From: a virus
IMG/VR virus record: IMGVR_UViG_3300020147_000017
Span: 1-41,726 of that record
Reading direction: 5' to 3' (one strand)
Length of the DNA: 41,726 nt
Shown here one piece after another: positions 1-41,726 of this stretch. Within the stretch, counting starts at the first letter, position 1. Every line of letters begins with the position of its first letter. The translations under genes and the position numbers were made by a program. The notes below the pieces were generated by a model. That model saw only the letters and a program-made list of their open reading frames with translations, had not been told where the DNA came from and did not search any database.

Positions 1-78
1 AAGGAACAGGAATTAAGAGCCAAGGAAGAAGAATTGCGCCGTAAGACATTAATCGCAGAAAGCAAAAAAGCGAGTTAA
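1..78 (+). CDS. 3' end of coiled-coil gene (continues from 41599)
   Basis: This is the last 25 codons plus TAA of the gene annotated in full at 40838-41677. It appears here because the contig ends overlap. The frame is charged and helical, ending in a lysine- and alanine-rich tail. It is not a separate gene. Confidence 0.9.
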   Translation, partial: KEQELRAKEEELRRKTLIAESKKAS

Positions 79-127
79 TAAATGGTAAGAAAAGCGTTCT
101 CACCTAATGAGGGTTTTAAGGACGGAT
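1..127. repeat. Terminal direct repeat, left copy
   Basis: These 127 bases are identical to 41600-41726. An exact repeat of this length at both contig ends is what a de Bruijn assembler with k=127 leaves when it walks round a circle, so I read it as an assembly overlap rather than a biological terminal repeat. The genome unit would be 41,599 bp. The repeat holds the 3' end of the coiled-coil gene (1-78) and the first codons of the next gene (from 82). Confidence 0.9.
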
Positions 128-417
128 TAAATAGACAGGTACACGATGTGACTGTAGGGGTTGAAGTCCTTACAACTCGCGTTACTGTTACCACTACTGC
201 TACAGCTTTTCCGCCTACGCCGTTGACCAACAGACAATTCGTTAGAATCCAGAATGTTGGCAGTGCGACTATTTTTATTGGAGGCACAAATGTTTCAAGC
301 ACTAACGGATGGCAGGTAATGCCGTATCAGGTAGAAACATTCGCTATTGAAGACACGGCCAGTATTTATGGCATTTCAGGAGGTTCCGTTGACGTTATCG
401 TCATGGAGGGGCTATGA
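82..417 (+). CDS. Small virion-associated beta protein
   Basis: The 111-residue product has no signal peptide or membrane segment. Residues 45-105 are beta-rich and follow a pattern seen in small phage structural proteins: an L-T-N-R motif, an IQN-G segment, IYIG-like strands (here TIFIGG), then a G-W-x-V turn. Such proteins often sit between capsid genes and head-tail connector genes, which is where this one lies. The ATG follows the coiled-coil stop by 3 nt, and the stop overlaps the next ATG (TATGA), so it is part of the late operon. A neck or decoration role is inference from position. Confidence 0.6.
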   Translation: MVRKAFSPNEGFKDGLNRQVHDVTVGVEVLTTRVTVTTTATAFPPTPLTNRQFVRIQNVGSATIFIGGTNVSSTNGWQVMPYQVETFAIEDTASIYGISGGSVDVIVMEGL

Positions 418-1541
418 CATTTTTAGAAATCCAGACAGCCGTTACCAATATTAGCAACGTCCAACAGCAGTCAACATTAATAAGGCAGGCTATTAATATT
501 GCTTTATTGCGTGTTGCTGAATACTTTGAATGGCCGTTTTACATGGTTAATACAGGTGTAATTAATACCGTTGCGCCGTATTCTACTGGTACGGCTACTG
601 TGACAAACGGCTCCGTTACCATTACTGGTTCTGGAACTTCCTGGACTTCCGATATGGTTGGAAGAAAGATCCGCGTAGGAAATGGTCAACCGTATTATCG
701 AATTAAATCCATTGACAGTTCTACTTCCATGACACTTGTTACCCAGTTTCAGGGGAGCACAAGTTCCGGGAATAGCTACACGATTTACAAGGACGAATAC
801 CGTTTGGCTTCTGATGTGGATACCTATAATACGGTTATTCAGCTTCAAAATGCTACAGCAATGTTTTCGACCCCTCCCGATAGATTCGATAAGTTTTTTC
901 CATCTCCATATTCATACTCAAGCCCTACGTTGGAGATTATGGAGGGGACAACCTTAGATACGTACACGACAGGAACAGTAACAGCAACTGCCAATTCTAC
1001 AACTATTGTAGGTGTTGGAACTGGATGGAGTTCTGTTCCTGGTCTAGGTCGCATGAGTAAGATTACAGTCGGATCAACAAATCAGGTTGTTTATACAATC
1101 AAGCGTGTGATTGACGATACAAATTTAGAGATCTATGAGACACCTACAAGCACACAGACTGCAACAACGTATTCGATATCCATGAATAATTTGATGGTTC
1201 AAGTATATCCAATACCTGCCATGCAAGAGAATCTGTATTATCGGTATCGTAGAATTCCTACACCATTAGTTAATTCATACGACGAACCGGATTTGCCTAC
1301 GCAATGGCATTGGCTGCTTATTTACGGGGCGTTGAGCTTTATTTTCTTACAGAAGGGGGATATTAACAAATCTCAGGTAGAGTCTGAGGCAAGGTTTCTT
1401 CAAGGACTTCAACAGATGAAGTCCAAGCTTGGTAGTTATGCTTCTGCTCGAAAATGGTTAATGCAGTCACAAGATACATATATTAGGACAGGGGACGGAC
1501 TTGAAAAAAGCACGTTTGATAGACGCTATTCGGCTCCCTAG
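414..1541 (+). CDS. Head-tail adaptor/connector protein
   Basis: The 375-residue product looks like a podoviral head-completion adaptor. It has a helical N terminus (residues 1-45), two similar beta modules and a helical C terminus (about 290-345, with QWHWLLIYGALSFIF). The two beta modules each contain a T-V-T-x-x-x-G-x-G-T-x-W signature, near residues 58-80 and 180-210, suggesting an internal duplication. It starts inside the previous stop (ATGA coupling) and overlaps the next gene by 41 nt. No signal peptide is present, in contrast to the next gene. Function is inferred from fold pattern and position between the capsid and tail genes. Confidence 0.6.
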   Translation: MTFLEIQTAVTNISNVQQQSTLIRQAINIALLRVAEYFEWPFYMVNTGVINTVAPYSTGTATVTNGSVTITGSGTSWTSDMVGRKIRVGNGQPYYRIKSIDSSTSMTLVTQFQGSTSSGNSYTIYKDEYRLASDVDTYNTVIQLQNATAMFSTPPDRFDKFFPSPYSYSSPTLEIMEGTTLDTYTTGTVTATANSTTIVGVGTGWSSVPGLGRMSKITVGSTNQVVYTIKRVIDDTNLEIYETPTSTQTATTYSISMNNLMVQVYPIPAMQENLYYRYRRIPTPLVNSYDEPDLPTQWHWLLIYGALSFIFLQKGDINKSQVESEARFLQGLQQMKSKLGSYASARKWLMQSQDTYIRTGDGLEKSTFDRRYSAP

Positions 1542-3210
1542 CCTAATATTAGCGTTATTTTTTGTTCTTTCTCATAATTCTTGGGCGCAAGTCCCTTGGA
1601 TTAAATATTCTTATTTCGCCAATTATGGGGGATTAAACGACAACCTCTCGCAATTGGAAATAGCTGATAATGAAGCTACAGCCATCCAGAATGTTGTTTT
1701 TGATACCGGCGGCGCCCTTATTAAGCGTTATGGGTATAAGAATATTATTGATAGTCCAAACTCTACGTATAAGCTTGGTGCAAACGTCACAGGTGTTCCT
1801 GGAATTGCTTTCTACCAGAAAACCAATGGAAACAAATATATATTCGCTATTGGTAACAACGGAGGGCAAGCTCAAGGGTATTCAAAAACAATAGATAATT
1901 CAGGGGATGTTCCAACAGGAGCTTGGGATGACCAAGGGACAGGAAATTTACCAGCCAATTTTAATAATAACCAATTAGCTACATTCTCTGTTGCTGAGAA
2001 TACGCTGGTAATGACTGTTGCGGGGAGCTCTATTAATACGACTTACCCCTCCGCTTGGCAAGCTACTGGGAATGTCTATTTATTCACAACAGACCCAGAT
2101 TGTCCTAAGGCTAAATATAATGCCTACCATAAGAATATTTTATTCTTAGCTGGCGACCCAGATAATCCTTCTAGAGTTTCTTTTAGTGATTTAAATGGGG
2201 GAATCACTAATTGGATAGCCACAGATTTTTTTGACTTAGATAAGGATAACGGCCAGTTTGTTACTGGCCTTGTTTCAGCATTTGGGAATCTGTATATATT
2301 TGAAAATAACAGCATATGGATGCTCTCAGGTTCTAATCGAGATGATTTCAGCCTTCAGAAGATGGTTGATAATGTGGGGACACTTTCGCAACAATCAATT
2401 GCCATTGTTAATAACGCTATATTTTTTGTAACATCTCAGAATGATATTGCTGTGTACGATGGAGCTTTTACAGTTAAATTTGTTAGTAGCAAGATTAGGA
2501 ACACTATCGGTAGCAATAATTTTGACCGTGCAGCACAAACACTAGGAATAGGGTACTCTTCTTACAGGTATAAAGACCTTGATTATTATGCCGCAGAATC
2601 AGTTGTAGGAAGTTCTGAGAATAATCAGGTATTGTTATTTGATACATATCGCAGTGCTTGGACGATACTCGATAATATTAGACCTAATTCCTGGATGGTT
2701 ATGCCAAATGCTAGTGGGGCTAATCAACTGGTGTGGGGAGATTATAACGGTCTAGTTTACGCGTACCCAGATCAGGGAAGCTATAGTGACGTTTCGAATA
2801 CCTGTTCTGGAGCTGGCCCCTGCACCACAACTTCTCCTGGGATTTACTCGTTTTATCAAACGAAATGGTTTAGGTATCCAGAGGCAGCTTTAGGCGATAA
2901 GTACCTAAGATTGCTTAAAACATATGTTATTAATTCTTCAACTAATTCTTCAACCCTACAGATTGAAGTTAAATCGGATTACGCTTCATCTGGGAATATA
3001 TATACCTTTAATTACACGCCATCAGGGGCATTGTGGGAAGTTTCATTATGGAATGATGCAGTTTGGGGCGGTGGGGGCCTGAATATAGACCGTGAAGAAG
3101 TAGGGTTAGGTACGCAGATGTTTCAGATTAGGTATTCCAATAGAACAGCAGATCAGGATATGAGTATTTTAGGTTTCGAGACCTTTATTGAGCCTACGAC
3201 GAGGATATGA
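1501..3210 (+). CDS. Tail nozzle/tubular-like protein with Sec signal peptide
   Basis: The 569-residue product begins at a TTG overlapping the adaptor gene, with a purine-rich ribosome site (GGGGACGG) just upstream. Residues 1-30 are a signal peptide: basic start, hydrophobic core LILALFFVLS and a likely cut after SWA before QVP. The mature part has repeated beta-strand or propeller-like segments and an N-terminal pattern (NYGGLNDN, then N-x-V-F-D-T-G-G-A-L-x-K-R-Y-G) typical of podoviral nozzle or tail-tubular-B-like proteins. No ATG lies in frame between the signal and residue ~165, so a signal-free form is unlikely. A signal peptide is not expected on this family. Confidence 0.6.
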   Translation: MKKARLIDAIRLPSLILALFFVLSHNSWAQVPWIKYSYFANYGGLNDNLSQLEIADNEATAIQNVVFDTGGALIKRYGYKNIIDSPNSTYKLGANVTGVPGIAFYQKTNGNKYIFAIGNNGGQAQGYSKTIDNSGDVPTGAWDDQGTGNLPANFNNNQLATFSVAENTLVMTVAGSSINTTYPSAWQATGNVYLFTTDPDCPKAKYNAYHKNILFLAGDPDNPSRVSFSDLNGGITNWIATDFFDLDKDNGQFVTGLVSAFGNLYIFENNSIWMLSGSNRDDFSLQKMVDNVGTLSQQSIAIVNNAIFFVTSQNDIAVYDGAFTVKFVSSKIRNTIGSNNFDRAAQTLGIGYSSYRYKDLDYYAAESVVGSSENNQVLLFDTYRSAWTILDNIRPNSWMVMPNASGANQLVWGDYNGLVYAYPDQGSYSDVSNTCSGAGPCTTTSPGIYSFYQTKWFRYPEAALGDKYLRLLKTYVINSSTNSSTLQIEVKSDYASSGNIYTFNYTPSGALWEVSLWNDAVWGGGGLNIDREEVGLGTQMFQIRYSNRTADQDMSILGFETFIEPTTRI

Positions 3211-3506
3211 GACCGCTATTTTTCATTTTAATTTTTATGACGTCTCCAGTATTCGCTGGAAGTTCAATTAATAAGAATTGGGAGATATTTACACCTCCTC
3301 CTGTTACGAATCATAATTTATATAACTATTTGTATTTTATTTATAGTCATTTTAATCAGGCTCAGATTGTCACGATCGATCCAGACGGTTCTCTGGAAGG
3401 CCAAGCTGGGGACTATGTCTTATATAACAATTCAGGAACATGGCAAATTTGTTTTGAAACAGATCAACCTAATGGAACAACTTGGAAATGTGCAAACTTA
3501 AGTTAA
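3207..3506 (+). CDS. Small exported virion protein (fibre-anchor-like)
   Basis: The 99-residue product has a clear Sec signal peptide (MRPLFFILIFMTSPVFA, cut before GSS). The mature part is about 80 residues, with a conserved-looking segment N-H-N-L-Y-N-Y-L followed by D-G-S-L-E-G-x-x-G-D. This resembles the N-terminal adapter segments of the two fibre proteins downstream (N-E-N-x-L-Y-S-Y-L). Two cysteines near the C terminus (WQIC and WKC) could form a disulphide after export. Its ATG overlaps the upstream TGA, and its end overlaps the next gene. An adapter role is inference. Confidence 0.55.
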   Translation: MRPLFFILIFMTSPVFAGSSINKNWEIFTPPPVTNHNLYNYLYFIYSHFNQAQIVTIDPDGSLEGQAGDYVLYNNSGTWQICFETDQPNGTTWKCANLS

Positions 3507-4684
3507 TTTTTTTGGCCTTATTTGTTTCATATTCTGCAACAGTTTACGCTGCGCCTCCTAATCGCACTTATAACTATGTGGCGCATACAACCATTGATCC
3601 AAATCAGAATAATACTAATGAAAATAATTTGTATAGCTATCTACAGGCTGGGGTAGATACATACGCGGCGGGAAGTATTGATAATACAGCCATATCTAAT
3701 AGTGCAGGGATTGCGTATTCCAAGCTTAATTTAATTGGCAGCATAACAAATAACGACATTAATTCTTCTGCTGGAATTGTCGCAAGCAAATTAGATTTGA
3801 CCTCACCTGGGCCTATTGGCAGTACAGCATCAAATACGGGTGCATTTACATCCTTAACAGGTACAACGCTTTTTACTACGGGGAATATAGGTGTTGGCAC
3901 CTCTACGGCTAATGGCAGGCTTATAGTCCAGGGGGGCAATGTGGGTATCGGCACGGTTAATCCGAATGCAACCTTAACCGTAGCTGGGATTGTTTACAGC
4001 ACAAGTGGAGGATTTAGATTTCCAGACAATACTATTCAGACTACAGCGCCACGCCTAGGGCAGGTTTTTACATCATCAGGAACATTTGAGGCTCCGACAG
4101 GCGTTACAAGAGTTTATCTTGTTGGCATCGCTGGAGGAGGGGCTGGAGCGGGGATTAACAATGTTAGTAACACTGGCGGCGGAGGCGGCGGTTCTGGGCA
4201 ATGGATTACACCAATGTATCCATATACCGTTGTACCTGGAAATAGTTATACAGTCACTGTGGGATCAGGTGGAACAGGGGTAGCCGGAGGGGGTGGAAGC
4301 AGTGGCGGCAATAGTGTATTCGATACTTTAACCTTACTTGGGGGAACGGGTGGAAGTGGCACAACAGGTGGATCAACGGCAAGTGTCACCGGAGCAGGAA
4401 CAGCTGGAAGCGCTGGAGGGTCAGGAGGGTCGGGTGGCGGAGTCGTGAAAACGGCCGTAGCAGGTGGCGCTGGCGGATCGGGGGCTTCCAGTAGCGGCGG
4501 TGGCGGTGCGGGATCACCGTATGGTACAGGTGGAACAGGTGGAGAATTCAACGGTGCAGGAGGAACTAGCCCTACAGCTGGATCAGGATTCGGTTCAGGT
4601 GGAGGAGGTGGCGCTGCTACAAGCGGGGGGTCACAGAGTACTGGAGGGAACGGCGCCCCGGGTTTCTGGGCAGTTTTCTATTAG
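3488..4684 (+). CDS. Glycine-rich tail fibre/adhesin with signal peptide
   Basis: The 398-residue product starts with a signal peptide (MCKLKLIFLALFVSYSATVYA, cut before APP). An anchor domain follows (about residues 22-60) that is nearly the same as in the next gene, then repeats of I-A-Y-S-K-L type, two GNxGxGT motifs (about 140-165), and a C-terminal half dominated by GGGG/GGSG runs. The last domain begins F-x-x-S-G-T-F-x-x-P-T-G-V-x-x-V, as in phage glycine-rich receptor-binding domains that stack as polyglycine-II helices. It probably binds the host surface. A TTG at 3482 adds two residues; I chose ATG 3488 because the hydrophobic core follows directly. Confidence 0.7.
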   Translation: MCKLKLIFLALFVSYSATVYAAPPNRTYNYVAHTTIDPNQNNTNENNLYSYLQAGVDTYAAGSIDNTAISNSAGIAYSKLNLIGSITNNDINSSAGIVASKLDLTSPGPIGSTASNTGAFTSLTGTTLFTTGNIGVGTSTANGRLIVQGGNVGIGTVNPNATLTVAGIVYSTSGGFRFPDNTIQTTAPRLGQVFTSSGTFEAPTGVTRVYLVGIAGGGAGAGINNVSNTGGGGGGSGQWITPMYPYTVVPGNSYTVTVGSGGTGVAGGGGSSGGNSVFDTLTLLGGTGGSGTTGGSTASVTGAGTAGSAGGSGGSGGGVVKTAVAGGAGGSGASSSGGGGAGSPYGTGGTGGEFNGAGGTSPTAGSGFGSGGGGGAATSGGSQSTGGNGAPGFWAVFY

Positions 4685-4699
4685 GAAAGAGAAATTATA

Positions 4700-5530
4700 A
4701 TGATTTATCTGATTATATTATTTTTATCTGTTTCAAGCTTTGCATATGCTGCGGCACCAACGAGAGCCTATACATATGTGTCCAATACGCCTATTGATCC
4801 TTCTCAAAATAATACGAATGAAAATGCTCTATATTCTTACTTACAAACTGGAGTAGATACATATGCTTCTGGATCTATAACGGGGGATGCTATATCAGCT
4901 ACAGCAGCTATTGCGTATAGCAAACTTGCTCTTACGAATAGTATCGTTAATGCAGATATTTCGCCTTCAGCGGCTATTGCTGACAGCAAGTTAGCACAGA
5001 TAACCACGGCAGGAAAAGTATCCGGGGCCGCGCTAACATCGTTATCATCTACCCCCGCAGGTGCTGGGGCATTTCCGGCGGCCAATATTACAGATTTTAC
5101 TCTATCTGGTCAGGGTCAGGGGGCGATTGCATATAAGGGAGCTTCTAATTGGGCTGCCTTGGATGCAGGATCAACAGCCGGACTTGTGCTGAAAACCAAT
5201 ACGTCAATTAGCGCGCCATCTTGGGTAAATAGTTTAGGGGCCGTAGCTGACTACGGAACAAGTACGTCTTCCTCCACAGCACGACAAGGGACTGCCTTGA
5301 AAGTTGCCTATGGTCAGGTTTCTATAGGGGCTTCCAGCAGCACAACAATAACTAATTTAGCCTTCTCTTCCTCGACATCATTTTCTTTTGTAATAACTCA
5401 AGTTGGCACCGGTCCTGGTTCTGTCGGTGAGAATCCAAGGATATCGATATCAAGTGGTTCATCCGTGACCATTTTTAATGATTACTCTGGAGCCACATTA
5501 ACTTATACGTGGATGGCTATGGGAACGTAG
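4700..5530 (+). CDS. Second tail fibre, paralogous N terminus, signal peptide
   Basis: The 276-residue product has a signal peptide (MIYLIILFLSVSSFAYA, cut before AAP). Residues 18-60 match the anchor region of the previous gene: R-x-Y-x-Y-V, then I-D-P-x-Q-N-N-T-N-E-N-x-L-Y-S-Y-L-Q-x-G-V-D-T-Y. Further I-A-Y-S-K-L repeats follow, then a different beta-rich C terminus without the polyglycine block. The two genes look like a duplicated anchor carrying different binding tips. A ribosome site (AGGAAAGAG) precedes the ATG. Confidence 0.65.
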   Translation: MIYLIILFLSVSSFAYAAAPTRAYTYVSNTPIDPSQNNTNENALYSYLQTGVDTYASGSITGDAISATAAIAYSKLALTNSIVNADISPSAAIADSKLAQITTAGKVSGAALTSLSSTPAGAGAFPAANITDFTLSGQGQGAIAYKGASNWAALDAGSTAGLVLKTNTSISAPSWVNSLGAVADYGTSTSSSTARQGTALKVAYGQVSIGASSSTTITNLAFSSSTSFSFVITQVGTGPGSVGENPRISISSGSSVTIFNDYSGATLTYTWMAMGT

Positions 5531-5532
5531 TA

Positions 5533-5871
5533 ATGACATTAGAAGAGAAAATAAACTTAGCTTTCGACATCATTAAACGCGCTGGAATTCAGGACAATGA
5601 AGACGCTGTGTTATCCATAGCGGACTGTGTTAAGCATGACAGATTTTTTTATGAGGTAAACCAAGGAAAAATTGTCGTATTTCTAACATGGGAAGATAAC
5701 AGGATTGACGGAAAGCGATACATTTTCGTGAATAATTGCTGGGTGGAGCCTTCGTATAGAAGCCAAAATGTTTTGGTAAGGGTTCGTACAGCTTTAAAGT
5801 ATGTTCTTGGAGATGTTTATAAATTTTATTGGCACGACAGAAAGAAAGATAAGCTGATTTATAGGAGATAA
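5533..5871 (+). CDS. GNAT-like small protein, possible internal virion protein
   Basis: The 112-residue product begins at the ATG right after the fibre stop (TAGTAATG). Its second half reads like a truncated GNAT fold: I-F-V-N-N-C-W-V-E-P-S-Y-R, then R-x-x-x-A-L-K-Y-V, then a terminal Y-x-x-x-R-K-K. GNAT-like proteins occur among podoviral internal proteins (T7 gp13 type) at this place between tail and ejection genes. No acetyl-CoA-binding signature is clear, so catalysis is doubtful. There is no signal peptide. Confidence 0.45.
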   Translation: MTLEEKINLAFDIIKRAGIQDNEDAVLSIADCVKHDRFFYEVNQGKIVVFLTWEDNRIDGKRYIFVNNCWVEPSYRSQNVLVRVRTALKYVLGDVYKFYWHDRKKDKLIYRR

Positions 5872-5873
5872 AT

Positions 5874-6677
5874 ATGTTGTGGATGAATGATCCGAGAAGC
5901 ATTGCTGGGGGTTTTGGCATTATCAATCAGGATTTTGGCTCTTCTAAGGATAAAAAGAGAGCAGAAACTGGGATTAGAGAAGCTGGAGAACAGGCTTACC
6001 AGAGAGCGGCCCAAACAGGAGAAGAGAAAGATCAGTATTCTAAGTCTTTTCAATTAGGCGACTTTCTTAGAAGTATATATTTAGGACAACAGGGATTAGG
6101 TGATTTGCCCGAAGGATATATGACGGGTGAGGATCAGATAAAGAATCAGGGGGATCTTGGAAAAGCGTTTTATTCTCAGGTTTTATCAGAGACACAAGAC
6201 CCAAATGCGTATTTTCAAAGTACATTGCAGCCTGAACTTATGGCTGCGCAGGATACTATTAATTCATATTATCAAAAGCGCGGGTTATTAAATTCGGGGT
6301 TAGCAATCGAGTCTATGGGCCGTGCAGGGGTAGATTTAGCCATTAAGGAAGCCCAGGCACGTATGGCCTCACGGCAACAGGCTCTGAACAATGCCTTACA
6401 AGTTAGTCAGTATGGAGCTAATTTAGCTAATAATAACATGTCTGGGTTGTCGAATTTGTATTCAACTCAACAAAATGCGGGGCTTAATTCACTGAGTAGA
6501 CAAGCTACAGGAGCATTTAATAACGCTCAATATCAGGCCTATCCTCATCAGGCACAACTTGGGAATTATTACGGAGGGCAAGCTGCTTTACATGCGCTTC
6601 CAGGTCAATTGTTAGGTGCGGCTGCTAAGGTTGCAACGGCTAAAGCAGGCGGTAATCCAGGCGGGGCCACTGCTTAA
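5874..6677 (+). CDS. DNA ejection/internal virion protein
   Basis: The 267-residue product is alanine-, glutamine- and glycine-rich and mostly helical. It contains Y-x-Q-K-R-G-L-L-N-S-G-x-A (about residues 123-135), a pattern common in ejection proteins of P22-like and other podoviruses. There is a C-terminal small-residue hydrophobic stretch (AALHALPGQLLGAAAKVA). It has no signal peptide. It is first of three adjacent genes of this class, following its neighbour by 2 nt with AGGAGA as ribosome site. Confidence 0.55.
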   Translation: MLWMNDPRSIAGGFGIINQDFGSSKDKKRAETGIREAGEQAYQRAAQTGEEKDQYSKSFQLGDFLRSIYLGQQGLGDLPEGYMTGEDQIKNQGDLGKAFYSQVLSETQDPNAYFQSTLQPELMAAQDTINSYYQKRGLLNSGLAIESMGRAGVDLAIKEAQARMASRQQALNNALQVSQYGANLANNNMSGLSNLYSTQQNAGLNSLSRQATGAFNNAQYQAYPHQAQLGNYYGGQAALHALPGQLLGAAAKVATAKAGGNPGGATA

Positions 6678-6689
6678 TTAGGAGATATT

Positions 6690-7718
6690 ATGGCATTATC
6701 AGATCCTTTTGACACAACATACAGCGGTTCTTTTAAATCGGGTTTGGCTTTAGGGGAAGGGGTTGGCCAGGTCGCACAAGCCTACGGTGACAATAAGGCC
6801 AAGGAGAATAAACTAAAGAAAACTTCAGATATGCTTCGCCAGTTTGGGATACTTCGTGAAGAAGAGCCTAGCTATGAGGAATATAAGAAAGCTGCCGATG
6901 ATTACATGAAGCAGACGGGCAGCAGTATCCAGGTAGATACTGAAGGCAAGACTGATGAAGAAAAGATTAAAACATTAGACAGTATTTTCAAGGCCGTAGG
7001 GATTCCTAAGCCCAAAAGCGGTCGCGTGACGTTAGATGCCAATAAAGCTAGTGAATTAGGAATGGAGTATGACACCGATACGGGAGATTTAAAGTTTAAG
7101 CCGTCTAAGAATTCGTTATCACAATTTGGCCTAACAGGTGTTCCTGAGGGATTTGAAGTAGTTGGGTTCGATCAGAAGGGGCAGCCTATGGTACGCAAAG
7201 AAAAGACAGAGACAATCCCCGCAAGCGTGCAGAATGCCAAGAACAAGGAACTTAAAGAAATAAAGATTGATACTGAGAAGAATAAAGTCACCCGTGAGCG
7301 TGTAGATGAAGCTGTTAAGGCGCTAGATAAGATTCCCTCTGGTTTAGGCGGAAGAATGGCTATTGCAGGGAGCAAAATGTTTAATCCAGACGATCCAGTG
7401 CTTGGAGAATGGCAGAAGGTTAAGACTGTTTTAACAGATGCCACATTGCTTAATACAGCTTATACCAAAGGCGCTATTTCTGATAAAGAAATGGAATTGT
7501 TTAAGGAAGCCGCAGCAGACGATAATTTGGCTTCTAAGCCTGCTGTTAAGGTGGTTTTCGATAAGCTAGTCAGATTCTTGGATGCTGAGGAGAAGGGCAA
7601 AAGAGAAGCTTTCAAGGAATCATACGGAGAAGATCCTGTGGGTTCCTCGGAAAGTAGTGGCGTGGATTTCTCAACCATGTCAGACGATGAACTAAAGGCA
7701 ATTATCAATGAACGATAA
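6690..7718 (+). CDS. Ejection/internal virion protein, helical
   Basis: The 342-residue product is highly charged and mostly helical, with an N terminus (residues 1-35) like other ejection proteins and a C-terminal block (about 230-300) that includes D-P-V-L-G-E-W-Q-K-V-K-T-V-L. An A-I-S-D-K-E-M-E-L-F-K-E-A-A motif also occurs in P22 gp16-type and other injected proteins. A strong AGGAG site precedes the ATG. It overlaps the next gene by 11 nt. Role is inferred from motif and position. Confidence 0.5.
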   Translation: MALSDPFDTTYSGSFKSGLALGEGVGQVAQAYGDNKAKENKLKKTSDMLRQFGILREEEPSYEEYKKAADDYMKQTGSSIQVDTEGKTDEEKIKTLDSIFKAVGIPKPKSGRVTLDANKASELGMEYDTDTGDLKFKPSKNSLSQFGLTGVPEGFEVVGFDQKGQPMVRKEKTETIPASVQNAKNKELKEIKIDTEKNKVTRERVDEAVKALDKIPSGLGGRMAIAGSKMFNPDDPVLGEWQKVKTVLTDATLLNTAYTKGAISDKEMELFKEAAADDNLASKPAVKVVFDKLVRFLDAEEKGKREAFKESYGEDPVGSSESSGVDFSTMSDDELKAIINER

Positions 7719-8925
7719 TATTAAACAACAAGCTATGAAGGAATTGGCTCGTCGAGAGTTGGCAAAACGTGAATCGTCACGTACTCCTACGGCTGTTTCA
7801 GAACCTGAAAGCGTTGCGACTATGGGCGTTGACTACGTTCGCCAACATCCCTTTAAGTCGTTATTTCAAGGACTTCCGCAGACACTTACAGGTAAGACAG
7901 TAGAAGACAGGGCAGTTGAGAATATTAACAGTCCTGATTTTATGCAGGTTGAAAGCGCACCATACGATCGGCAGATTCCGCGGGCTGGGAATGCGGCGTT
8001 TAATCGTGTGGTTGGTGGTCAGATGGCTGACATGGCTACAGCACCTGCGAATGCTTTAGCTGCGCCCGTTTTAAAAGGTGTAGGGATGGCTGGGGGAGCA
8101 ATTAAAAGCGCTGTCCAAGGCACTCCTATAGGAAAATTAATCTCCGATATGGGTAAATATTCTAAGCCTCAAGCCCAGGCTGAATTTGCTGATGAAGTCC
8201 AGAATGCTCTATTAAGTCGCAAGAGATCGGTAATTGATAACTTTGGTAAAGACTACGAAGGTATTATCGGTAAATCAGACAAGAGCGTCTCACTCGATGC
8301 TCCATTTAGAAATTTCGTCGATAACGCTCAAAGTCTTATGCAAAACCCTGAATTTTCGCAACAGGTAGCTGCTAAGAATCCTCAAGCAAACAGAATATTC
8401 GATTTAGTTAATAAATTCTCTAAGAGAGATTATTCGACGGAAGTTTCGGCCAAGGAAGCCGATAACATTGTTAAATTTATCAATAATCTCCCTTCTATTA
8501 GAACAAAGTTAAACCAAGGTCGTAAGAATGGATGGCATACAGTCCAATGGACTAATGAAGACCGCATGTTAATTGAATTGGCCGACGATATTAAATCTAC
8601 TGTAGTAGATATTCATCCTGAATTGGGGGCATTAAATAAATCCTACGGGAGTTTTATGAGTAAGTATAAGTCAGTTGCTCCTGAATTTAGGATTGGGTCT
8701 ACGGTTGAAAAGATGAAGAAATATAGCCAGTTAGATCCTCAGAAAAAGGTTATGTTCGAGGAAATAATGCCAAGAGGGACAGTTAATAAGATTAAGGAAT
8801 TTGAAAGGGCGCAGGCCACTTCGCAACTGTTAAAGAAGATAGGATTAACTGGTGCCGGAGCCTTCGGTCTTGGCACAATGGGCAAATTAGGCATGGATGC
8901 CGCAGGGATTGCTACTCAGGAATAA
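7708..8925 (+). CDS. Large ejection/internal virion protein
   Basis: The 405-residue product is alanine- and lysine-rich, with a central small-residue hydrophobic segment (about 110-135, APANALAAPVLKGVG) and a C-terminal G-L-T-G-A-G-A-F-G-L-G segment that could insert in membrane during ejection. The remainder is helical. It lies last in the ejection trio. The region 8926-9012 after it holds no gene I can support, only the ribosome site of the next fibre. Confidence 0.5.
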   Translation: MNDNIKQQAMKELARRELAKRESSRTPTAVSEPESVATMGVDYVRQHPFKSLFQGLPQTLTGKTVEDRAVENINSPDFMQVESAPYDRQIPRAGNAAFNRVVGGQMADMATAPANALAAPVLKGVGMAGGAIKSAVQGTPIGKLISDMGKYSKPQAQAEFADEVQNALLSRKRSVIDNFGKDYEGIIGKSDKSVSLDAPFRNFVDNAQSLMQNPEFSQQVAAKNPQANRIFDLVNKFSKRDYSTEVSAKEADNIVKFINNLPSIRTKLNQGRKNGWHTVQWTNEDRMLIELADDIKSTVVDIHPELGALNKSYGSFMSKYKSVAPEFRIGSTVEKMKKYSQLDPQKKVMFEEIMPRGTVNKIKEFERAQATSQLLKKIGLTGAGAFGLGTMGKLGMDAAGIATQE

Positions 8926-9012
8926 TCCTAATTTTAAGCAATATAAGCGGAATGAGTATGTAGCAGAATATGAACTCGTACATGATTAAAAAATATCACT
9001 TTAGAGGCACAG

Positions 9013-11124
9013 ATGCAAATTAAATTATTCGCTATCTTTTTTTTCTTTTTAGTTTCGTTTAATGCAACAGCGCAGTCTGTTACTGGGCCGCAGTCTACCC
9101 GTGCGCCGTTAAATATATGTACCGCCGATCAAGTTACTTGTACATGGCCCTATAAGCTTAATTTTTCTGGGGCTTCAGTTACAAATAATGGGGATGGGAC
9201 GGCTACCGTAACCGTTACTCCAAGTAGCGCCACAAACGTAGGCGTAGGTACAACTGGCAGACATTTAGTCTATACAAGCACTAATACTGCTGGCGCATCT
9301 GTGTCAATATTTGAAGCTTCAGGGAATATTGGTATAGGCTCCATTCCTGTATCGAATAAATTAGAAGTAACAGGTACAACCCAGATTGGCCCGGCTGCCT
9401 GTGTTGCTACTGGAGGAACAGTAACAACCTCTGGCGGCTACACAATTCATACATTTACATCCAATGGGACATTGACTGTCACAAGCGGATGTTCGAATGC
9501 TGAGTATTTGATCGTCGCTGGCGGGGGCGGTGGCGGTACCGGAATTGGAGGAGGAGGGGGAGCAGGGGGACTCTTACAAGGGACTGGAACAACCTTAACA
9601 GCCCAAGCATATTCTATCGTTGTTGGTTCTGGTGGTGGTGCAGACGCATCTGGAAACAATTCGTCTTTTAATGGTCTGACAGCCATAGGAGGGGGCGCAG
9701 GGGGTCGTTTTAATAACGTAGCCTGTACCACTGGGGGATCAGGTGGTGGTGCTGGGGGTGCCTCAACAGGAACGCCTCAAGGATGTGACGGCACAGCAGG
9801 ACAAGGAAATCGTGGCGGTAATGGTAATTCAGCATCAGGCGCAGGTTCTGCAGGTGGTGGTGCTGGTGCCGGAGCCAATGGGACAAATGCCTCTGGGCTG
9901 GGCTCTCCGGGTAACGGGGGGACAGGTATTAATTCCTCGATCACAGGTACTACCGTCATGTACGCCTGCGGGGGTGGTGGCGGGTTCAACAACGGGACTC
10001 AAGGCTGCTCCTCTGCCGGAAATGGGGGCAATGGTGTCAGCCAACCCGGAGGGAATGCTGTAGCCAATACTGGGTCTGGTGGTGGTGGCGGAAGCAACTC
10101 ATCCGGGGCAGGCGGTACAGGCGGAAGCGGGATTGTGGTTGTCCGTTATCCTACAACATCTTATCTAAGGGTATCAACGTCTGGAAATGTTGGTATCGGT
10201 TTACAATCCCCAGTTAATACATTAGACGTTGAAGGCAACGTTGCAATTGGGGAGCTATATTCTGGTGCAAGCATGGCCCCTTCAAATGGTCTCATTGTGC
10301 AGGGAAATGTCGGTATCGGCACCACCACGCCTCAAGGTGGATTAGTTGTGACCAATGGCAGTGTAGGTATCGGAACCTGGGCCCCGAACAACGTTTTACA
10401 AGTTGCGCATGGTAATAATTCAAGCGTAGGCGTTCGTGTTACCGATTTACAAGGCAATTCCCTCGGCTTGACCGCCTCTAAAGGGTCGAATGGATTGCCT
10501 TTTATTGGAAGTTTCAGCAACAATGCCCTAACGTTAGGTGCCGTCGGTAACGAGCATGTCAGAATCAGTACCGAGGGTAATGTTGGTATTGGTTCTATCG
10601 CGCCAAAAGCTACCTTGAATGTTCTTCAAACATCCGCCGCAGATGCCTTCCGGGTTGACGATGTTTCTGGGGATACAACCCCATTCGTTATTGATTCGAA
10701 TGGCAATGTGGGTATCGGCACTACGGTGGCGAACGCCGAGAAACTTAGGATTACTGGCAGTAATGATGGTGGTAATGTTGTGGGTATTACGATCAAGAAC
10801 GCTAATTCAATGGTTGGAACGGCAGTTTCCATCGATTTAAACACATTTGCTACGGATTCCCGTGGCCCCCGTATTCAGGGTATCCGTACGAATGCCAGTA
10901 ATTTCGAAAGCGCATTGGCATTTTCTACTGACGGTGCGGGGCAGACCGAAAGGATGCGGATAGATACAAATGGTAATGTCGGTATTGGTTCAACAGCACC
11001 ACAAGACCTATTGGTCGTCCAAGGTCAGTTTAGAGTAACTGATACAAACACCGGCGGTAATGCTGGAACATCGGCTTGCATTGATGCCAGTGGGCGTTTA
11101 TGTGCGTGTGGAACGTGTGAATAG
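9013..11124 (+). CDS. Large VGIGT-repeat tail fibre with signal peptide
   Basis: The 703-residue product has a signal peptide (hydrophobic core of six phenylalanines, cut near NATA before QSV), a glycine-rich receptor-type domain (about 150-375), then at least eight G-N-V-G-I-G-(T/S/L) repeats spaced 20-60 residues apart (about 390-680), as in trimeric beta-helical fibres. It ends in a cysteine-dense tail (C-I-D-A-S-G-R-L-C-A-C-G-T-C). I count twelve cysteines in the mature chain, mostly in close pairs, which fits disulphide formation outside the cytoplasm. The ribosome site AGAGGCACAG precedes ATG. Confidence 0.65.
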   Translation: MQIKLFAIFFFFLVSFNATAQSVTGPQSTRAPLNICTADQVTCTWPYKLNFSGASVTNNGDGTATVTVTPSSATNVGVGTTGRHLVYTSTNTAGASVSIFEASGNIGIGSIPVSNKLEVTGTTQIGPAACVATGGTVTTSGGYTIHTFTSNGTLTVTSGCSNAEYLIVAGGGGGGTGIGGGGGAGGLLQGTGTTLTAQAYSIVVGSGGGADASGNNSSFNGLTAIGGGAGGRFNNVACTTGGSGGGAGGASTGTPQGCDGTAGQGNRGGNGNSASGAGSAGGGAGAGANGTNASGLGSPGNGGTGINSSITGTTVMYACGGGGGFNNGTQGCSSAGNGGNGVSQPGGNAVANTGSGGGGGSNSSGAGGTGGSGIVVVRYPTTSYLRVSTSGNVGIGLQSPVNTLDVEGNVAIGELYSGASMAPSNGLIVQGNVGIGTTTPQGGLVVTNGSVGIGTWAPNNVLQVAHGNNSSVGVRVTDLQGNSLGLTASKGSNGLPFIGSFSNNALTLGAVGNEHVRISTEGNVGIGSIAPKATLNVLQTSAADAFRVDDVSGDTTPFVIDSNGNVGIGTTVANAEKLRITGSNDGGNVVGITIKNANSMVGTAVSIDLNTFATDSRGPRIQGIRTNASNFESALAFSTDGAGQTERMRIDTNGNVGIGSTAPQDLLVVQGQFRVTDTNTGGNAGTSACIDASGRLCACGTCE

Positions 11125-11155
11125 AACATTAACAGAAATAGGAAAGTGGAAAATT

Positions 11156-11389
11156 ATGGGGCCAGAAAGAAGGGATGATGTTGGGGGGAAGATATTGGTC
11201 GGTGTTCTAATAGCCATCATTGGCTTTTCTCTCACCTCTTTTATAGGAGCCGCTTGGTCAACAGCAAGCGAAGGTAAAAATAAGGCATGGGAGTTAAGCG
11301 AGCGAGTTACAACTATTGAAGCAAGATTTGGGTCAATACAGTCTGATTTATCAGAAATTAAAGATTTGTTAAAGCGCAGGATACCTTAA
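11156..11389 (+). CDS. Membrane-anchored coiled-coil protein (lysis region)
   Basis: The 77-residue product has one membrane span near residues 12-35 (ILVGVLIAIIGFSLTSFIGAA) followed by a coiled coil with heptads (ELSERVTTIEARF..., ending KDLLKRR). The layout resembles XhlA-type or inner-membrane spanin-like proteins, and the next gene is holin-like. The ATG at 11156 follows AGGAAAGTGGA. Topology is inferred, and no family signature fixes its role. Confidence 0.5.
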   Translation: MGPERRDDVGGKILVGVLIAIIGFSLTSFIGAAWSTASEGKNKAWELSERVTTIEARFGSIQSDLSEIKDLLKRRIP

Positions 11390-11405
11390 TAAATTGGAGG
11401 ATGTG

Positions 11406-11696
11406 ATGACATTATTGGAGAAGATAGTAGATAAGATTTTGAGCGCAAGATTTCTTATTACTGTTTTTATTGGCGTGACCTATTGTCAGATTGTTAGCCA
11501 TGCCGTGCATTTCTATTTGGAATCGCAGAAAACAAGTTCAGAAAATCTTGAATCATTTGTTACTGGTTTAATCATGGGATTTTCTGGATTAGCAGTATAT
11601 GTAGCAAAAGCTTATTTTGACCGTTCGGATAGAGATCAAAAACAGGAGAAAAAATATGATAAAAATATTCCAAGCACTACTCAAACAGTTTCTTAA
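11406..11696 (+). CDS. Holin-like protein with two membrane spans
   Basis: The 96-residue product has two hydrophobic segments (about 16-34 and 51-68) separated by a short loop and a charged C-terminal tail (SDRDQKQEKKYDKN). This is the usual plan of a class II holin. The start is ATG 11406 with GGAGGATGT upstream. It overlaps the following small gene by 41 nt. The endolysin is not adjacent; it is at 24962-25435 on the other strand. Confidence 0.55.
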   Translation: MTLLEKIVDKILSARFLITVFIGVTYCQIVSHAVHFYLESQKTSSENLESFVTGLIMGFSGLAVYVAKAYFDRSDRDQKQEKKYDKNIPSTTQTVS

Positions 11697-11931
11697 TGCT
11701 TTCCTACAGGCTTTTTTAAATCATCTTGTGGCACAGATCGGCGCAACCGCAGAGCAGGTTGTCGCGATGGTAAATGACTTAGAAGGCCAGAACCTAAGCG
11801 GGGAAGAGAAGGCAAAGAGGCTGGTTGACCAATTAAAATCGTTGGCCATTTCTAAGGGTAAAGAGGCTCCCAATAAAATATTGAAGTTAATTACAGAAGT
11901 AGGCGTGGCTATTATTAAAGGCATCAAATAA
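11656..11931 (+). CDS. Small helical protein, unknown
   Basis: The 91-residue product begins inside the holin-like gene, after a strong CAGGAG site, and reads as amphipathic helices (QALLKQFLNAFLQAFLNHLV at the start). A central acidic N-L-S-G-E-E-K segment precedes a terminal lysine-rich helix. There is no membrane span long enough to be sure. I do not recognise the family. It ends TAATG on the next start, so the two are translationally coupled. Confidence 0.55.
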   Translation: MIKIFQALLKQFLNAFLQAFLNHLVAQIGATAEQVVAMVNDLEGQNLSGEEKAKRLVDQLKSLAISKGKEAPNKILKLITEVGVAIIKGIK

Positions 11932-12137
11932 TGGGAGCCATTAAAGATGGTCTTAAAGTAACCGCTTGGATCACTGATCGGATAGATCAGGTGGCTAAAT
12001 ATTTTAAAAAGAAGGGAAGGGTTAATGAAGTCAACAAGATTGATTCTAGCGTTGATTCTAGGGATACTAAGTCTGTCAACAATATCTTGCGGGGTATTAA
12101 AAAGAAATCTGAAGATAGAATCAAATCAAGTTCTTAA
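11931..12137 (+). CDS. Small basic protein, unknown
   Basis: The 68-residue product is lysine-rich and soluble-looking, and I do not recognise it. Its ATG overlaps the previous stop (TAATG), with AAAGG about 9 nt upstream. The last 113 nt overlap the next gene in another frame. Spanin genes are often nested like this, but this product has no inner-membrane span, so it does not fit an i-spanin. Confidence 0.45.
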   Translation: MGAIKDGLKVTAWITDRIDQVAKYFKKKGRVNEVNKIDSSVDSRDTKSVNNILRGIKKKSEDRIKSSS

Positions 12138-12249
12138 TGCCAACCTTAAGAAAGGGCAGCCAGTTACGTTTGACGCCGAATGTGTTGACCCTGAGACATT
12201 TAAAATTCTGCTTAAAGAAGCAAGCCGCAACGTATCCTGTGAACATTGA
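12025..12249 (+). CDS. Small lipoprotein-like protein (possible outer-membrane spanin)
   Basis: The 74-residue product has a basic start, hydrophobic core (LILALILGILSLS) and a cysteine at residue 22 in S-T-I-S-C, close to a lipobox although position -3 is T rather than L/V/I. The mature part is short and charged, with two further cysteines. A strong site (GGAAGG, 4 nt spacing) precedes the ATG. Nested small lipoproteins near holins are often Rz1-type spanins; that is a candidate role only. Confidence 0.5.
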   Translation: MKSTRLILALILGILSLSTISCGVLKRNLKIESNQVLNANLKKGQPVTFDAECVDPETFKILLKEASRNVSCEH

Positions 12250-12273
12250 TCTTATAGAATTATATGGTACACT
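12246..12273 (+). promoter_or_regulatory. Promoter for methyltransferase gene
   Basis: TTGATC (12246-12251) and TACACT (12268-12273) are separated by 16 nt. TGG directly precedes the -10 and may act as an extended -10. The predicted start of transcription falls at or next to the ATG at 12280, and no Shine-Dalgarno sequence is visible, so the mRNA may be leaderless. Confidence 0.4.
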
Positions 12274-12279
12274 CTTCTT

Positions 12280-12945
12280 ATGTCATTCCTCCGTAAGAAG
12301 GTATTAAATTCTTATATTACCCACCGGGACGTCCTTTATAAAATATTGTCAAAAACCGATGGGCCCGTATTAGAGTGCGGCTCTGGATTTGGCAGTACTC
12401 CTTTCTTGCATGAGTTATGCGCATCTAAGCGAAGAGAATTACTTACATTAGAAAGTGACAGAAAGTGGTTAGATAAGTTTTATTTCTATAAAACAGATTG
12501 GCATAGATTAGAAGCTATCGAATCTTGGGAAAAGGCCATATCTCGTATTTCTGAAAAAAATTGGGATGTTGTGTTTGTAGATCAGAATCCTTGGGAGGCT
12601 AGACATTTAACCATTAAGAGAATAAAAAACAAGGCTAGATACATTATTTTGCATGATTGTAATTATTTCCCGGAGAACAATATATTTGGAAAAAATTTAG
12701 AGACTCTTAATGGCCCAAAGAATATCGGTAAACGAGATTACAAGGATGAATTTAAATATTCGAAAGAGTTCTTCCCGGTTGGTGTATGGCCGGACCGTCT
12801 AAAAGGCCCTCCGACACTACTCGCAAGCAACTTCTCATCTTGTGATATTCCGGCATCAAGCTATTTAGAAATTCTTCCAACATCTATCTTGTGCGATACA
12901 AAAGATTTTTTCTTGAGGATCTTCCCACAAAACACGAAGGCATGA
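12280..12945 (+). CDS. Class I SAM-dependent methyltransferase-like protein
   Basis: The 221-residue product has a Rossmann methyltransferase core: motif I L-E-C-G-S-G-F-G-S-T (31-40), an acidic strand end L-E-S-D (57-60) and D-V-V-F-V-D (96-101), followed by Y-I-I-L-H-D (121-126). It lacks an N-P-P-Y/D-P-P-Y motif, so it is unlikely to be a DNA-base methyltransferase and may act on a glycan, lipid or protein. It is last in the late-strand block with its own promoter, as morons are. Its 3' end overlaps the convergent gene at 12884 by 62 nt. Confidence 0.6.
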   Translation: MSFLRKKVLNSYITHRDVLYKILSKTDGPVLECGSGFGSTPFLHELCASKRRELLTLESDRKWLDKFYFYKTDWHRLEAIESWEKAISRISEKNWDVVFVDQNPWEARHLTIKRIKNKARYIILHDCNYFPENNIFGKNLETLNGPKNIGKRDYKDEFKYSKEFFPVGVWPDRLKGPPTLLASNFSSCDIPASSYLEILPTSILCDTKDFFLRIFPQNTKA

Positions 12946-13204
12946 TATTGCTATTTAATCTTTCCAATAAGTGCTGTGTCTGCGCCAAATTTTCTTCCAA
13001 TACGTTCATTCTTTTTTCTTGTTGTTCTCTAATCCTAATTATTTCCGGCAAAACCCCACGCCTAAACTCTTTTGGCATTGTCATAAACCCGTAAATCATG
13101 GATGCAAAGAACAGCACTACAATTAAGCCGGTAAGATAGTTTACGGCGCTGTCTTTAATGTACCATCCATGGGGGAGGCGTTTAATTCTGTCCGGTTCCG
13201 GCAT
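12884..13204 (-). CDS. Single-span membrane protein with coiled coil
   Basis: The 106-residue product has a membrane span near residues 25-43 (LTGLIVVLFFASMIYGFM) followed by a coiled coil (about 55-85, REQQEKRMNVLEENLAQTQ). It is the last gene of early operon 1. AAAGGACGC precedes the ATG. The layout would suit a spanin-like or membrane scaffold role, but it is transcribed with early genes. No family recognised. Confidence 0.55.
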   Translation of the reverse strand: MPEPDRIKRLPHGWYIKDSAVNYLTGLIVVLFFASMIYGFMTMPKEFRRGVLPEIIRIREQQEKRMNVLEENLAQTQHLLERLNSNIMPSCFVGRSSRKNLLYRTR

Positions 13205-13316
13205 TTTTGCGTCCTTTCCATAAACAGTAGGCTATTACATAAATAGGGGGGATAAGAGTTGAGGTTAAAATACATTTGATGATTTCTAGTACCTCTAAAC
13301 GTTCTATAGGGGTCAT
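13182..13316 (-). CDS. Small single-span membrane protein
   Basis: The 44-residue product has one hydrophobic segment (CILTSTLIPPIYVIAYCLW) and a basic C terminus. Its ATG overlaps the upstream TGA (AAATGA). The start lies at the 3' edge of dispersed repeat A. Unknown function. Confidence 0.5.
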   Translation of the reverse strand: MTPIERLEVLEIIKCILTSTLIPPIYVIAYCLWKGRKNAGTGQN

Positions 13317-13507
13317 TTGCCAGCCGTTTTCTTAGAATTCGGTGGGGTGTTGTTCTCTTGTGCAGCGGGACGCTCGATTCCGCATCTGACGCAGAAATTA
13401 GATTCAACTAATGGTCGCCAAATACCGCCGTTAAATATACTTTCTGGTTTTCCATATCCTATAAACTTATGCCCAAACAGCCAGCATCTAAAGGTGCCGA
13501 TTTTCAA
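13313..13507 (-). CDS. Small cysteine/histidine protein with repeat-derived tail
   Basis: The 64-residue product starts at TTG with AGGAGG upstream and overlaps the previous stop (TTGA). It has C-W-L-F-G-H-K near the N terminus and C-V-R-C-G near residue 38, a likely zinc site. The last 18 residues (from AAQENN to TAGK) are encoded by dispersed repeat A. Unknown role. Confidence 0.55.
   Translation of the reverse strand: MKIGTFRCWLFGHKFIGYGKPESIFNGGIWRPLVESNFCVRCGIERPAAQENNTPPNSKKTAGK
13316..13364 (-). repeat. Dispersed gene-boundary element, copy A
   Basis: In the minus direction it opens TGCACAAGAGAAC and closes ACGGCTGGCAAA, and it encodes the C-terminal tail of the 13313-13507 protein. 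It is the most divergent copy at the 3' side, and its centre hairpin is weak. Confidence 0.6.
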
Positions 13508-13884
13508 AGCAGGCCCTCCTTAGCTAGAAACAAATACATTTGAGCGACGGCTTCGCATAGACTTTGACTATTTACATATTCTTCATATTGAAAGTACTTG
13601 TTCTCATAGCCAATCTCCCAGCCAATCGTGCCGTTAAATCTTATAGCAAGGTCATTGCCTTTCAATTCCTTCGGCAACTCCTCAAGCAACTCGTCTGTGG
13701 TTGGGGAAAAAACTCCGTAACGGTTAGCTAGATTTAGGAATCTGCTCCTGTGAAACAATTCCCAACCATCTCCATCGTCAGCTTTAATTGGATGACGAAA
13801 TTCCCAAGTGAAATCACATTCCTTTTTGAAACCAGCATTCCTCAACGCCTTGGCTGTTTCTAAGCTGACTGTCTTAATCATCAC
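13504..13884 (-). CDS. Phage hypothetical protein (T-D-E-L-L-E family)
   Basis: The 126-residue product contains F-x-W-E-F (about 26-30), P-T-T-D-E-L-L-E-E-L-P (about 61-71) and a W-E-I-G-Y-E segment. This pattern is shared with a widespread phage hypothetical family of unknown function encoded among early accessory genes. Overlaps both neighbours (ATG over the upstream stop). No membrane segment. Confidence 0.55.
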   Translation of the reverse strand: MMIKTVSLETAKALRNAGFKKECDFTWEFRHPIKADDGDGWELFHRSRFLNLANRYGVFSPTTDELLEELPKELKGNDLAIRFNGTIGWEIGYENKYFQYEEYVNSQSLCEAVAQMYLFLAKEGLL

Positions 13885-14465
13885 GCACCCCCGTTGATAT
13901 GTGCTTTAATTGCTTTGGCAACTTTAGTGGCTTCTTTGGTCGTTATTGCCGTACTGTTGCAGATTATTTTAATTAACTGTTCCTCCGAAGCCTCGACACG
14001 GGGAGAGCGAGCGTTCCACTTGGCCGCTGCGATCTGCCCGAATATCTCAAGCGTTGAACGGCCTTCGCTGCATCCTTTATGGTAAATTTTTATCATTTCG
14101 TCTGCGGTCAGCCTCTTAGCCGGAGTGGTGCCGAACTTGGCACGTAGAATATCAGCAATGGTCATCCCGATGCTTTGCAAGCGCATTGAATTAGTATGCG
14201 CAAAGGACATTTCAACAATTCTGCTTTCTAATTCCCTGACTAAGATAGTTCTAAAAGCATCAAACCCTTTGTCATCCAACGGCACCAGAGCCTCTGCTGG
14301 CTTGCCAGCCTCTTTCACCACAGCGGGGCGGGATTCATAGTTCTTGAGCGTCATGTATATTTCATCCAATACAGCCCCGTTCTGAAGGTCACGCTTACTT
14401 AATTCCGAAAACTGTTTAGATGTTATCAACGGCTTCAATTCTTCCTTCTGGTTAATCTCTTTCAT
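13881..14465 (-). CDS. Unknown helical early protein, 194 aa
   Basis: I do not recognise this product. It is helical and soluble, with a hydrophilic N terminus, a K-R-L-T-A-D-E-M-I-K-I-Y-H segment near residue 120, and a lysine/alanine-rich end. The ATG lies inside the end of the Lar-like gene. It is one of the larger accessory genes in the operon and could be a regulator or anti-host factor; nothing in the sequence decides this. Confidence 0.5.
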   Translation of the reverse strand: MKEINQKEELKPLITSKQFSELSKRDLQNGAVLDEIYMTLKNYESRPAVVKEAGKPAEALVPLDDKGFDAFRTILVRELESRIVEMSFAHTNSMRLQSIGMTIADILRAKFGTTPAKRLTADEMIKIYHKGCSEGRSTLEIFGQIAAAKWNARSPRVEASEEQLIKIICNSTAITTKEATKVAKAIKAHINGGA

Positions 14466-14682
14466 GGTTTACACCAGACCTTTCTTCAACGGCTACGGTT
14501 GCGTTCTCTGGGGCAACACGGGTATTCCAACGAATGATTGGAGCGTCGTTTCTTCCCTTGATAGTTGCTCCGCACTTGTTACATTCAACGTAGTCTATAT
14601 AGCCGTAGTAATTGTTACATTTATCTCGGTCGTAAGATGCTTCTCCATCACAGAACGGACATTCTCTTAATTTCTTCTCCAT
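14452..14682 (-). CDS. Lar-like restriction alleviation protein
   Basis: The 76-residue product has the Lar pattern: L-R-E-C-P-F-C-D-G near the N terminus, V-E-C-N-K-C-G-A near residue 33, and I-I-R-W-N-T-R near residue 50, giving a four-cysteine zinc ribbon. Lar family proteins modulate type I restriction enzymes, and many phage homologues are untested. After W-N-T-R the family normally ends; here about 22 extra residues (VAPENATV...) come from dispersed repeat B. AAGGAGG precedes ATG. Confidence 0.6.
   Translation of the reverse strand: MEKKLRECPFCDGEASYDRDKCNNYYGYIDYVECNKCGATIKGRNDAPIIRWNTRVAPENATVAVEERSGVNHERD
14466..14515 (-). repeat. Dispersed gene-boundary element, copy B
   Basis: Minus-strand copy opening TGCCCCAGAGAACGC. 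The centre can pair CAAC with GTTG. The 3' flank (AAAGGTCTGG) has drifted from the GGTTGGCAA consensus. It codes the APENATV tail of the Lar-like protein. Confidence 0.6.
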
Positions 14683-14937
14683 TCAAGCCTCCTTTGCGCC
14701 TTGGGGGGTGCTAATAGGTTTATGTTGCTCAATGATGGATATTTCTCCATTCCTGTGCCATCTCAAAACTTTATAGCCCATCCCGCAATCAAGAGCCTGT
14801 TGTTTCAATTGATGTTTTAGGCCGTAATCCCACACATCCGTTTCACCTTCGACAATGCCAGTCCAGAACATTCTGTCTTTTAGTTGGCCGCCAACGGTAT
14901 GATGATGCTGGATTATGAGATACTTGGACTTCTTCAT
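14683..14937 (-). CDS. Unknown early protein, 84 aa
   Basis: Small soluble product with a histidine cluster (QHHHTVGG) near the N terminus and a mixed alpha/beta pattern. GGGAGAAGG precedes the ATG. Family not recognised. Upstream, 14938-14962 contains a short C-rich/G-rich hairpin (CCCCCGTGAGGG) that may be a partial copy of the dispersed element. Confidence 0.5.
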   Translation of the reverse strand: MKKSKYLIIQHHHTVGGQLKDRMFWTGIVEGETDVWDYGLKHQLKQQALDCGMGYKVLRWHRNGEISIIEQHKPISTPQGAKEA

Positions 14938-14962
14938 CTATCTTCCTTCTCCCTCACGGGGG

Positions 14963-15454
14963 TTACAGGCCTGCGTTTTTAGACTTTTCATAATATTTTC
15001 TATCTCTAATCCGTCCGCATTCCCGGCATTTCCTGTTACCGTACTTATCTTTGCGGGTATTCTCTCTGGTAAATTCGTGTCCATGAATACAGTGTGTTTG
15101 TTCTTTGCGGCCACGACCTGTGTTTAATGACTTTTCAATGAATCTACAATTTGCTTTGGTATAACCACCCTTTACATCAATGCGGTCAATGCTTGGTGTA
15201 GTCATATCCTTAGCACAATCCCTAACCCACAACTCTTTGACATCTTCCTTGGTAATCGTAAACTCTAGCCCCTTGTAGAGATAATGCTTCGGATTGCTTC
15301 CAAAAACTCGTTGTCTTGCGGCATAAAAAGACCTTAACCACGGATATTTCTGGAAATAAGACTTCGCCTTTTCAAAACGCTCTCTCTTAACTGATTCCCG
15401 CAAGGAGGAGTACCAGACCTTATTCCTTAATGCCTTCTTTTCTCTCTCTGTCAT
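14963..15454 (-). CDS. HNH-type endonuclease-like protein
   Basis: The 163-residue product matches a phage HNH/homing-endonuclease-like layout. A basic helical N terminus is followed by S-I-D-R-I-D-V-K-G-G-Y-T-x-x-N-C-R-F-I (about 88-106), the usual signature of this group. A C-terminal zinc-binding segment (C-I-H-G-H-E-F...C-R-E-C, about 121-145) follows. It could be a free-standing homing nuclease or a packaging-associated nuclease; no intron or intein is seen near it. Its ATG overlaps the upstream TGA. Confidence 0.6.
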   Translation of the reverse strand: MTEREKKALRNKVWYSSLRESVKRERFEKAKSYFQKYPWLRSFYAARQRVFGSNPKHYLYKGLEFTITKEDVKELWVRDCAKDMTTPSIDRIDVKGGYTKANCRFIEKSLNTGRGRKEQTHCIHGHEFTRENTRKDKYGNRKCRECGRIRDRKYYEKSKNAGL

Positions 15455-15636
15455 TTGATTAGACCTCGGTTAGCATTTTCAATAAAATCTTCTGGCTTGG
15501 TCATTAACGTCACAAATTCCTGTATAAGAACAAAACGCCAGTCTTTAACTTCTTGAATAAACCCAAATGGTACTTTTAAGATATAGGCTGTTTCTGTTTT
15601 GGTGATAGTAGGAATATTTTCTTGTTTTACTTTCAT
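15451..15636 (-). CDS. Unknown early protein, 61 aa
   Basis: Small soluble product beginning MKVKQENIP. The start at 15636 has GGAGAAGGAAAG upstream. A 10-codon ORF (15633-15665, MTKQAEKERI) with AAGGAGG in front ends across this ATG (ATATGA) and may couple translation. Family unknown. Confidence 0.5.
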   Translation of the reverse strand: MKVKQENIPTITKTETAYILKVPFGFIQEVKDWRFVLIQEFVTLMTKPEDFIENANRGLIK

Positions 15637-15661
15637 ATTCTTTCCTTCTCCGCCTGTTTGG

Positions 15662-15883
15662 TCATAAATCCTCCTTGCCAACCGTCGGGGAGGTGGCAGT
15701 GCTGCGGTTCTCTGGTGCGATTAGTTTCTTCGACTTTTTAGAATCAAAAATCATCATTACGGCATAAAGTTGTACCCCAAGCGCTGCCGTTAAAATCCGC
15801 AGGGGAAGCTCATCTGGGCAGTTAATAGCAAGTAAAAGTACAAAGCCAAACCAAACTGTATGTCCTATTTGCCAAATATTCAT
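15662..15883 (-). CDS. Two-span membrane protein with repeat-derived tail
   Basis: The 73-residue product has two hydrophobic segments (about 8-21 and 30-45) and a short C-terminal tail (IAPENRS...PTVGKEDL) encoded by dispersed repeat C. ATG overlaps the previous stop. Unknown. Confidence 0.5.
   Translation of the reverse strand: MNIWQIGHTVWFGFVLLLAINCPDELPLRILTAALGVQLYAVMMIFDSKKSKKLIAPENRSTATSPTVGKEDL
15674..15719 (-). repeat. Dispersed gene-boundary element, copy C
   Basis: A good minus-strand copy: opens CGCACCAGAGAACCG, closes GACGGTTGGCAAG, 46 bp. AACCG near the start pairs with CGGTT near the end. It is followed at once by the AGGAGG ribosome site of the next small ORF. Confidence 0.7.
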
Positions 15884-16113
15884 TTTCTGTCCTTTAGTTG
15901 GTCGAGTTGGGCCTGAAGCTCGGCTATTGAGTTCTTTGCAAAATTCCCATCAGAATCATGCTCGTTATCTGATAAATAAAAGCTATGGGATTCAATCTTA
16001 CCCTCTAGGATTAGCTTCTGGACATGCTTGGCCAACCTAGTGCCATCTGGATGCGGTTCATCATCTTCCCAGTACAGTGCTGATAACTCTTTCGCTAATT
16101 CCTTAATGTCCAT
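15880..16113 (-). CDS. Unknown acidic early protein, 77 aa
   Basis: Acidic, helical, soluble product (MDIKELAKELSALYWEDDEP...). GAAAGG precedes ATG. Its stop overlaps the next gene (AATGA). Between it and the upstream gene lie two very short ORFs, 16145-16192 (15 aa) and an 11-codon one. Family unknown. Confidence 0.5.
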   Translation of the reverse strand: MDIKELAKELSALYWEDDEPHPDGTRLAKHVQKLILEGKIESHSFYLSDNEHDSDGNFAKNSIAELQAQLDQLKDRK

Positions 16114-16181
16114 ACATTCCTTTCGTTCATATTCTCCTGTCCTGTTATTGGGGGCTGGCCTTAAATGATTCCTTCAACCCC

Positions 16182-16661
16182 TCAATGGTCATGACTTTTT
16201 CCTTTCGTGGTTGCCGTCTGCGGAGCCGGGGACTTCTCTGGGGCAGTAGAGGGTTCGACTTCGATTATGTCCTTGTCTGCGGCGATGATGGCATCAGCCC
16301 TTTGCAAGTAATAATCCCTCTTTCCAGTGCTGGCCTTAGACCATTCAGGCATTAGGCCAGAAAGACTTTCAATATCTTCATATAGGACAATTGCCAACTT
16401 CTCCCTGTTAAACCTCAATTTAACGCTGGATTGGGCGTCGATGGCTTGATTATGAATCCTATCTTCTTTGCATTTAGAACAGTGAATTATGCCAACACAA
16501 AAAGGTATATTAGAATTATCCCTCTTTACAAAATCCTTCATGTATTCGTAATCACCTTGCAAAAATCTATGAGGCCCAAAACCTTCTGGTGTTACTCCAT
16601 CTATTACGGCATGGTCTTTCTTTTCAACAACCGCACCCTTGATGTCTTTAAGCGTGAACAT
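16182..16661 (-). CDS. Unknown early protein, 159 aa, repeat-derived tail
   Basis: Soluble product with a C-x(3)-C pair (HCSKCKEDR, about 62-68) and an F-L-Q-G-D-Y-E-Y-M segment. The C-terminal ~22 residues (TAPEKSPAPQTATTKGK...) are low complexity and come from dispersed repeat D. AGAAAGGAAAG precedes the ATG. I do not recognise the family. Confidence 0.5.
   Translation of the reverse strand: MFTLKDIKGAVVEKKDHAVIDGVTPEGFGPHRFLQGDYEYMKDFVKRDNSNIPFCVGIIHCSKCKEDRIHNQAIDAQSSVKLRFNREKLAIVLYEDIESLSGLMPEWSKASTGKRDYYLQRADAIIAADKDIIEVEPSTAPEKSPAPQTATTKGKSHDH
16201..16245 (-). repeat. Dispersed gene-boundary element, copy D
   Basis: Minus-strand copy opening TGCCCCAGAGAAG. The end (GACGGCAACCACGAAAGG) has lost the clear GGTTGG. 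It encodes the proline/threonine-rich tail of the 16182-16661 product. Confidence 0.6.
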
Positions 16662-16683
16662 TACTTTCCTTTCTTTATTTACT

Positions 16684-16780
16684 GCGCTGGCGGCAGGATT
16701 TGAACCTGCAAACGTCTTAGGCGTTATCCTAAGAATCTAATGATGCGATTTTTCGTTATGTATTCCGCCACGCACAGCGC
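16684..16780 (-). tRNA. Degenerate class II tRNA-like element
   Basis: In the minus direction a 7-bp acceptor (GCTG-GCG with CGCCAGC, one bulged T, extended by GC/GC) encloses T-G-G-C-G-G-A-A-T, a 17-nt anticodon-arm segment, a 6-bp variable arm (CTTAGG/CCTAAG) and a canonical T arm (GCAGG-TTCAAAT-CCTGC). Positions 18-19 are not GG and the residue before the anticodon is A instead of T. The anticodon triplet would be TCA if the arm is placed this way. It is more likely decayed or non-canonical than a working tRNA. Isotype uncertain. Confidence 0.45.
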
Positions 16781-16790
16781 ATATATTGAA

Positions 16791-16867
16791 GGGGAGTGGA
16801 TAGGAAGGAATCGAACCTTCGACCCGTACTTGCGGCTTCTACCACTGATGCTACTATCCAGCTCCCC
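16791..16867 (-). tRNA. Degenerate class I tRNA-like element, short anticodon arm
   Basis: In the minus direction GGGGAG-C-TGGATAG pairs with CTATCCA-CTCCCC: 13 bp with one bulged base. Inside is a D-arm-like AGTGGTA segment and a perfect T arm (GAAGG-TTCGATT-CCTTC). Only about 14 nt lie between the D and T arms, too few for a normal anticodon arm plus variable loop. No anticodon can be assigned. It lies 10 nt from the other tRNA-like element. Confidence 0.4.
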
Positions 16868-16875
16868 ATATTGGG

Positions 16876-17046
16876 CTACTTTCCGTTGTAGCAAACCATT
16901 GCAACACCAATTGATAAAACTATAGCTCCAATCGCAAAGTCAGTTGGCGTCTTATACAAACTGACATGGGGCCAGAAACAGCTAAAGACTGTAGAAACCG
17001 CTAGAACTATAAATCCCAATCCCATACAATTCGCAAAGCCCATCAT
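16876..17046 (-). CDS. Small two-span membrane protein
   Basis: The 56-residue product (start at 17046 or the ATG three bases on) has hydrophobic segments at about 8-26 and 38-51, joined by a short polar loop. CAGGAGAAAG precedes the start, which overlaps the YopX-like stop. Unknown function. Confidence 0.5.
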   Translation of the reverse strand: MMGFANCMGLGFIVLAVSTVFSCFWPHVSLYKTPTDFAIGAIVLSIGVAMVCYNGK

Positions 17047-17510
17047 CTTTCTCCTGTCTTAGCCCGAACCTCGTCGGTAGTTTGTTCACCCTCAACCCTT
17101 GCGATATTTGGGGTGGGTAGTGAGTTCGAAAGCAATTCGGGGTTTTCGTAGATGTTGCCGATGACCTTAGTGCCTAAATCAATAAAGGCTCCTATTGCTG
17201 TTTGCGTGCCGTAATTTGAGAAGTCCAACATAAAACCAAAATGCTTATCCCAAACAACTTCTCCGCAGACTATTTCATCGCCATGACTCATTGTTTGCTC
17301 AACTGTCTCAACAATATCACCTTCGTAAATATCATTGCCGTGTTCATCTTTAAGGCCTGTGAATTGCATAACTTCAAATTCATAAGGGTTATATTTCTTT
17401 GGCATAATATTAGGATTAAAAGAGTAGTCCCCATCTAATCCAATGAATAGACCATCGAAATACATTTTTTTACCGTAGTTATCCCACGCCCTAAATTTAA
17501 ACTCACGCAT
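17043..17510 (-). CDS. YopX-family protein
   Basis: The 155-residue product begins M-R-E-F-K-F-R-A-W-D and has M-Q-F-T-G-L-K-D-x-x-G-x-x-I-Y-E-G-D-I-V (about 49-68) and I-G-N-I-Y-E-N-P-E-L near residue 125, the YopX signature. Function of the family is unknown; it is common in temperate phage accessory regions. ATG 17510 follows AAAGGTGG. An upstream in-frame extension is ignored because it lacks a site. Confidence 0.8.
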   Translation of the reverse strand: MREFKFRAWDNYGKKMYFDGLFIGLDGDYSFNPNIMPKKYNPYEFEVMQFTGLKDEHGNDIYEGDIVETVEQTMSHGDEIVCGEVVWDKHFGFMLDFSNYGTQTAIGAFIDLGTKVIGNIYENPELLSNSLPTPNIARVEGEQTTDEVRAKTGER

Positions 17511-17524
17511 TTGAAACCACCTTT

Positions 17525-17572
17525 CGCACCAGAGAGGTGCCACGTTCCGATTTGGAACCTACTGTTGGTAAG
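17525..17572 (+). repeat. Dispersed gene-boundary element, copy E (inverted)
   Basis: Plus-strand copy, opposite to surrounding genes: opens CGCACCAGAGAGG, closes ACTGTTGGTAAG. The centre is a perfect hairpin GTTCC-GATTT-GGAAC. Read on the minus strand it lies within a 26-codon ORF (17510-17590) that bridges the upstream stop and the YopX start. Confidence 0.65.
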
Positions 17573-17575
17573 TGT

Positions 17576-18040
17576 TTAGCCATTATTGACCTCATCGAAT
17601 AGCAAACTCTCAACTGCGCTTAAACTTAGATACGCAGTCCTTCCAGAGTGAATTGCCCGGAACTTTCCTCTAATTCTTTCCCGCTCCTCAACCTTTGCCT
17701 GCTCTATGGCTTTGGAAACGTACCTTGCCACAGCTTCCCAGTCTTGATAATTTTCCGGGTTTTTATAGGCAATTTCAGCCAACTTATTTGCAAGGGTTGT
17801 TTCTTCTTTGGGCGCAGATTCAATCTCTAGTTTGTCATTATGTTTAGCGCAACGTATCCTTCCCGCAAATTCATTTCCAATGAAGCCATAAACACATCCA
17901 CAGGGGCATCTAAATCCAGAACAGCGCCCCCTCTCCTTACCCGCCCCTGCCTGCGCTGATTCTAACGCCTCTATGCGACGATTTAGGGCCTTAAAATCGG
18001 CTTTTAACTCTTCTATGGGAGTCATTTTCTCTTCGCTCAT
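17576..18040 (-). CDS. Unknown early protein with coiled coil and cysteine cluster
   Basis: The 154-residue product has an N-terminal coiled coil (about 1-30), a cysteine cluster C-x(4)-C-x-C-x-C...C-x-x-H (about 40-68) that could bind zinc, and a helical C terminus with V-E-E-R-E-R-I-R. ATG overlaps the previous stop (GCATGA). Family not recognised. Confidence 0.5.
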   Translation of the reverse strand: MSEEKMTPIEELKADFKALNRRIEALESAQAGAGKERGRCSGFRCPCGCVYGFIGNEFAGRIRCAKHNDKLEIESAPKEETTLANKLAEIAYKNPENYQDWEAVARYVSKAIEQAKVEERERIRGKFRAIHSGRTAYLSLSAVESLLFDEVNNG

Positions 18041-18261
18041 GCATTATCCTTGAGTTTATGCTCTTTAATAGCCGCTTCCACAGCATAGATAGCCGCTACT
18101 TTTTCCTCTAGAGCGCTTAAAACCTTCTTGTTATATTCCTTTTGGTCTTCAATCATGCCTTTTCTCACAGAGCTTATACAGAACATGCTTATGGCCACCC
18201 CAAAACATGCGCCCATGCCAAACAACATGCCACTACCTAGATAAATCAATGCTTCTTTCAT
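18037..18261 (-). CDS. Small membrane protein with charged helix
   Basis: The 74-residue product has one hydrophobic segment (about 5-29) and a charged helical tail. Glycine-rich membrane segment (GSGMLFGMGACFGVA). AAAGGAAAAG precedes ATG. Overlaps the upstream gene by 29 nt. Unknown. Confidence 0.5.
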   Translation of the reverse strand: MKEALIYLGSGMLFGMGACFGVAISMFCISSVRKGMIEDQKEYNKKVLSALEEKVAAIYAVEAAIKEHKLKDNA

Positions 18262-18421
18262 TGCTTTTCCTTTCGTTTAATAGTTTCTGCAATTCAGTAT
18301 TAGAAACCATGGCAAACATCCTGGCCGCCCTAAAAGAAATAGGAATCATATTTTCATCTGCAATAACCCTAAATTTAGTAGCTAACGTGTCGATAAACTC
18401 TTCTTGTTCTTTAATGGTCAT
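18233..18421 (-). CDS. Unknown early protein, 62 aa
   Basis: Start placed at ATG 18421 because AGGAG lies 8 nt upstream; a longer in-frame reading into the methyltransferase gene has no site. A 9-codon ORF (MDKQTGETR) ends across this ATG. Helical product, no family recognised. Confidence 0.5.
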   Translation of the reverse strand: MTIKEQEEFIDTLATKFRVIADENMIPISFRAARMFAMVSNTELQKLLNERKSNERSIDLSR

Positions 18422-18473
18422 CTGGTTTCTCCTGTCTGCTTGTCCATTTTCTTCCCTCTGTATGATTAAAATC

Positions 18474-18519
18474 TTTCCAACCCTCACCTCAAATGCGGGT
18501 GGGGTCAATCTCTTGTGCG
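18474..18519 (-). repeat. Dispersed gene-boundary element, copy K
   Basis: Minus-strand copy opening CGCACAAGAGATTGACC and closing GAGGGTTGGAAAG. ACCC near the start pairs with GGGT near the end, with inner ACC/GGT. It codes the tail AQEIDPTRI of the DNA methyltransferase-like gene. Very similar to copy H. Confidence 0.65.
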
Positions 18520-19001
18520 TATGGTTGCGCCGACTTCATAAAACACAGCCATATGGTACGGTTGTTCTGCATCGTGCGGTGTCCAAAAAGCGGCCGCTCT
18601 TCAATAAGATTTAAAACTTCCGAAACTTTTATATCAACGTCACTCCATTTAAATATTAAGATGCCGTTCGGTTCTAAGACCCTAAAGCACTCTCTAAATC
18701 CATCCCGTATAACAGTCTTCCAGTTGATAGGGAGAGAGCCGTATTTCTTAGCCATCCAGCTTGTCTTGCCAAGACTGTCCATATGGGGAGGGTCGAAAAC
18801 CACTAACTTAAAGCGCCCATTAGAAAACTCTAGGTTTGTAAAGTCCATGACCATATCCGGGTCAATCTTCAATTCCCGGCCGTCACACAGCACATGTTCT
18901 TCCCGGCGTATATCCGTGAAAAGCACATTGGGATTATCCCGGTCGAACCAAAACATTTTGCTCCCGCAACAGGCGTCTAAAATAACGGCGTTATCTTTCA
19001 T
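18489..19001 (-). CDS. DNA methyltransferase-like protein (DPPH motif)
   Basis: The 170-residue product is a compact Rossmann methyltransferase. L-D-A-C-C-G-S-K (8-15) is the SAM-binding loop and V-V-F-D-P-P-H (67-73) stands in place of D-P-P-Y. I-L-I-F-K-W follows. Similar short phage proteins are annotated as adenine or unspecified methyltransferases. It may protect phage DNA; target unknown. Its ATG overlaps the previous stop. The last residues come from dispersed repeat K. Confidence 0.65.
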   Translation of the reverse strand: MKDNAVILDACCGSKMFWFDRDNPNVLFTDIRREEHVLCDGRELKIDPDMVMDFTNLEFSNGRFKLVVFDPPHMDSLGKTSWMAKKYGSLPINWKTVIRDGFRECFRVLEPNGILIFKWSDVDIKVSEVLNLIEERPLFGHRTMQNNRTIWLCFMKSAQPYAQEIDPTRI

Positions 19002-19207
19002 TTGATTTTCCGTCCATCAATATTTATGGCTATTCCAGGCTCGTTTAATAATCTAACTAGTTCTGTGGCATTATTTAATTGCTGTTCATTAGGCCCAGAA
19101 TCACAACATGCGCAGCCCCAATGGGTTCTAAACAGCGGTTTGCCATTAAATAGGATGGTTCCTTTGCCACTACCGTCCTTATAGCCATTAGTGAATCTTT
19201 TTTTCAT
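18998..19207 (-). CDS. Unknown early protein, 69 aa
   Basis: Product contains H-W-G-C-A-C-C-D-S-G, a compact cysteine cluster, and an N-terminal basic glycine-rich stretch. GAGGTAGGG precedes ATG. Family not recognised. Confidence 0.5.
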   Translation of the reverse strand: MKKRFTNGYKDGSGKGTILFNGKPLFRTHWGCACCDSGPNEQQLNNATELVRLLNEPGIAINIDGRKIK

Positions 19208-19211
19208 TTCC

Positions 19212-19382
19212 CTACCTCTTTGGCGTGCGGTTTATTCGACGGCGTAAAAAATCCATCAAAGTCAAAAGGTAATACCGGAACGCGGCCCTAGGCACACCTG
19301 TTATAAAACTAAACCATTCCTTCAGCCCCCGTGGGCTAACATAGTGATAACTCTCTACAATGAAGCCTCGCCACTTTCTCAT
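19212..19382 (-). CDS. Unknown early protein, 56 aa
   Basis: Start at ATG 19382 with GGGAGACGG upstream. Basic, aromatic-rich product ending in RRRINRTPKR. Could bind nucleic acid or membrane. No family recognised. Confidence 0.45.
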   Translation of the reverse strand: MRKWRGFIVESYHYVSPRGLKEWFSFITGVPRAAFRYYLLTLMDFLRRRINRTPKR

Positions 19383-19392
19383 TCCGTCTCCC

Positions 19393-19536
19393 TTATTTAC
19401 ACACACCGTTAGCAATTCCATACCCGACGCTAAATACTATGAACACTATGCCAACCCAACTAATAACTAACTCTTTCGAGCTCTTGGCATTCCAGCCAAT
19501 CAATATTGCCCCAATGGTCACTCCTAATATTTCCAT
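19393..19536 (-). CDS. Small two-span membrane protein
   Basis: The 47-residue product has hydrophobic segments at about 3-14 and 23-41. AAAGGAGAGGG gives a strong start. Unknown. Similar in size and plan to the product of 16876-17046. Confidence 0.5.
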   Translation of the reverse strand: MEILGVTIGAILIGWNAKSSKELVISWVGIVFIVFSVGYGIANGVCK

Positions 19537-19546
19537 TCCCTCTCCT

Positions 19547-19933
19547 TTATTGTCCCTGCGCTAAAACTTTGCCAACCGTCCCGTTGCTGGACACAGTTGC
19601 GTTCTCTGGGGCAGCAGTTTGTTTGTATTCAGAAACCCGAACAAGCCGCACGCCAGTGACCAATTCCTTTAGGTCGTCTTCGTCATAAATTTCAACGGAA
19701 AGCACATCGCCATTGGAAGTAGTGAGAACCATTTCTTTAAAATCTTCCCGGTCGCCGTCCTGTTGCCATCCGCAAAAAGGTAAATCTTCAACAAAATTAC
19801 TTAGTGCAAAATCTATGTTTTGAAATCCTTTATGGCTTCCTGTGATTTCGACACGGATAGTTCTACAGAAATCCCATGATTGCAAATCAATGTCATACTC
19901 AAACCGATACTCTTTATTTGGGTCTAAGTTCAT
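19547..19933 (-). CDS. Unknown acidic early protein with repeat-derived tail
   Basis: The 128-residue product is acidic and beta-rich, with two cysteines (DFC and PFCGW). The last ~22 residues (from AAPENATV to TVGKVLAQGQ) come from dispersed repeat F. AAGGGAGAG precedes ATG. Family not recognised. Confidence 0.5.
   Translation of the reverse strand: MNLDPNKEYRFEYDIDLQSWDFCRTIRVEITGSHKGFQNIDFALSNFVEDLPFCGWQQDGDREDFKEMVLTTSNGDVLSVEIYDEDDLKELVTGVRLVRVSEYKQTAAPENATVSSNGTVGKVLAQGQ
19568..19613 (-). repeat. Dispersed gene-boundary element, copy F
   Basis: Minus-strand copy, 46 bp: opens TGCCCCAGAGAACGCAAC, closes GACGGTTGGCAAAG. The centre can form a ten-pair stem with one mismatch (CAACTGTGTC with GGGACGGTTG). 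Best hairpin of the set. Confidence 0.7.
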
Positions 19934-19962
19934 TTACTCTCCCTTGTTTGCTAACTGCTCGG

Positions 19963-20229
19963 TTAACTCTCCTCAACCCTAAAACACGTATACCCCGTTG
20001 CCGGTGCCGCTATTTCCTCATGCCAGATCACTGAAAAAAACTCGCCGTCTTTATCCGTTATCAACTGCCCACGGTGGGCTTTTTGAAACTCCACCGCATA
20101 GGTTAAATCCGAGCTTTCTTCCACCTTAAACTTCACGTTCTTGTAATACCCCTCCGAGGATTTACAGATGCCGGAGGGATAGGCCAAGGCGTTTGAGGTA
20201 AGAAGAAGCATGAATATAAATATTTTCAT
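19963..20229 (-). CDS. Small exported protein
   Basis: The 88-residue product has a signal peptide (MKIFIFMLLLTSNALA, cut before YPS) and two cysteines in the mature part (GICKSS and YTCFRV) that may pair. Start at 20229 with AGGAGAAAG. Unknown; it is an early-operon protein sent to the envelope, so exclusion of other phages or envelope stress are possible roles. Confidence 0.55.
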   Translation of the reverse strand: MKIFIFMLLLTSNALAYPSGICKSSEGYYKNVKFKVEESSDLTYAVEFQKAHRGQLITDKDGEFFSVIWHEEIAAPATGYTCFRVEES

Positions 20230-20237
20230 TCTTTCTC

Positions 20238-20405
20238 CTATTGCGCCCATTTATTGATTACATTAGAACCAATGTATTCAATGCGGTCATATTCTTGATC
20301 TGGATAAATTTTATTAGCTAAAGAATCAAGCTCAGAGACAGAATCCACCACAAAAAATATTGGTTCTGATCTCCTAAGCTTGAAAACAACTTGGTATATC
20401 TTCAT
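20238..20405 (-). CDS. Unknown small protein, 55 aa
   Basis: Product begins MKIYQVVFKLRR and continues P-I-F-F-V-V-D-S-V-S-E-L. The start overlaps the upstream TGA (ATGA). Mixed alpha/beta, soluble. Family unknown. Confidence 0.5.
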   Translation of the reverse strand: MKIYQVVFKLRRSEPIFFVVDSVSELDSLANKIYPDQEYDRIEYIGSNVINKWAQ

Positions 20406-20545
20406 GCCAAATCCCCCTGATCGTAATCCTCATCCAACAACGTCAGATTCGCTTCTCTGTGCAGTTTGCGAACTTCTTCCATATTCGAACGATAGGTTCC
20501 AGATTTAAAAACTCCTTTACTGCAAGCCACATAATCCATTTCCAT
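20402..20545 (-). CDS. Unknown small protein, 47 aa
   Basis: Acidic C terminus. The strong TAGGAG site overlaps the VRR-NUC stop and the 3' end overlaps the next ATG, so it is coupled on both sides. No family recognised. Confidence 0.5.
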   Translation of the reverse strand: MEMDYVACSKGVFKSGTYRSNMEEVRKLHREANLTLLDEDYDQGDLA

Positions 20546-20554
20546 ATGATTCTC

Positions 20555-20935
20555 CTAGGGCATTACGATTTCGGATGTTCGATCTATACCTATTCTCTCT
20601 AACAGGGATTTAACCTGATACGAGTCAATGACTTCCATGTAATAAACGTCTTTTAATGCTTTGTACTTATCCCGAAATTTTTCCTGATATTCACTCAAAT
20701 GACCTTGGCCATCACCACGTTTACATTCAATAAAGAGGAGGGAGAGGCCGCCCTCACGGTTACGGATCACGGCAACGAAATCGCTTGTGCCTTTATCACA
20801 TAAGCCAACCCAACGCCCTGAGTACATGCTTCGTACTTTCCCGGAGTTAAGCCTCTCCCACCAGATTACGACCTTGTGGAATTCATAAACCCCTAATGTG
20901 TCCGAAACTTTTTTAAGGACAGGGGATTCTTTCAT
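20555..20935 (-). CDS. VRR-NUC domain nuclease
   Basis: The 126-residue product is a stand-alone VRR-NUC fold. G-T-S-D-F (49-53), F-I-E-C-K (68-72) and Q84 supply the D...E-x-K...Q active site. VRR-NUC enzymes cut branched DNA such as Holliday junctions. It follows the SSB-like gene with a TAATG overlap, so it belongs to the replication-recombination cassette and may resolve intermediates before packaging. Confidence 0.8.
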   Translation of the reverse strand: MKESPVLKKVSDTLGVYEFHKVVIWWERLNSGKVRSMYSGRWVGLCDKGTSDFVAVIRNREGGLSLLFIECKRGDGQGHLSEYQEKFRDKYKALKDVYYMEVIDSYQVKSLLERIGIDRTSEIVMP

Positions 20936-21393
20936 TAATTACCCCAGTCGATTTCATCACCCTTAGCAGCCGCAGCAGATGAGGGCGTAGTTTGTTCAAC
21001 GACTTTATCGAAGTTGTATTCCTTGATATTCGCGTACTGTCCGTTGTGAACGACAGTTGCATACACTTGACGACCAATCCAGCGGTCAGTATCGATATCA
21101 ATTTGGCCTTTATGAGGTTCACCGATGGCCTTTAAGAAAAGGCGTGTTGCAAAGAATCCCTTCCAGATTTCATCCAAGCTAAGACGCTGGAGGAGGGTAC
21201 GGCCTTCTTCATCACCGCCGATAACTTCCAGTTTCACCGAGACGGTATTTTCATCCAATCCAAGCTTGACGCCTGTCTCGTCACTGCAAGTAAATACATC
21301 CGTAACCTGGAAAAGGTGTTCCTTCTCGCTCGGAACATCAAATTTCTTTTGTCCTGGTTCATCTTCAGATAATGTGTAGCTGCGTTTGACCAT
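20935..21393 (-). CDS. SSB-like/DUF669-type protein
   Basis: The 152-residue product resembles DUF669-type phage proteins paired with Sak4-like recombinases. It is beta-rich, with an F-x-V-T-D-V-F segment near 28-34, G-R-x-L-x-x-R-L-S (about 64-72) and an acidic tip (GDEIDWGN) like the partner-binding tail of SSB. It probably coats single strands during recombination. Two genes downstream of the Sak4-like ATPase. Confidence 0.6.
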   Translation of the reverse strand: MVKRSYTLSEDEPGQKKFDVPSEKEHLFQVTDVFTCSDETGVKLGLDENTVSVKLEVIGGDEEGRTLLQRLSLDEIWKGFFATRLFLKAIGEPHKGQIDIDTDRWIGRQVYATVVHNGQYANIKEYNFDKVVEQTTPSSAAAAKGDEIDWGN

Positions 21394-21395
21394 TG

Positions 21396-21545
21396 TTATT
21401 CCTTTCTTAGTCCGTGTTTAATGTCTTCTTCTGTCGGGTTAAACTTGTTGCTTGATTTAACATTTACTCTGGCAAGAGAAGGCCATTTGAAGCGCTCTCT
21501 ACGCAGATGTTTATGTTTCTTGGCGTTTGAAGGTTTATTTTTCAC
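21396..21545 (-). CDS. Small basic protein, 49 aa
   Basis: GTG start overlaps the ATPase TGA (GTGA) with AGGTGCTAG upstream. The product is strongly basic at the N terminus (KNKPSNAKKHKHLRRERFKW). It may bind DNA or RNA. Family not recognised. Confidence 0.5.
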   Translation of the reverse strand: MKNKPSNAKKHKHLRRERFKWPSLARVNVKSSNKFNPTEEDIKHGLRKE

Positions 21546-22417
21546 CTAGCACCTGCTAATTCTTTTATCTGTTTTTCACAGTGAGTAATTAAACTTCCAA
21601 TCTGTTCCTGGGACATATCTTCAAAGCTTTCAACACCACACTTTGTAAACCATTTATCAATGGTTTCTTTTTCCACCTTTAACCCTTCGATGAGCTTCTT
21701 AAGGCGTTCTATATGCTCGGTCGTAGCTAATTTAATCGGTGTCGAAGACTTCTCGATCACTGAACGTCCGTACACATCGGCGAATTTATCGTAGGAGAGG
21801 GGGAAAGAATCACCTTGAGGCAACCCTAAGATGCGGGACTTCTTAACCATGAATGTCCGGCTTCCTTTTTGGATTTCAATCCAAAGATCCAGCGTATACT
21901 CAAGCTTGTCCCAGCCGTCGAAAGTTGTTCCAGCATTAACTAAATCTTTGCCTTTGCGTTCCCATGCCTGCTTGCTATGAGCAATAAGAATGACGTTCAT
22001 ATCAATTTTCTCAAGCTGTGTCATAAGCTGGCGAGTGGGGATATTGGCCGCCTTCTTGTCCCTACCGAATTCAGAGCCGCCCTTAGCCTCTGCCTCGGCA
22101 GCTTCCAGCATATAGAGATAGGAGAAGCTGTCGATAATCAAGGTCTTAAAATCGTGTTTCTCTGTAGTAAGAGCCTTAACAAGCTTGATTACCTCTTGGA
22201 AAGACTGAGAACCCTCGTCTTTACCAAAATACATACCGCCGCTTTTCTGGAGCTTTTCCTGATATTGCGAACGTGTGGCCCCATTCTCGCAGTCAATTAA
22301 AACTGGTTTAGGGAAATCCAATGCAAAAGTAGTTTTACCGCAGCCGGATTCACCCGAAATCATGAACTTAGGTTTGCTGGCGACTACCATTTCTGGTTTT
22401 TTTAATTTTTCTAGCAT
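21542..22417 (-). CDS. Sak4-like RecA-fold ATPase (AAA_24)
   Basis: The 291-residue product has Walker A G-E-S-G-C-G-K-T-T (22-30), Walker B L-I-I-D-S (93-97) and a RecA-like core with V-I-L-I-A-H-S-K (about 140-147). It matches phage Sak4-type single-strand annealing ATPases. It lacks the RecA N-terminal and lexA-binding parts. C-terminal residues 225-290 are helical. Its neighbour 20935-21393 is the usual SSB-like partner. AAAAGGAG precedes ATG. Confidence 0.75.
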   Translation of the reverse strand: MLEKLKKPEMVVASKPKFMISGESGCGKTTFALDFPKPVLIDCENGATRSQYQEKLQKSGGMYFGKDEGSQSFQEVIKLVKALTTEKHDFKTLIIDSFSYLYMLEAAEAEAKGGSEFGRDKKAANIPTRQLMTQLEKIDMNVILIAHSKQAWERKGKDLVNAGTTFDGWDKLEYTLDLWIEIQKGSRTFMVKKSRILGLPQGDSFPLSYDKFADVYGRSVIEKSSTPIKLATTEHIERLKKLIEGLKVEKETIDKWFTKCGVESFEDMSQEQIGSLITHCEKQIKELAGAR

Positions 22418-22566
22418 TTAACTTCTCCTTTTCTATGTTTATCGATTGTTCTGTAAAATACCGCCCAACACTGCGCTTCGGTCTTTCTTCTAAACGAATC
22501 CCCCGGGTACTGCTTTTCAAGCCACTTATTTAATTCCGTTCTGGTCCTTGGCTTCCAGTAATCCAT
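22411..22566 (-). CDS. Unknown small protein, 51 aa
   Basis: Start placed at ATG 22566 because GGGAGGAAACG precedes it. Basic product, MDYWKPRTRTELNKWLEKQ at the start. Overlaps its upstream neighbour by 41 nt in another frame and the Sak4-like ATG downstream. Family not recognised. Confidence 0.55.
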   Translation of the reverse strand: MDYWKPRTRTELNKWLEKQYPGDSFRRKTEAQCWAVFYRTIDKHRKGEVKC

Positions 22567-22693
22567 TTCGTTTCCTCCCGATGCTATTAAAATCTGACTC
22601 AACCACATACACAGCCTGGGCATTAAAACATTTGCAAACCTCCCGAATAAACTCCTTACGGTCTTCGGGCAAATCCAATTCGCTTAATTTCAT
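22526..22693 (-). CDS. Unknown small protein, 55 aa
   Basis: ATG overlaps the TGA of the CHC2 gene (GCATGA). Product begins MKLSELDLPEDRKEFIREV, with helical N terminus and two close cysteines (CKC). Its 3' end holds the ribosome site of the next gene. Unknown. Confidence 0.5.
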   Translation of the reverse strand: MKLSELDLPEDRKEFIREVCKCFNAQAVYVVESDFNSIGRKRNGLLEAKDQNGIK

Positions 22694-23271
22694 GCCATTG
22701 CCTTTCTAATGCTTGTTAGCCTCTTAACTGCGTCAACGAATGTCATGCCGTATAATTCCATGATGAAATCAATCGTGCTGCCGGCTTTACCGCATGAAAA
22801 ACATTTAAATTTATTATTACGGACACTAAAACTCGGCGTTTTCTCAGGATGCAGCGGGCATAGCGCCATAAACCCACCACGATTTCTTTTAATTTTTTCG
22901 AACTCATGCACTGTTTCAAACGGAATCTGCTTAACAACTTCCAAGGGTAAAACCATCATTCCTATTTCTTTTCTATTTCTCTTTCCTCCGATTCCAAGCA
23001 TCCGTGCCATCTTTTGTACCTTTCGGATTTGTTCTAAGGATTTCAACAACTGCACTTGTCTATTCGTATACGTCCCGGATAATAAAATCCTTGCTATGTC
23101 TTTAGTCTCACTATCAAAGTTGCTGTTGTTTATTGCATCCATGAGGTCGTATACAGGCATTAGTTCATTGGTTATTTCTTCTTCCTTTTCGTTTAAAAAA
23201 CCATCCATGAACCCGAATGCTTCGGTAATCTCTCGTATATTCAAACCTTCATGCCTGTCTATTCTTCCCAT
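22690..23271 (-). CDS. CHC2 zinc-finger primase-like protein without TOPRIM
   Basis: The 193-residue product ends in a DnaG-type CHC2 zinc domain (C138, H141, C157, C160; C-P-L-H-P-E-K-T-P-S-F-S-V and F-K-C-F-S-C-G). The rest of a primase, the TOPRIM catalytic domain, is absent. Residues 1-130 are helical and charged and not recognised. It overlaps the SF3 helicase gene by 13 nt. It may load or guide host DnaG, or serve as zinc module of a primosome with the helicase. Confidence 0.7.
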   Translation of the reverse strand: MGRIDRHEGLNIREITEAFGFMDGFLNEKEEEITNELMPVYDLMDAINNSNFDSETKDIARILLSGTYTNRQVQLLKSLEQIRKVQKMARMLGIGGKRNRKEIGMMVLPLEVVKQIPFETVHEFEKIKRNRGGFMALCPLHPEKTPSFSVRNNKFKCFSCGKAGSTIDFIMELYGMTFVDAVKRLTSIRKAMA

Positions 23272-24593
23272 TTAACGTTTGTTCTATTTGCCAGTTCCTC
23301 ATAACGAATTTCGTTTTCCATTGTGCGCCACGCAATCCCAGGCCATATTCGAGGCCTATCTCCAAATGATGAACGCCGTTCTTTTTCGGTATATTGTTCA
23401 AATATTTTATAAACATCTGCACCAAACTTAGCTGAACCATATGGCTTATAACCGTTATCGATTGCCCATTTTCGGTATTTGGCATACATTTCTGCTTTAA
23501 CGATTTCCTCTCCTGGGAATACCATCACTTGCTCTTTGGACCACTGGATTAAGTGGTTATTCGATTCCTTCAAGGATTCAATAATTTTCCGCATATATTC
23601 ATCTACAACGAATGTGTTGCGTTGACGTAACCGCACAAGACCTTCGTAGGCCCAATTAAATATCCCTGGCAATTGATGCAATAACTCGGCGCGTAAATTT
23701 TTGTTTTGTTCCTGTTCGCCAAACTGACGCCCTAATTCGATAATCAATAACCTGCGATAAAATGCGGAGGTACGATCATCTACGTATGGAAACTCATTAA
23801 TTGCCATGACTAACTTACAGAAAGGTCGGAAGGTATATTCTTTGATATATTTGGGACTGACGGTTAATTTCTCACCTGTAACAATCGTCTTAAATTCAGC
23901 TTCGAAATCCTCAATGCGTTTTGAAACTTCGCCGCATATATTTACCAATTTATTAACCAATACGCTGATTTTCTGTGAATCGTTCAAATATTTGAGGGGG
24001 AGGGCAGAGCAGTTTTCTTCGCCAACCATATGCTCTAAGGTGTGGAGTATGGTAGACTTCCCGTTGGCGCCCTCCCCGGTAAGAATAAGAGCTTTTTCGT
24101 ACTTAACGTCTTTTGTGATGCAGTATCCGAAGAATTCCTGTAAGGTGCGTACTTTATTATTATCGTTTTCCATGATTTCTTTTAAGGTCTTTTCCCACAA
24201 TGGAGATATTGCATATGCGTCATAACTATATGGAAGCCGTATCGTTGCAATAATTTCAGGTCTATGATCTTCAAGCTCCCCGGTTTCGATATTAAAAAGG
24301 CCATTGATAAAATTAATATAGTTATGATTATTAAAATCAGAGACGTGGCGCTGTTTAATAGTTGCTATACGCTCAGTTACATTACGCAAACCAGTTAAAG
24401 ACATTTGCTTTGTGTACTCTTTCCTGTTCATAACTAAATTGTGCATTTCCCGTAAGTGGAGCTTTTTATACACGCCTTCCTGGTACATATAAAATGAGTC
24501 TTCTTCTAAGCAGTACACAATGTCGTTATGGTTATTACAGAAACTATTGGCAATCTTTAATGACAATTCAAAGTCTTCGGCAGTAAGTTTCAT
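23259..24593 (-). CDS. SF3/D5-like replicative helicase
   Basis: The 444-residue product has a D5_N-like N-terminal region (about 75-165), Walker A G-E-G-A-N-G-K-S-T (about 174-182), L-V-N-I-C-G-E motif B region, and F-R-P-F-C-K-L-V-M-A-I-N-E-F-P (motif C) near residue 270. This is the phage/plasmid P4-type superfamily 3 helicase. A winged-helix-like C terminus follows. No archaeo-eukaryotic primase domain precedes it. I used ATG 24593 rather than the TTG three codons earlier. It should unwind the phage origin. Confidence 0.8.
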   Translation of the reverse strand: MKLTAEDFELSLKIANSFCNNHNDIVYCLEEDSFYMYQEGVYKKLHLREMHNLVMNRKEYTKQMSLTGLRNVTERIATIKQRHVSDFNNHNYINFINGLFNIETGELEDHRPEIIATIRLPYSYDAYAISPLWEKTLKEIMENDNNKVRTLQEFFGYCITKDVKYEKALILTGEGANGKSTILHTLEHMVGEENCSALPLKYLNDSQKISVLVNKLVNICGEVSKRIEDFEAEFKTIVTGEKLTVSPKYIKEYTFRPFCKLVMAINEFPYVDDRTSAFYRRLLIIELGRQFGEQEQNKNLRAELLHQLPGIFNWAYEGLVRLRQRNTFVVDEYMRKIIESLKESNNHLIQWSKEQVMVFPGEEIVKAEMYAKYRKWAIDNGYKPYGSAKFGADVYKIFEQYTEKERRSSFGDRPRIWPGIAWRTMENEIRYEELANRTNVKWEE

Positions 24594-24633
24594 AAACCCC
24601 AAGTATTTATGTATGTATATGTATAATTACGAA

Positions 24634-24828
24634 CTACTTGCCCATAGCGCACTTATCGCAGGTGCCGTTACGGGTTAAGGCTTTTTCGGATGTTTCGCGC
24701 CCACAATCGGGGCATTCAACTGCTGGTATTTCTGATTCGGTATGATTACGGTTTAAATCGTACATATAGGCGAATATATTTCCGCCGACTTGATCTACTG
24801 CTCTTTGCAATTTAGTACATGCGCGCAT
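24634..24828 (-). CDS. Zinc-ribbon small protein
   Basis: Up to 64 residues; a shorter start is at ATG 24765. The C-terminal half has C-P-D-C-G and C-D-K-C, a classic four-cysteine ribbon. It overlaps the upstream gene by 34 nt if the long start is used, and neither start has a good ribosome site. Likely nucleic-acid or partner binding. Confidence 0.5.
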   Translation of the reverse strand: MRACTKLQRAVDQVGGNIFAYMYDLNRNHTESEIPAVECPDCGRETSEKALTRNGTCDKCAMGK

Positions 24829-24962
24829 ATGTTTAGGATTTCGTAGGAACCGCCGTTATAAATAGAAGCAATCAGTTGAGCATCTTCTGGAAAGCAAACA
24901 ATATGTCGAATAATTTCCGGGTAAGTTCCGTAGATTCTAAGAATGATTGGGTAGGTATGCAC
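24795..24962 (-). CDS. Unknown small protein, 55 aa
   Basis: GTG start at 24962 with a near-perfect AGGAGGG site, overlapping the lysin TAG. The product reads HTYPIILRIYGTYPEIIRHI and on, neutral with three cysteines. Family not recognised, but the start signal and frame are convincing. Confidence 0.55.
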   Translation of the reverse strand: MHTYPIILRIYGTYPEIIRHIVCFPEDAQLIASIYNGGSYEILNICAHVLNCKEQ

Positions 24963-25435
24963 TAAGCCCTCCTTTTGTAGAATACGTGGTCTTTATAGCG
25001 AAATGTCTCGTAACAATCTTTAACCCAGTACGGGCAGCCAAAGGCTTTAATATTCTCGAAATGCTGCGCCCCTCTGGTGTAATTGGTCGTCTTTGAGGCG
25101 TACCACGCTCTACGGGCCTGTTTCCATACCCAAGCTGGCTGTTTATCCACATGGGAAGCTTTATAGCCGTAAATACCCTTTAAAGAACCGCGTGTCCGAA
25201 TAACCTCGGCTACAGCCGTCATGCCAATTTCGCCTTGATTGGCTGCTTCTCCTATAATTGCTCGGATGGCTTGTTCATCAGAAAACGCATGAGCCCTGCT
25301 GCATGTTGCAAATAATGAAACAATAAGACCCAAGAGAACTAACAGAACTATCTTTCGGCATGACTTTTTCTGACTTATTTCTAATGGCTCAGACTTTATA
25401 AGCAACTTAGGCTTTTTCTCGACGGGGAATATCAT
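24962..25435 (-). CDS. SleB-type cell wall hydrolase (endolysin candidate)
   Basis: The 157-residue product has a hydrophobic export segment (about 29-50, ending AHA before FSD) and a Hydrolase_2/SleB domain: I-I-G-E-A-A-N-Q-G (60-68, with E63 as the expected catalytic glutamate), V-A-E-V-I-R-T-R, and A-W-Y-A-S...H-F-E-N. It should cleave peptidoglycan glycan strands after Sec export. The 28-residue cytoplasmic lead resembles signal-arrest-release lysins. It lies in the early operon, far from the holin-like gene. Confidence 0.75.
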   Translation of the reverse strand: MIFPVEKKPKLLIKSEPLEISQKKSCRKIVLLVLLGLIVSLFATCSRAHAFSDEQAIRAIIGEAANQGEIGMTAVAEVIRTRGSLKGIYGYKASHVDKQPAWVWKQARRAWYASKTTNYTRGAQHFENIKAFGCPYWVKDCYETFRYKDHVFYKRRA

Positions 25436-25476
25436 GGTTTTATCCCAAAAAAGAGAAATCTAACTAAATTTTACGG

Positions 25477-25656
25477 TTAAAGAACTTTACCTATGTTACG
25501 CTCTGCTTCTAGGGTTAAAAGTCCCCTAGCAATGAGTATCTTGGCCATGTCTGATTGGGAACGTGCGCTGCGCTCACATTCTTCGTCTAACTTGGCTTTT
25601 AAAGCGTTACTGATTTTAAAGGATAATGCGCATTCTTGTTTGTTAGACTTAGACAT
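25477..25656 (-). CDS. Ribbon-helix-helix DNA-binding protein
   Basis: The 59-residue product fits an Arc/CopG-type fold: strand E-C-A-L-S-F-K-I-S, helix A-L-K-A-K-L-D-E-E-C-E-R, then S-Q-S-D-M-A-K-I-L-I-A-R-G-L-L. It is preceded by its own promoter (25711-25739). Possibly regulates the early operon or lysin expression. It has no clear Shine-Dalgarno sequence. Confidence 0.6.
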   Translation of the reverse strand: MSKSNKQECALSFKISNALKAKLDEECERSARSQSDMAKILIARGLLTLEAERNIGKVL

Positions 25657-25710
25657 ATAGGAGGTATGATGCCTTTTTAATGTTATTTTAATCTGTTTTT
25701 AATGTTCAAA

Positions 25711-25739
25711 ATAGTATGGTGGGCGTGCATTTTTAACAA
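25711..25739 (-). promoter_or_regulatory. Leftward promoter before RHH and lysin genes
   Basis: On the minus strand TTGTTA (25734-25739) and TACTAT (25711-25716) are 17 nt apart. Flanking direct repeats AATGTTCAAAA at about 25701 and 25741 could be binding sites for the RHH protein. The stretch 25657-25803 holds no gene. Confidence 0.45.
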
Positions 25740-25803
25740 AAATGTTCAAAAATGTCGGTTTTATTGAAAAACATCAGAAAAAGTGTTACTATTGCTACAT
25801 TAA

Positions 25804-25992
25804 TTAATTATGCTGGGATTCGATCCAGTTTAAAAACTTGGACTTTAGCACCCGAATTGAGCCTTTCTTGCCAATTCTAAAGTGAGGAATCTCGCCACTT
25901 TCGACTTTACGATAAATGGTGCGATCCGTAACCTCAAGCATACGGGCCATGTCTTCAACTGTAAGGATTTCGATATCGGCTGTATAGTTCAT
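25804..25992 (-). CDS. xis: Excisionase-like helix-turn-helix protein
   Basis: The 62-residue product is a HTH_17-type winged helix: L-T-V-E-D-M-A-R-M-L-E-V-T-D-R-T-I-Y-R-K-V-E-S-G-E-I-P-H-F-R-I-G. This family covers excisionases and directionality factors. It is the first gene leftward from the lysogeny switch, as expected for xis. Start at 25992, where GGAG lies 8 nt upstream; ATG 26004 is upstream of this site. The symbol is by analogy. Confidence 0.6.
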   Translation of the reverse strand: MNYTADIEILTVEDMARMLEVTDRTIYRKVESGEIPHFRIGKKGSIRVLKSKFLNWIESQHN

Positions 25993-26014
25993 TCTTTGCT
26001 CCATAAGTGTAATG

Positions 26015-26047
26015 GGTAAATTTAACTCTTATGGTTAATAATTTACC
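26015..26047. promoter_or_regulatory. Operators at the lysogeny switch
   Basis: Two imperfect palindromes of one type lie here: GGTAAATTTAAC (26015-26026, 10 of 12 symmetric) and GGTTAATAATTTACC (26033-26047, 12 of 15 symmetric). A third half-site ATTTACC lies at 26074-26080. The second overlaps the -10 of the leftward promoter, so a repressor bound there would block early transcription. Confidence 0.55.
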
Positions 26048-26068
26048 AGTAATGTTTATTAATGTCAA
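26040..26068 (-). promoter_or_regulatory. Early leftward promoter (PL-like)
   Basis: On the minus strand TTGACA (26063-26068) and TAAATT (26040-26045) are exactly 17 nt apart. It drives the excisionase-like gene and probably the rest of early operon 1. The operator palindrome at 26033-26047 covers the -10. Confidence 0.65.
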
Positions 26069-26082
26069 GAAATATTTACCAA

Positions 26083-26088
26083 TATAGT
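26083..26088 (+). promoter_or_regulatory. Possible -10 of the repressor promoter
   Basis: TATAGT lies 7 nt before the repressor ATG at 26096 and no ribosome site is visible, so the transcript may be leaderless, as for lambda cI from PRM. The -35 region is weak, which would suit an activated or autoregulated promoter. Confidence 0.35.
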
Positions 26089-26095
26089 GAAAAAA

Positions 26096-26410
26096 ATGAA
26101 TATTAGTGATAAAATCCGCAAGCTTCGTCGAGATAGAAATCTTACACAAGATCAACTAGCATCGAAAATAGGAGTTTCTCTACAAACTATTTTTCGCTGG
26201 GAAGATGGTAAAGTAAAGAAGATATCTATAGATGACTTAGAGAAAATAGCGGAAGCCCTTGAAAAGCCCATTGAATACTTTATTAAGGATGAAGAAGATC
26301 CAGAAATTATTCGGCACAGGCTTGTCGGATACTTAACTAATTGGGCGCAGAATACAAACATTAGCAAATTAAAAGCCTTGATTGATTTCTTGAAAACCAA
26401 TGGCAATTAG
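26096..26410 (+). CDS. XRE-family repressor (CI-like)
   Basis: The 104-residue product has an N-terminal XRE helix-turn-helix (about 3-60; L-T-Q-D-Q-L-A-S-K-I-G-V-S-L-Q-T-I-F-R-W-E) and a short helical C terminus, without a LexA-type peptidase domain. Induction would therefore not be by RecA-stimulated self-cleavage. It is the first gene of the lysogeny operon and faces the excisionase-like gene across the operators. A GTG at 26087 would add three residues. Confidence 0.75.
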   Translation: MNISDKIRKLRRDRNLTQDQLASKIGVSLQTIFRWEDGKVKKISIDDLEKIAEALEKPIEYFIKDEEDPEIIRHRLVGYLTNWAQNTNISKLKALIDFLKTNGN

Positions 26411-26591
26411 CGATAATATAAAGAGATTCAGAAAAAGGAATCATCTAACCATCCGGGCGTTGGCGGAAAAAATAGGTGTTGATTTTTCAACTGTCTCACA
26501 CTGGGAAACAGGCTATAGTGAACCTAGGGCCAAGCACCGCAAGCGTTTAATAGACATCTTCGATATCACAGAATCTGAACTTTTTAAATAA
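26400..26591 (+). CDS. Second XRE-family regulator
   Basis: The 63-residue product is almost only a helix-turn-helix: L-T-I-R-A-L-A-E-K-I-G-V-D-F-S-T-V-S-H-W-E-T-G. It overlaps the end of the first repressor by 11 nt and its TAA overlaps the integrase ATG (TAATG), so all three are co-translated. It could modify repressor action or control the integrase. Confidence 0.7.
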   Translation: MAISDNIKRFRKRNHLTIRALAEKIGVDFSTVSHWETGYSEPRAKHRKRLIDIFDITESELFK

Positions 26592-27583
26592 TGGCTTCTC
26601 TATATAAGAAGGACGGCATATATCAGGTACAGTATTATCGCAACGGAACTCGCTTCCAGGAAAGTTTAAAGACTCGTGATTATAAAACAGCAAAACACTT
26701 AAAAGCCCTTAAAGAGATCGAGCTTGGGAATCCATCTTCTGAGGTTTCCCCATCAAATATAAATCCCTACGAAGTTCTAGAACAATACAATTCGTTTACT
26801 AAATACTCTAAATCCCCGAAAACTCTTTATAATGACAACATCCGCATTAAATCGTTTTTAGACTATTTGAAAATAAGTTCTCTTGTTGATATATCGGAGA
26901 GAAGCTTTCAGCAATATCTTAACTGGCGCTTTGAGAATAAAGTAAATTTCCGCCTTCTGACCCAAGCGGGGGCTAATCATATAATAACGACTATTAAATT
27001 TTTCCTTAAATGGTGCGTTAAGCAAAGGTTCATAAAAGAAAATCCCCTTCAGGATTTCAAACTATTTAAGCTAGATAAGACGCCTAAAGATTTTTTTAGT
27101 TTTGATGAAATCGATCGCATTCTTGAGGCTTCTAAGCAGGAGCTGTTGTATGGAATGATCGCAACAGCTTATTACACGGGGATGAGAAAGGGAGAGCTGT
27201 TAAGGTTTAAATGGATGGATATTGACTATAAGAGAAATCTGGTTATAGTCTATAAAGCCAAATCAAAAAAATTTAGAGAGATACCACTAAATGCTAAACT
27301 TAAGGAAATCTTAGAAGGAATAAGGGCCAATAGGGCTAGAGGTGTTGACCTGTTTTGTTTTCCTAAATTAGATGAAAGGTGTACCTTTAAACGTATTTGT
27401 AAAGCTGCGAATGTCTCTAAAATCAACTGGCATAAATTCCGTCATACATTTGCAAGTCATTTGGTTCAGAAGGGTGTGAGTATATATAAGGTAAGCAAGT
27501 ATTTAGGTCACAGCACTACAAGCACAACAGAAATTTATGCCCATTTGCAACCAACAACCGATACAGATATAAACACTCTATGA
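26591..27583 (+). CDS. int: Tyrosine integrase
   Basis: The 330-residue product has an arm-binding N-terminal domain (1-50; Y-Q-V-Q-Y-Y-R-N-G-T-R), a SAM-like core-binding domain (60-150) and a catalytic domain with R199 (T-G-M-R-K-G-E-L), H281 and R284 (H-K-F-R-H-T), H307 (L-G-H-S) and nucleophile Y316 (E-I-Y-A-H-L). It catalyses integration at the attP directly downstream. Co-transcribed with the two repressors. Length is normal. Confidence 0.9.
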   Translation: MASLYKKDGIYQVQYYRNGTRFQESLKTRDYKTAKHLKALKEIELGNPSSEVSPSNINPYEVLEQYNSFTKYSKSPKTLYNDNIRIKSFLDYLKISSLVDISERSFQQYLNWRFENKVNFRLLTQAGANHIITTIKFFLKWCVKQRFIKENPLQDFKLFKLDKTPKDFFSFDEIDRILEASKQELLYGMIATAYYTGMRKGELLRFKWMDIDYKRNLVIVYKAKSKKFREIPLNAKLKEILEGIRANRARGVDLFCFPKLDERCTFKRICKAANVSKINWHKFRHTFASHLVQKGVSIYKVSKYLGHSTTSTTEIYAHLQPTTDTDINTL

Positions 27584-27594
27584 TCGCTGCCTTT

Positions 27595-27760
27595 CGTAGT
27601 CAATTTCGTAGTCATAATTCATTGACATTTACTGACAACAATGTGCTTCATCGTCGTGTACTGATAATGCTGGCGTAGCTCAGTTGGTAGAGCAGCGCAT
27701 TCGTAATGCGTAATATTTTCCGTCGGTGTTTGATGTAAATCCGTAGTCAAATCGTAGTCA
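27595..27760. other. attP: attP region: tRNA-Thr 5' half with arm-type sites
   Basis: Four copies of CGTAGTCA flank the core: 27595-27602 and 27607-27614 on the left, 27742-27749 and 27753-27760 on the right (spacing 12 and 11). Between them 27669-27711 is the 5' half of a tRNA-Thr gene with anticodon CGT: acceptor strand, complete D arm and complete anticodon arm, then divergence. The anticodon arm has inverted arms CGCAT/ATGCG (27696-27710) around a 5-nt centre, a likely crossover site. Confidence 0.7.
27669..27711 (+). pseudogene. Partial tRNA-Thr(CGT), 5' half
   Basis: Starts GCTGGCG, TA, GCTC-AGTTGGTA-GAGC (D arm), A, GCGCA-TTCGTAA-TGCGT (anticodon arm). The variable loop, T arm and 3' acceptor strand are missing; downstream sequence does not fold as a T arm. 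It is att identity rather than a working tRNA. Confidence 0.75.
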
Positions 27761-27761
27761 T

Positions 27762-27902
27762 TTATCCTTTTAGGCGTCTTTGCTGCCTATAAAGCCACAA
27801 AATATACACGCTTACATTATCAAACCCGGCTTTCTTGGCGTCTTCCTGCATCTGTTTCTTTTCTTCTTCGGATACTCTAATCGTTATGTAGGTTGACTTC
27901 AT
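27762..27902 (-). CDS. Ribbon-helix-helix protein, 46 aa
   Basis: Product reads as an Arc-like RHH: strand Y-I-T-I-R-V-S, helix E-E-E-K-K-Q-M-Q-E-D-A-K-K-A-G, then N-V-S-V-Y-I-L-W-L-Y-R. GAAAGGAAAAA precedes ATG. Last gene of early operon 2, ending 2 nt from the attP arm sites, so it could influence recombination or bind the operator array upstream. Confidence 0.65.
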   Translation of the reverse strand: MKSTYITIRVSEEEKKQMQEDAKKAGFDNVSVYILWLYRQQRRLKG

Positions 27903-28065
27903 TTTTTCCTTTCGTTATTCGGATCTTTCTTGCCAATTCCAGTTTAACCCGTAAAGGGTGATGTAGGGCGCAGTATATCTTCCCGTTAAATTCGCAAGTA
28001 ACGGCCCTCCCGCATTGTTTGTTTTTTAGCCTAGTCTGGCACTTGCGGGAGTCGAGGATTACCAT
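27877..28065 (-). CDS. Small cysteine/histidine protein, 62 aa
   Basis: Basic product with C-Q-T-R, C-G-R-A, C-E-F-N and C-A-L-H-H, spaced like a zinc-binding site. ATG lies directly below the operator array. Overlaps the RHH gene by 26 nt. Unknown role. Confidence 0.5.
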   Translation of the reverse strand: MVILDSRKCQTRLKNKQCGRAVTCEFNGKIYCALHHPLRVKLELARKIRITKGKNEVNLHND

Positions 28066-28117
28066 TTGTACAACCTATTGTACGTTTTCATACAATTTCT
28101 TGTACGGATTCGTACAA
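28066..28117. promoter_or_regulatory. Array of three TTGTAC palindromes
   Basis: TTGTACAA (28066-28073), TTGTACG-tttt-CATACAA (28078-28095) and TTGTACG-gatt-CGTACAA (28100-28117). The regular, near-identical palindromes just upstream of an ATG indicate an operator cluster for a dimeric regulator or a short cluster of replication-type binding sites. Confidence 0.55.
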
Positions 28118-28160
28118 TTATTTAGCCATCGCTTCGTCTTTAGCCATTGTCCTGTTCCTT

Positions 28161-28271
28161 TCAATACTCTTCACCGATTTGGTATTCTTTTCTTTTGGCC
28201 GATTTTTCGGCTTGCCATAGTGCCACTAAACATGTTACGCATAAGACTATTAATATTTGTATTGGTGTCAT
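28161..28271 (-). CDS. Small single-span membrane protein, 36 aa
   Basis: Hydrophobic helix (ILIVLCVTCLVALW) then a charged tail. Strong GGGAGGG ribosome site. A possible 9-codon ORF (MAKDEAMAK) with AAAGGAACAGG follows it before the operator array. Unknown role. Confidence 0.5.
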   Translation of the reverse strand: MTPIQILIVLCVTCLVALWQAEKSAKRKEYQIGEEY

Positions 28272-28272
28272 A

Positions 28273-28428
28273 TTACTCCCTCCCTGTAGGGCTTAACTGG
28301 TACTCGTCAAGCCATTGATTAGCCTTCTTAATAATAGTTTCTTTTTGTTTTTTAGAGTATCTTCTCCTTACGCACTTTTTGGCTTTCTTAATGAATTCCT
28401 TTAGTGGCATCGGTTTATATTCTTCCAT
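28273..28428 (-). CDS. Unknown basic small protein, 51 aa
   Basis: Start at 28428 with AAAAGGAATAAAT. Highly basic: EFIKKAKKCVRRRYSKKQKE. Likely nucleic-acid binding. The start lies at the 3' edge of dispersed repeat G. Family not recognised. Confidence 0.5.
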   Translation of the reverse strand: MEEYKPMPLKEFIKKAKKCVRRRYSKKQKETIIKKANQWLDEYQLSPTGRE

Positions 28429-28440
28429 ATTTATTCCTTT

Positions 28441-28485
28441 TCCAACCCTTCTCCCGACTTCGTAGCCGGGGTTATCTCTGGTGCA
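28441..28485 (-). repeat. Dispersed gene-boundary element, copy G
   Basis: Minus-strand copy opening TGCACCAGAGATAACC and closing GAAGGGTTGGAAAAG. The centre forms two stacked stems: AACCC/GGGTT outside and CCGGCT-ACGA-AGTCGG inside. The gene at 28472 ends within it. Confidence 0.7.
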
Positions 28486-28675
28486 GCACGATTTTAAGAC
28501 ATCTTTTACATTCAACATATGGTATATACGCATAGCTTGCACAGATTTGGAACCTCATTGTTCTATGTGGCCTATAATTGCACAATGGAGTATCTTTCTC
28601 ATTTACTATGTGATTCATAGACCGTTTTGCTAAATAACCATTTTCTCTGGCCCGTGCAAAATATCCAGTCTTCAT
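28472..28675 (-). CDS. Small basic cysteine protein, 67 aa
   Basis: Contains P-L-C-N-Y...Q-I-C...Y-V-E-C-K-R-C, similar in layout to the Lar-like zinc protein at 14452. It stops inside repeat G (L-H-Q-R-stop). Adding one A in the AAAA run before the repeat would carry the frame into the shared AAPE-type tail and on to a stop at the next ATG. Confidence 0.5.
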   Translation of the reverse strand: MKTGYFARARENGYLAKRSMNHIVNEKDTPLCNYRPHRTMRFQICASYAYIPYVECKRCLKIVLHQR

Positions 28676-28703
28676 CTCAACCTCTCATTTGGCCCGTGGG
28701 GGA

Positions 28704-28895
28704 TTATTTCTCAGTACAAAACCCGTTTACAATGCTTCTGCTGCCCAATGCTCCTTTTATATCAAAACCTTGGCCTTTATATAAATTTAAGGCTTTCTGA
28801 CATGCTTCTAAGCTATTGAATTCGACATGATTTATGGCAACGCCACCGTATGTCCACCCAGTAGCTAAAACAATAATAAGTATATATGTGGTCAT
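28704..28895 (-). CDS. Small exported or membrane protein, 63 aa
   Basis: N-terminal hydrophobic segment (YILIIVLATGWTYGGVAI), then H-V-E-F-N-S-L-E-A-C-Q-K-A, and a second cysteine near the end. GGAGAATGA precedes ATG. Looks like a small envelope protein of a common phage type with an F-x-S-x-x-x-C motif. Function unknown. Confidence 0.5.
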   Translation of the reverse strand: MTTYILIIVLATGWTYGGVAINHVEFNSLEACQKALNLYKGQGFDIKGALGSRSIVNGFCTEK

Positions 28896-28921
28896 TTCAT
28901 TCTCCGTCTTTTAATCCCGTC

Positions 28922-28968
28922 CGCACCAGAGATTGACCACCGCTGAGGGCGAAGGGAGGGTTGGTAAT
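28922..28968 (+). repeat. Dispersed gene-boundary element, copy H (inverted)
   Basis: Plus-strand copy against the direction of its neighbours: opens CGCACCAGAGATTGACC, closes GGGAGGGTTGGTAATA. Inner hairpin CGC-TGAGG-GCG. It fills the space between the genes at 28972 and 28704. Confidence 0.7.
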
Positions 28969-28971
28969 ATT

Positions 28972-29112
28972 TTAACACTTCTTAAATATTTCATACTCAT
29001 CCGTTGTAAATCCATCATGTTCAAGTTGAGCAATAAGGATGTAGTAATTCATTGCGGCTCCAAGAATTGAGTTATCTTTAGTGCTTAAAGCAATATAGTC
29101 TAGTTTTGCCAT
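28972..29112 (-). CDS. Unknown small protein, 46 aa
   Basis: Start at 29112 with AAGGAATAAA. Helical product (MAKLDYIALSTKDNSILG at the start) ending KKC. Starts 1 nt after the upstream stop. Unknown. Confidence 0.45.
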   Translation of the reverse strand: MAKLDYIALSTKDNSILGAAMNYYILIAQLEHDGFTTDEYEIFKKC

Positions 29113-29113
29113 T

Positions 29114-29293
29114 TTATTCCTTTTCTTTAGAAGATGAGGAGTGAGGAGATTTCTTTCTGCGCCAGCCATATCCGTATAGGCGTAAACAGACTGATTTAGT
29201 GGAATTCCATTCTTTTGTGCTTGATATTGCACTTTCTAAGTCTGCACACATTTGTTTAATCTGCATTTTCTTATACGCTGAATCTTTATCCAT
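29114..29293 (-). CDS. Unknown small protein, 59 aa
   Basis: Begins MDKDSAYKKMQIKQMCADLE; the C-terminal third is basic and serine-rich. GGGAAG precedes ATG. No family recognised. Confidence 0.45.
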   Translation of the reverse strand: MDKDSAYKKMQIKQMCADLESAISSTKEWNSTKSVCLRLYGYGWRRKKSPHSSSSKEKE

Positions 29294-29305
29294 TTTATCT
29301 TCCCG

Positions 29306-29659
29306 TTAGCTGGTGGCTTTGGTGATGGCTGCTTTGGCTCTTTTAAATACAGTAGTTCTCTCTTCGGATGCTGTTGCTCTACTAACTAAACCTTTTAAAG
29401 CCTCTAATAGTTCTGGGGCACAAGATATTAACTTGGCATTTGCCTTATTATTTCCCCTAAACCCATGGCAGGAAGCTATACAGATTCTACCTTTGCCTTG
29501 GTCTTCTGCATGAAAATTAGCAAAGATAAATTGTTCTTCAATGGAATCATTCTTTTCTATTTGTTCTTTAGACCATTTTCTGGTCTCAGGAGTCAGTAAT
29601 GTTCTGCCTACGCTCCACGGCCCCGGTGTATGCGTTGTTTGTGTTTTGGTGTGTTCCAT
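29306..29659 (-). CDS. Common phage early hypothetical (HTPGPW family)
   Basis: The 117-residue product starts at 29659 (AGGAG upstream) and has H-T-P-G-P-W near residue 10, I-C-I-A-S-C-H in the middle and N-A-K-L-I-S-C-A-P-E-L-L-E-A-L at about 80-94. This layout is very frequent among temperate-phage hypothetical proteins and its function is unknown. Confidence 0.65.
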   Translation of the reverse strand: MEHTKTQTTHTPGPWSVGRTLLTPETRKWSKEQIEKNDSIEEQFIFANFHAEDQGKGRICIASCHGFRGNNKANAKLISCAPELLEALKGLVSRATASEERTTVFKRAKAAITKATS

Positions 29660-29675
29660 TGTGTGTTCTCCTGGG

Positions 29676-30278
29676 TTAGTATGCAATAAATTCGTTTTTA
29701 GCATCACCTTGTTTAATTCCATGATAGCCATCTAAGAAATCAGTTCCTTGAATTAACTGATAAACGCAATCCCGTAACGTGTTAGGCCCATAAGCATAAA
29801 CCTGGCGGCAGAATACGATGGAGGGGTCAATACACATTTCTAACCCTTGATATTCAATGTTAGCAGCCTTGCAAATATCTTTGCCAACAATATGATAGAA
29901 GGAGCGTTCATCATCCCATAATTTTCTTTGTTCTTTCCACGGCAATTTATAATTGTCAATTTCTTCCTGAGTTCTATATTCACGGTGTGCGTGTACGTAT
30001 TTTGCGCCGCCTAATTTAGCAATCTCGCCATTTTCTCTTAAAACAAGGGTGGACTCATAATTATAGCTATCAGTCATGCCATCGAATGAGCCTTCTTGGT
30101 ATTTCTCAATAAGGCTTTGAATCCTTGATTGTGTTGGGCCTAAGTTCCAAGAGACATTAATAGAATCTCCGCCAGCAAAGATATCGCTTTTCACGCTGAA
30201 TTTAATGGAAGGGTAGATTTTCTTTAATAACTGCTTTATTTCTTTCGCTGCGCTAACTCTATTATGTATCGTCTCCAT
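29676..30278 (-). CDS. LPD29-domain protein
   Basis: The 200-residue product has an N-terminal LPD29-type domain (large polyvalent protein-associated domain 29): A-A-K-E-I-K-Q-L-L-K-K, F-S-V-K-S-D, G-G-D-S-I-N-V-S-W, G-P-T, and S-F-D-G-M-T-D (about 9-75). LPD domains are found in large polyvalent proteins and as single phage or plasmid proteins; their role is not settled. The remainder is unrecognised. GGAGGCG precedes ATG 30278. Confidence 0.65.
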   Translation of the reverse strand: METIHNRVSAAKEIKQLLKKIYPSIKFSVKSDIFAGGDSINVSWNLGPTQSRIQSLIEKYQEGSFDGMTDSYNYESTLVLRENGEIAKLGGAKYVHAHREYRTQEEIDNYKLPWKEQRKLWDDERSFYHIVGKDICKAANIEYQGLEMCIDPSIVFCRQVYAYGPNTLRDCVYQLIQGTDFLDGYHGIKQGDAKNEFIAY

Positions 30279-30294
30279 TTGGTCGCCTCCTTGG

Positions 30295-30492
30295 TTAAAT
30301 TCTTTCAATAATATAATTATCACTCTTAAACCCATAATGCTCTAGCGCATCATTATAAAACTCACCCACTAACAAACCAGTGTCGCGATTAAATACTTTA
30401 AACTTAGAACCAAATCGTGATTTCATGGCTCCATCAAATATCTTATCCATTCTTGTATTATATCTCTGTGCGCGTGTCGCCGTTCTAAACAT
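30295..30492 (-). CDS. Unknown small basic protein, 65 aa
   Basis: Start at ATG 30492 because GGGAGGCG lies just upstream; longer reading from 30633 would cross the promoter. Basic N terminus (FRTATRAQRYNTRMDKIF) then F-K-V-F-N-R-D-T-G-L-L-V-G-E-F. Unknown. Confidence 0.5.
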   Translation of the reverse strand: MFRTATRAQRYNTRMDKIFDGAMKSRFGSKFKVFNRDTGLLVGEFYNDALEHYGFKSDNYIIERI

Positions 30493-30518
30493 TCTCGCCT
30501 CCCTTATAATAATACGTT

Positions 30519-30617
30519 TTACGAATTCAATACCTCTAAAACACGTTTCAGAAACGCCATAAACCCTGCATTTCTCTTTCGCCGGTACTCTTTTCTTAAT
30601 TCTGCGTAATTCATCAT
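30519..30617 (-). CDS. Leaderless microprotein, 32 aa
   Basis: Basic amphipathic peptide (MMNYAELRKEYRRKRN...) whose ATG coincides with the predicted transcription start of the promoter at 30624-30652. First ORF of early operon 2. May be a leader peptide or DNA-binding microprotein. Confidence 0.4.
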   Translation of the reverse strand: MMNYAELRKEYRRKRNAGFMAFLKRVLEVLNS

Positions 30618-30623
30618 ATTTAC

Positions 30624-30652
30624 AATGTAACACGATGTTATAACATTGTCAA
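30624..30652 (-). promoter_or_regulatory. Early operon 2 promoter with operators
   Basis: Minus-strand TTGACA (30647-30652) and TACATT (30624-30629) are 17 nt apart. A perfect palindrome ATGTTATAACAT (30635-30646) fills the spacer. A 15-mer TTACAATGTAACACG covers the -10 (30620-30634) and recurs at 30711-30725, where GTGTTAC (30697) and GTAACAC (30718) form an inverted pair. Repression by a dimer is likely. Confidence 0.6.
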
Positions 30653-30762
30653 CAAATATTTTAACATTTATGTCAATTTTTTTCGTTTATGTCAGTGTGT
30701 TACGTTATCATTACAATGTAACACGTGAAAAACAATATATATATACTCTATTATTAATTTTT

Positions 30763-30955
30763 TGTCCGCATGTCCGCCACTTTTAAATACTTTGAAAAAA
30801 ATCGAAAATTACGGCAGCGACGGGACTGTCCTCCATGTCCTCCATGTCCTGTATGTTTTGCAACACTCTTTCTATATCTTTTATACCCCTATATTTACCC
30901 TATATTCCTATATCTTTCTTATAAAAGATAGAGGAAATAGAGGAAATGGCGGACA
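30763..30955. repeat. Iteron-like repeats, candidate replication origin
   Basis: Copies of a TGTCC(G/T)CCA-type 8-9-mer: 30763-30770, 30771-30779, three in tandem at 30827-30853, and one inverted (TGGCGGACA, 30947-30955). They lie in a long gene-free, AT-rich block, together with TAGAGGAAA tandem repeats near 30930. This is how phage or plasmid origins bound by an initiator often look. The SF3 helicase would be the partner. Confidence 0.45.
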
Positions 30956-31370
30956 CCAGCGTCGATAACGCATTTTTCGGCTTTTGCCCTAAAAGGAGGA
31001 CGGATAGGGCACAAATGGGACAGTTTTTTGTTAATAATCAATAAATAATTGATGAATAATCAAATAATATAAAATGATATGACATTTTTGTACTTTTTTA
31101 AGTTGTTGTATTGCAATAGTTTACAACAATTGATGTTTTAGTGATTTTACATAAAGCCATGTGTATCAATGGTTTATAAGATACTTAACATAATATTAAT
31201 TATGCGTATATAATATATATCTCTTATATAATATAATCAATTATGTAATTAGACATATGTAAGTATGCCTATATAGCCTTTATTTGCGTTTATAGCCATT
31301 TACAGGCACATTCCCTTATGATACGAAGCCATCTATGTTTTTATGGAGATCGTGTCATATAGGGGCTGTG
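30956..31370. other. AT-rich gene-free block
   Basis: No supported gene. It contains a GCCCTA/TAGGGC inverted repeat (30986-31010) with AGGAGG in its loop, two AATAATCAA repeats near 31032 and 31057, an inverted repeat TTGTTGTA/TACAACAA (31103-31129) and a long run of A/T with TATATAAT-type steps (31190-31260). Could serve as the unwinding region of an origin. Confidence 0.4.
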
Positions 31371-31456
31371 GTGAGGCGTGGAGGGCAAGCGAATTTGTGG
31401 AGGGTCGGCTCTGGCCAGGAGAGGGGAGATAACTCTTTACCTCCCTGGCACCTCCA
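31371..31456. repeat. GC-rich REP-like hairpin element
   Basis: A GC-rich island in AT-rich surroundings. TGGAGG (31398-31403) pairs with CCTCCA (31451-31456) and GCCAGG-A-GAGG (31414-31424) with CCTC-CCTGGC (31440-31449). It resembles GC-rich intergenic palindromic (REP-like) repeats of environmental bacteria. It may also be part of the leader of the late transcript. Confidence 0.45.
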
Positions 31457-31473
31457 TACACGACCATAATTTT

Positions 31474-31502
31474 TTGAAACACAATATACAGTGTATTAAC
31501 AT
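31474..31502 (+). promoter_or_regulatory. Probable late promoter
   Basis: TTGAAA (31474-31479) and TAACAT (31497-31502) are 17 nt apart, with a perfect palindrome ATACAGTGTAT (31486-31496) in the spacer. It faces the late operon. Weak -10, so an activator or repressor probably governs it. Confidence 0.4.
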
Positions 31503-31510
31503 TGTAAAAA

Positions 31511-31529
31511 ATACCACATATTGTGGTAT
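31511..31529. promoter_or_regulatory. Operator palindrome downstream of late promoter
   Basis: ATACCACA-TAT-TGTGGTAT is a perfect 8-bp inverted repeat with 3-n centre, just downstream of the probable late promoter start. Likely binding site for a regulator of late genes. Confidence 0.5.
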
Positions 31530-31592
31530 GCTCATAAAAAATATCAATATTTTGTTGCATTTAATGAAACAAAGGTGTATTAATAAGCCGTG

Positions 31593-31985
31593 ATGAGAAA
31601 AGAAAATAAAACAAATAAAGAAGTTTTATTGAATCCCTCGACGGAAATTACCACTATTGATAATTCTCATGCAGATCCCACCGAAGAATTAAGTAAAAAA
31701 GCCATTGCGTTAAAAGAAGCTGGAGTTACACGTAAAGAAATGTATACGTGTTTAGCTGAAGGGTTAAAAGCGACGAAGAAGAGCATGGATGCCGACGGAG
31801 AAGGTAATCCCGTATTAAAAGAGGAGCCGGATCTATTAATCAGGCATAAGTATTTGGACACAGCTGCACGTATATATGGGGATTTAAAAGACAGTACGGT
31901 AGCAGTTGCGGTTGGAGTTAATTTATCGCCGGAAGAGAAGAATTTGATTGATGCGTACCGTAAAGATGTTGGGGTTAAAAGATAA
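31593..31985 (+). CDS. Small terminase subunit candidate
   Basis: The product (130 residues from ATG 31593; GTG 31590 adds one) has a disordered N terminus, a helical region with A-G-V-T-R-K-E-M-Y (about 43-51) and D-L-L-I-R-H-K-Y-L-D-T-A-A-R-I-Y-G (about 79-95). Its size, this R-H-K-Y-L-D helix and its place at the head of the packaging genes suggest a small terminase. No clear Shine-Dalgarno site. Confidence 0.5.
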   Translation: MRKENKTNKEVLLNPSTEITTIDNSHADPTEELSKKAIALKEAGVTRKEMYTCLAEGLKATKKSMDADGEGNPVLKEEPDLLIRHKYLDTAARIYGDLKDSTVAVAVGVNLSPEEKNLIDAYRKDVGVKR

Positions 31986-32147
31986 ATGCCGTCGACGTAT
32001 ATTGGATTATTGGTCGATAAAACGGTTGCGTATGAGGACAGAGAAGGATTTTTAGAGTGGCGTGATTACATGGAGCATAGGGCAGTAAATCACGGGACAT
32101 GGCCTGGGGTAAGAGTAGCGGAGAAGTTGATTTGTAAGATTTGTTAA
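31986..32147 (+). CDS. Unknown small protein, 53 aa
   Basis: ATG directly follows the previous TAA. Product is tyrosine/valine-rich with W-R-D-Y-M-E-H-R and a C-K-I-C end. Unknown; may belong to the packaging module. Confidence 0.45.
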   Translation: MPSTYIGLLVDKTVAYEDREGFLEWRDYMEHRAVNHGTWPGVRVAEKLICKIC

Positions 32148-32162
32148 TACGAGAGAGGGTAT

Positions 32163-32237
32163 ATGAAGAAGGCGGTTAAAGGCGGTAAGAAAGTAATGAC
32201 GAACCCTGCTAAAGGTTATAAGCGTGGGATGTGCTAG
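32163..32237 (+). CDS. Lysine-rich peptide, 24 aa
   Basis: MKKAVKGGKKVMTNPAKGYK and four more residues. AGAGAGGG precedes the ATG. Very basic, so DNA binding in the packaged genome is conceivable. Confidence 0.4.
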   Translation: MKKAVKGGKKVMTNPAKGYKRGMC

Positions 32238-32246
32238 GAGATGAAT

Positions 32247-32327
32247 ATGGCGAATAAAGCAAAACCCGTAAAGGGCCAGAGCTGGCAGCAGATGAAGGGT
32301 ATTAAATGGGGGAAGAAGTACGAATAG
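32247..32327 (+). CDS. Second basic peptide, 26 aa
   Basis: Start at 32247 with AGGAG 5 nt after the previous ORF. Basic, W-containing product (GQSWQQMKGIKWGKKYE). The following 125 nt (32328-32452) holds no gene I can support. Confidence 0.4.
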   Translation: MANKAKPVKGQSWQQMKGIKWGKKYE

Positions 32328-32452
32328 TATTAAATTTTTAACGGTGATTTCCGACGGTTTAATTAGTGATGATGTTGTTTATTACCGTTGGATGAATTTC
32401 TCGGGTTATAGGGTTATTTTGAATTAAGTTCAGAGATTAATAAGGTATTGAA

Positions 32453-32695
32453 TTGAAATGCCCGTTTTGTTGGATTGAGCTGGATTTATTGGATGAAGAC
32501 GATAAGTACCGTCGGTATATATGTAGGAACCATATAGGTTGCAGCGACAGAGGGGAAACGATTTACGTAAGGGAAAAGAGGTTGTATATGGGGTTAGCAC
32601 CGTTTAAAAGCGCACCGAAAAAATCGGGAGTTATTATAGGCCCGTCGAGTGAAAAGGTGAATGCGAGTTTGGATAAAGATCGCGGATGTTGTTAA
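32453..32695 (+). CDS. Zinc-ribbon protein, 80 aa
   Basis: TTG start followed by M/L-K-C-P-F-C, then Y-I-C-R-N-H-I-G-C: a CxxC...C-x(5)-C ribbon at the N terminus. Remainder is disordered and lysine-rich with a terminal CC. Unknown. Could bind terminase or nucleic acid. Confidence 0.5.
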   Translation: MKCPFCWIELDLLDEDDKYRRYICRNHIGCSDRGETIYVREKRLYMGLAPFKSAPKKSGVIIGPSSEKVNASLDKDRGCC

Positions 32696-32737
32696 TCCGT
32701 AAGGGTTAAGGATTATATTGCCCGATGAGGGTTTGAA

Positions 32738-34459
32738 GTGAAAGACATTATTGATTTTGCCGTTTCACGGTTTGGAAAACGTGAGAAGGATTTATATAAG
32801 CAGTTATCGACGGCTGGACGCAAAGAGTTATTAAAAGAGTTTTTCCGTCGGGATTTTAGAAGTTTGATTTATATGCTGGGTTATAAGGAACTCGGCGCGT
32901 TTCATTGCAAGGAAGTAGAGGCTCTTTCTCAGATTAGGGTGTTGGATGAAGTGACTCCGATTAGAAATTTATGGATCTGGAGTCGTGGGTTTTTTAAGAC
33001 GACGTTGATAACCGAGTGTCACAGCGTTTATTTGATTATAAATAACCCGAATATAAGGATGTTGTTGTGCAGTAACACGATTGGTATTTCGACGGATATG
33101 CTCAGGAATATTAAAGGGCATTTCATGGCGAACGTGGCGTTTAGGCATTTTTTCCCGGAGTTTTGTCCGAAGCCGAATTCTGTTGGGAAGGTTGAGTTCG
33201 GTACGAGCCAGGATTTTACAGTGCCATGCCGGGTACTGGCCCGTAAGGAACCGACGATAATGGTTGCGGGTGTCGGGACTAACCTTACGGGTTTGCACTT
33301 TGATTATATGAAGTTGGACGATTTGGTGACGAAGGACAGCGTAACGAATGACACGCAGATACAGGCAAGCAAGGATTATTATTCGAGTTTAAGACCGTTG
33401 TTTGATAAGGCGGCAGTACCCCGTGAGGATGTAGTTGGGACGATTTATCACTTCAACGATTTGTACACGTCGGTTTTAAGAAAGAGCGGTTTATTTAAGG
33501 AGTCGTTTATCCCGGCGCGGATTAATGGGGTGGCGACGTTTCCTGAGCGGTTACCGGATGATGAGCTTGAAAAGCTGATTTTAGATCCATCGGTAGGGCC
33601 GTGGCAGTTTGCAACGCAGTATATGTTAAATCCGATTAACCCTGCGGATGCGAAGTTTAGGGAGAGTTGGATTAAAACGTATGTCGTGGGTGATGTTGGA
33701 GGAAGCGATTATAAGAAATTACCAGAAGGATTGGCGGAATATGTATTGGTTGACCCTGCCTCGACGACAAAAAAGAAAAGTGATTACACGGTTATTGAGC
33801 GGTGGGGGATCGATTCTGAGGGGAATCAATATTTGCTGGAAGGAATAAGGGATAAGCTGACAGCGTTTCAGAGAATAGACAAGTTATTTGAGATCGTCGA
33901 TAAATGTAAAAATTTAAAGTGGGTTAAATATGAAGTTATTGGTGGCCGTCACGGAGATTTGGAAGAAATTGAAAGGCGTCAGGTGGAGGCGTTTCGAAAG
34001 AAAACGCCAGTACTGGGAAGACGAAGATTTACTGTAAAAGAAACGAAATCGACGGTTGCGAGCAAAGTTGACCGCATCGAGCAGAGGTTGGTTGGTCAGT
34101 ACCACGCGGGGAAAGTATTTTGGCCAGAGCATTTGTATTTTGTAAGTAAGTATAGCGGTAAAGTTGAAGATTTTGTGCAGTTGTTAAAGCTTGAGTTTCT
34201 GCAGTTTCCGTTCTGCGAACACGATGATGCGTTAGATTGCCAGGCCCAGATGTTCGATGAGCCGTTTATAAGAGGAGAGAAGCAGGCTGAACGGGTCCAG
34301 ACGAATAATATGTCGGCGGATAACTGGGAGAAGATGTATAGGGAAATTGATAAGTATAAGAACCGATACCCGAATCTGACAGCGGCAGAGATACAGAACA
34401 AAATATTTAGTCACAGGGTAGGAAATAAGTTGCGCAGTATGCAGTTTAGAAAGGTTTAA
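32738..34459 (+). CDS. Terminase large subunit
   Basis: The 573-residue product starts at GTG with GAGG upstream. Deviant Walker A S-R-G-F-F-K-T-T (82-89), Walker B M-K-L-D-D (191-195), and the nuclease domain with D339 (L-V-D-P-A-S), D349 (S-D-Y) and D-D-A-L-D near residue 500 fit a TerL that pumps DNA and cuts concatemers. Its stop overlaps the portal ATG (TTTAATG). The circularly closed assembly is consistent with headful packaging, but that is inference. Confidence 0.9.
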   Translation: MKDIIDFAVSRFGKREKDLYKQLSTAGRKELLKEFFRRDFRSLIYMLGYKELGAFHCKEVEALSQIRVLDEVTPIRNLWIWSRGFFKTTLITECHSVYLIINNPNIRMLLCSNTIGISTDMLRNIKGHFMANVAFRHFFPEFCPKPNSVGKVEFGTSQDFTVPCRVLARKEPTIMVAGVGTNLTGLHFDYMKLDDLVTKDSVTNDTQIQASKDYYSSLRPLFDKAAVPREDVVGTIYHFNDLYTSVLRKSGLFKESFIPARINGVATFPERLPDDELEKLILDPSVGPWQFATQYMLNPINPADAKFRESWIKTYVVGDVGGSDYKKLPEGLAEYVLVDPASTTKKKSDYTVIERWGIDSEGNQYLLEGIRDKLTAFQRIDKLFEIVDKCKNLKWVKYEVIGGRHGDLEEIERRQVEAFRKKTPVLGRRRFTVKETKSTVASKVDRIEQRLVGQYHAGKVFWPEHLYFVSKYSGKVEDFVQLLKLEFLQFPFCEHDDALDCQAQMFDEPFIRGEKQAERVQTNNMSADNWEKMYREIDKYKNRYPNLTAAEIQNKIFSHRVGNKLRSMQFRKV

Positions 34460-36540
34460 TGGGTCACGAGACAGAAATAGCTATCTGGAAACAGCGTGTG
34501 AAGCAGGCCGAGCAGGTTCAGGCTAACCGTCATAACGAATGGCGTCAGGCAATTGCGTTGTTAAATTGCCAGTATTTCGATAAGCATGAGGCAAAGATTG
34601 ACGAGCGGGTAGAAGTTAATTTCGTTAATTGGTATGTGAGTAATTTAGTACCGCTGTTGTATTTCCGTGATCCGTATATTTTTATTAAGTCGAAAACTGC
34701 GGACTGGAGTGGGTTTTCCGAGACGCTAGAGAAAGTCGTAAATGAGATATGGAAAGATCAGAAGTTAAAGCAGCAGTTTAAAAGGGTTATTTTATCGGCG
34801 TTATTGCAGCCTCCGGGTTGGATTAACACCGGCTACATTGCGAAACTGGATGAAGATATTGCAAAAATCGAGGATGATCCTGAGAAAAGCCTCGTTGCGT
34901 CGTTAAAAGATGCCATTAAAAGTGTTTTTAACGCGAAGAAGGATAAGCTACCCGAACAGCAGGGGGTTTTAAGCCAGAATATTAAGGAAGAGAGCATTTT
35001 TGCCGAGTGGATTCCGTCCTGGAACGTGTTAATGGCTCCGGGGTATCACTTGGTCAGTAAAATGCCGTGGATTGCGTACTACGAGGACGTTGCGATCGTT
35101 GATTTTTTGGCGAATCCGCTTTATACGAATAAAAGAAATATTAGAGGCATATATAAGGATGATTCAGTAAGTGGCGGGAAGTTAATCCGTAAGGTTACAT
35201 ATGATAATCCGATACCTGTAAGCGATGTAAAAGACGATATAACCACTATAAGGCTATATCACATTTGGGATAGACGCTCTCAACAACGCATGACTATTAG
35301 CTTAATGAGCGGAGACTATCATTTCAAAGGTGATTGGCCTTATGATTTTGAAGGCTTTCCTCTGGAGCCTTTAGTTTTTGAAGAAACACTCCCTGACAAC
35401 CAGCAAGACATTAGTTCGGATTCAAGTGCTTATCCATACAACATTGTCCGTCCGATTCTCCCACAGGTAAAAGAGCAGTCAAGTGCTCGTTCCCAGATGG
35501 CGGCATATCGTCGTCGGGCAGGTGCAATTATTATTGCACAAGCGGACAAGACCACGGAAGAGGACATGAATCAGATTCAATCGACTGAGGCGGTGCAGTT
35601 GATTCGTGTCACAGACATTAGTGGTTTTATCATGCAGCAGACACCGCAGTTGCCCCCACAGGTGTTCCAGGTAGATGAGGTAATTAAGGAAGATTTACAG
35701 GCTGCGACGAACATGGGTCAGCTGATGTTCCAGGCCCAAGAGGGCCAGCGTACAGCAACGCAGGCTCAGATTGCTCAGAGCGGTTTGCAGTTAAAGATTT
35801 CTGCGAAACAAGACTGCATCGAGGATTTTACCGTTGCTATTGCAAAGAAGATCGCACAGTTGGCATGGCAGTTTTATGACAGAGAAAAAGTTCAGGAATT
35901 AATTGGCGAGATTGTATCCCCGCAGATGTGGCCGGATTTGCCGAAGGATAGAAAAGAACGTCGTCGGATGATTAATAACATGAAGATTTTTATTGATGCG
36001 GGTTCGGCCGCGCCTCCGAAGGACGAGACGGTAGATCGCAAGCAGTTATTAGATGCGATTAGCATCATGGGTTCGATTGCGCCTGAACGTATGAAGAAGG
36101 ACGAGACGTTAAAGGCTGTTTATAAGAGATTTAAGTTCGAGAAGGATATCGACAAGCTGGTTATTAGCAACGACGAAGGCGAACGTGCGTGTGCAATGGA
36201 AGAAAATGAATTATTGATGACGAATATTCCGTGCATCGTAAGCCCGAACAATAACCATTTATTACATTTGGAAGAACACGCAAAGGCAACGCCGACGGCT
36301 GCTAGAGATCAGCATATGTTAGAACACGCACAGTTTGGCGGATTATTGCCTGGTGCAGAAGGAGTTGCGTCAGAGGGCGGCGCACAGAAGGGTGATATTA
36401 GGCCTCCGATGATGTCTACGAATCCTGAAGTTGCTCGTCAGGGTATGCCTTCAACGGATAGGGTTAATGCAAGCGTTCAGGATAAAGGGCCCGGGACCGG
36501 GGATAAGGCGCGCCCGGTAGGTTCGGCAACAGGTGTTTGA
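34459..36540 (+). CDS. Portal protein
   Basis: The 693-residue product follows TerL and has a typical podoviral portal layout: helical start (K-Q-R-V-K-Q-A-E-Q), N-F-V-N-W-Y-V-S-N-L near 53-62, F-Y-D-like wing sequences in the middle, and a helical tail with many Q/A (about 405-440). Large size resembles P22-like portals with a barrel. Disordered last 100 residues. Stop overlaps the next ATG. Confidence 0.8.
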   Translation: MGHETEIAIWKQRVKQAEQVQANRHNEWRQAIALLNCQYFDKHEAKIDERVEVNFVNWYVSNLVPLLYFRDPYIFIKSKTADWSGFSETLEKVVNEIWKDQKLKQQFKRVILSALLQPPGWINTGYIAKLDEDIAKIEDDPEKSLVASLKDAIKSVFNAKKDKLPEQQGVLSQNIKEESIFAEWIPSWNVLMAPGYHLVSKMPWIAYYEDVAIVDFLANPLYTNKRNIRGIYKDDSVSGGKLIRKVTYDNPIPVSDVKDDITTIRLYHIWDRRSQQRMTISLMSGDYHFKGDWPYDFEGFPLEPLVFEETLPDNQQDISSDSSAYPYNIVRPILPQVKEQSSARSQMAAYRRRAGAIIIAQADKTTEEDMNQIQSTEAVQLIRVTDISGFIMQQTPQLPPQVFQVDEVIKEDLQAATNMGQLMFQAQEGQRTATQAQIAQSGLQLKISAKQDCIEDFTVAIAKKIAQLAWQFYDREKVQELIGEIVSPQMWPDLPKDRKERRRMINNMKIFIDAGSAAPPKDETVDRKQLLDAISIMGSIAPERMKKDETLKAVYKRFKFEKDIDKLVISNDEGERACAMEENELLMTNIPCIVSPNNNHLLHLEEHAKATPTAARDQHMLEHAQFGGLLPGAEGVASEGGAQKGDIRPPMMSTNPEVARQGMPSTDRVNASVQDKGPGTGDKARPVGSATGV

Positions 36541-36998
36541 TGCCAACGTATGCATACGAATGTAGTAAGTGCGGTCACATTCAAGACGAGTTTCATTATA
36601 TGTCCGAGAGGCCATTAGTGCATTGTGACGCATGTCGTGGTGCATGTATTAAGCTTATAGGCACAGGTGAATTTATAAGTGGAATGAACGGTGGACGGGC
36701 AACGTATGACTTTGTAGATTTCCATACGACAGGTAAGCCCGTTGTCATTAAGAGTAAGAGGCAGTGGCAACAGCATTTAAAAGCGCATGGCTTAAATGAT
36801 GATGTCCCAAATGACACAAAAGAGATAGTTAATAAGGTTAGAAGTGGGAATCGTGTTTACGTCGATAAAGAGAAGATGAAACGTGACACGAAGGAAGCAA
36901 TCGTTAAGTCCGTAAAAGATCAGAAGTGGAAGTCAGAGTTTAAACAGAAGGTTAAAAAAGAGTTGTACGAAGCAAGGAATGGGAAAGGAGGTAAATAA
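36540..36998 (+). CDS. FmdB-type zinc-ribbon protein
   Basis: The 152-residue product begins M-P-T-Y-A-Y-E-C-S-K-C-G and has a second C-D-A-C near 29-32, the FmdB regulatory-protein zinc ribbon. The C-terminal 80 residues are basic and helical. In phages such ribbons often occur beside portal or scaffold genes. Function unknown. ATG overlaps the portal stop (TGATGCC). Confidence 0.6.
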   Translation: MPTYAYECSKCGHIQDEFHYMSERPLVHCDACRGACIKLIGTGEFISGMNGGRATYDFVDFHTTGKPVVIKSKRQWQQHLKAHGLNDDVPNDTKEIVNKVRSGNRVYVDKEKMKRDTKEAIVKSVKDQKWKSEFKQKVKKELYEARNGKGGK

Positions 36999-36999
36999 T

Positions 37000-37173
37000 A
37001 TGGCCGATAAACTGTGTCCTCCGGTTAAGAGTGCTGGCGTTCCTGATGGGATCGCTATGCCGTCTTCGCATAAAGCGTTGACAACGCCTGATCCGACCTA
37101 CGGGAAGTACTACGGCGCTGATACACCGGGCGCTAATGCTGTAAATTCAGAGAGCATCATGGGTAAAAAGTAA
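37000..37173 (+). CDS. Small virion/head protein, 57 aa
   Basis: Start at ATG 37000, where GGAGG precedes. Proline/glycine-rich, disordered, ending MGKK. Lies between portal-adjacent gene and scaffold. Unknown. Confidence 0.45.
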   Translation: MADKLCPPVKSAGVPDGIAMPSSHKALTTPDPTYGKYYGADTPGANAVNSESIMGKK

Positions 37174-37206
37174 TATTAATGCAGTTAGTTGAAAGGTAGT
37201 GAATCT

Positions 37207-38088
37207 ATGGCAGATAACGATAAAACCCTTGGCCAGACGCTTCGCCAGGCGATTGCGGAACCTAAACAGGCGCAATCTCAAGGACAGGCGCAAACTGGAG
37301 AAGGATTATCCGTAGCCACGGCAGGCGAAACGCAGTCGGGTGGAACGCCTGAATACGTAAATGGTGTGGACATTTCCGCATTCCCCGAACAAGAAAGACC
37401 TATAGCTCGTAAGGCTTTGGAAGAAAAAGGCAAGCTTATTGAAAAAGGGTTGCAGAGTAAATTTCAAGAGATTGCCGAGTTTAAGAGACAGCGTGAAGAA
37501 ATATTAAGACTTGGGATATCAGAGAGTGAAGCTGCTCAGATTATCAAGGATCACGTTGCTTCTAAGACTACTGCCAAAGATGCAAAAAAGGAAGCATCCA
37601 GAGTTATTGACCAACTTAAGGAAACCGCCCCAGACTTGGAAACTCGTAAGGGGTTAGAGAACTTAGAGAAGATAATTTTGGAACTTACCAATATCAATGA
37701 TATCCGTAAGGAACTCGATCAATTAAAGGGATACGTACAACATGCTCAAGGTCGTGAATTCCAGACTAGAGAGCAGTCAGTGTCTAATGCACTTAATGCG
37801 TTATCCAGTAAATACGGAAATGAAGTCATTGAGAGGTACCGTGAAGATGTAATTAAGCAGGGATTAGCGTTTCCGGACGTTGATGTCAAGCGATTACTTC
37901 ACGCCATTGCAGATCCTGAAGAGTTAGAGCAAGCTCTCTTGTCCAACAGTGTAAAAAAAGAAGAACGTAAACAAGAGAAAATAAACGCTGTTTCTTCGCC
38001 GGGATCGGGAATGACAATGCCAGCTCAGACTATTGATGTTAGGAACACGTCTTTTAGAGGTTTGCTCTCCCAGATTCGCAAGAAATAG
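37207..38088 (+). CDS. Scaffold protein
   Basis: The 293-residue product is acidic/polar with Q-rich disordered N terminus (1-45), long helices with coiled coil (about 70-200), and a basic C-terminal tail (RNTSFRGLLSQIRKK). This is the standard plan of a capsid scaffold, and it directly precedes the major capsid gene. AAAGGTAG lies upstream of ATG. Confidence 0.7.
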   Translation: MADNDKTLGQTLRQAIAEPKQAQSQGQAQTGEGLSVATAGETQSGGTPEYVNGVDISAFPEQERPIARKALEEKGKLIEKGLQSKFQEIAEFKRQREEILRLGISESEAAQIIKDHVASKTTAKDAKKEASRVIDQLKETAPDLETRKGLENLEKIILELTNINDIRKELDQLKGYVQHAQGREFQTREQSVSNALNALSSKYGNEVIERYREDVIKQGLAFPDVDVKRLLHAIADPEELEQALLSNSVKKEERKQEKINAVSSPGSGMTMPAQTIDVRNTSFRGLLSQIRKK

Positions 38089-38111
38089 CGCAATCATAGG
38101 AGAGTATTAAC

Positions 38112-39104
38112 ATGTCGTATTTGTCCACAACCGTTAATTGGGACACAATTGGTTCTATTACGAACCCGTTGATTTCCCGGAAGGTTTCTGACAACATCAC
38201 GACTCAGATTCCGTTGCTTTATTTATTGGATAAGTTAGGCAACAAGGAATATGAATCGGGTGGTTTGCAGTACAATCTTCCTGTTTTTAAAGAATTGCAA
38301 AATGCTCAGGCCTACAGTGGCTTGACCACCTTGTCTTATGCAGAAACTGACCCTGTCACTTCTGCGATTTATAACCGTAAGCAACTCACCGTGCCTGTAA
38401 CTTTAACAGGTACTAAATTGCTTCAGAACTCTGGTAACGATGAAACGGCCATTATTAATTACATGGAAGTTATCATTGAAGCCGCTCAGGAGTCCATGAA
38501 GCAGTCTATGGATGGCCAGTCCGTTGGTATTTTCTCCAATAATGGGGAATCTGATCTTGGGATTACTGGTCTTCAGAACTTGGTTTCTGGTACTCCTACC
38601 ACTGGAACTACAGGTTCCTTGAGCCGTTCGGCTTATAGCTGGTGGCAGAATCAAACCGCCGAAATTACAACTAACTTCTCTACGAGCGGTCTTCAGGCCT
38701 TCCGTGAGTTGTTCTTTGAATGCGTTCGCGGTAATGAAGTTCCCACCTGCGGTATTTTGACCCAGGCAATGTATATCAACTTGCATCGTTCTTTAACCAG
38801 CACGATCCAATATAACTTGCCTACTCCTAATACTCAAAGTGGTGACTTAGGATTCCAGCATATCTATTTCCAGGGCGTTCCGGTTATGTTTGGGTCTGAT
38901 GTCCCCGCGAATACTGGGTACTTCTTGAACTTAAAGTATATGAAATTGATGGTCGCTCGTGATCGCGATATGACTTTCCGTGATTTCATCAGCCCCACCG
39001 ATCAAGATGCTTTAGTGGGCCGTCTGTACTGGGCGGGTAACTTAGTAGCTTCTAACCTCGCGCGTCAGGGTGTATTTACTGGCTCTGGCGACACCTGGTC
39101 TTAA
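38112..39104 (+). CDS. Major capsid protein
   Basis: The 330-residue product matches HK97-fold major capsid proteins by pattern: N-terminal arm, E-loop-like F-K-E-L-Q-N-A-Q-A-Y-S-G (about 57-68), L-G-I-T-G-L-Q-N-L-V near 149-158, a W-W-Q-N segment and F-Q-G-V-P-V-M-F-G near 254-262. No signal peptide and no cleavable prohead domain is apparent. Codon choice is highly uniform. AGGAGAG precedes ATG. Confidence 0.8.
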   Translation: MSYLSTTVNWDTIGSITNPLISRKVSDNITTQIPLLYLLDKLGNKEYESGGLQYNLPVFKELQNAQAYSGLTTLSYAETDPVTSAIYNRKQLTVPVTLTGTKLLQNSGNDETAIINYMEVIIEAAQESMKQSMDGQSVGIFSNNGESDLGITGLQNLVSGTPTTGTTGSLSRSAYSWWQNQTAEITTNFSTSGLQAFRELFFECVRGNEVPTCGILTQAMYINLHRSLTSTIQYNLPTPNTQSGDLGFQHIYFQGVPVMFGSDVPANTGYFLNLKYMKLMVARDRDMTFRDFISPTDQDALVGRLYWAGNLVASNLARQGVFTGSGDTWS

Positions 39105-39120
39105 TGAAAGGAGAAATTAA

Positions 39121-39663
39121 ATGAAAAGCATTAAATTCATGTTAGTTGCTCTTTTCGTGGTGGCGTTTAGCCCCGTGGTTAGAGCAGAAAACAGCGCAAC
39201 AGCGTTTGACAGCAAAGCTACTACGCAGACCGTTTTCGTTCAGGCGTATAACAACTCTGCCTCAACGTTGTCAGCGAACAATGTCGTTATCTTGGATACT
39301 ACCCAAACGATTAATCCTAATAATTATTTGGGTAGTTATGTGACGACTAACGGTTCCACAACGGACAGCATTTATGTCTTTGGTGTTACAGATGAAAGTA
39401 TTTTATCTGGCAGCCTTGGCCGTATTGCTATCCGTGGGCCGCATAAGGTTGTAATGCCGTCTGTTCCGACGGGTGCTGGAATTGTGATTGGGGCTTGCTC
39501 CAATTCGCCGTCTGGTAACGCTGGGAAGGCGTGTCCTACAACCACAGCCGATGGTACTGCTAGTGGACAATTAGGTTTCTTATTGTCCGCTACGGCAACC
39601 ACCGACACTGGTGACGCCGCCAATACCTATTGGGCTTGGTTGCGTATTAATAGTCACAAGTAA
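39121..39663 (+). CDS. Decoration-like capsid protein with Sec signal peptide
   Basis: The 180-residue product begins with a textbook signal peptide (basic start, core FMLVALFVVAFS, cut after VRA before ENS). The mature part is beta-rich with D-x-I-Y-V-F-G-V-T and G-R-I-A-I-R-G-P-H-K-V, like capsid decoration proteins, and lies directly after the major capsid gene. Two cysteines (GAC and KAC) could pair. AAAGGAG gives high expression. A signal on a decoration protein is unusual. Confidence 0.65.
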   Translation: MKSIKFMLVALFVVAFSPVVRAENSATAFDSKATTQTVFVQAYNNSASTLSANNVVILDTTQTINPNNYLGSYVTTNGSTTDSIYVFGVTDESILSGSLGRIAIRGPHKVVMPSVPTGAGIVIGACSNSPSGNAGKACPTTTADGTASGQLGFLLSATATTDTGDAANTYWAWLRINSHK

Positions 39664-39677
39664 TAAAAACGAGTTTC

Positions 39678-39705
39678 TGAGGGGTTCTCATTAAAAACCC
39701 CCTCA
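39678..39705 (+). terminator. Hairpin after decoration gene
   Basis: TGAGGGGTT (39678-39686) pairs with AACCCCCTCA (39696-39705), with one bulged C. A real U-run is missing, so it may be an attenuator or RNA-processing site that lowers expression of the next gene rather than a full terminator. Confidence 0.4.
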
Positions 39706-39712
39706 ACAAAAT

Positions 39713-40834
39713 ATGGTTAATTTGATTATCTGGGCAATATTAATAATCCCGTTTGCAATCCTTCCTTTTAAGGGGATTCCTGAGCCTACGCGCTTGATTA
39801 AAGAAGCTTTATTTGATCTGACGATGATGGGGATTATTGCGTTCGCCTTAAAAAATGGGCTTAAATTCGATTACAAAAATAAATATTTAAGCTGGTTGGC
39901 AGCTTGGGGATTTTTTCACATTGGGTTTAATTGGTATTACCCGTTAGTTGCAGGGCATGGGTTGAACGCAGGAACCTTATTAGAATCTATCCATTTTATT
40001 CTAGCTGTTGTAGCTACTGTATTGGTTTGTGCGTCCATTCAAAGAGAAGATTTTATTCGCATTGCTAAGGCGATAGTTATATCAGCAACAGCAATTGCCA
40101 TATTCGGTATTTGCCAGGGCATAGGACTAGACCCGATGAAGAATTTAGCTAAATACGTCCAGACAGAATTAAGACATGTGGCTGCGACATTGGATCATCC
40201 GAATTTGTTTGGGAACTACATGGCATTGTGTATTCCGTTTTGTATTTATCTTAAGGGATTACGTTATAAATTGTGTTTAGCGGTGTTGATAATTGCTTTG
40301 TTAATGGCCAAGTCCAGTATTTCCGTGGTCGCTGCTTTCGTAGCAATTGTTGTTTTTGCGTTGTTAAAGTATAGAAACAAATTAGCGATTGGCTTATCTT
40401 GCGGGGCATTGGCTTTGTTCGCATCTTTTTGTTATTTAGTTCCTAGTTTCAATAAATTAAACACAGGATTTACAGGACGCATACCTGCATGGCAGGAATT
40501 CATTAGCCGTGCAGTGAATCCCCTATTCGGAACCGGATTTGGTGCTCCTAAATCTTATATGGTGAAGTTTGGGGATAATTATTGGACTAACCCCCACAAT
40601 GATTACTTAATGATTTGGCTATGCTTGGGATTTGTCGGTTTATTTCTGTTTTCTTTATTGGTTATTAATGCTTTACGCAACTTTAAATATAACCAAGACA
40701 ATACGCTCGGATTCTCTTATATGTCGAGTTTCGTTGCGTTTTTTATATTAATGTTCGGTTCATTCCCGATGGAATCAGCGCCTTTATCTTTGATTGGTTT
40801 GGTTTCCTTCTGGGCTATTGAGAAAAGGGTATAG
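39713..40834 (+). CDS. O-antigen ligase/polymerase-like membrane protein
   Basis: The 373-residue product has about ten membrane spans and the Wzy_C/O-antigen ligase pattern: H-P-N-L-F-G-N-Y near 162-169, the G-R-x-P-A-W motif (255-260), P-L-F-G-T-G-F-G (270-277) and N-P-H-N-D-Y-L (293-299) with the key histidine at 295. It should act on lipid-linked sugar chains at the periplasmic face. It lies between decoration and coiled-coil genes, with no visible ribosome site. Surface (serotype) conversion or glycosylation of virion or host are options. Confidence 0.7.
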   Translation: MVNLIIWAILIIPFAILPFKGIPEPTRLIKEALFDLTMMGIIAFALKNGLKFDYKNKYLSWLAAWGFFHIGFNWYYPLVAGHGLNAGTLLESIHFILAVVATVLVCASIQREDFIRIAKAIVISATAIAIFGICQGIGLDPMKNLAKYVQTELRHVAATLDHPNLFGNYMALCIPFCIYLKGLRYKLCLAVLIIALLMAKSSISVVAAFVAIVVFALLKYRNKLAIGLSCGALALFASFCYLVPSFNKLNTGFTGRIPAWQEFISRAVNPLFGTGFGAPKSYMVKFGDNYWTNPHNDYLMIWLCLGFVGLFLFSLLVINALRNFKYNQDNTLGFSYMSSFVAFFILMFGSFPMESAPLSLIGLVSFWAIEKRV

Positions 40835-40837
40835 GAA

Positions 40838-41677
40838 ATGGCAGACAAATTGAAAAGTGAACAAGAAATTCCGATGTTTGAATACAACTCAGCAGTTCAA
40901 GAGCTTGTTAAGATTGCCAAGAAGGAGAAGGACGATTTAGAGCATCAAGTCTTGCTGGCAAAGAATAGTCTGAAACAATTAAAAGAAGAGCATTTAAGGC
41001 GTGAAAATGAATTTGAACAGCGGTTGAAGACTGAAGATCAGAAGTTCAGAAATGAGCTTTCAAAGCGTCACAATCAGCTTTTGGATCAAGAGAACAAGAT
41101 GAATATGTTTATGAAGGACCTTGAACAACGCAGCGCTGATTTGAAAGTTAAAGAAGAAAGATTTCTCTCGATGGATAAAGAGAGAGGCGCATTAAATAAT
41201 GAGCGTGTCAGCATTGAGAAGATGAGAGTGGCCGCACACAATTTAATGGCCGAAGCTGATCGTAAGATTTCTGAGGCTAATAGCCTTATGTCTCAAGCCA
41301 ATAATCGTGCGGAACAGTCTAAGAAGCTAGATGATAAGAATAGTATTAGAAATCAGGAATTATGTTCCCGCGAAGACAGATTAAAGGAAGAACTAAAAGG
41401 ATTACAGGCTGAGAAGGAACATTTAGAGCAATTAAAACAGATTGTTGAGCCTAAGATTGCAGAGATTAAGGCTTTAGAGGAAGAGTCCGCGGCTAATAAA
41501 AAAATCGCAGAGGATAAGAATCAGGACACGATTAATAAGTTAGAAGAGATAAAGGTTGCCTTGAGAGCCTTGGAAGATAAGAAGACTAAGATGGATCGCA
41601 AGGAACAGGAATTAAGAGCCAAGGAAGAAGAATTGCGCCGTAAGACATTAATCGCAGAAAGCAAAAAAGCGAGTTAA
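40838..41677 (+). CDS. Long coiled-coil protein
   Basis: The 279-residue product is a coiled coil over nearly its whole length (about 20-270), strongly charged, with no membrane span and one cysteine. It starts 3 nt after the ligase-like gene. A structural or scaffold-like role near the head-tail junction is possible; no family is recognised. Its 3' end recurs at 1-78 because of the contig overlap. Confidence 0.55.
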   Translation: MADKLKSEQEIPMFEYNSAVQELVKIAKKEKDDLEHQVLLAKNSLKQLKEEHLRRENEFEQRLKTEDQKFRNELSKRHNQLLDQENKMNMFMKDLEQRSADLKVKEERFLSMDKERGALNNERVSIEKMRVAAHNLMAEADRKISEANSLMSQANNRAEQSKKLDDKNSIRNQELCSREDRLKEELKGLQAEKEHLEQLKQIVEPKIAEIKALEEESAANKKIAEDKNQDTINKLEEIKVALRALEDKKTKMDRKEQELRAKEEELRRKTLIAESKKAS

Positions 41678-41726
41678 TAAATGGTAAGAAAAGCGTTCTC
41701 ACCTAATGAGGGTTTTAAGGACGGAT
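41600..41726. repeat. Terminal direct repeat, right copy
   Basis: Identical to 1-127. See left copy. 41681-41726 is the start of the gene annotated at 82-417. Confidence 0.9.
41681..41726 (+). CDS. 5' end of gene at 82-417 (contig overlap)
   Basis: First 15 codons of the small virion-associated gene, cut by the end of the window. Not a second gene. Confidence 0.9.
   Translation, partial: MVRKAFSPNEGFKDG

Follow-up and report, generated by a model that had tools for sequence, protein, structure and literature searches.

Predicted Sec signal peptides on the outer virion proteins of a podovirus with an Mx8-type late operon

The outer structural proteins of the virus analyzed here begin with predicted cleavable Sec signal peptides, and its inner structural proteins do not. 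The sequence evidence that these outer parts are exported via Sec is strong, and a particle built in two compartments, with inner parts made in the cytoplasm and outer parts exported, is the reading that we somewhat favor. The accepted view is that a tailed phage is complete before lysis, while still in the cytoplasm. Signals for export across the outer set, among them the nozzle, which normally helps to close the head, would mean that virion assembly has a late step outside the cytoplasm. This bears on DNA retention in the head, on the purpose of the holin opening and on how phages could put disulphides or glycans on surface proteins. Cell-free systems, or expression confined to the cytoplasm, may be unable to yield particles of such phages.

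Late operon and signals in the window

The window, meaning the whole stretch of DNA that was analyzed, is a virus contig of 41,726 bases. Its ends overlap by 127 bp, so the genome is most likely complete and either circular or circularly permuted. It is a Caudoviricetes podovirus with an Mx8-type late operon, as seen from its related major capsid protein (MCP) and gene order; a megablast search of the window against phages gave no match. The late region runs from 32.7 kb across the contig ends to about 11.1 kb, in the order TerL, portal, small Zn-binding protein, scaffold-like protein, MCP, cement-like protein, Wzy_C membrane protein, coiled-coil protein, 111-aa protein, SU10-type adaptor, nozzle, short protein, two fibres, GNAT-like protein, three ejection-type proteins and large fibre. 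An integrase is also encoded.

Translated genes were scored using a rule-based Sec scorer with a threshold of 2.5. Following calibration on E. coli K-12, with SP labels assigned from general knowledge, the scorer passed 20 of 24 SP genes and 8 of 93 non-SP genes, mostly multi-TM proteins. The main late features, with predicted signals and scores, are as follows.

32738..34459 (+), terminase large subunit, no signal; phrog_38, E 4e-69
34459..36540 (+), portal, no signal; phrog_156
37189..38088 (+), scaffold-like protein, no signal; assigned by position and composition, with a weak match to phrog_788
38112..39104 (+), major capsid protein, no signal; phrog_9953, E 1.6e-51
39121..39663 (+), cement/decoration-like protein, predicted signal at residues 1-22 (MKSIKFMLVALFVVAFSPVVRA, cut before ENS, score 4.38)
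39713..40834 (+), Wzy_C (O-antigen ligase/polymerase-type) membrane protein; PF04932, E 2.4e-15
414..1541 (+), SU10-type adaptor, no signal; PF24175, E 3.4e-15
1501..3210 (+), tail nozzle, predicted signal at residues 1-29 (LKKARLIDAIRLPSLILALFFVLSHNSWA, cut before QVPW, score 4.08); phrog_3287 virion structural protein, E 8e-17
3207..3506 (+), short protein (~100 aa), predicted exported, signal at residues 1-17 (MRPLFFILIFMTSPVFA, cut before GSS, score 4.01)
3488..4684 (+), glycine-rich tail fibre, predicted signal at residues 1-21 (MCKLKLIFLALFVSYSATVYA, cut before APP, score 4.07); PF21722 Gly_rich_2, phrog_863
4700..5530 (+), another fibre of this family, with an N terminus resembling a signal (MIYLIILFLSVSSFAYA, then AAPT)
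5874..8925 (+), three ejection-type internal virion proteins, no signal; placed after nozzle and GNAT as in Mx8-type operons, with no family match of note
9013..11124 (+), large VGIGT/Gly-rich fibre, predicted signal at residues 1-20 (MQIKLFAIFFFFLVSFNATA, cut before QSV, score 4.24); phrog_2295, tail fibre PHROGs, PF21722

The initial annotation had ascribed classical signal peptides with a basic start to six proteins. Five of these pass the scorer; the sixth, the fibre at 4700-5530, has a hydrophobic core and an AxA cut, but its start carries no K or R, and it fails the strict scoring rule. Its mature start, AAPTRAYTYV, matches exported-type fibres of three relatives (L004, L029 and L054). 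Whole-protein shuffles passed the threshold in 0.5-5% of cases per positive window protein. The 12 other late proteins of the window (TerL, portal, small Zn-binding protein, scaffold, MCP, coiled-coil protein, 111-aa protein, adaptor, GNAT-like protein and the three ejection-type proteins) all scored below 2.5, in agreement with the earlier statement that capsid, portal, scaffold, adaptor and ejection proteins have no signals. The short protein is assumed to sit on the outside of the virion.

Within the virion set, the further claim that signals are confined to outer proteins holds; elsewhere in the genome, a hydrolase-like ORF and a few small ORFs have N termini of export type. The former, at 24962-25435 (-) in the early region, has a weak match to a cell-wall hydrolase family (PF07486, E 0.0037, below cut-off) and a hydrophobic export or anchor segment at its N terminus, and may be a Sec/SAR-type endolysin. 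Small ORFs at 12025-12249 and 19963-20250 (-), outside the structural set, have signal- or lipoprotein-like N termini.

Conservation of the signals and their absence in outgroups

Relatives were found via nozzle and MCP alignments, single-sequence searches with MCP and nozzle having returned one relative each. Together with the window, L004, L007, L020, L026, L029 and L034 make up seven main lineages, with capsid proteins 45-69% identical to that of the window; the nozzles of the six relatives are 39-62% identical. Using the same scorer, signals were predicted for 32 of the 35 outer proteins of these lineages and for none of the 74 inner ones, the two classes being assigned from families, position and homology (Fisher 2e-24, a value that overstates independence because the genomes are related). 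An n-h-c layout with small residues at -3 and -1, typical of SPase I substrates, was found in 32/35 outer proteins; among 34 outer N termini, neither a Tat twin-Arg motif (0/34) nor a lipobox (0/34) was found.

Signals are kept on nozzle and cement in all six relatives (7/7 lineages for each protein with the window included), and relatives possessing the short protein and the first fibre keep them on both. Short-protein homologues carry a signal in 6/6 cases, the AG cut site being kept in the three that were aligned. The three outer proteins missed were the 4700 fibre of the window, the large fibre of L029, whose start is short and signal-like (MACALLLCAIGVNA), and that of L034, which has no signal at its N terminus; outer is therefore not strictly equivalent to exported. 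Two more genomes show part of the pattern. L009 is GC-rich, with an MCP 40% identical to that of the window, and its cement gene has a signal-like start before the contig end. L054 is a far relative (nozzle 28%) with signals on cement, short protein and fibre, its cement signal, like that of L009, being recognized by sequence or score. At 4669-4807 of L054, an in-frame nozzle signal precedes the called start and the first ATG; its probable start codon is an ATT that comes after AGGAG, and gene callers would begin at a later ATG and lose the signal. The expectation that signals would be kept while sequences diverge was thus borne out in seven lineages and partially in L009 and L054. Downstream of the ejection genes of L026, five further consecutive signal-bearing proteins are encoded at 16339-21179.

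In the nozzle alignment, the stretch before the predicted -1 Ala differs in length and sequence, this Ala is the first invariant column, only small residues (S, A or C) occur at -3, and homology of the mature proteins begins directly after the predicted cut with W-x-K-x-x-Y-F. Alignment with Mx8-type nozzles by hhalign (97.3%, E 1.8e-11) begins at residue 42, past the signal, and these signal-less nozzles have a short non-hydrophobic leader in its place. The start codon of the window nozzle is a TTG that falls within the last part of the adaptor gene. In general the nozzle signal overlaps the adaptor gene by 1-53 nt in another frame, so gene callers may trim it. An SD with an alternative start downstream of the signal was found in none of the nozzles or window outer genes and in nearly none of the cement genes checked (an SD-like TTG at codon 38 in two homologues). 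AF2 models of nozzle and cement had pLDDT values of 43 and 49, and PDB sequence searches gave no useful match. The nozzle of L034 (4150-6447) contains an inserted domain of ~200 aa, LamG-like by eye, at the position of a Cys-x5-Cys loop in the window and L004 nozzles.

The cement homologue of L020 matched PF09956 Phage_cement_2 with E 1.8e-4 and 22.3 bits, under the 24-bit cut-off, and the window protein gave no match to this family. Homology of the cement with the Mx8-type decoration protein was considered and rejected following hhalign. Mature fibre N termini bear a weak and merely suggestive likeness to the N termini of signal-less fibres. By eye, the MCP gene of L020 (9980-11626) is interrupted by an intron-like insert carrying a homing-endonuclease-like ORF (10603-11148).

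Syntenic outgroups were provided by Mx8, Mx9, BUCT555, ppBjS10J-1 and ctMlz233, which share TerL, portal, scaffold, MCP (~26-34% identical), a gene at the decoration position, adaptor, nozzle (homologous by profile), GNAT and ejection proteins with the window. They differ in that no signals were found on their late proteins (0/67) and no Wzy_C gene was seen in their annotated stretches. The SU10/P22-type tails are comparable in the SU10_adaptor Pfam match of the window adaptor and the beta-rich nozzle, whereas the structural proteins of P22 and T7 have no signals (0/25). Distant nozzles (L035-L040, L052, L053, L055 and L056) also begin without signals. Homologues starting downstream of the signal, named in the initial annotation as evidence against it, occur only in such distant phages, which as a group are signal-less on outer proteins; this fits a lineage-specific gain and does not fit a mis-called start. 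In the MCP tree, a single clade (100/100) unites the eight window-like lineages, and L054 stands apart on a long branch, so signals were gained once or twice.

A genome scan with the MCP gave no match. The same scan with the nozzle gave one contig, in a Sulfuricurvum MAG; the contig does not match the MAG well in tetranucleotide profile (0.72-0.73, as compared to 0.93 between two MAG contigs), so it was not used to assign a host.

Proposed assembly route and alternatives

From family membership, TerL, portal, scaffold, capsid, adaptor and ejection proteins would remain in the cytoplasm and yield a DNA-filled head closed by the adaptor. Cement, nozzle, the ~100-aa protein and the fibres, with their predicted cleavable Sec signals, would be moved across the inner membrane, have the signal removed and fold on the far side. 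The exported parts may then join the heads at the inner-membrane opening during lysis, or otherwise outside the cytoplasm, e.g., in the periplasm. A difficulty for this two-compartment route is that the nozzle-less head has to retain its DNA until lysis; a plug formed by the adaptor or the 111-aa protein is a speculative answer.

As a sub-hypothesis, the linked Wzy_C protein might add a lipid-linked glycan to the exported parts before docking. Wzy_C enzymes of known function work on the outer face of the inner membrane, with lipid-linked glycans as substrates. The window protein scores 57 bits against a Pfam cut-off of 31.7; as regards a PglL-type protein O-oligosaccharyltransferase, Pfam gave only the generic Wzy_C domain for it, and NCBIfam gave nothing above cut-off for six homologues. 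The gene follows the cement gene directly, or after one small ORF, in the window, L004, L007, L020, L029, L026 and L054, and is absent from this position in L034. In the L007 record (the reverse complement of L021+L022), the Wzy_C protein lies at 5725-6828 in the structural operon, and what appears by eye to be a second similar membrane protein lies downstream of the large fibre. In the signal-less L052, L055 and L056, GT2, Anp1-like or FkbM-plus-GT2 enzymes, expected to act in the cytoplasm, are encoded between head and adaptor genes. Set against these, the co-occurrence of Wzy_C with signals means that the modification step may have moved out; the correlation, resting on few lineages, suggests, short of proof, that surface glycosylation moved out together with the exported proteins.

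There is an even chance, however, that export is real and Wzy_C is a separate lysogenic-conversion gene altering the host O antigen. Phage-borne O-antigen conversion is known (gtrABC, annotated in P22), and the Wzy_C family spans WaaL and Wzy besides protein glycosylases. Against this stand the fixed position beside cement in seven lineages, unlike that of a free moron, and the other glycan genes that signal-less relatives carry between their head and adaptor genes.

The twelve cysteines first reported for the large fibre (9013-11124) are present, several of them closely spaced. Mature outer proteins contain 9.4 Cys per 1000 aa and inner proteins 2.8 (3.4x), although MCP and portal contain some too. 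This enrichment agrees with the oxidizing compartment proposed in the initial annotation, but it lends that idea weak support, because Cys numbers in outer proteins are often odd, and those of the nozzle are not conserved and do not consistently add up to even counts. The full scheme, in which cement, nozzle and fibres are Sec-exported, oxidized and Wzy_C-glycosylated in the periplasm and mounted at lysis, is put forward tentatively, as possible rather than probable.

Export might instead serve mainly the host surface (decoy, superinfection exclusion or adhesion), with a cytoplasmic fraction building the virion. VGIGT/Gly-rich fibres could act as surface adhesins, the Wzy_C gene fits a change of the envelope, and the integrase makes a lysogenic stage possible. 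We consider this unlikely: the signal-bearing genes lie within the late structural operon, nozzle and head cement have no plausible surface role on their own, both are single-copy, and no internal start would yield a cytoplasmic nozzle. With one nozzle gene in a genome having the 127-bp terminal overlap, the exported form must serve the particle. Display on the host cell only, one of the two outcomes envisaged at first, is likewise improbable, since the exported-type set includes the sole nozzle gene and the cement-like protein.

A slightly poorer prospect is that the hydrophobic N termini stay uncut on the virion proteins and act in assembly or in contact with a membrane, e.g., at the adaptor-nozzle joint. 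The platform domain of the SU10 nozzle touches the adaptor (PMC9509320), so a hydrophobic end could matter there. Such segments would have had to originate separately on each of cement, nozzle, short protein and fibres; their n/h/c layout and invariant -1 Ala would be unexpected, and syntenic relatives do without them. A prediction artefact, whether from mistaken start codons or from ends that are hydrophobic by chance in AT-rich DNA, is strongly disfavored. In its favor are the TTG start of the window nozzle and its overlap with the adaptor gene, the fibre without a basic start, and the false positives of the scorer on TM proteins. Against it, the inner proteins of the same genomes remain at zero, the signals are conserved in seven lineages, SDs precede most signal starts and there is no conserved later start.

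Comparison with known systems

Two-compartment assembly would give an ordinary Mx8-type podovirus architecture an unusual assembly route. In the bacterial flagellum, outer ring parts (FlgA, FlgH, FlgI) travel via Sec and inner parts by another route; it resembles the proposed assembly in working principle only and is unrelated. The virion proteins pIII and pVIII of the filamentous phage M13 carry signals. Filamentous phages likewise route virion proteins through host secretion machinery (PMC4823517), but they contain ssDNA and are extruded through the envelope, whereas the window represents a tailed dsDNA phage with a head proposed to be cytoplasmic. A cleavable signal peptide on a tailed-phage protein is found in the T4 antiholin RI (PMC8385771); this protein and Sec/SAR endolysins are lysis regulators or enzymes and not virion parts. 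In the open-access literature, no tailed phage was found described with signals on its outer structural set, which is not proof of absence. For rumen Bacteroides phages, 1-2 predicted signal peptides per genome are reported.
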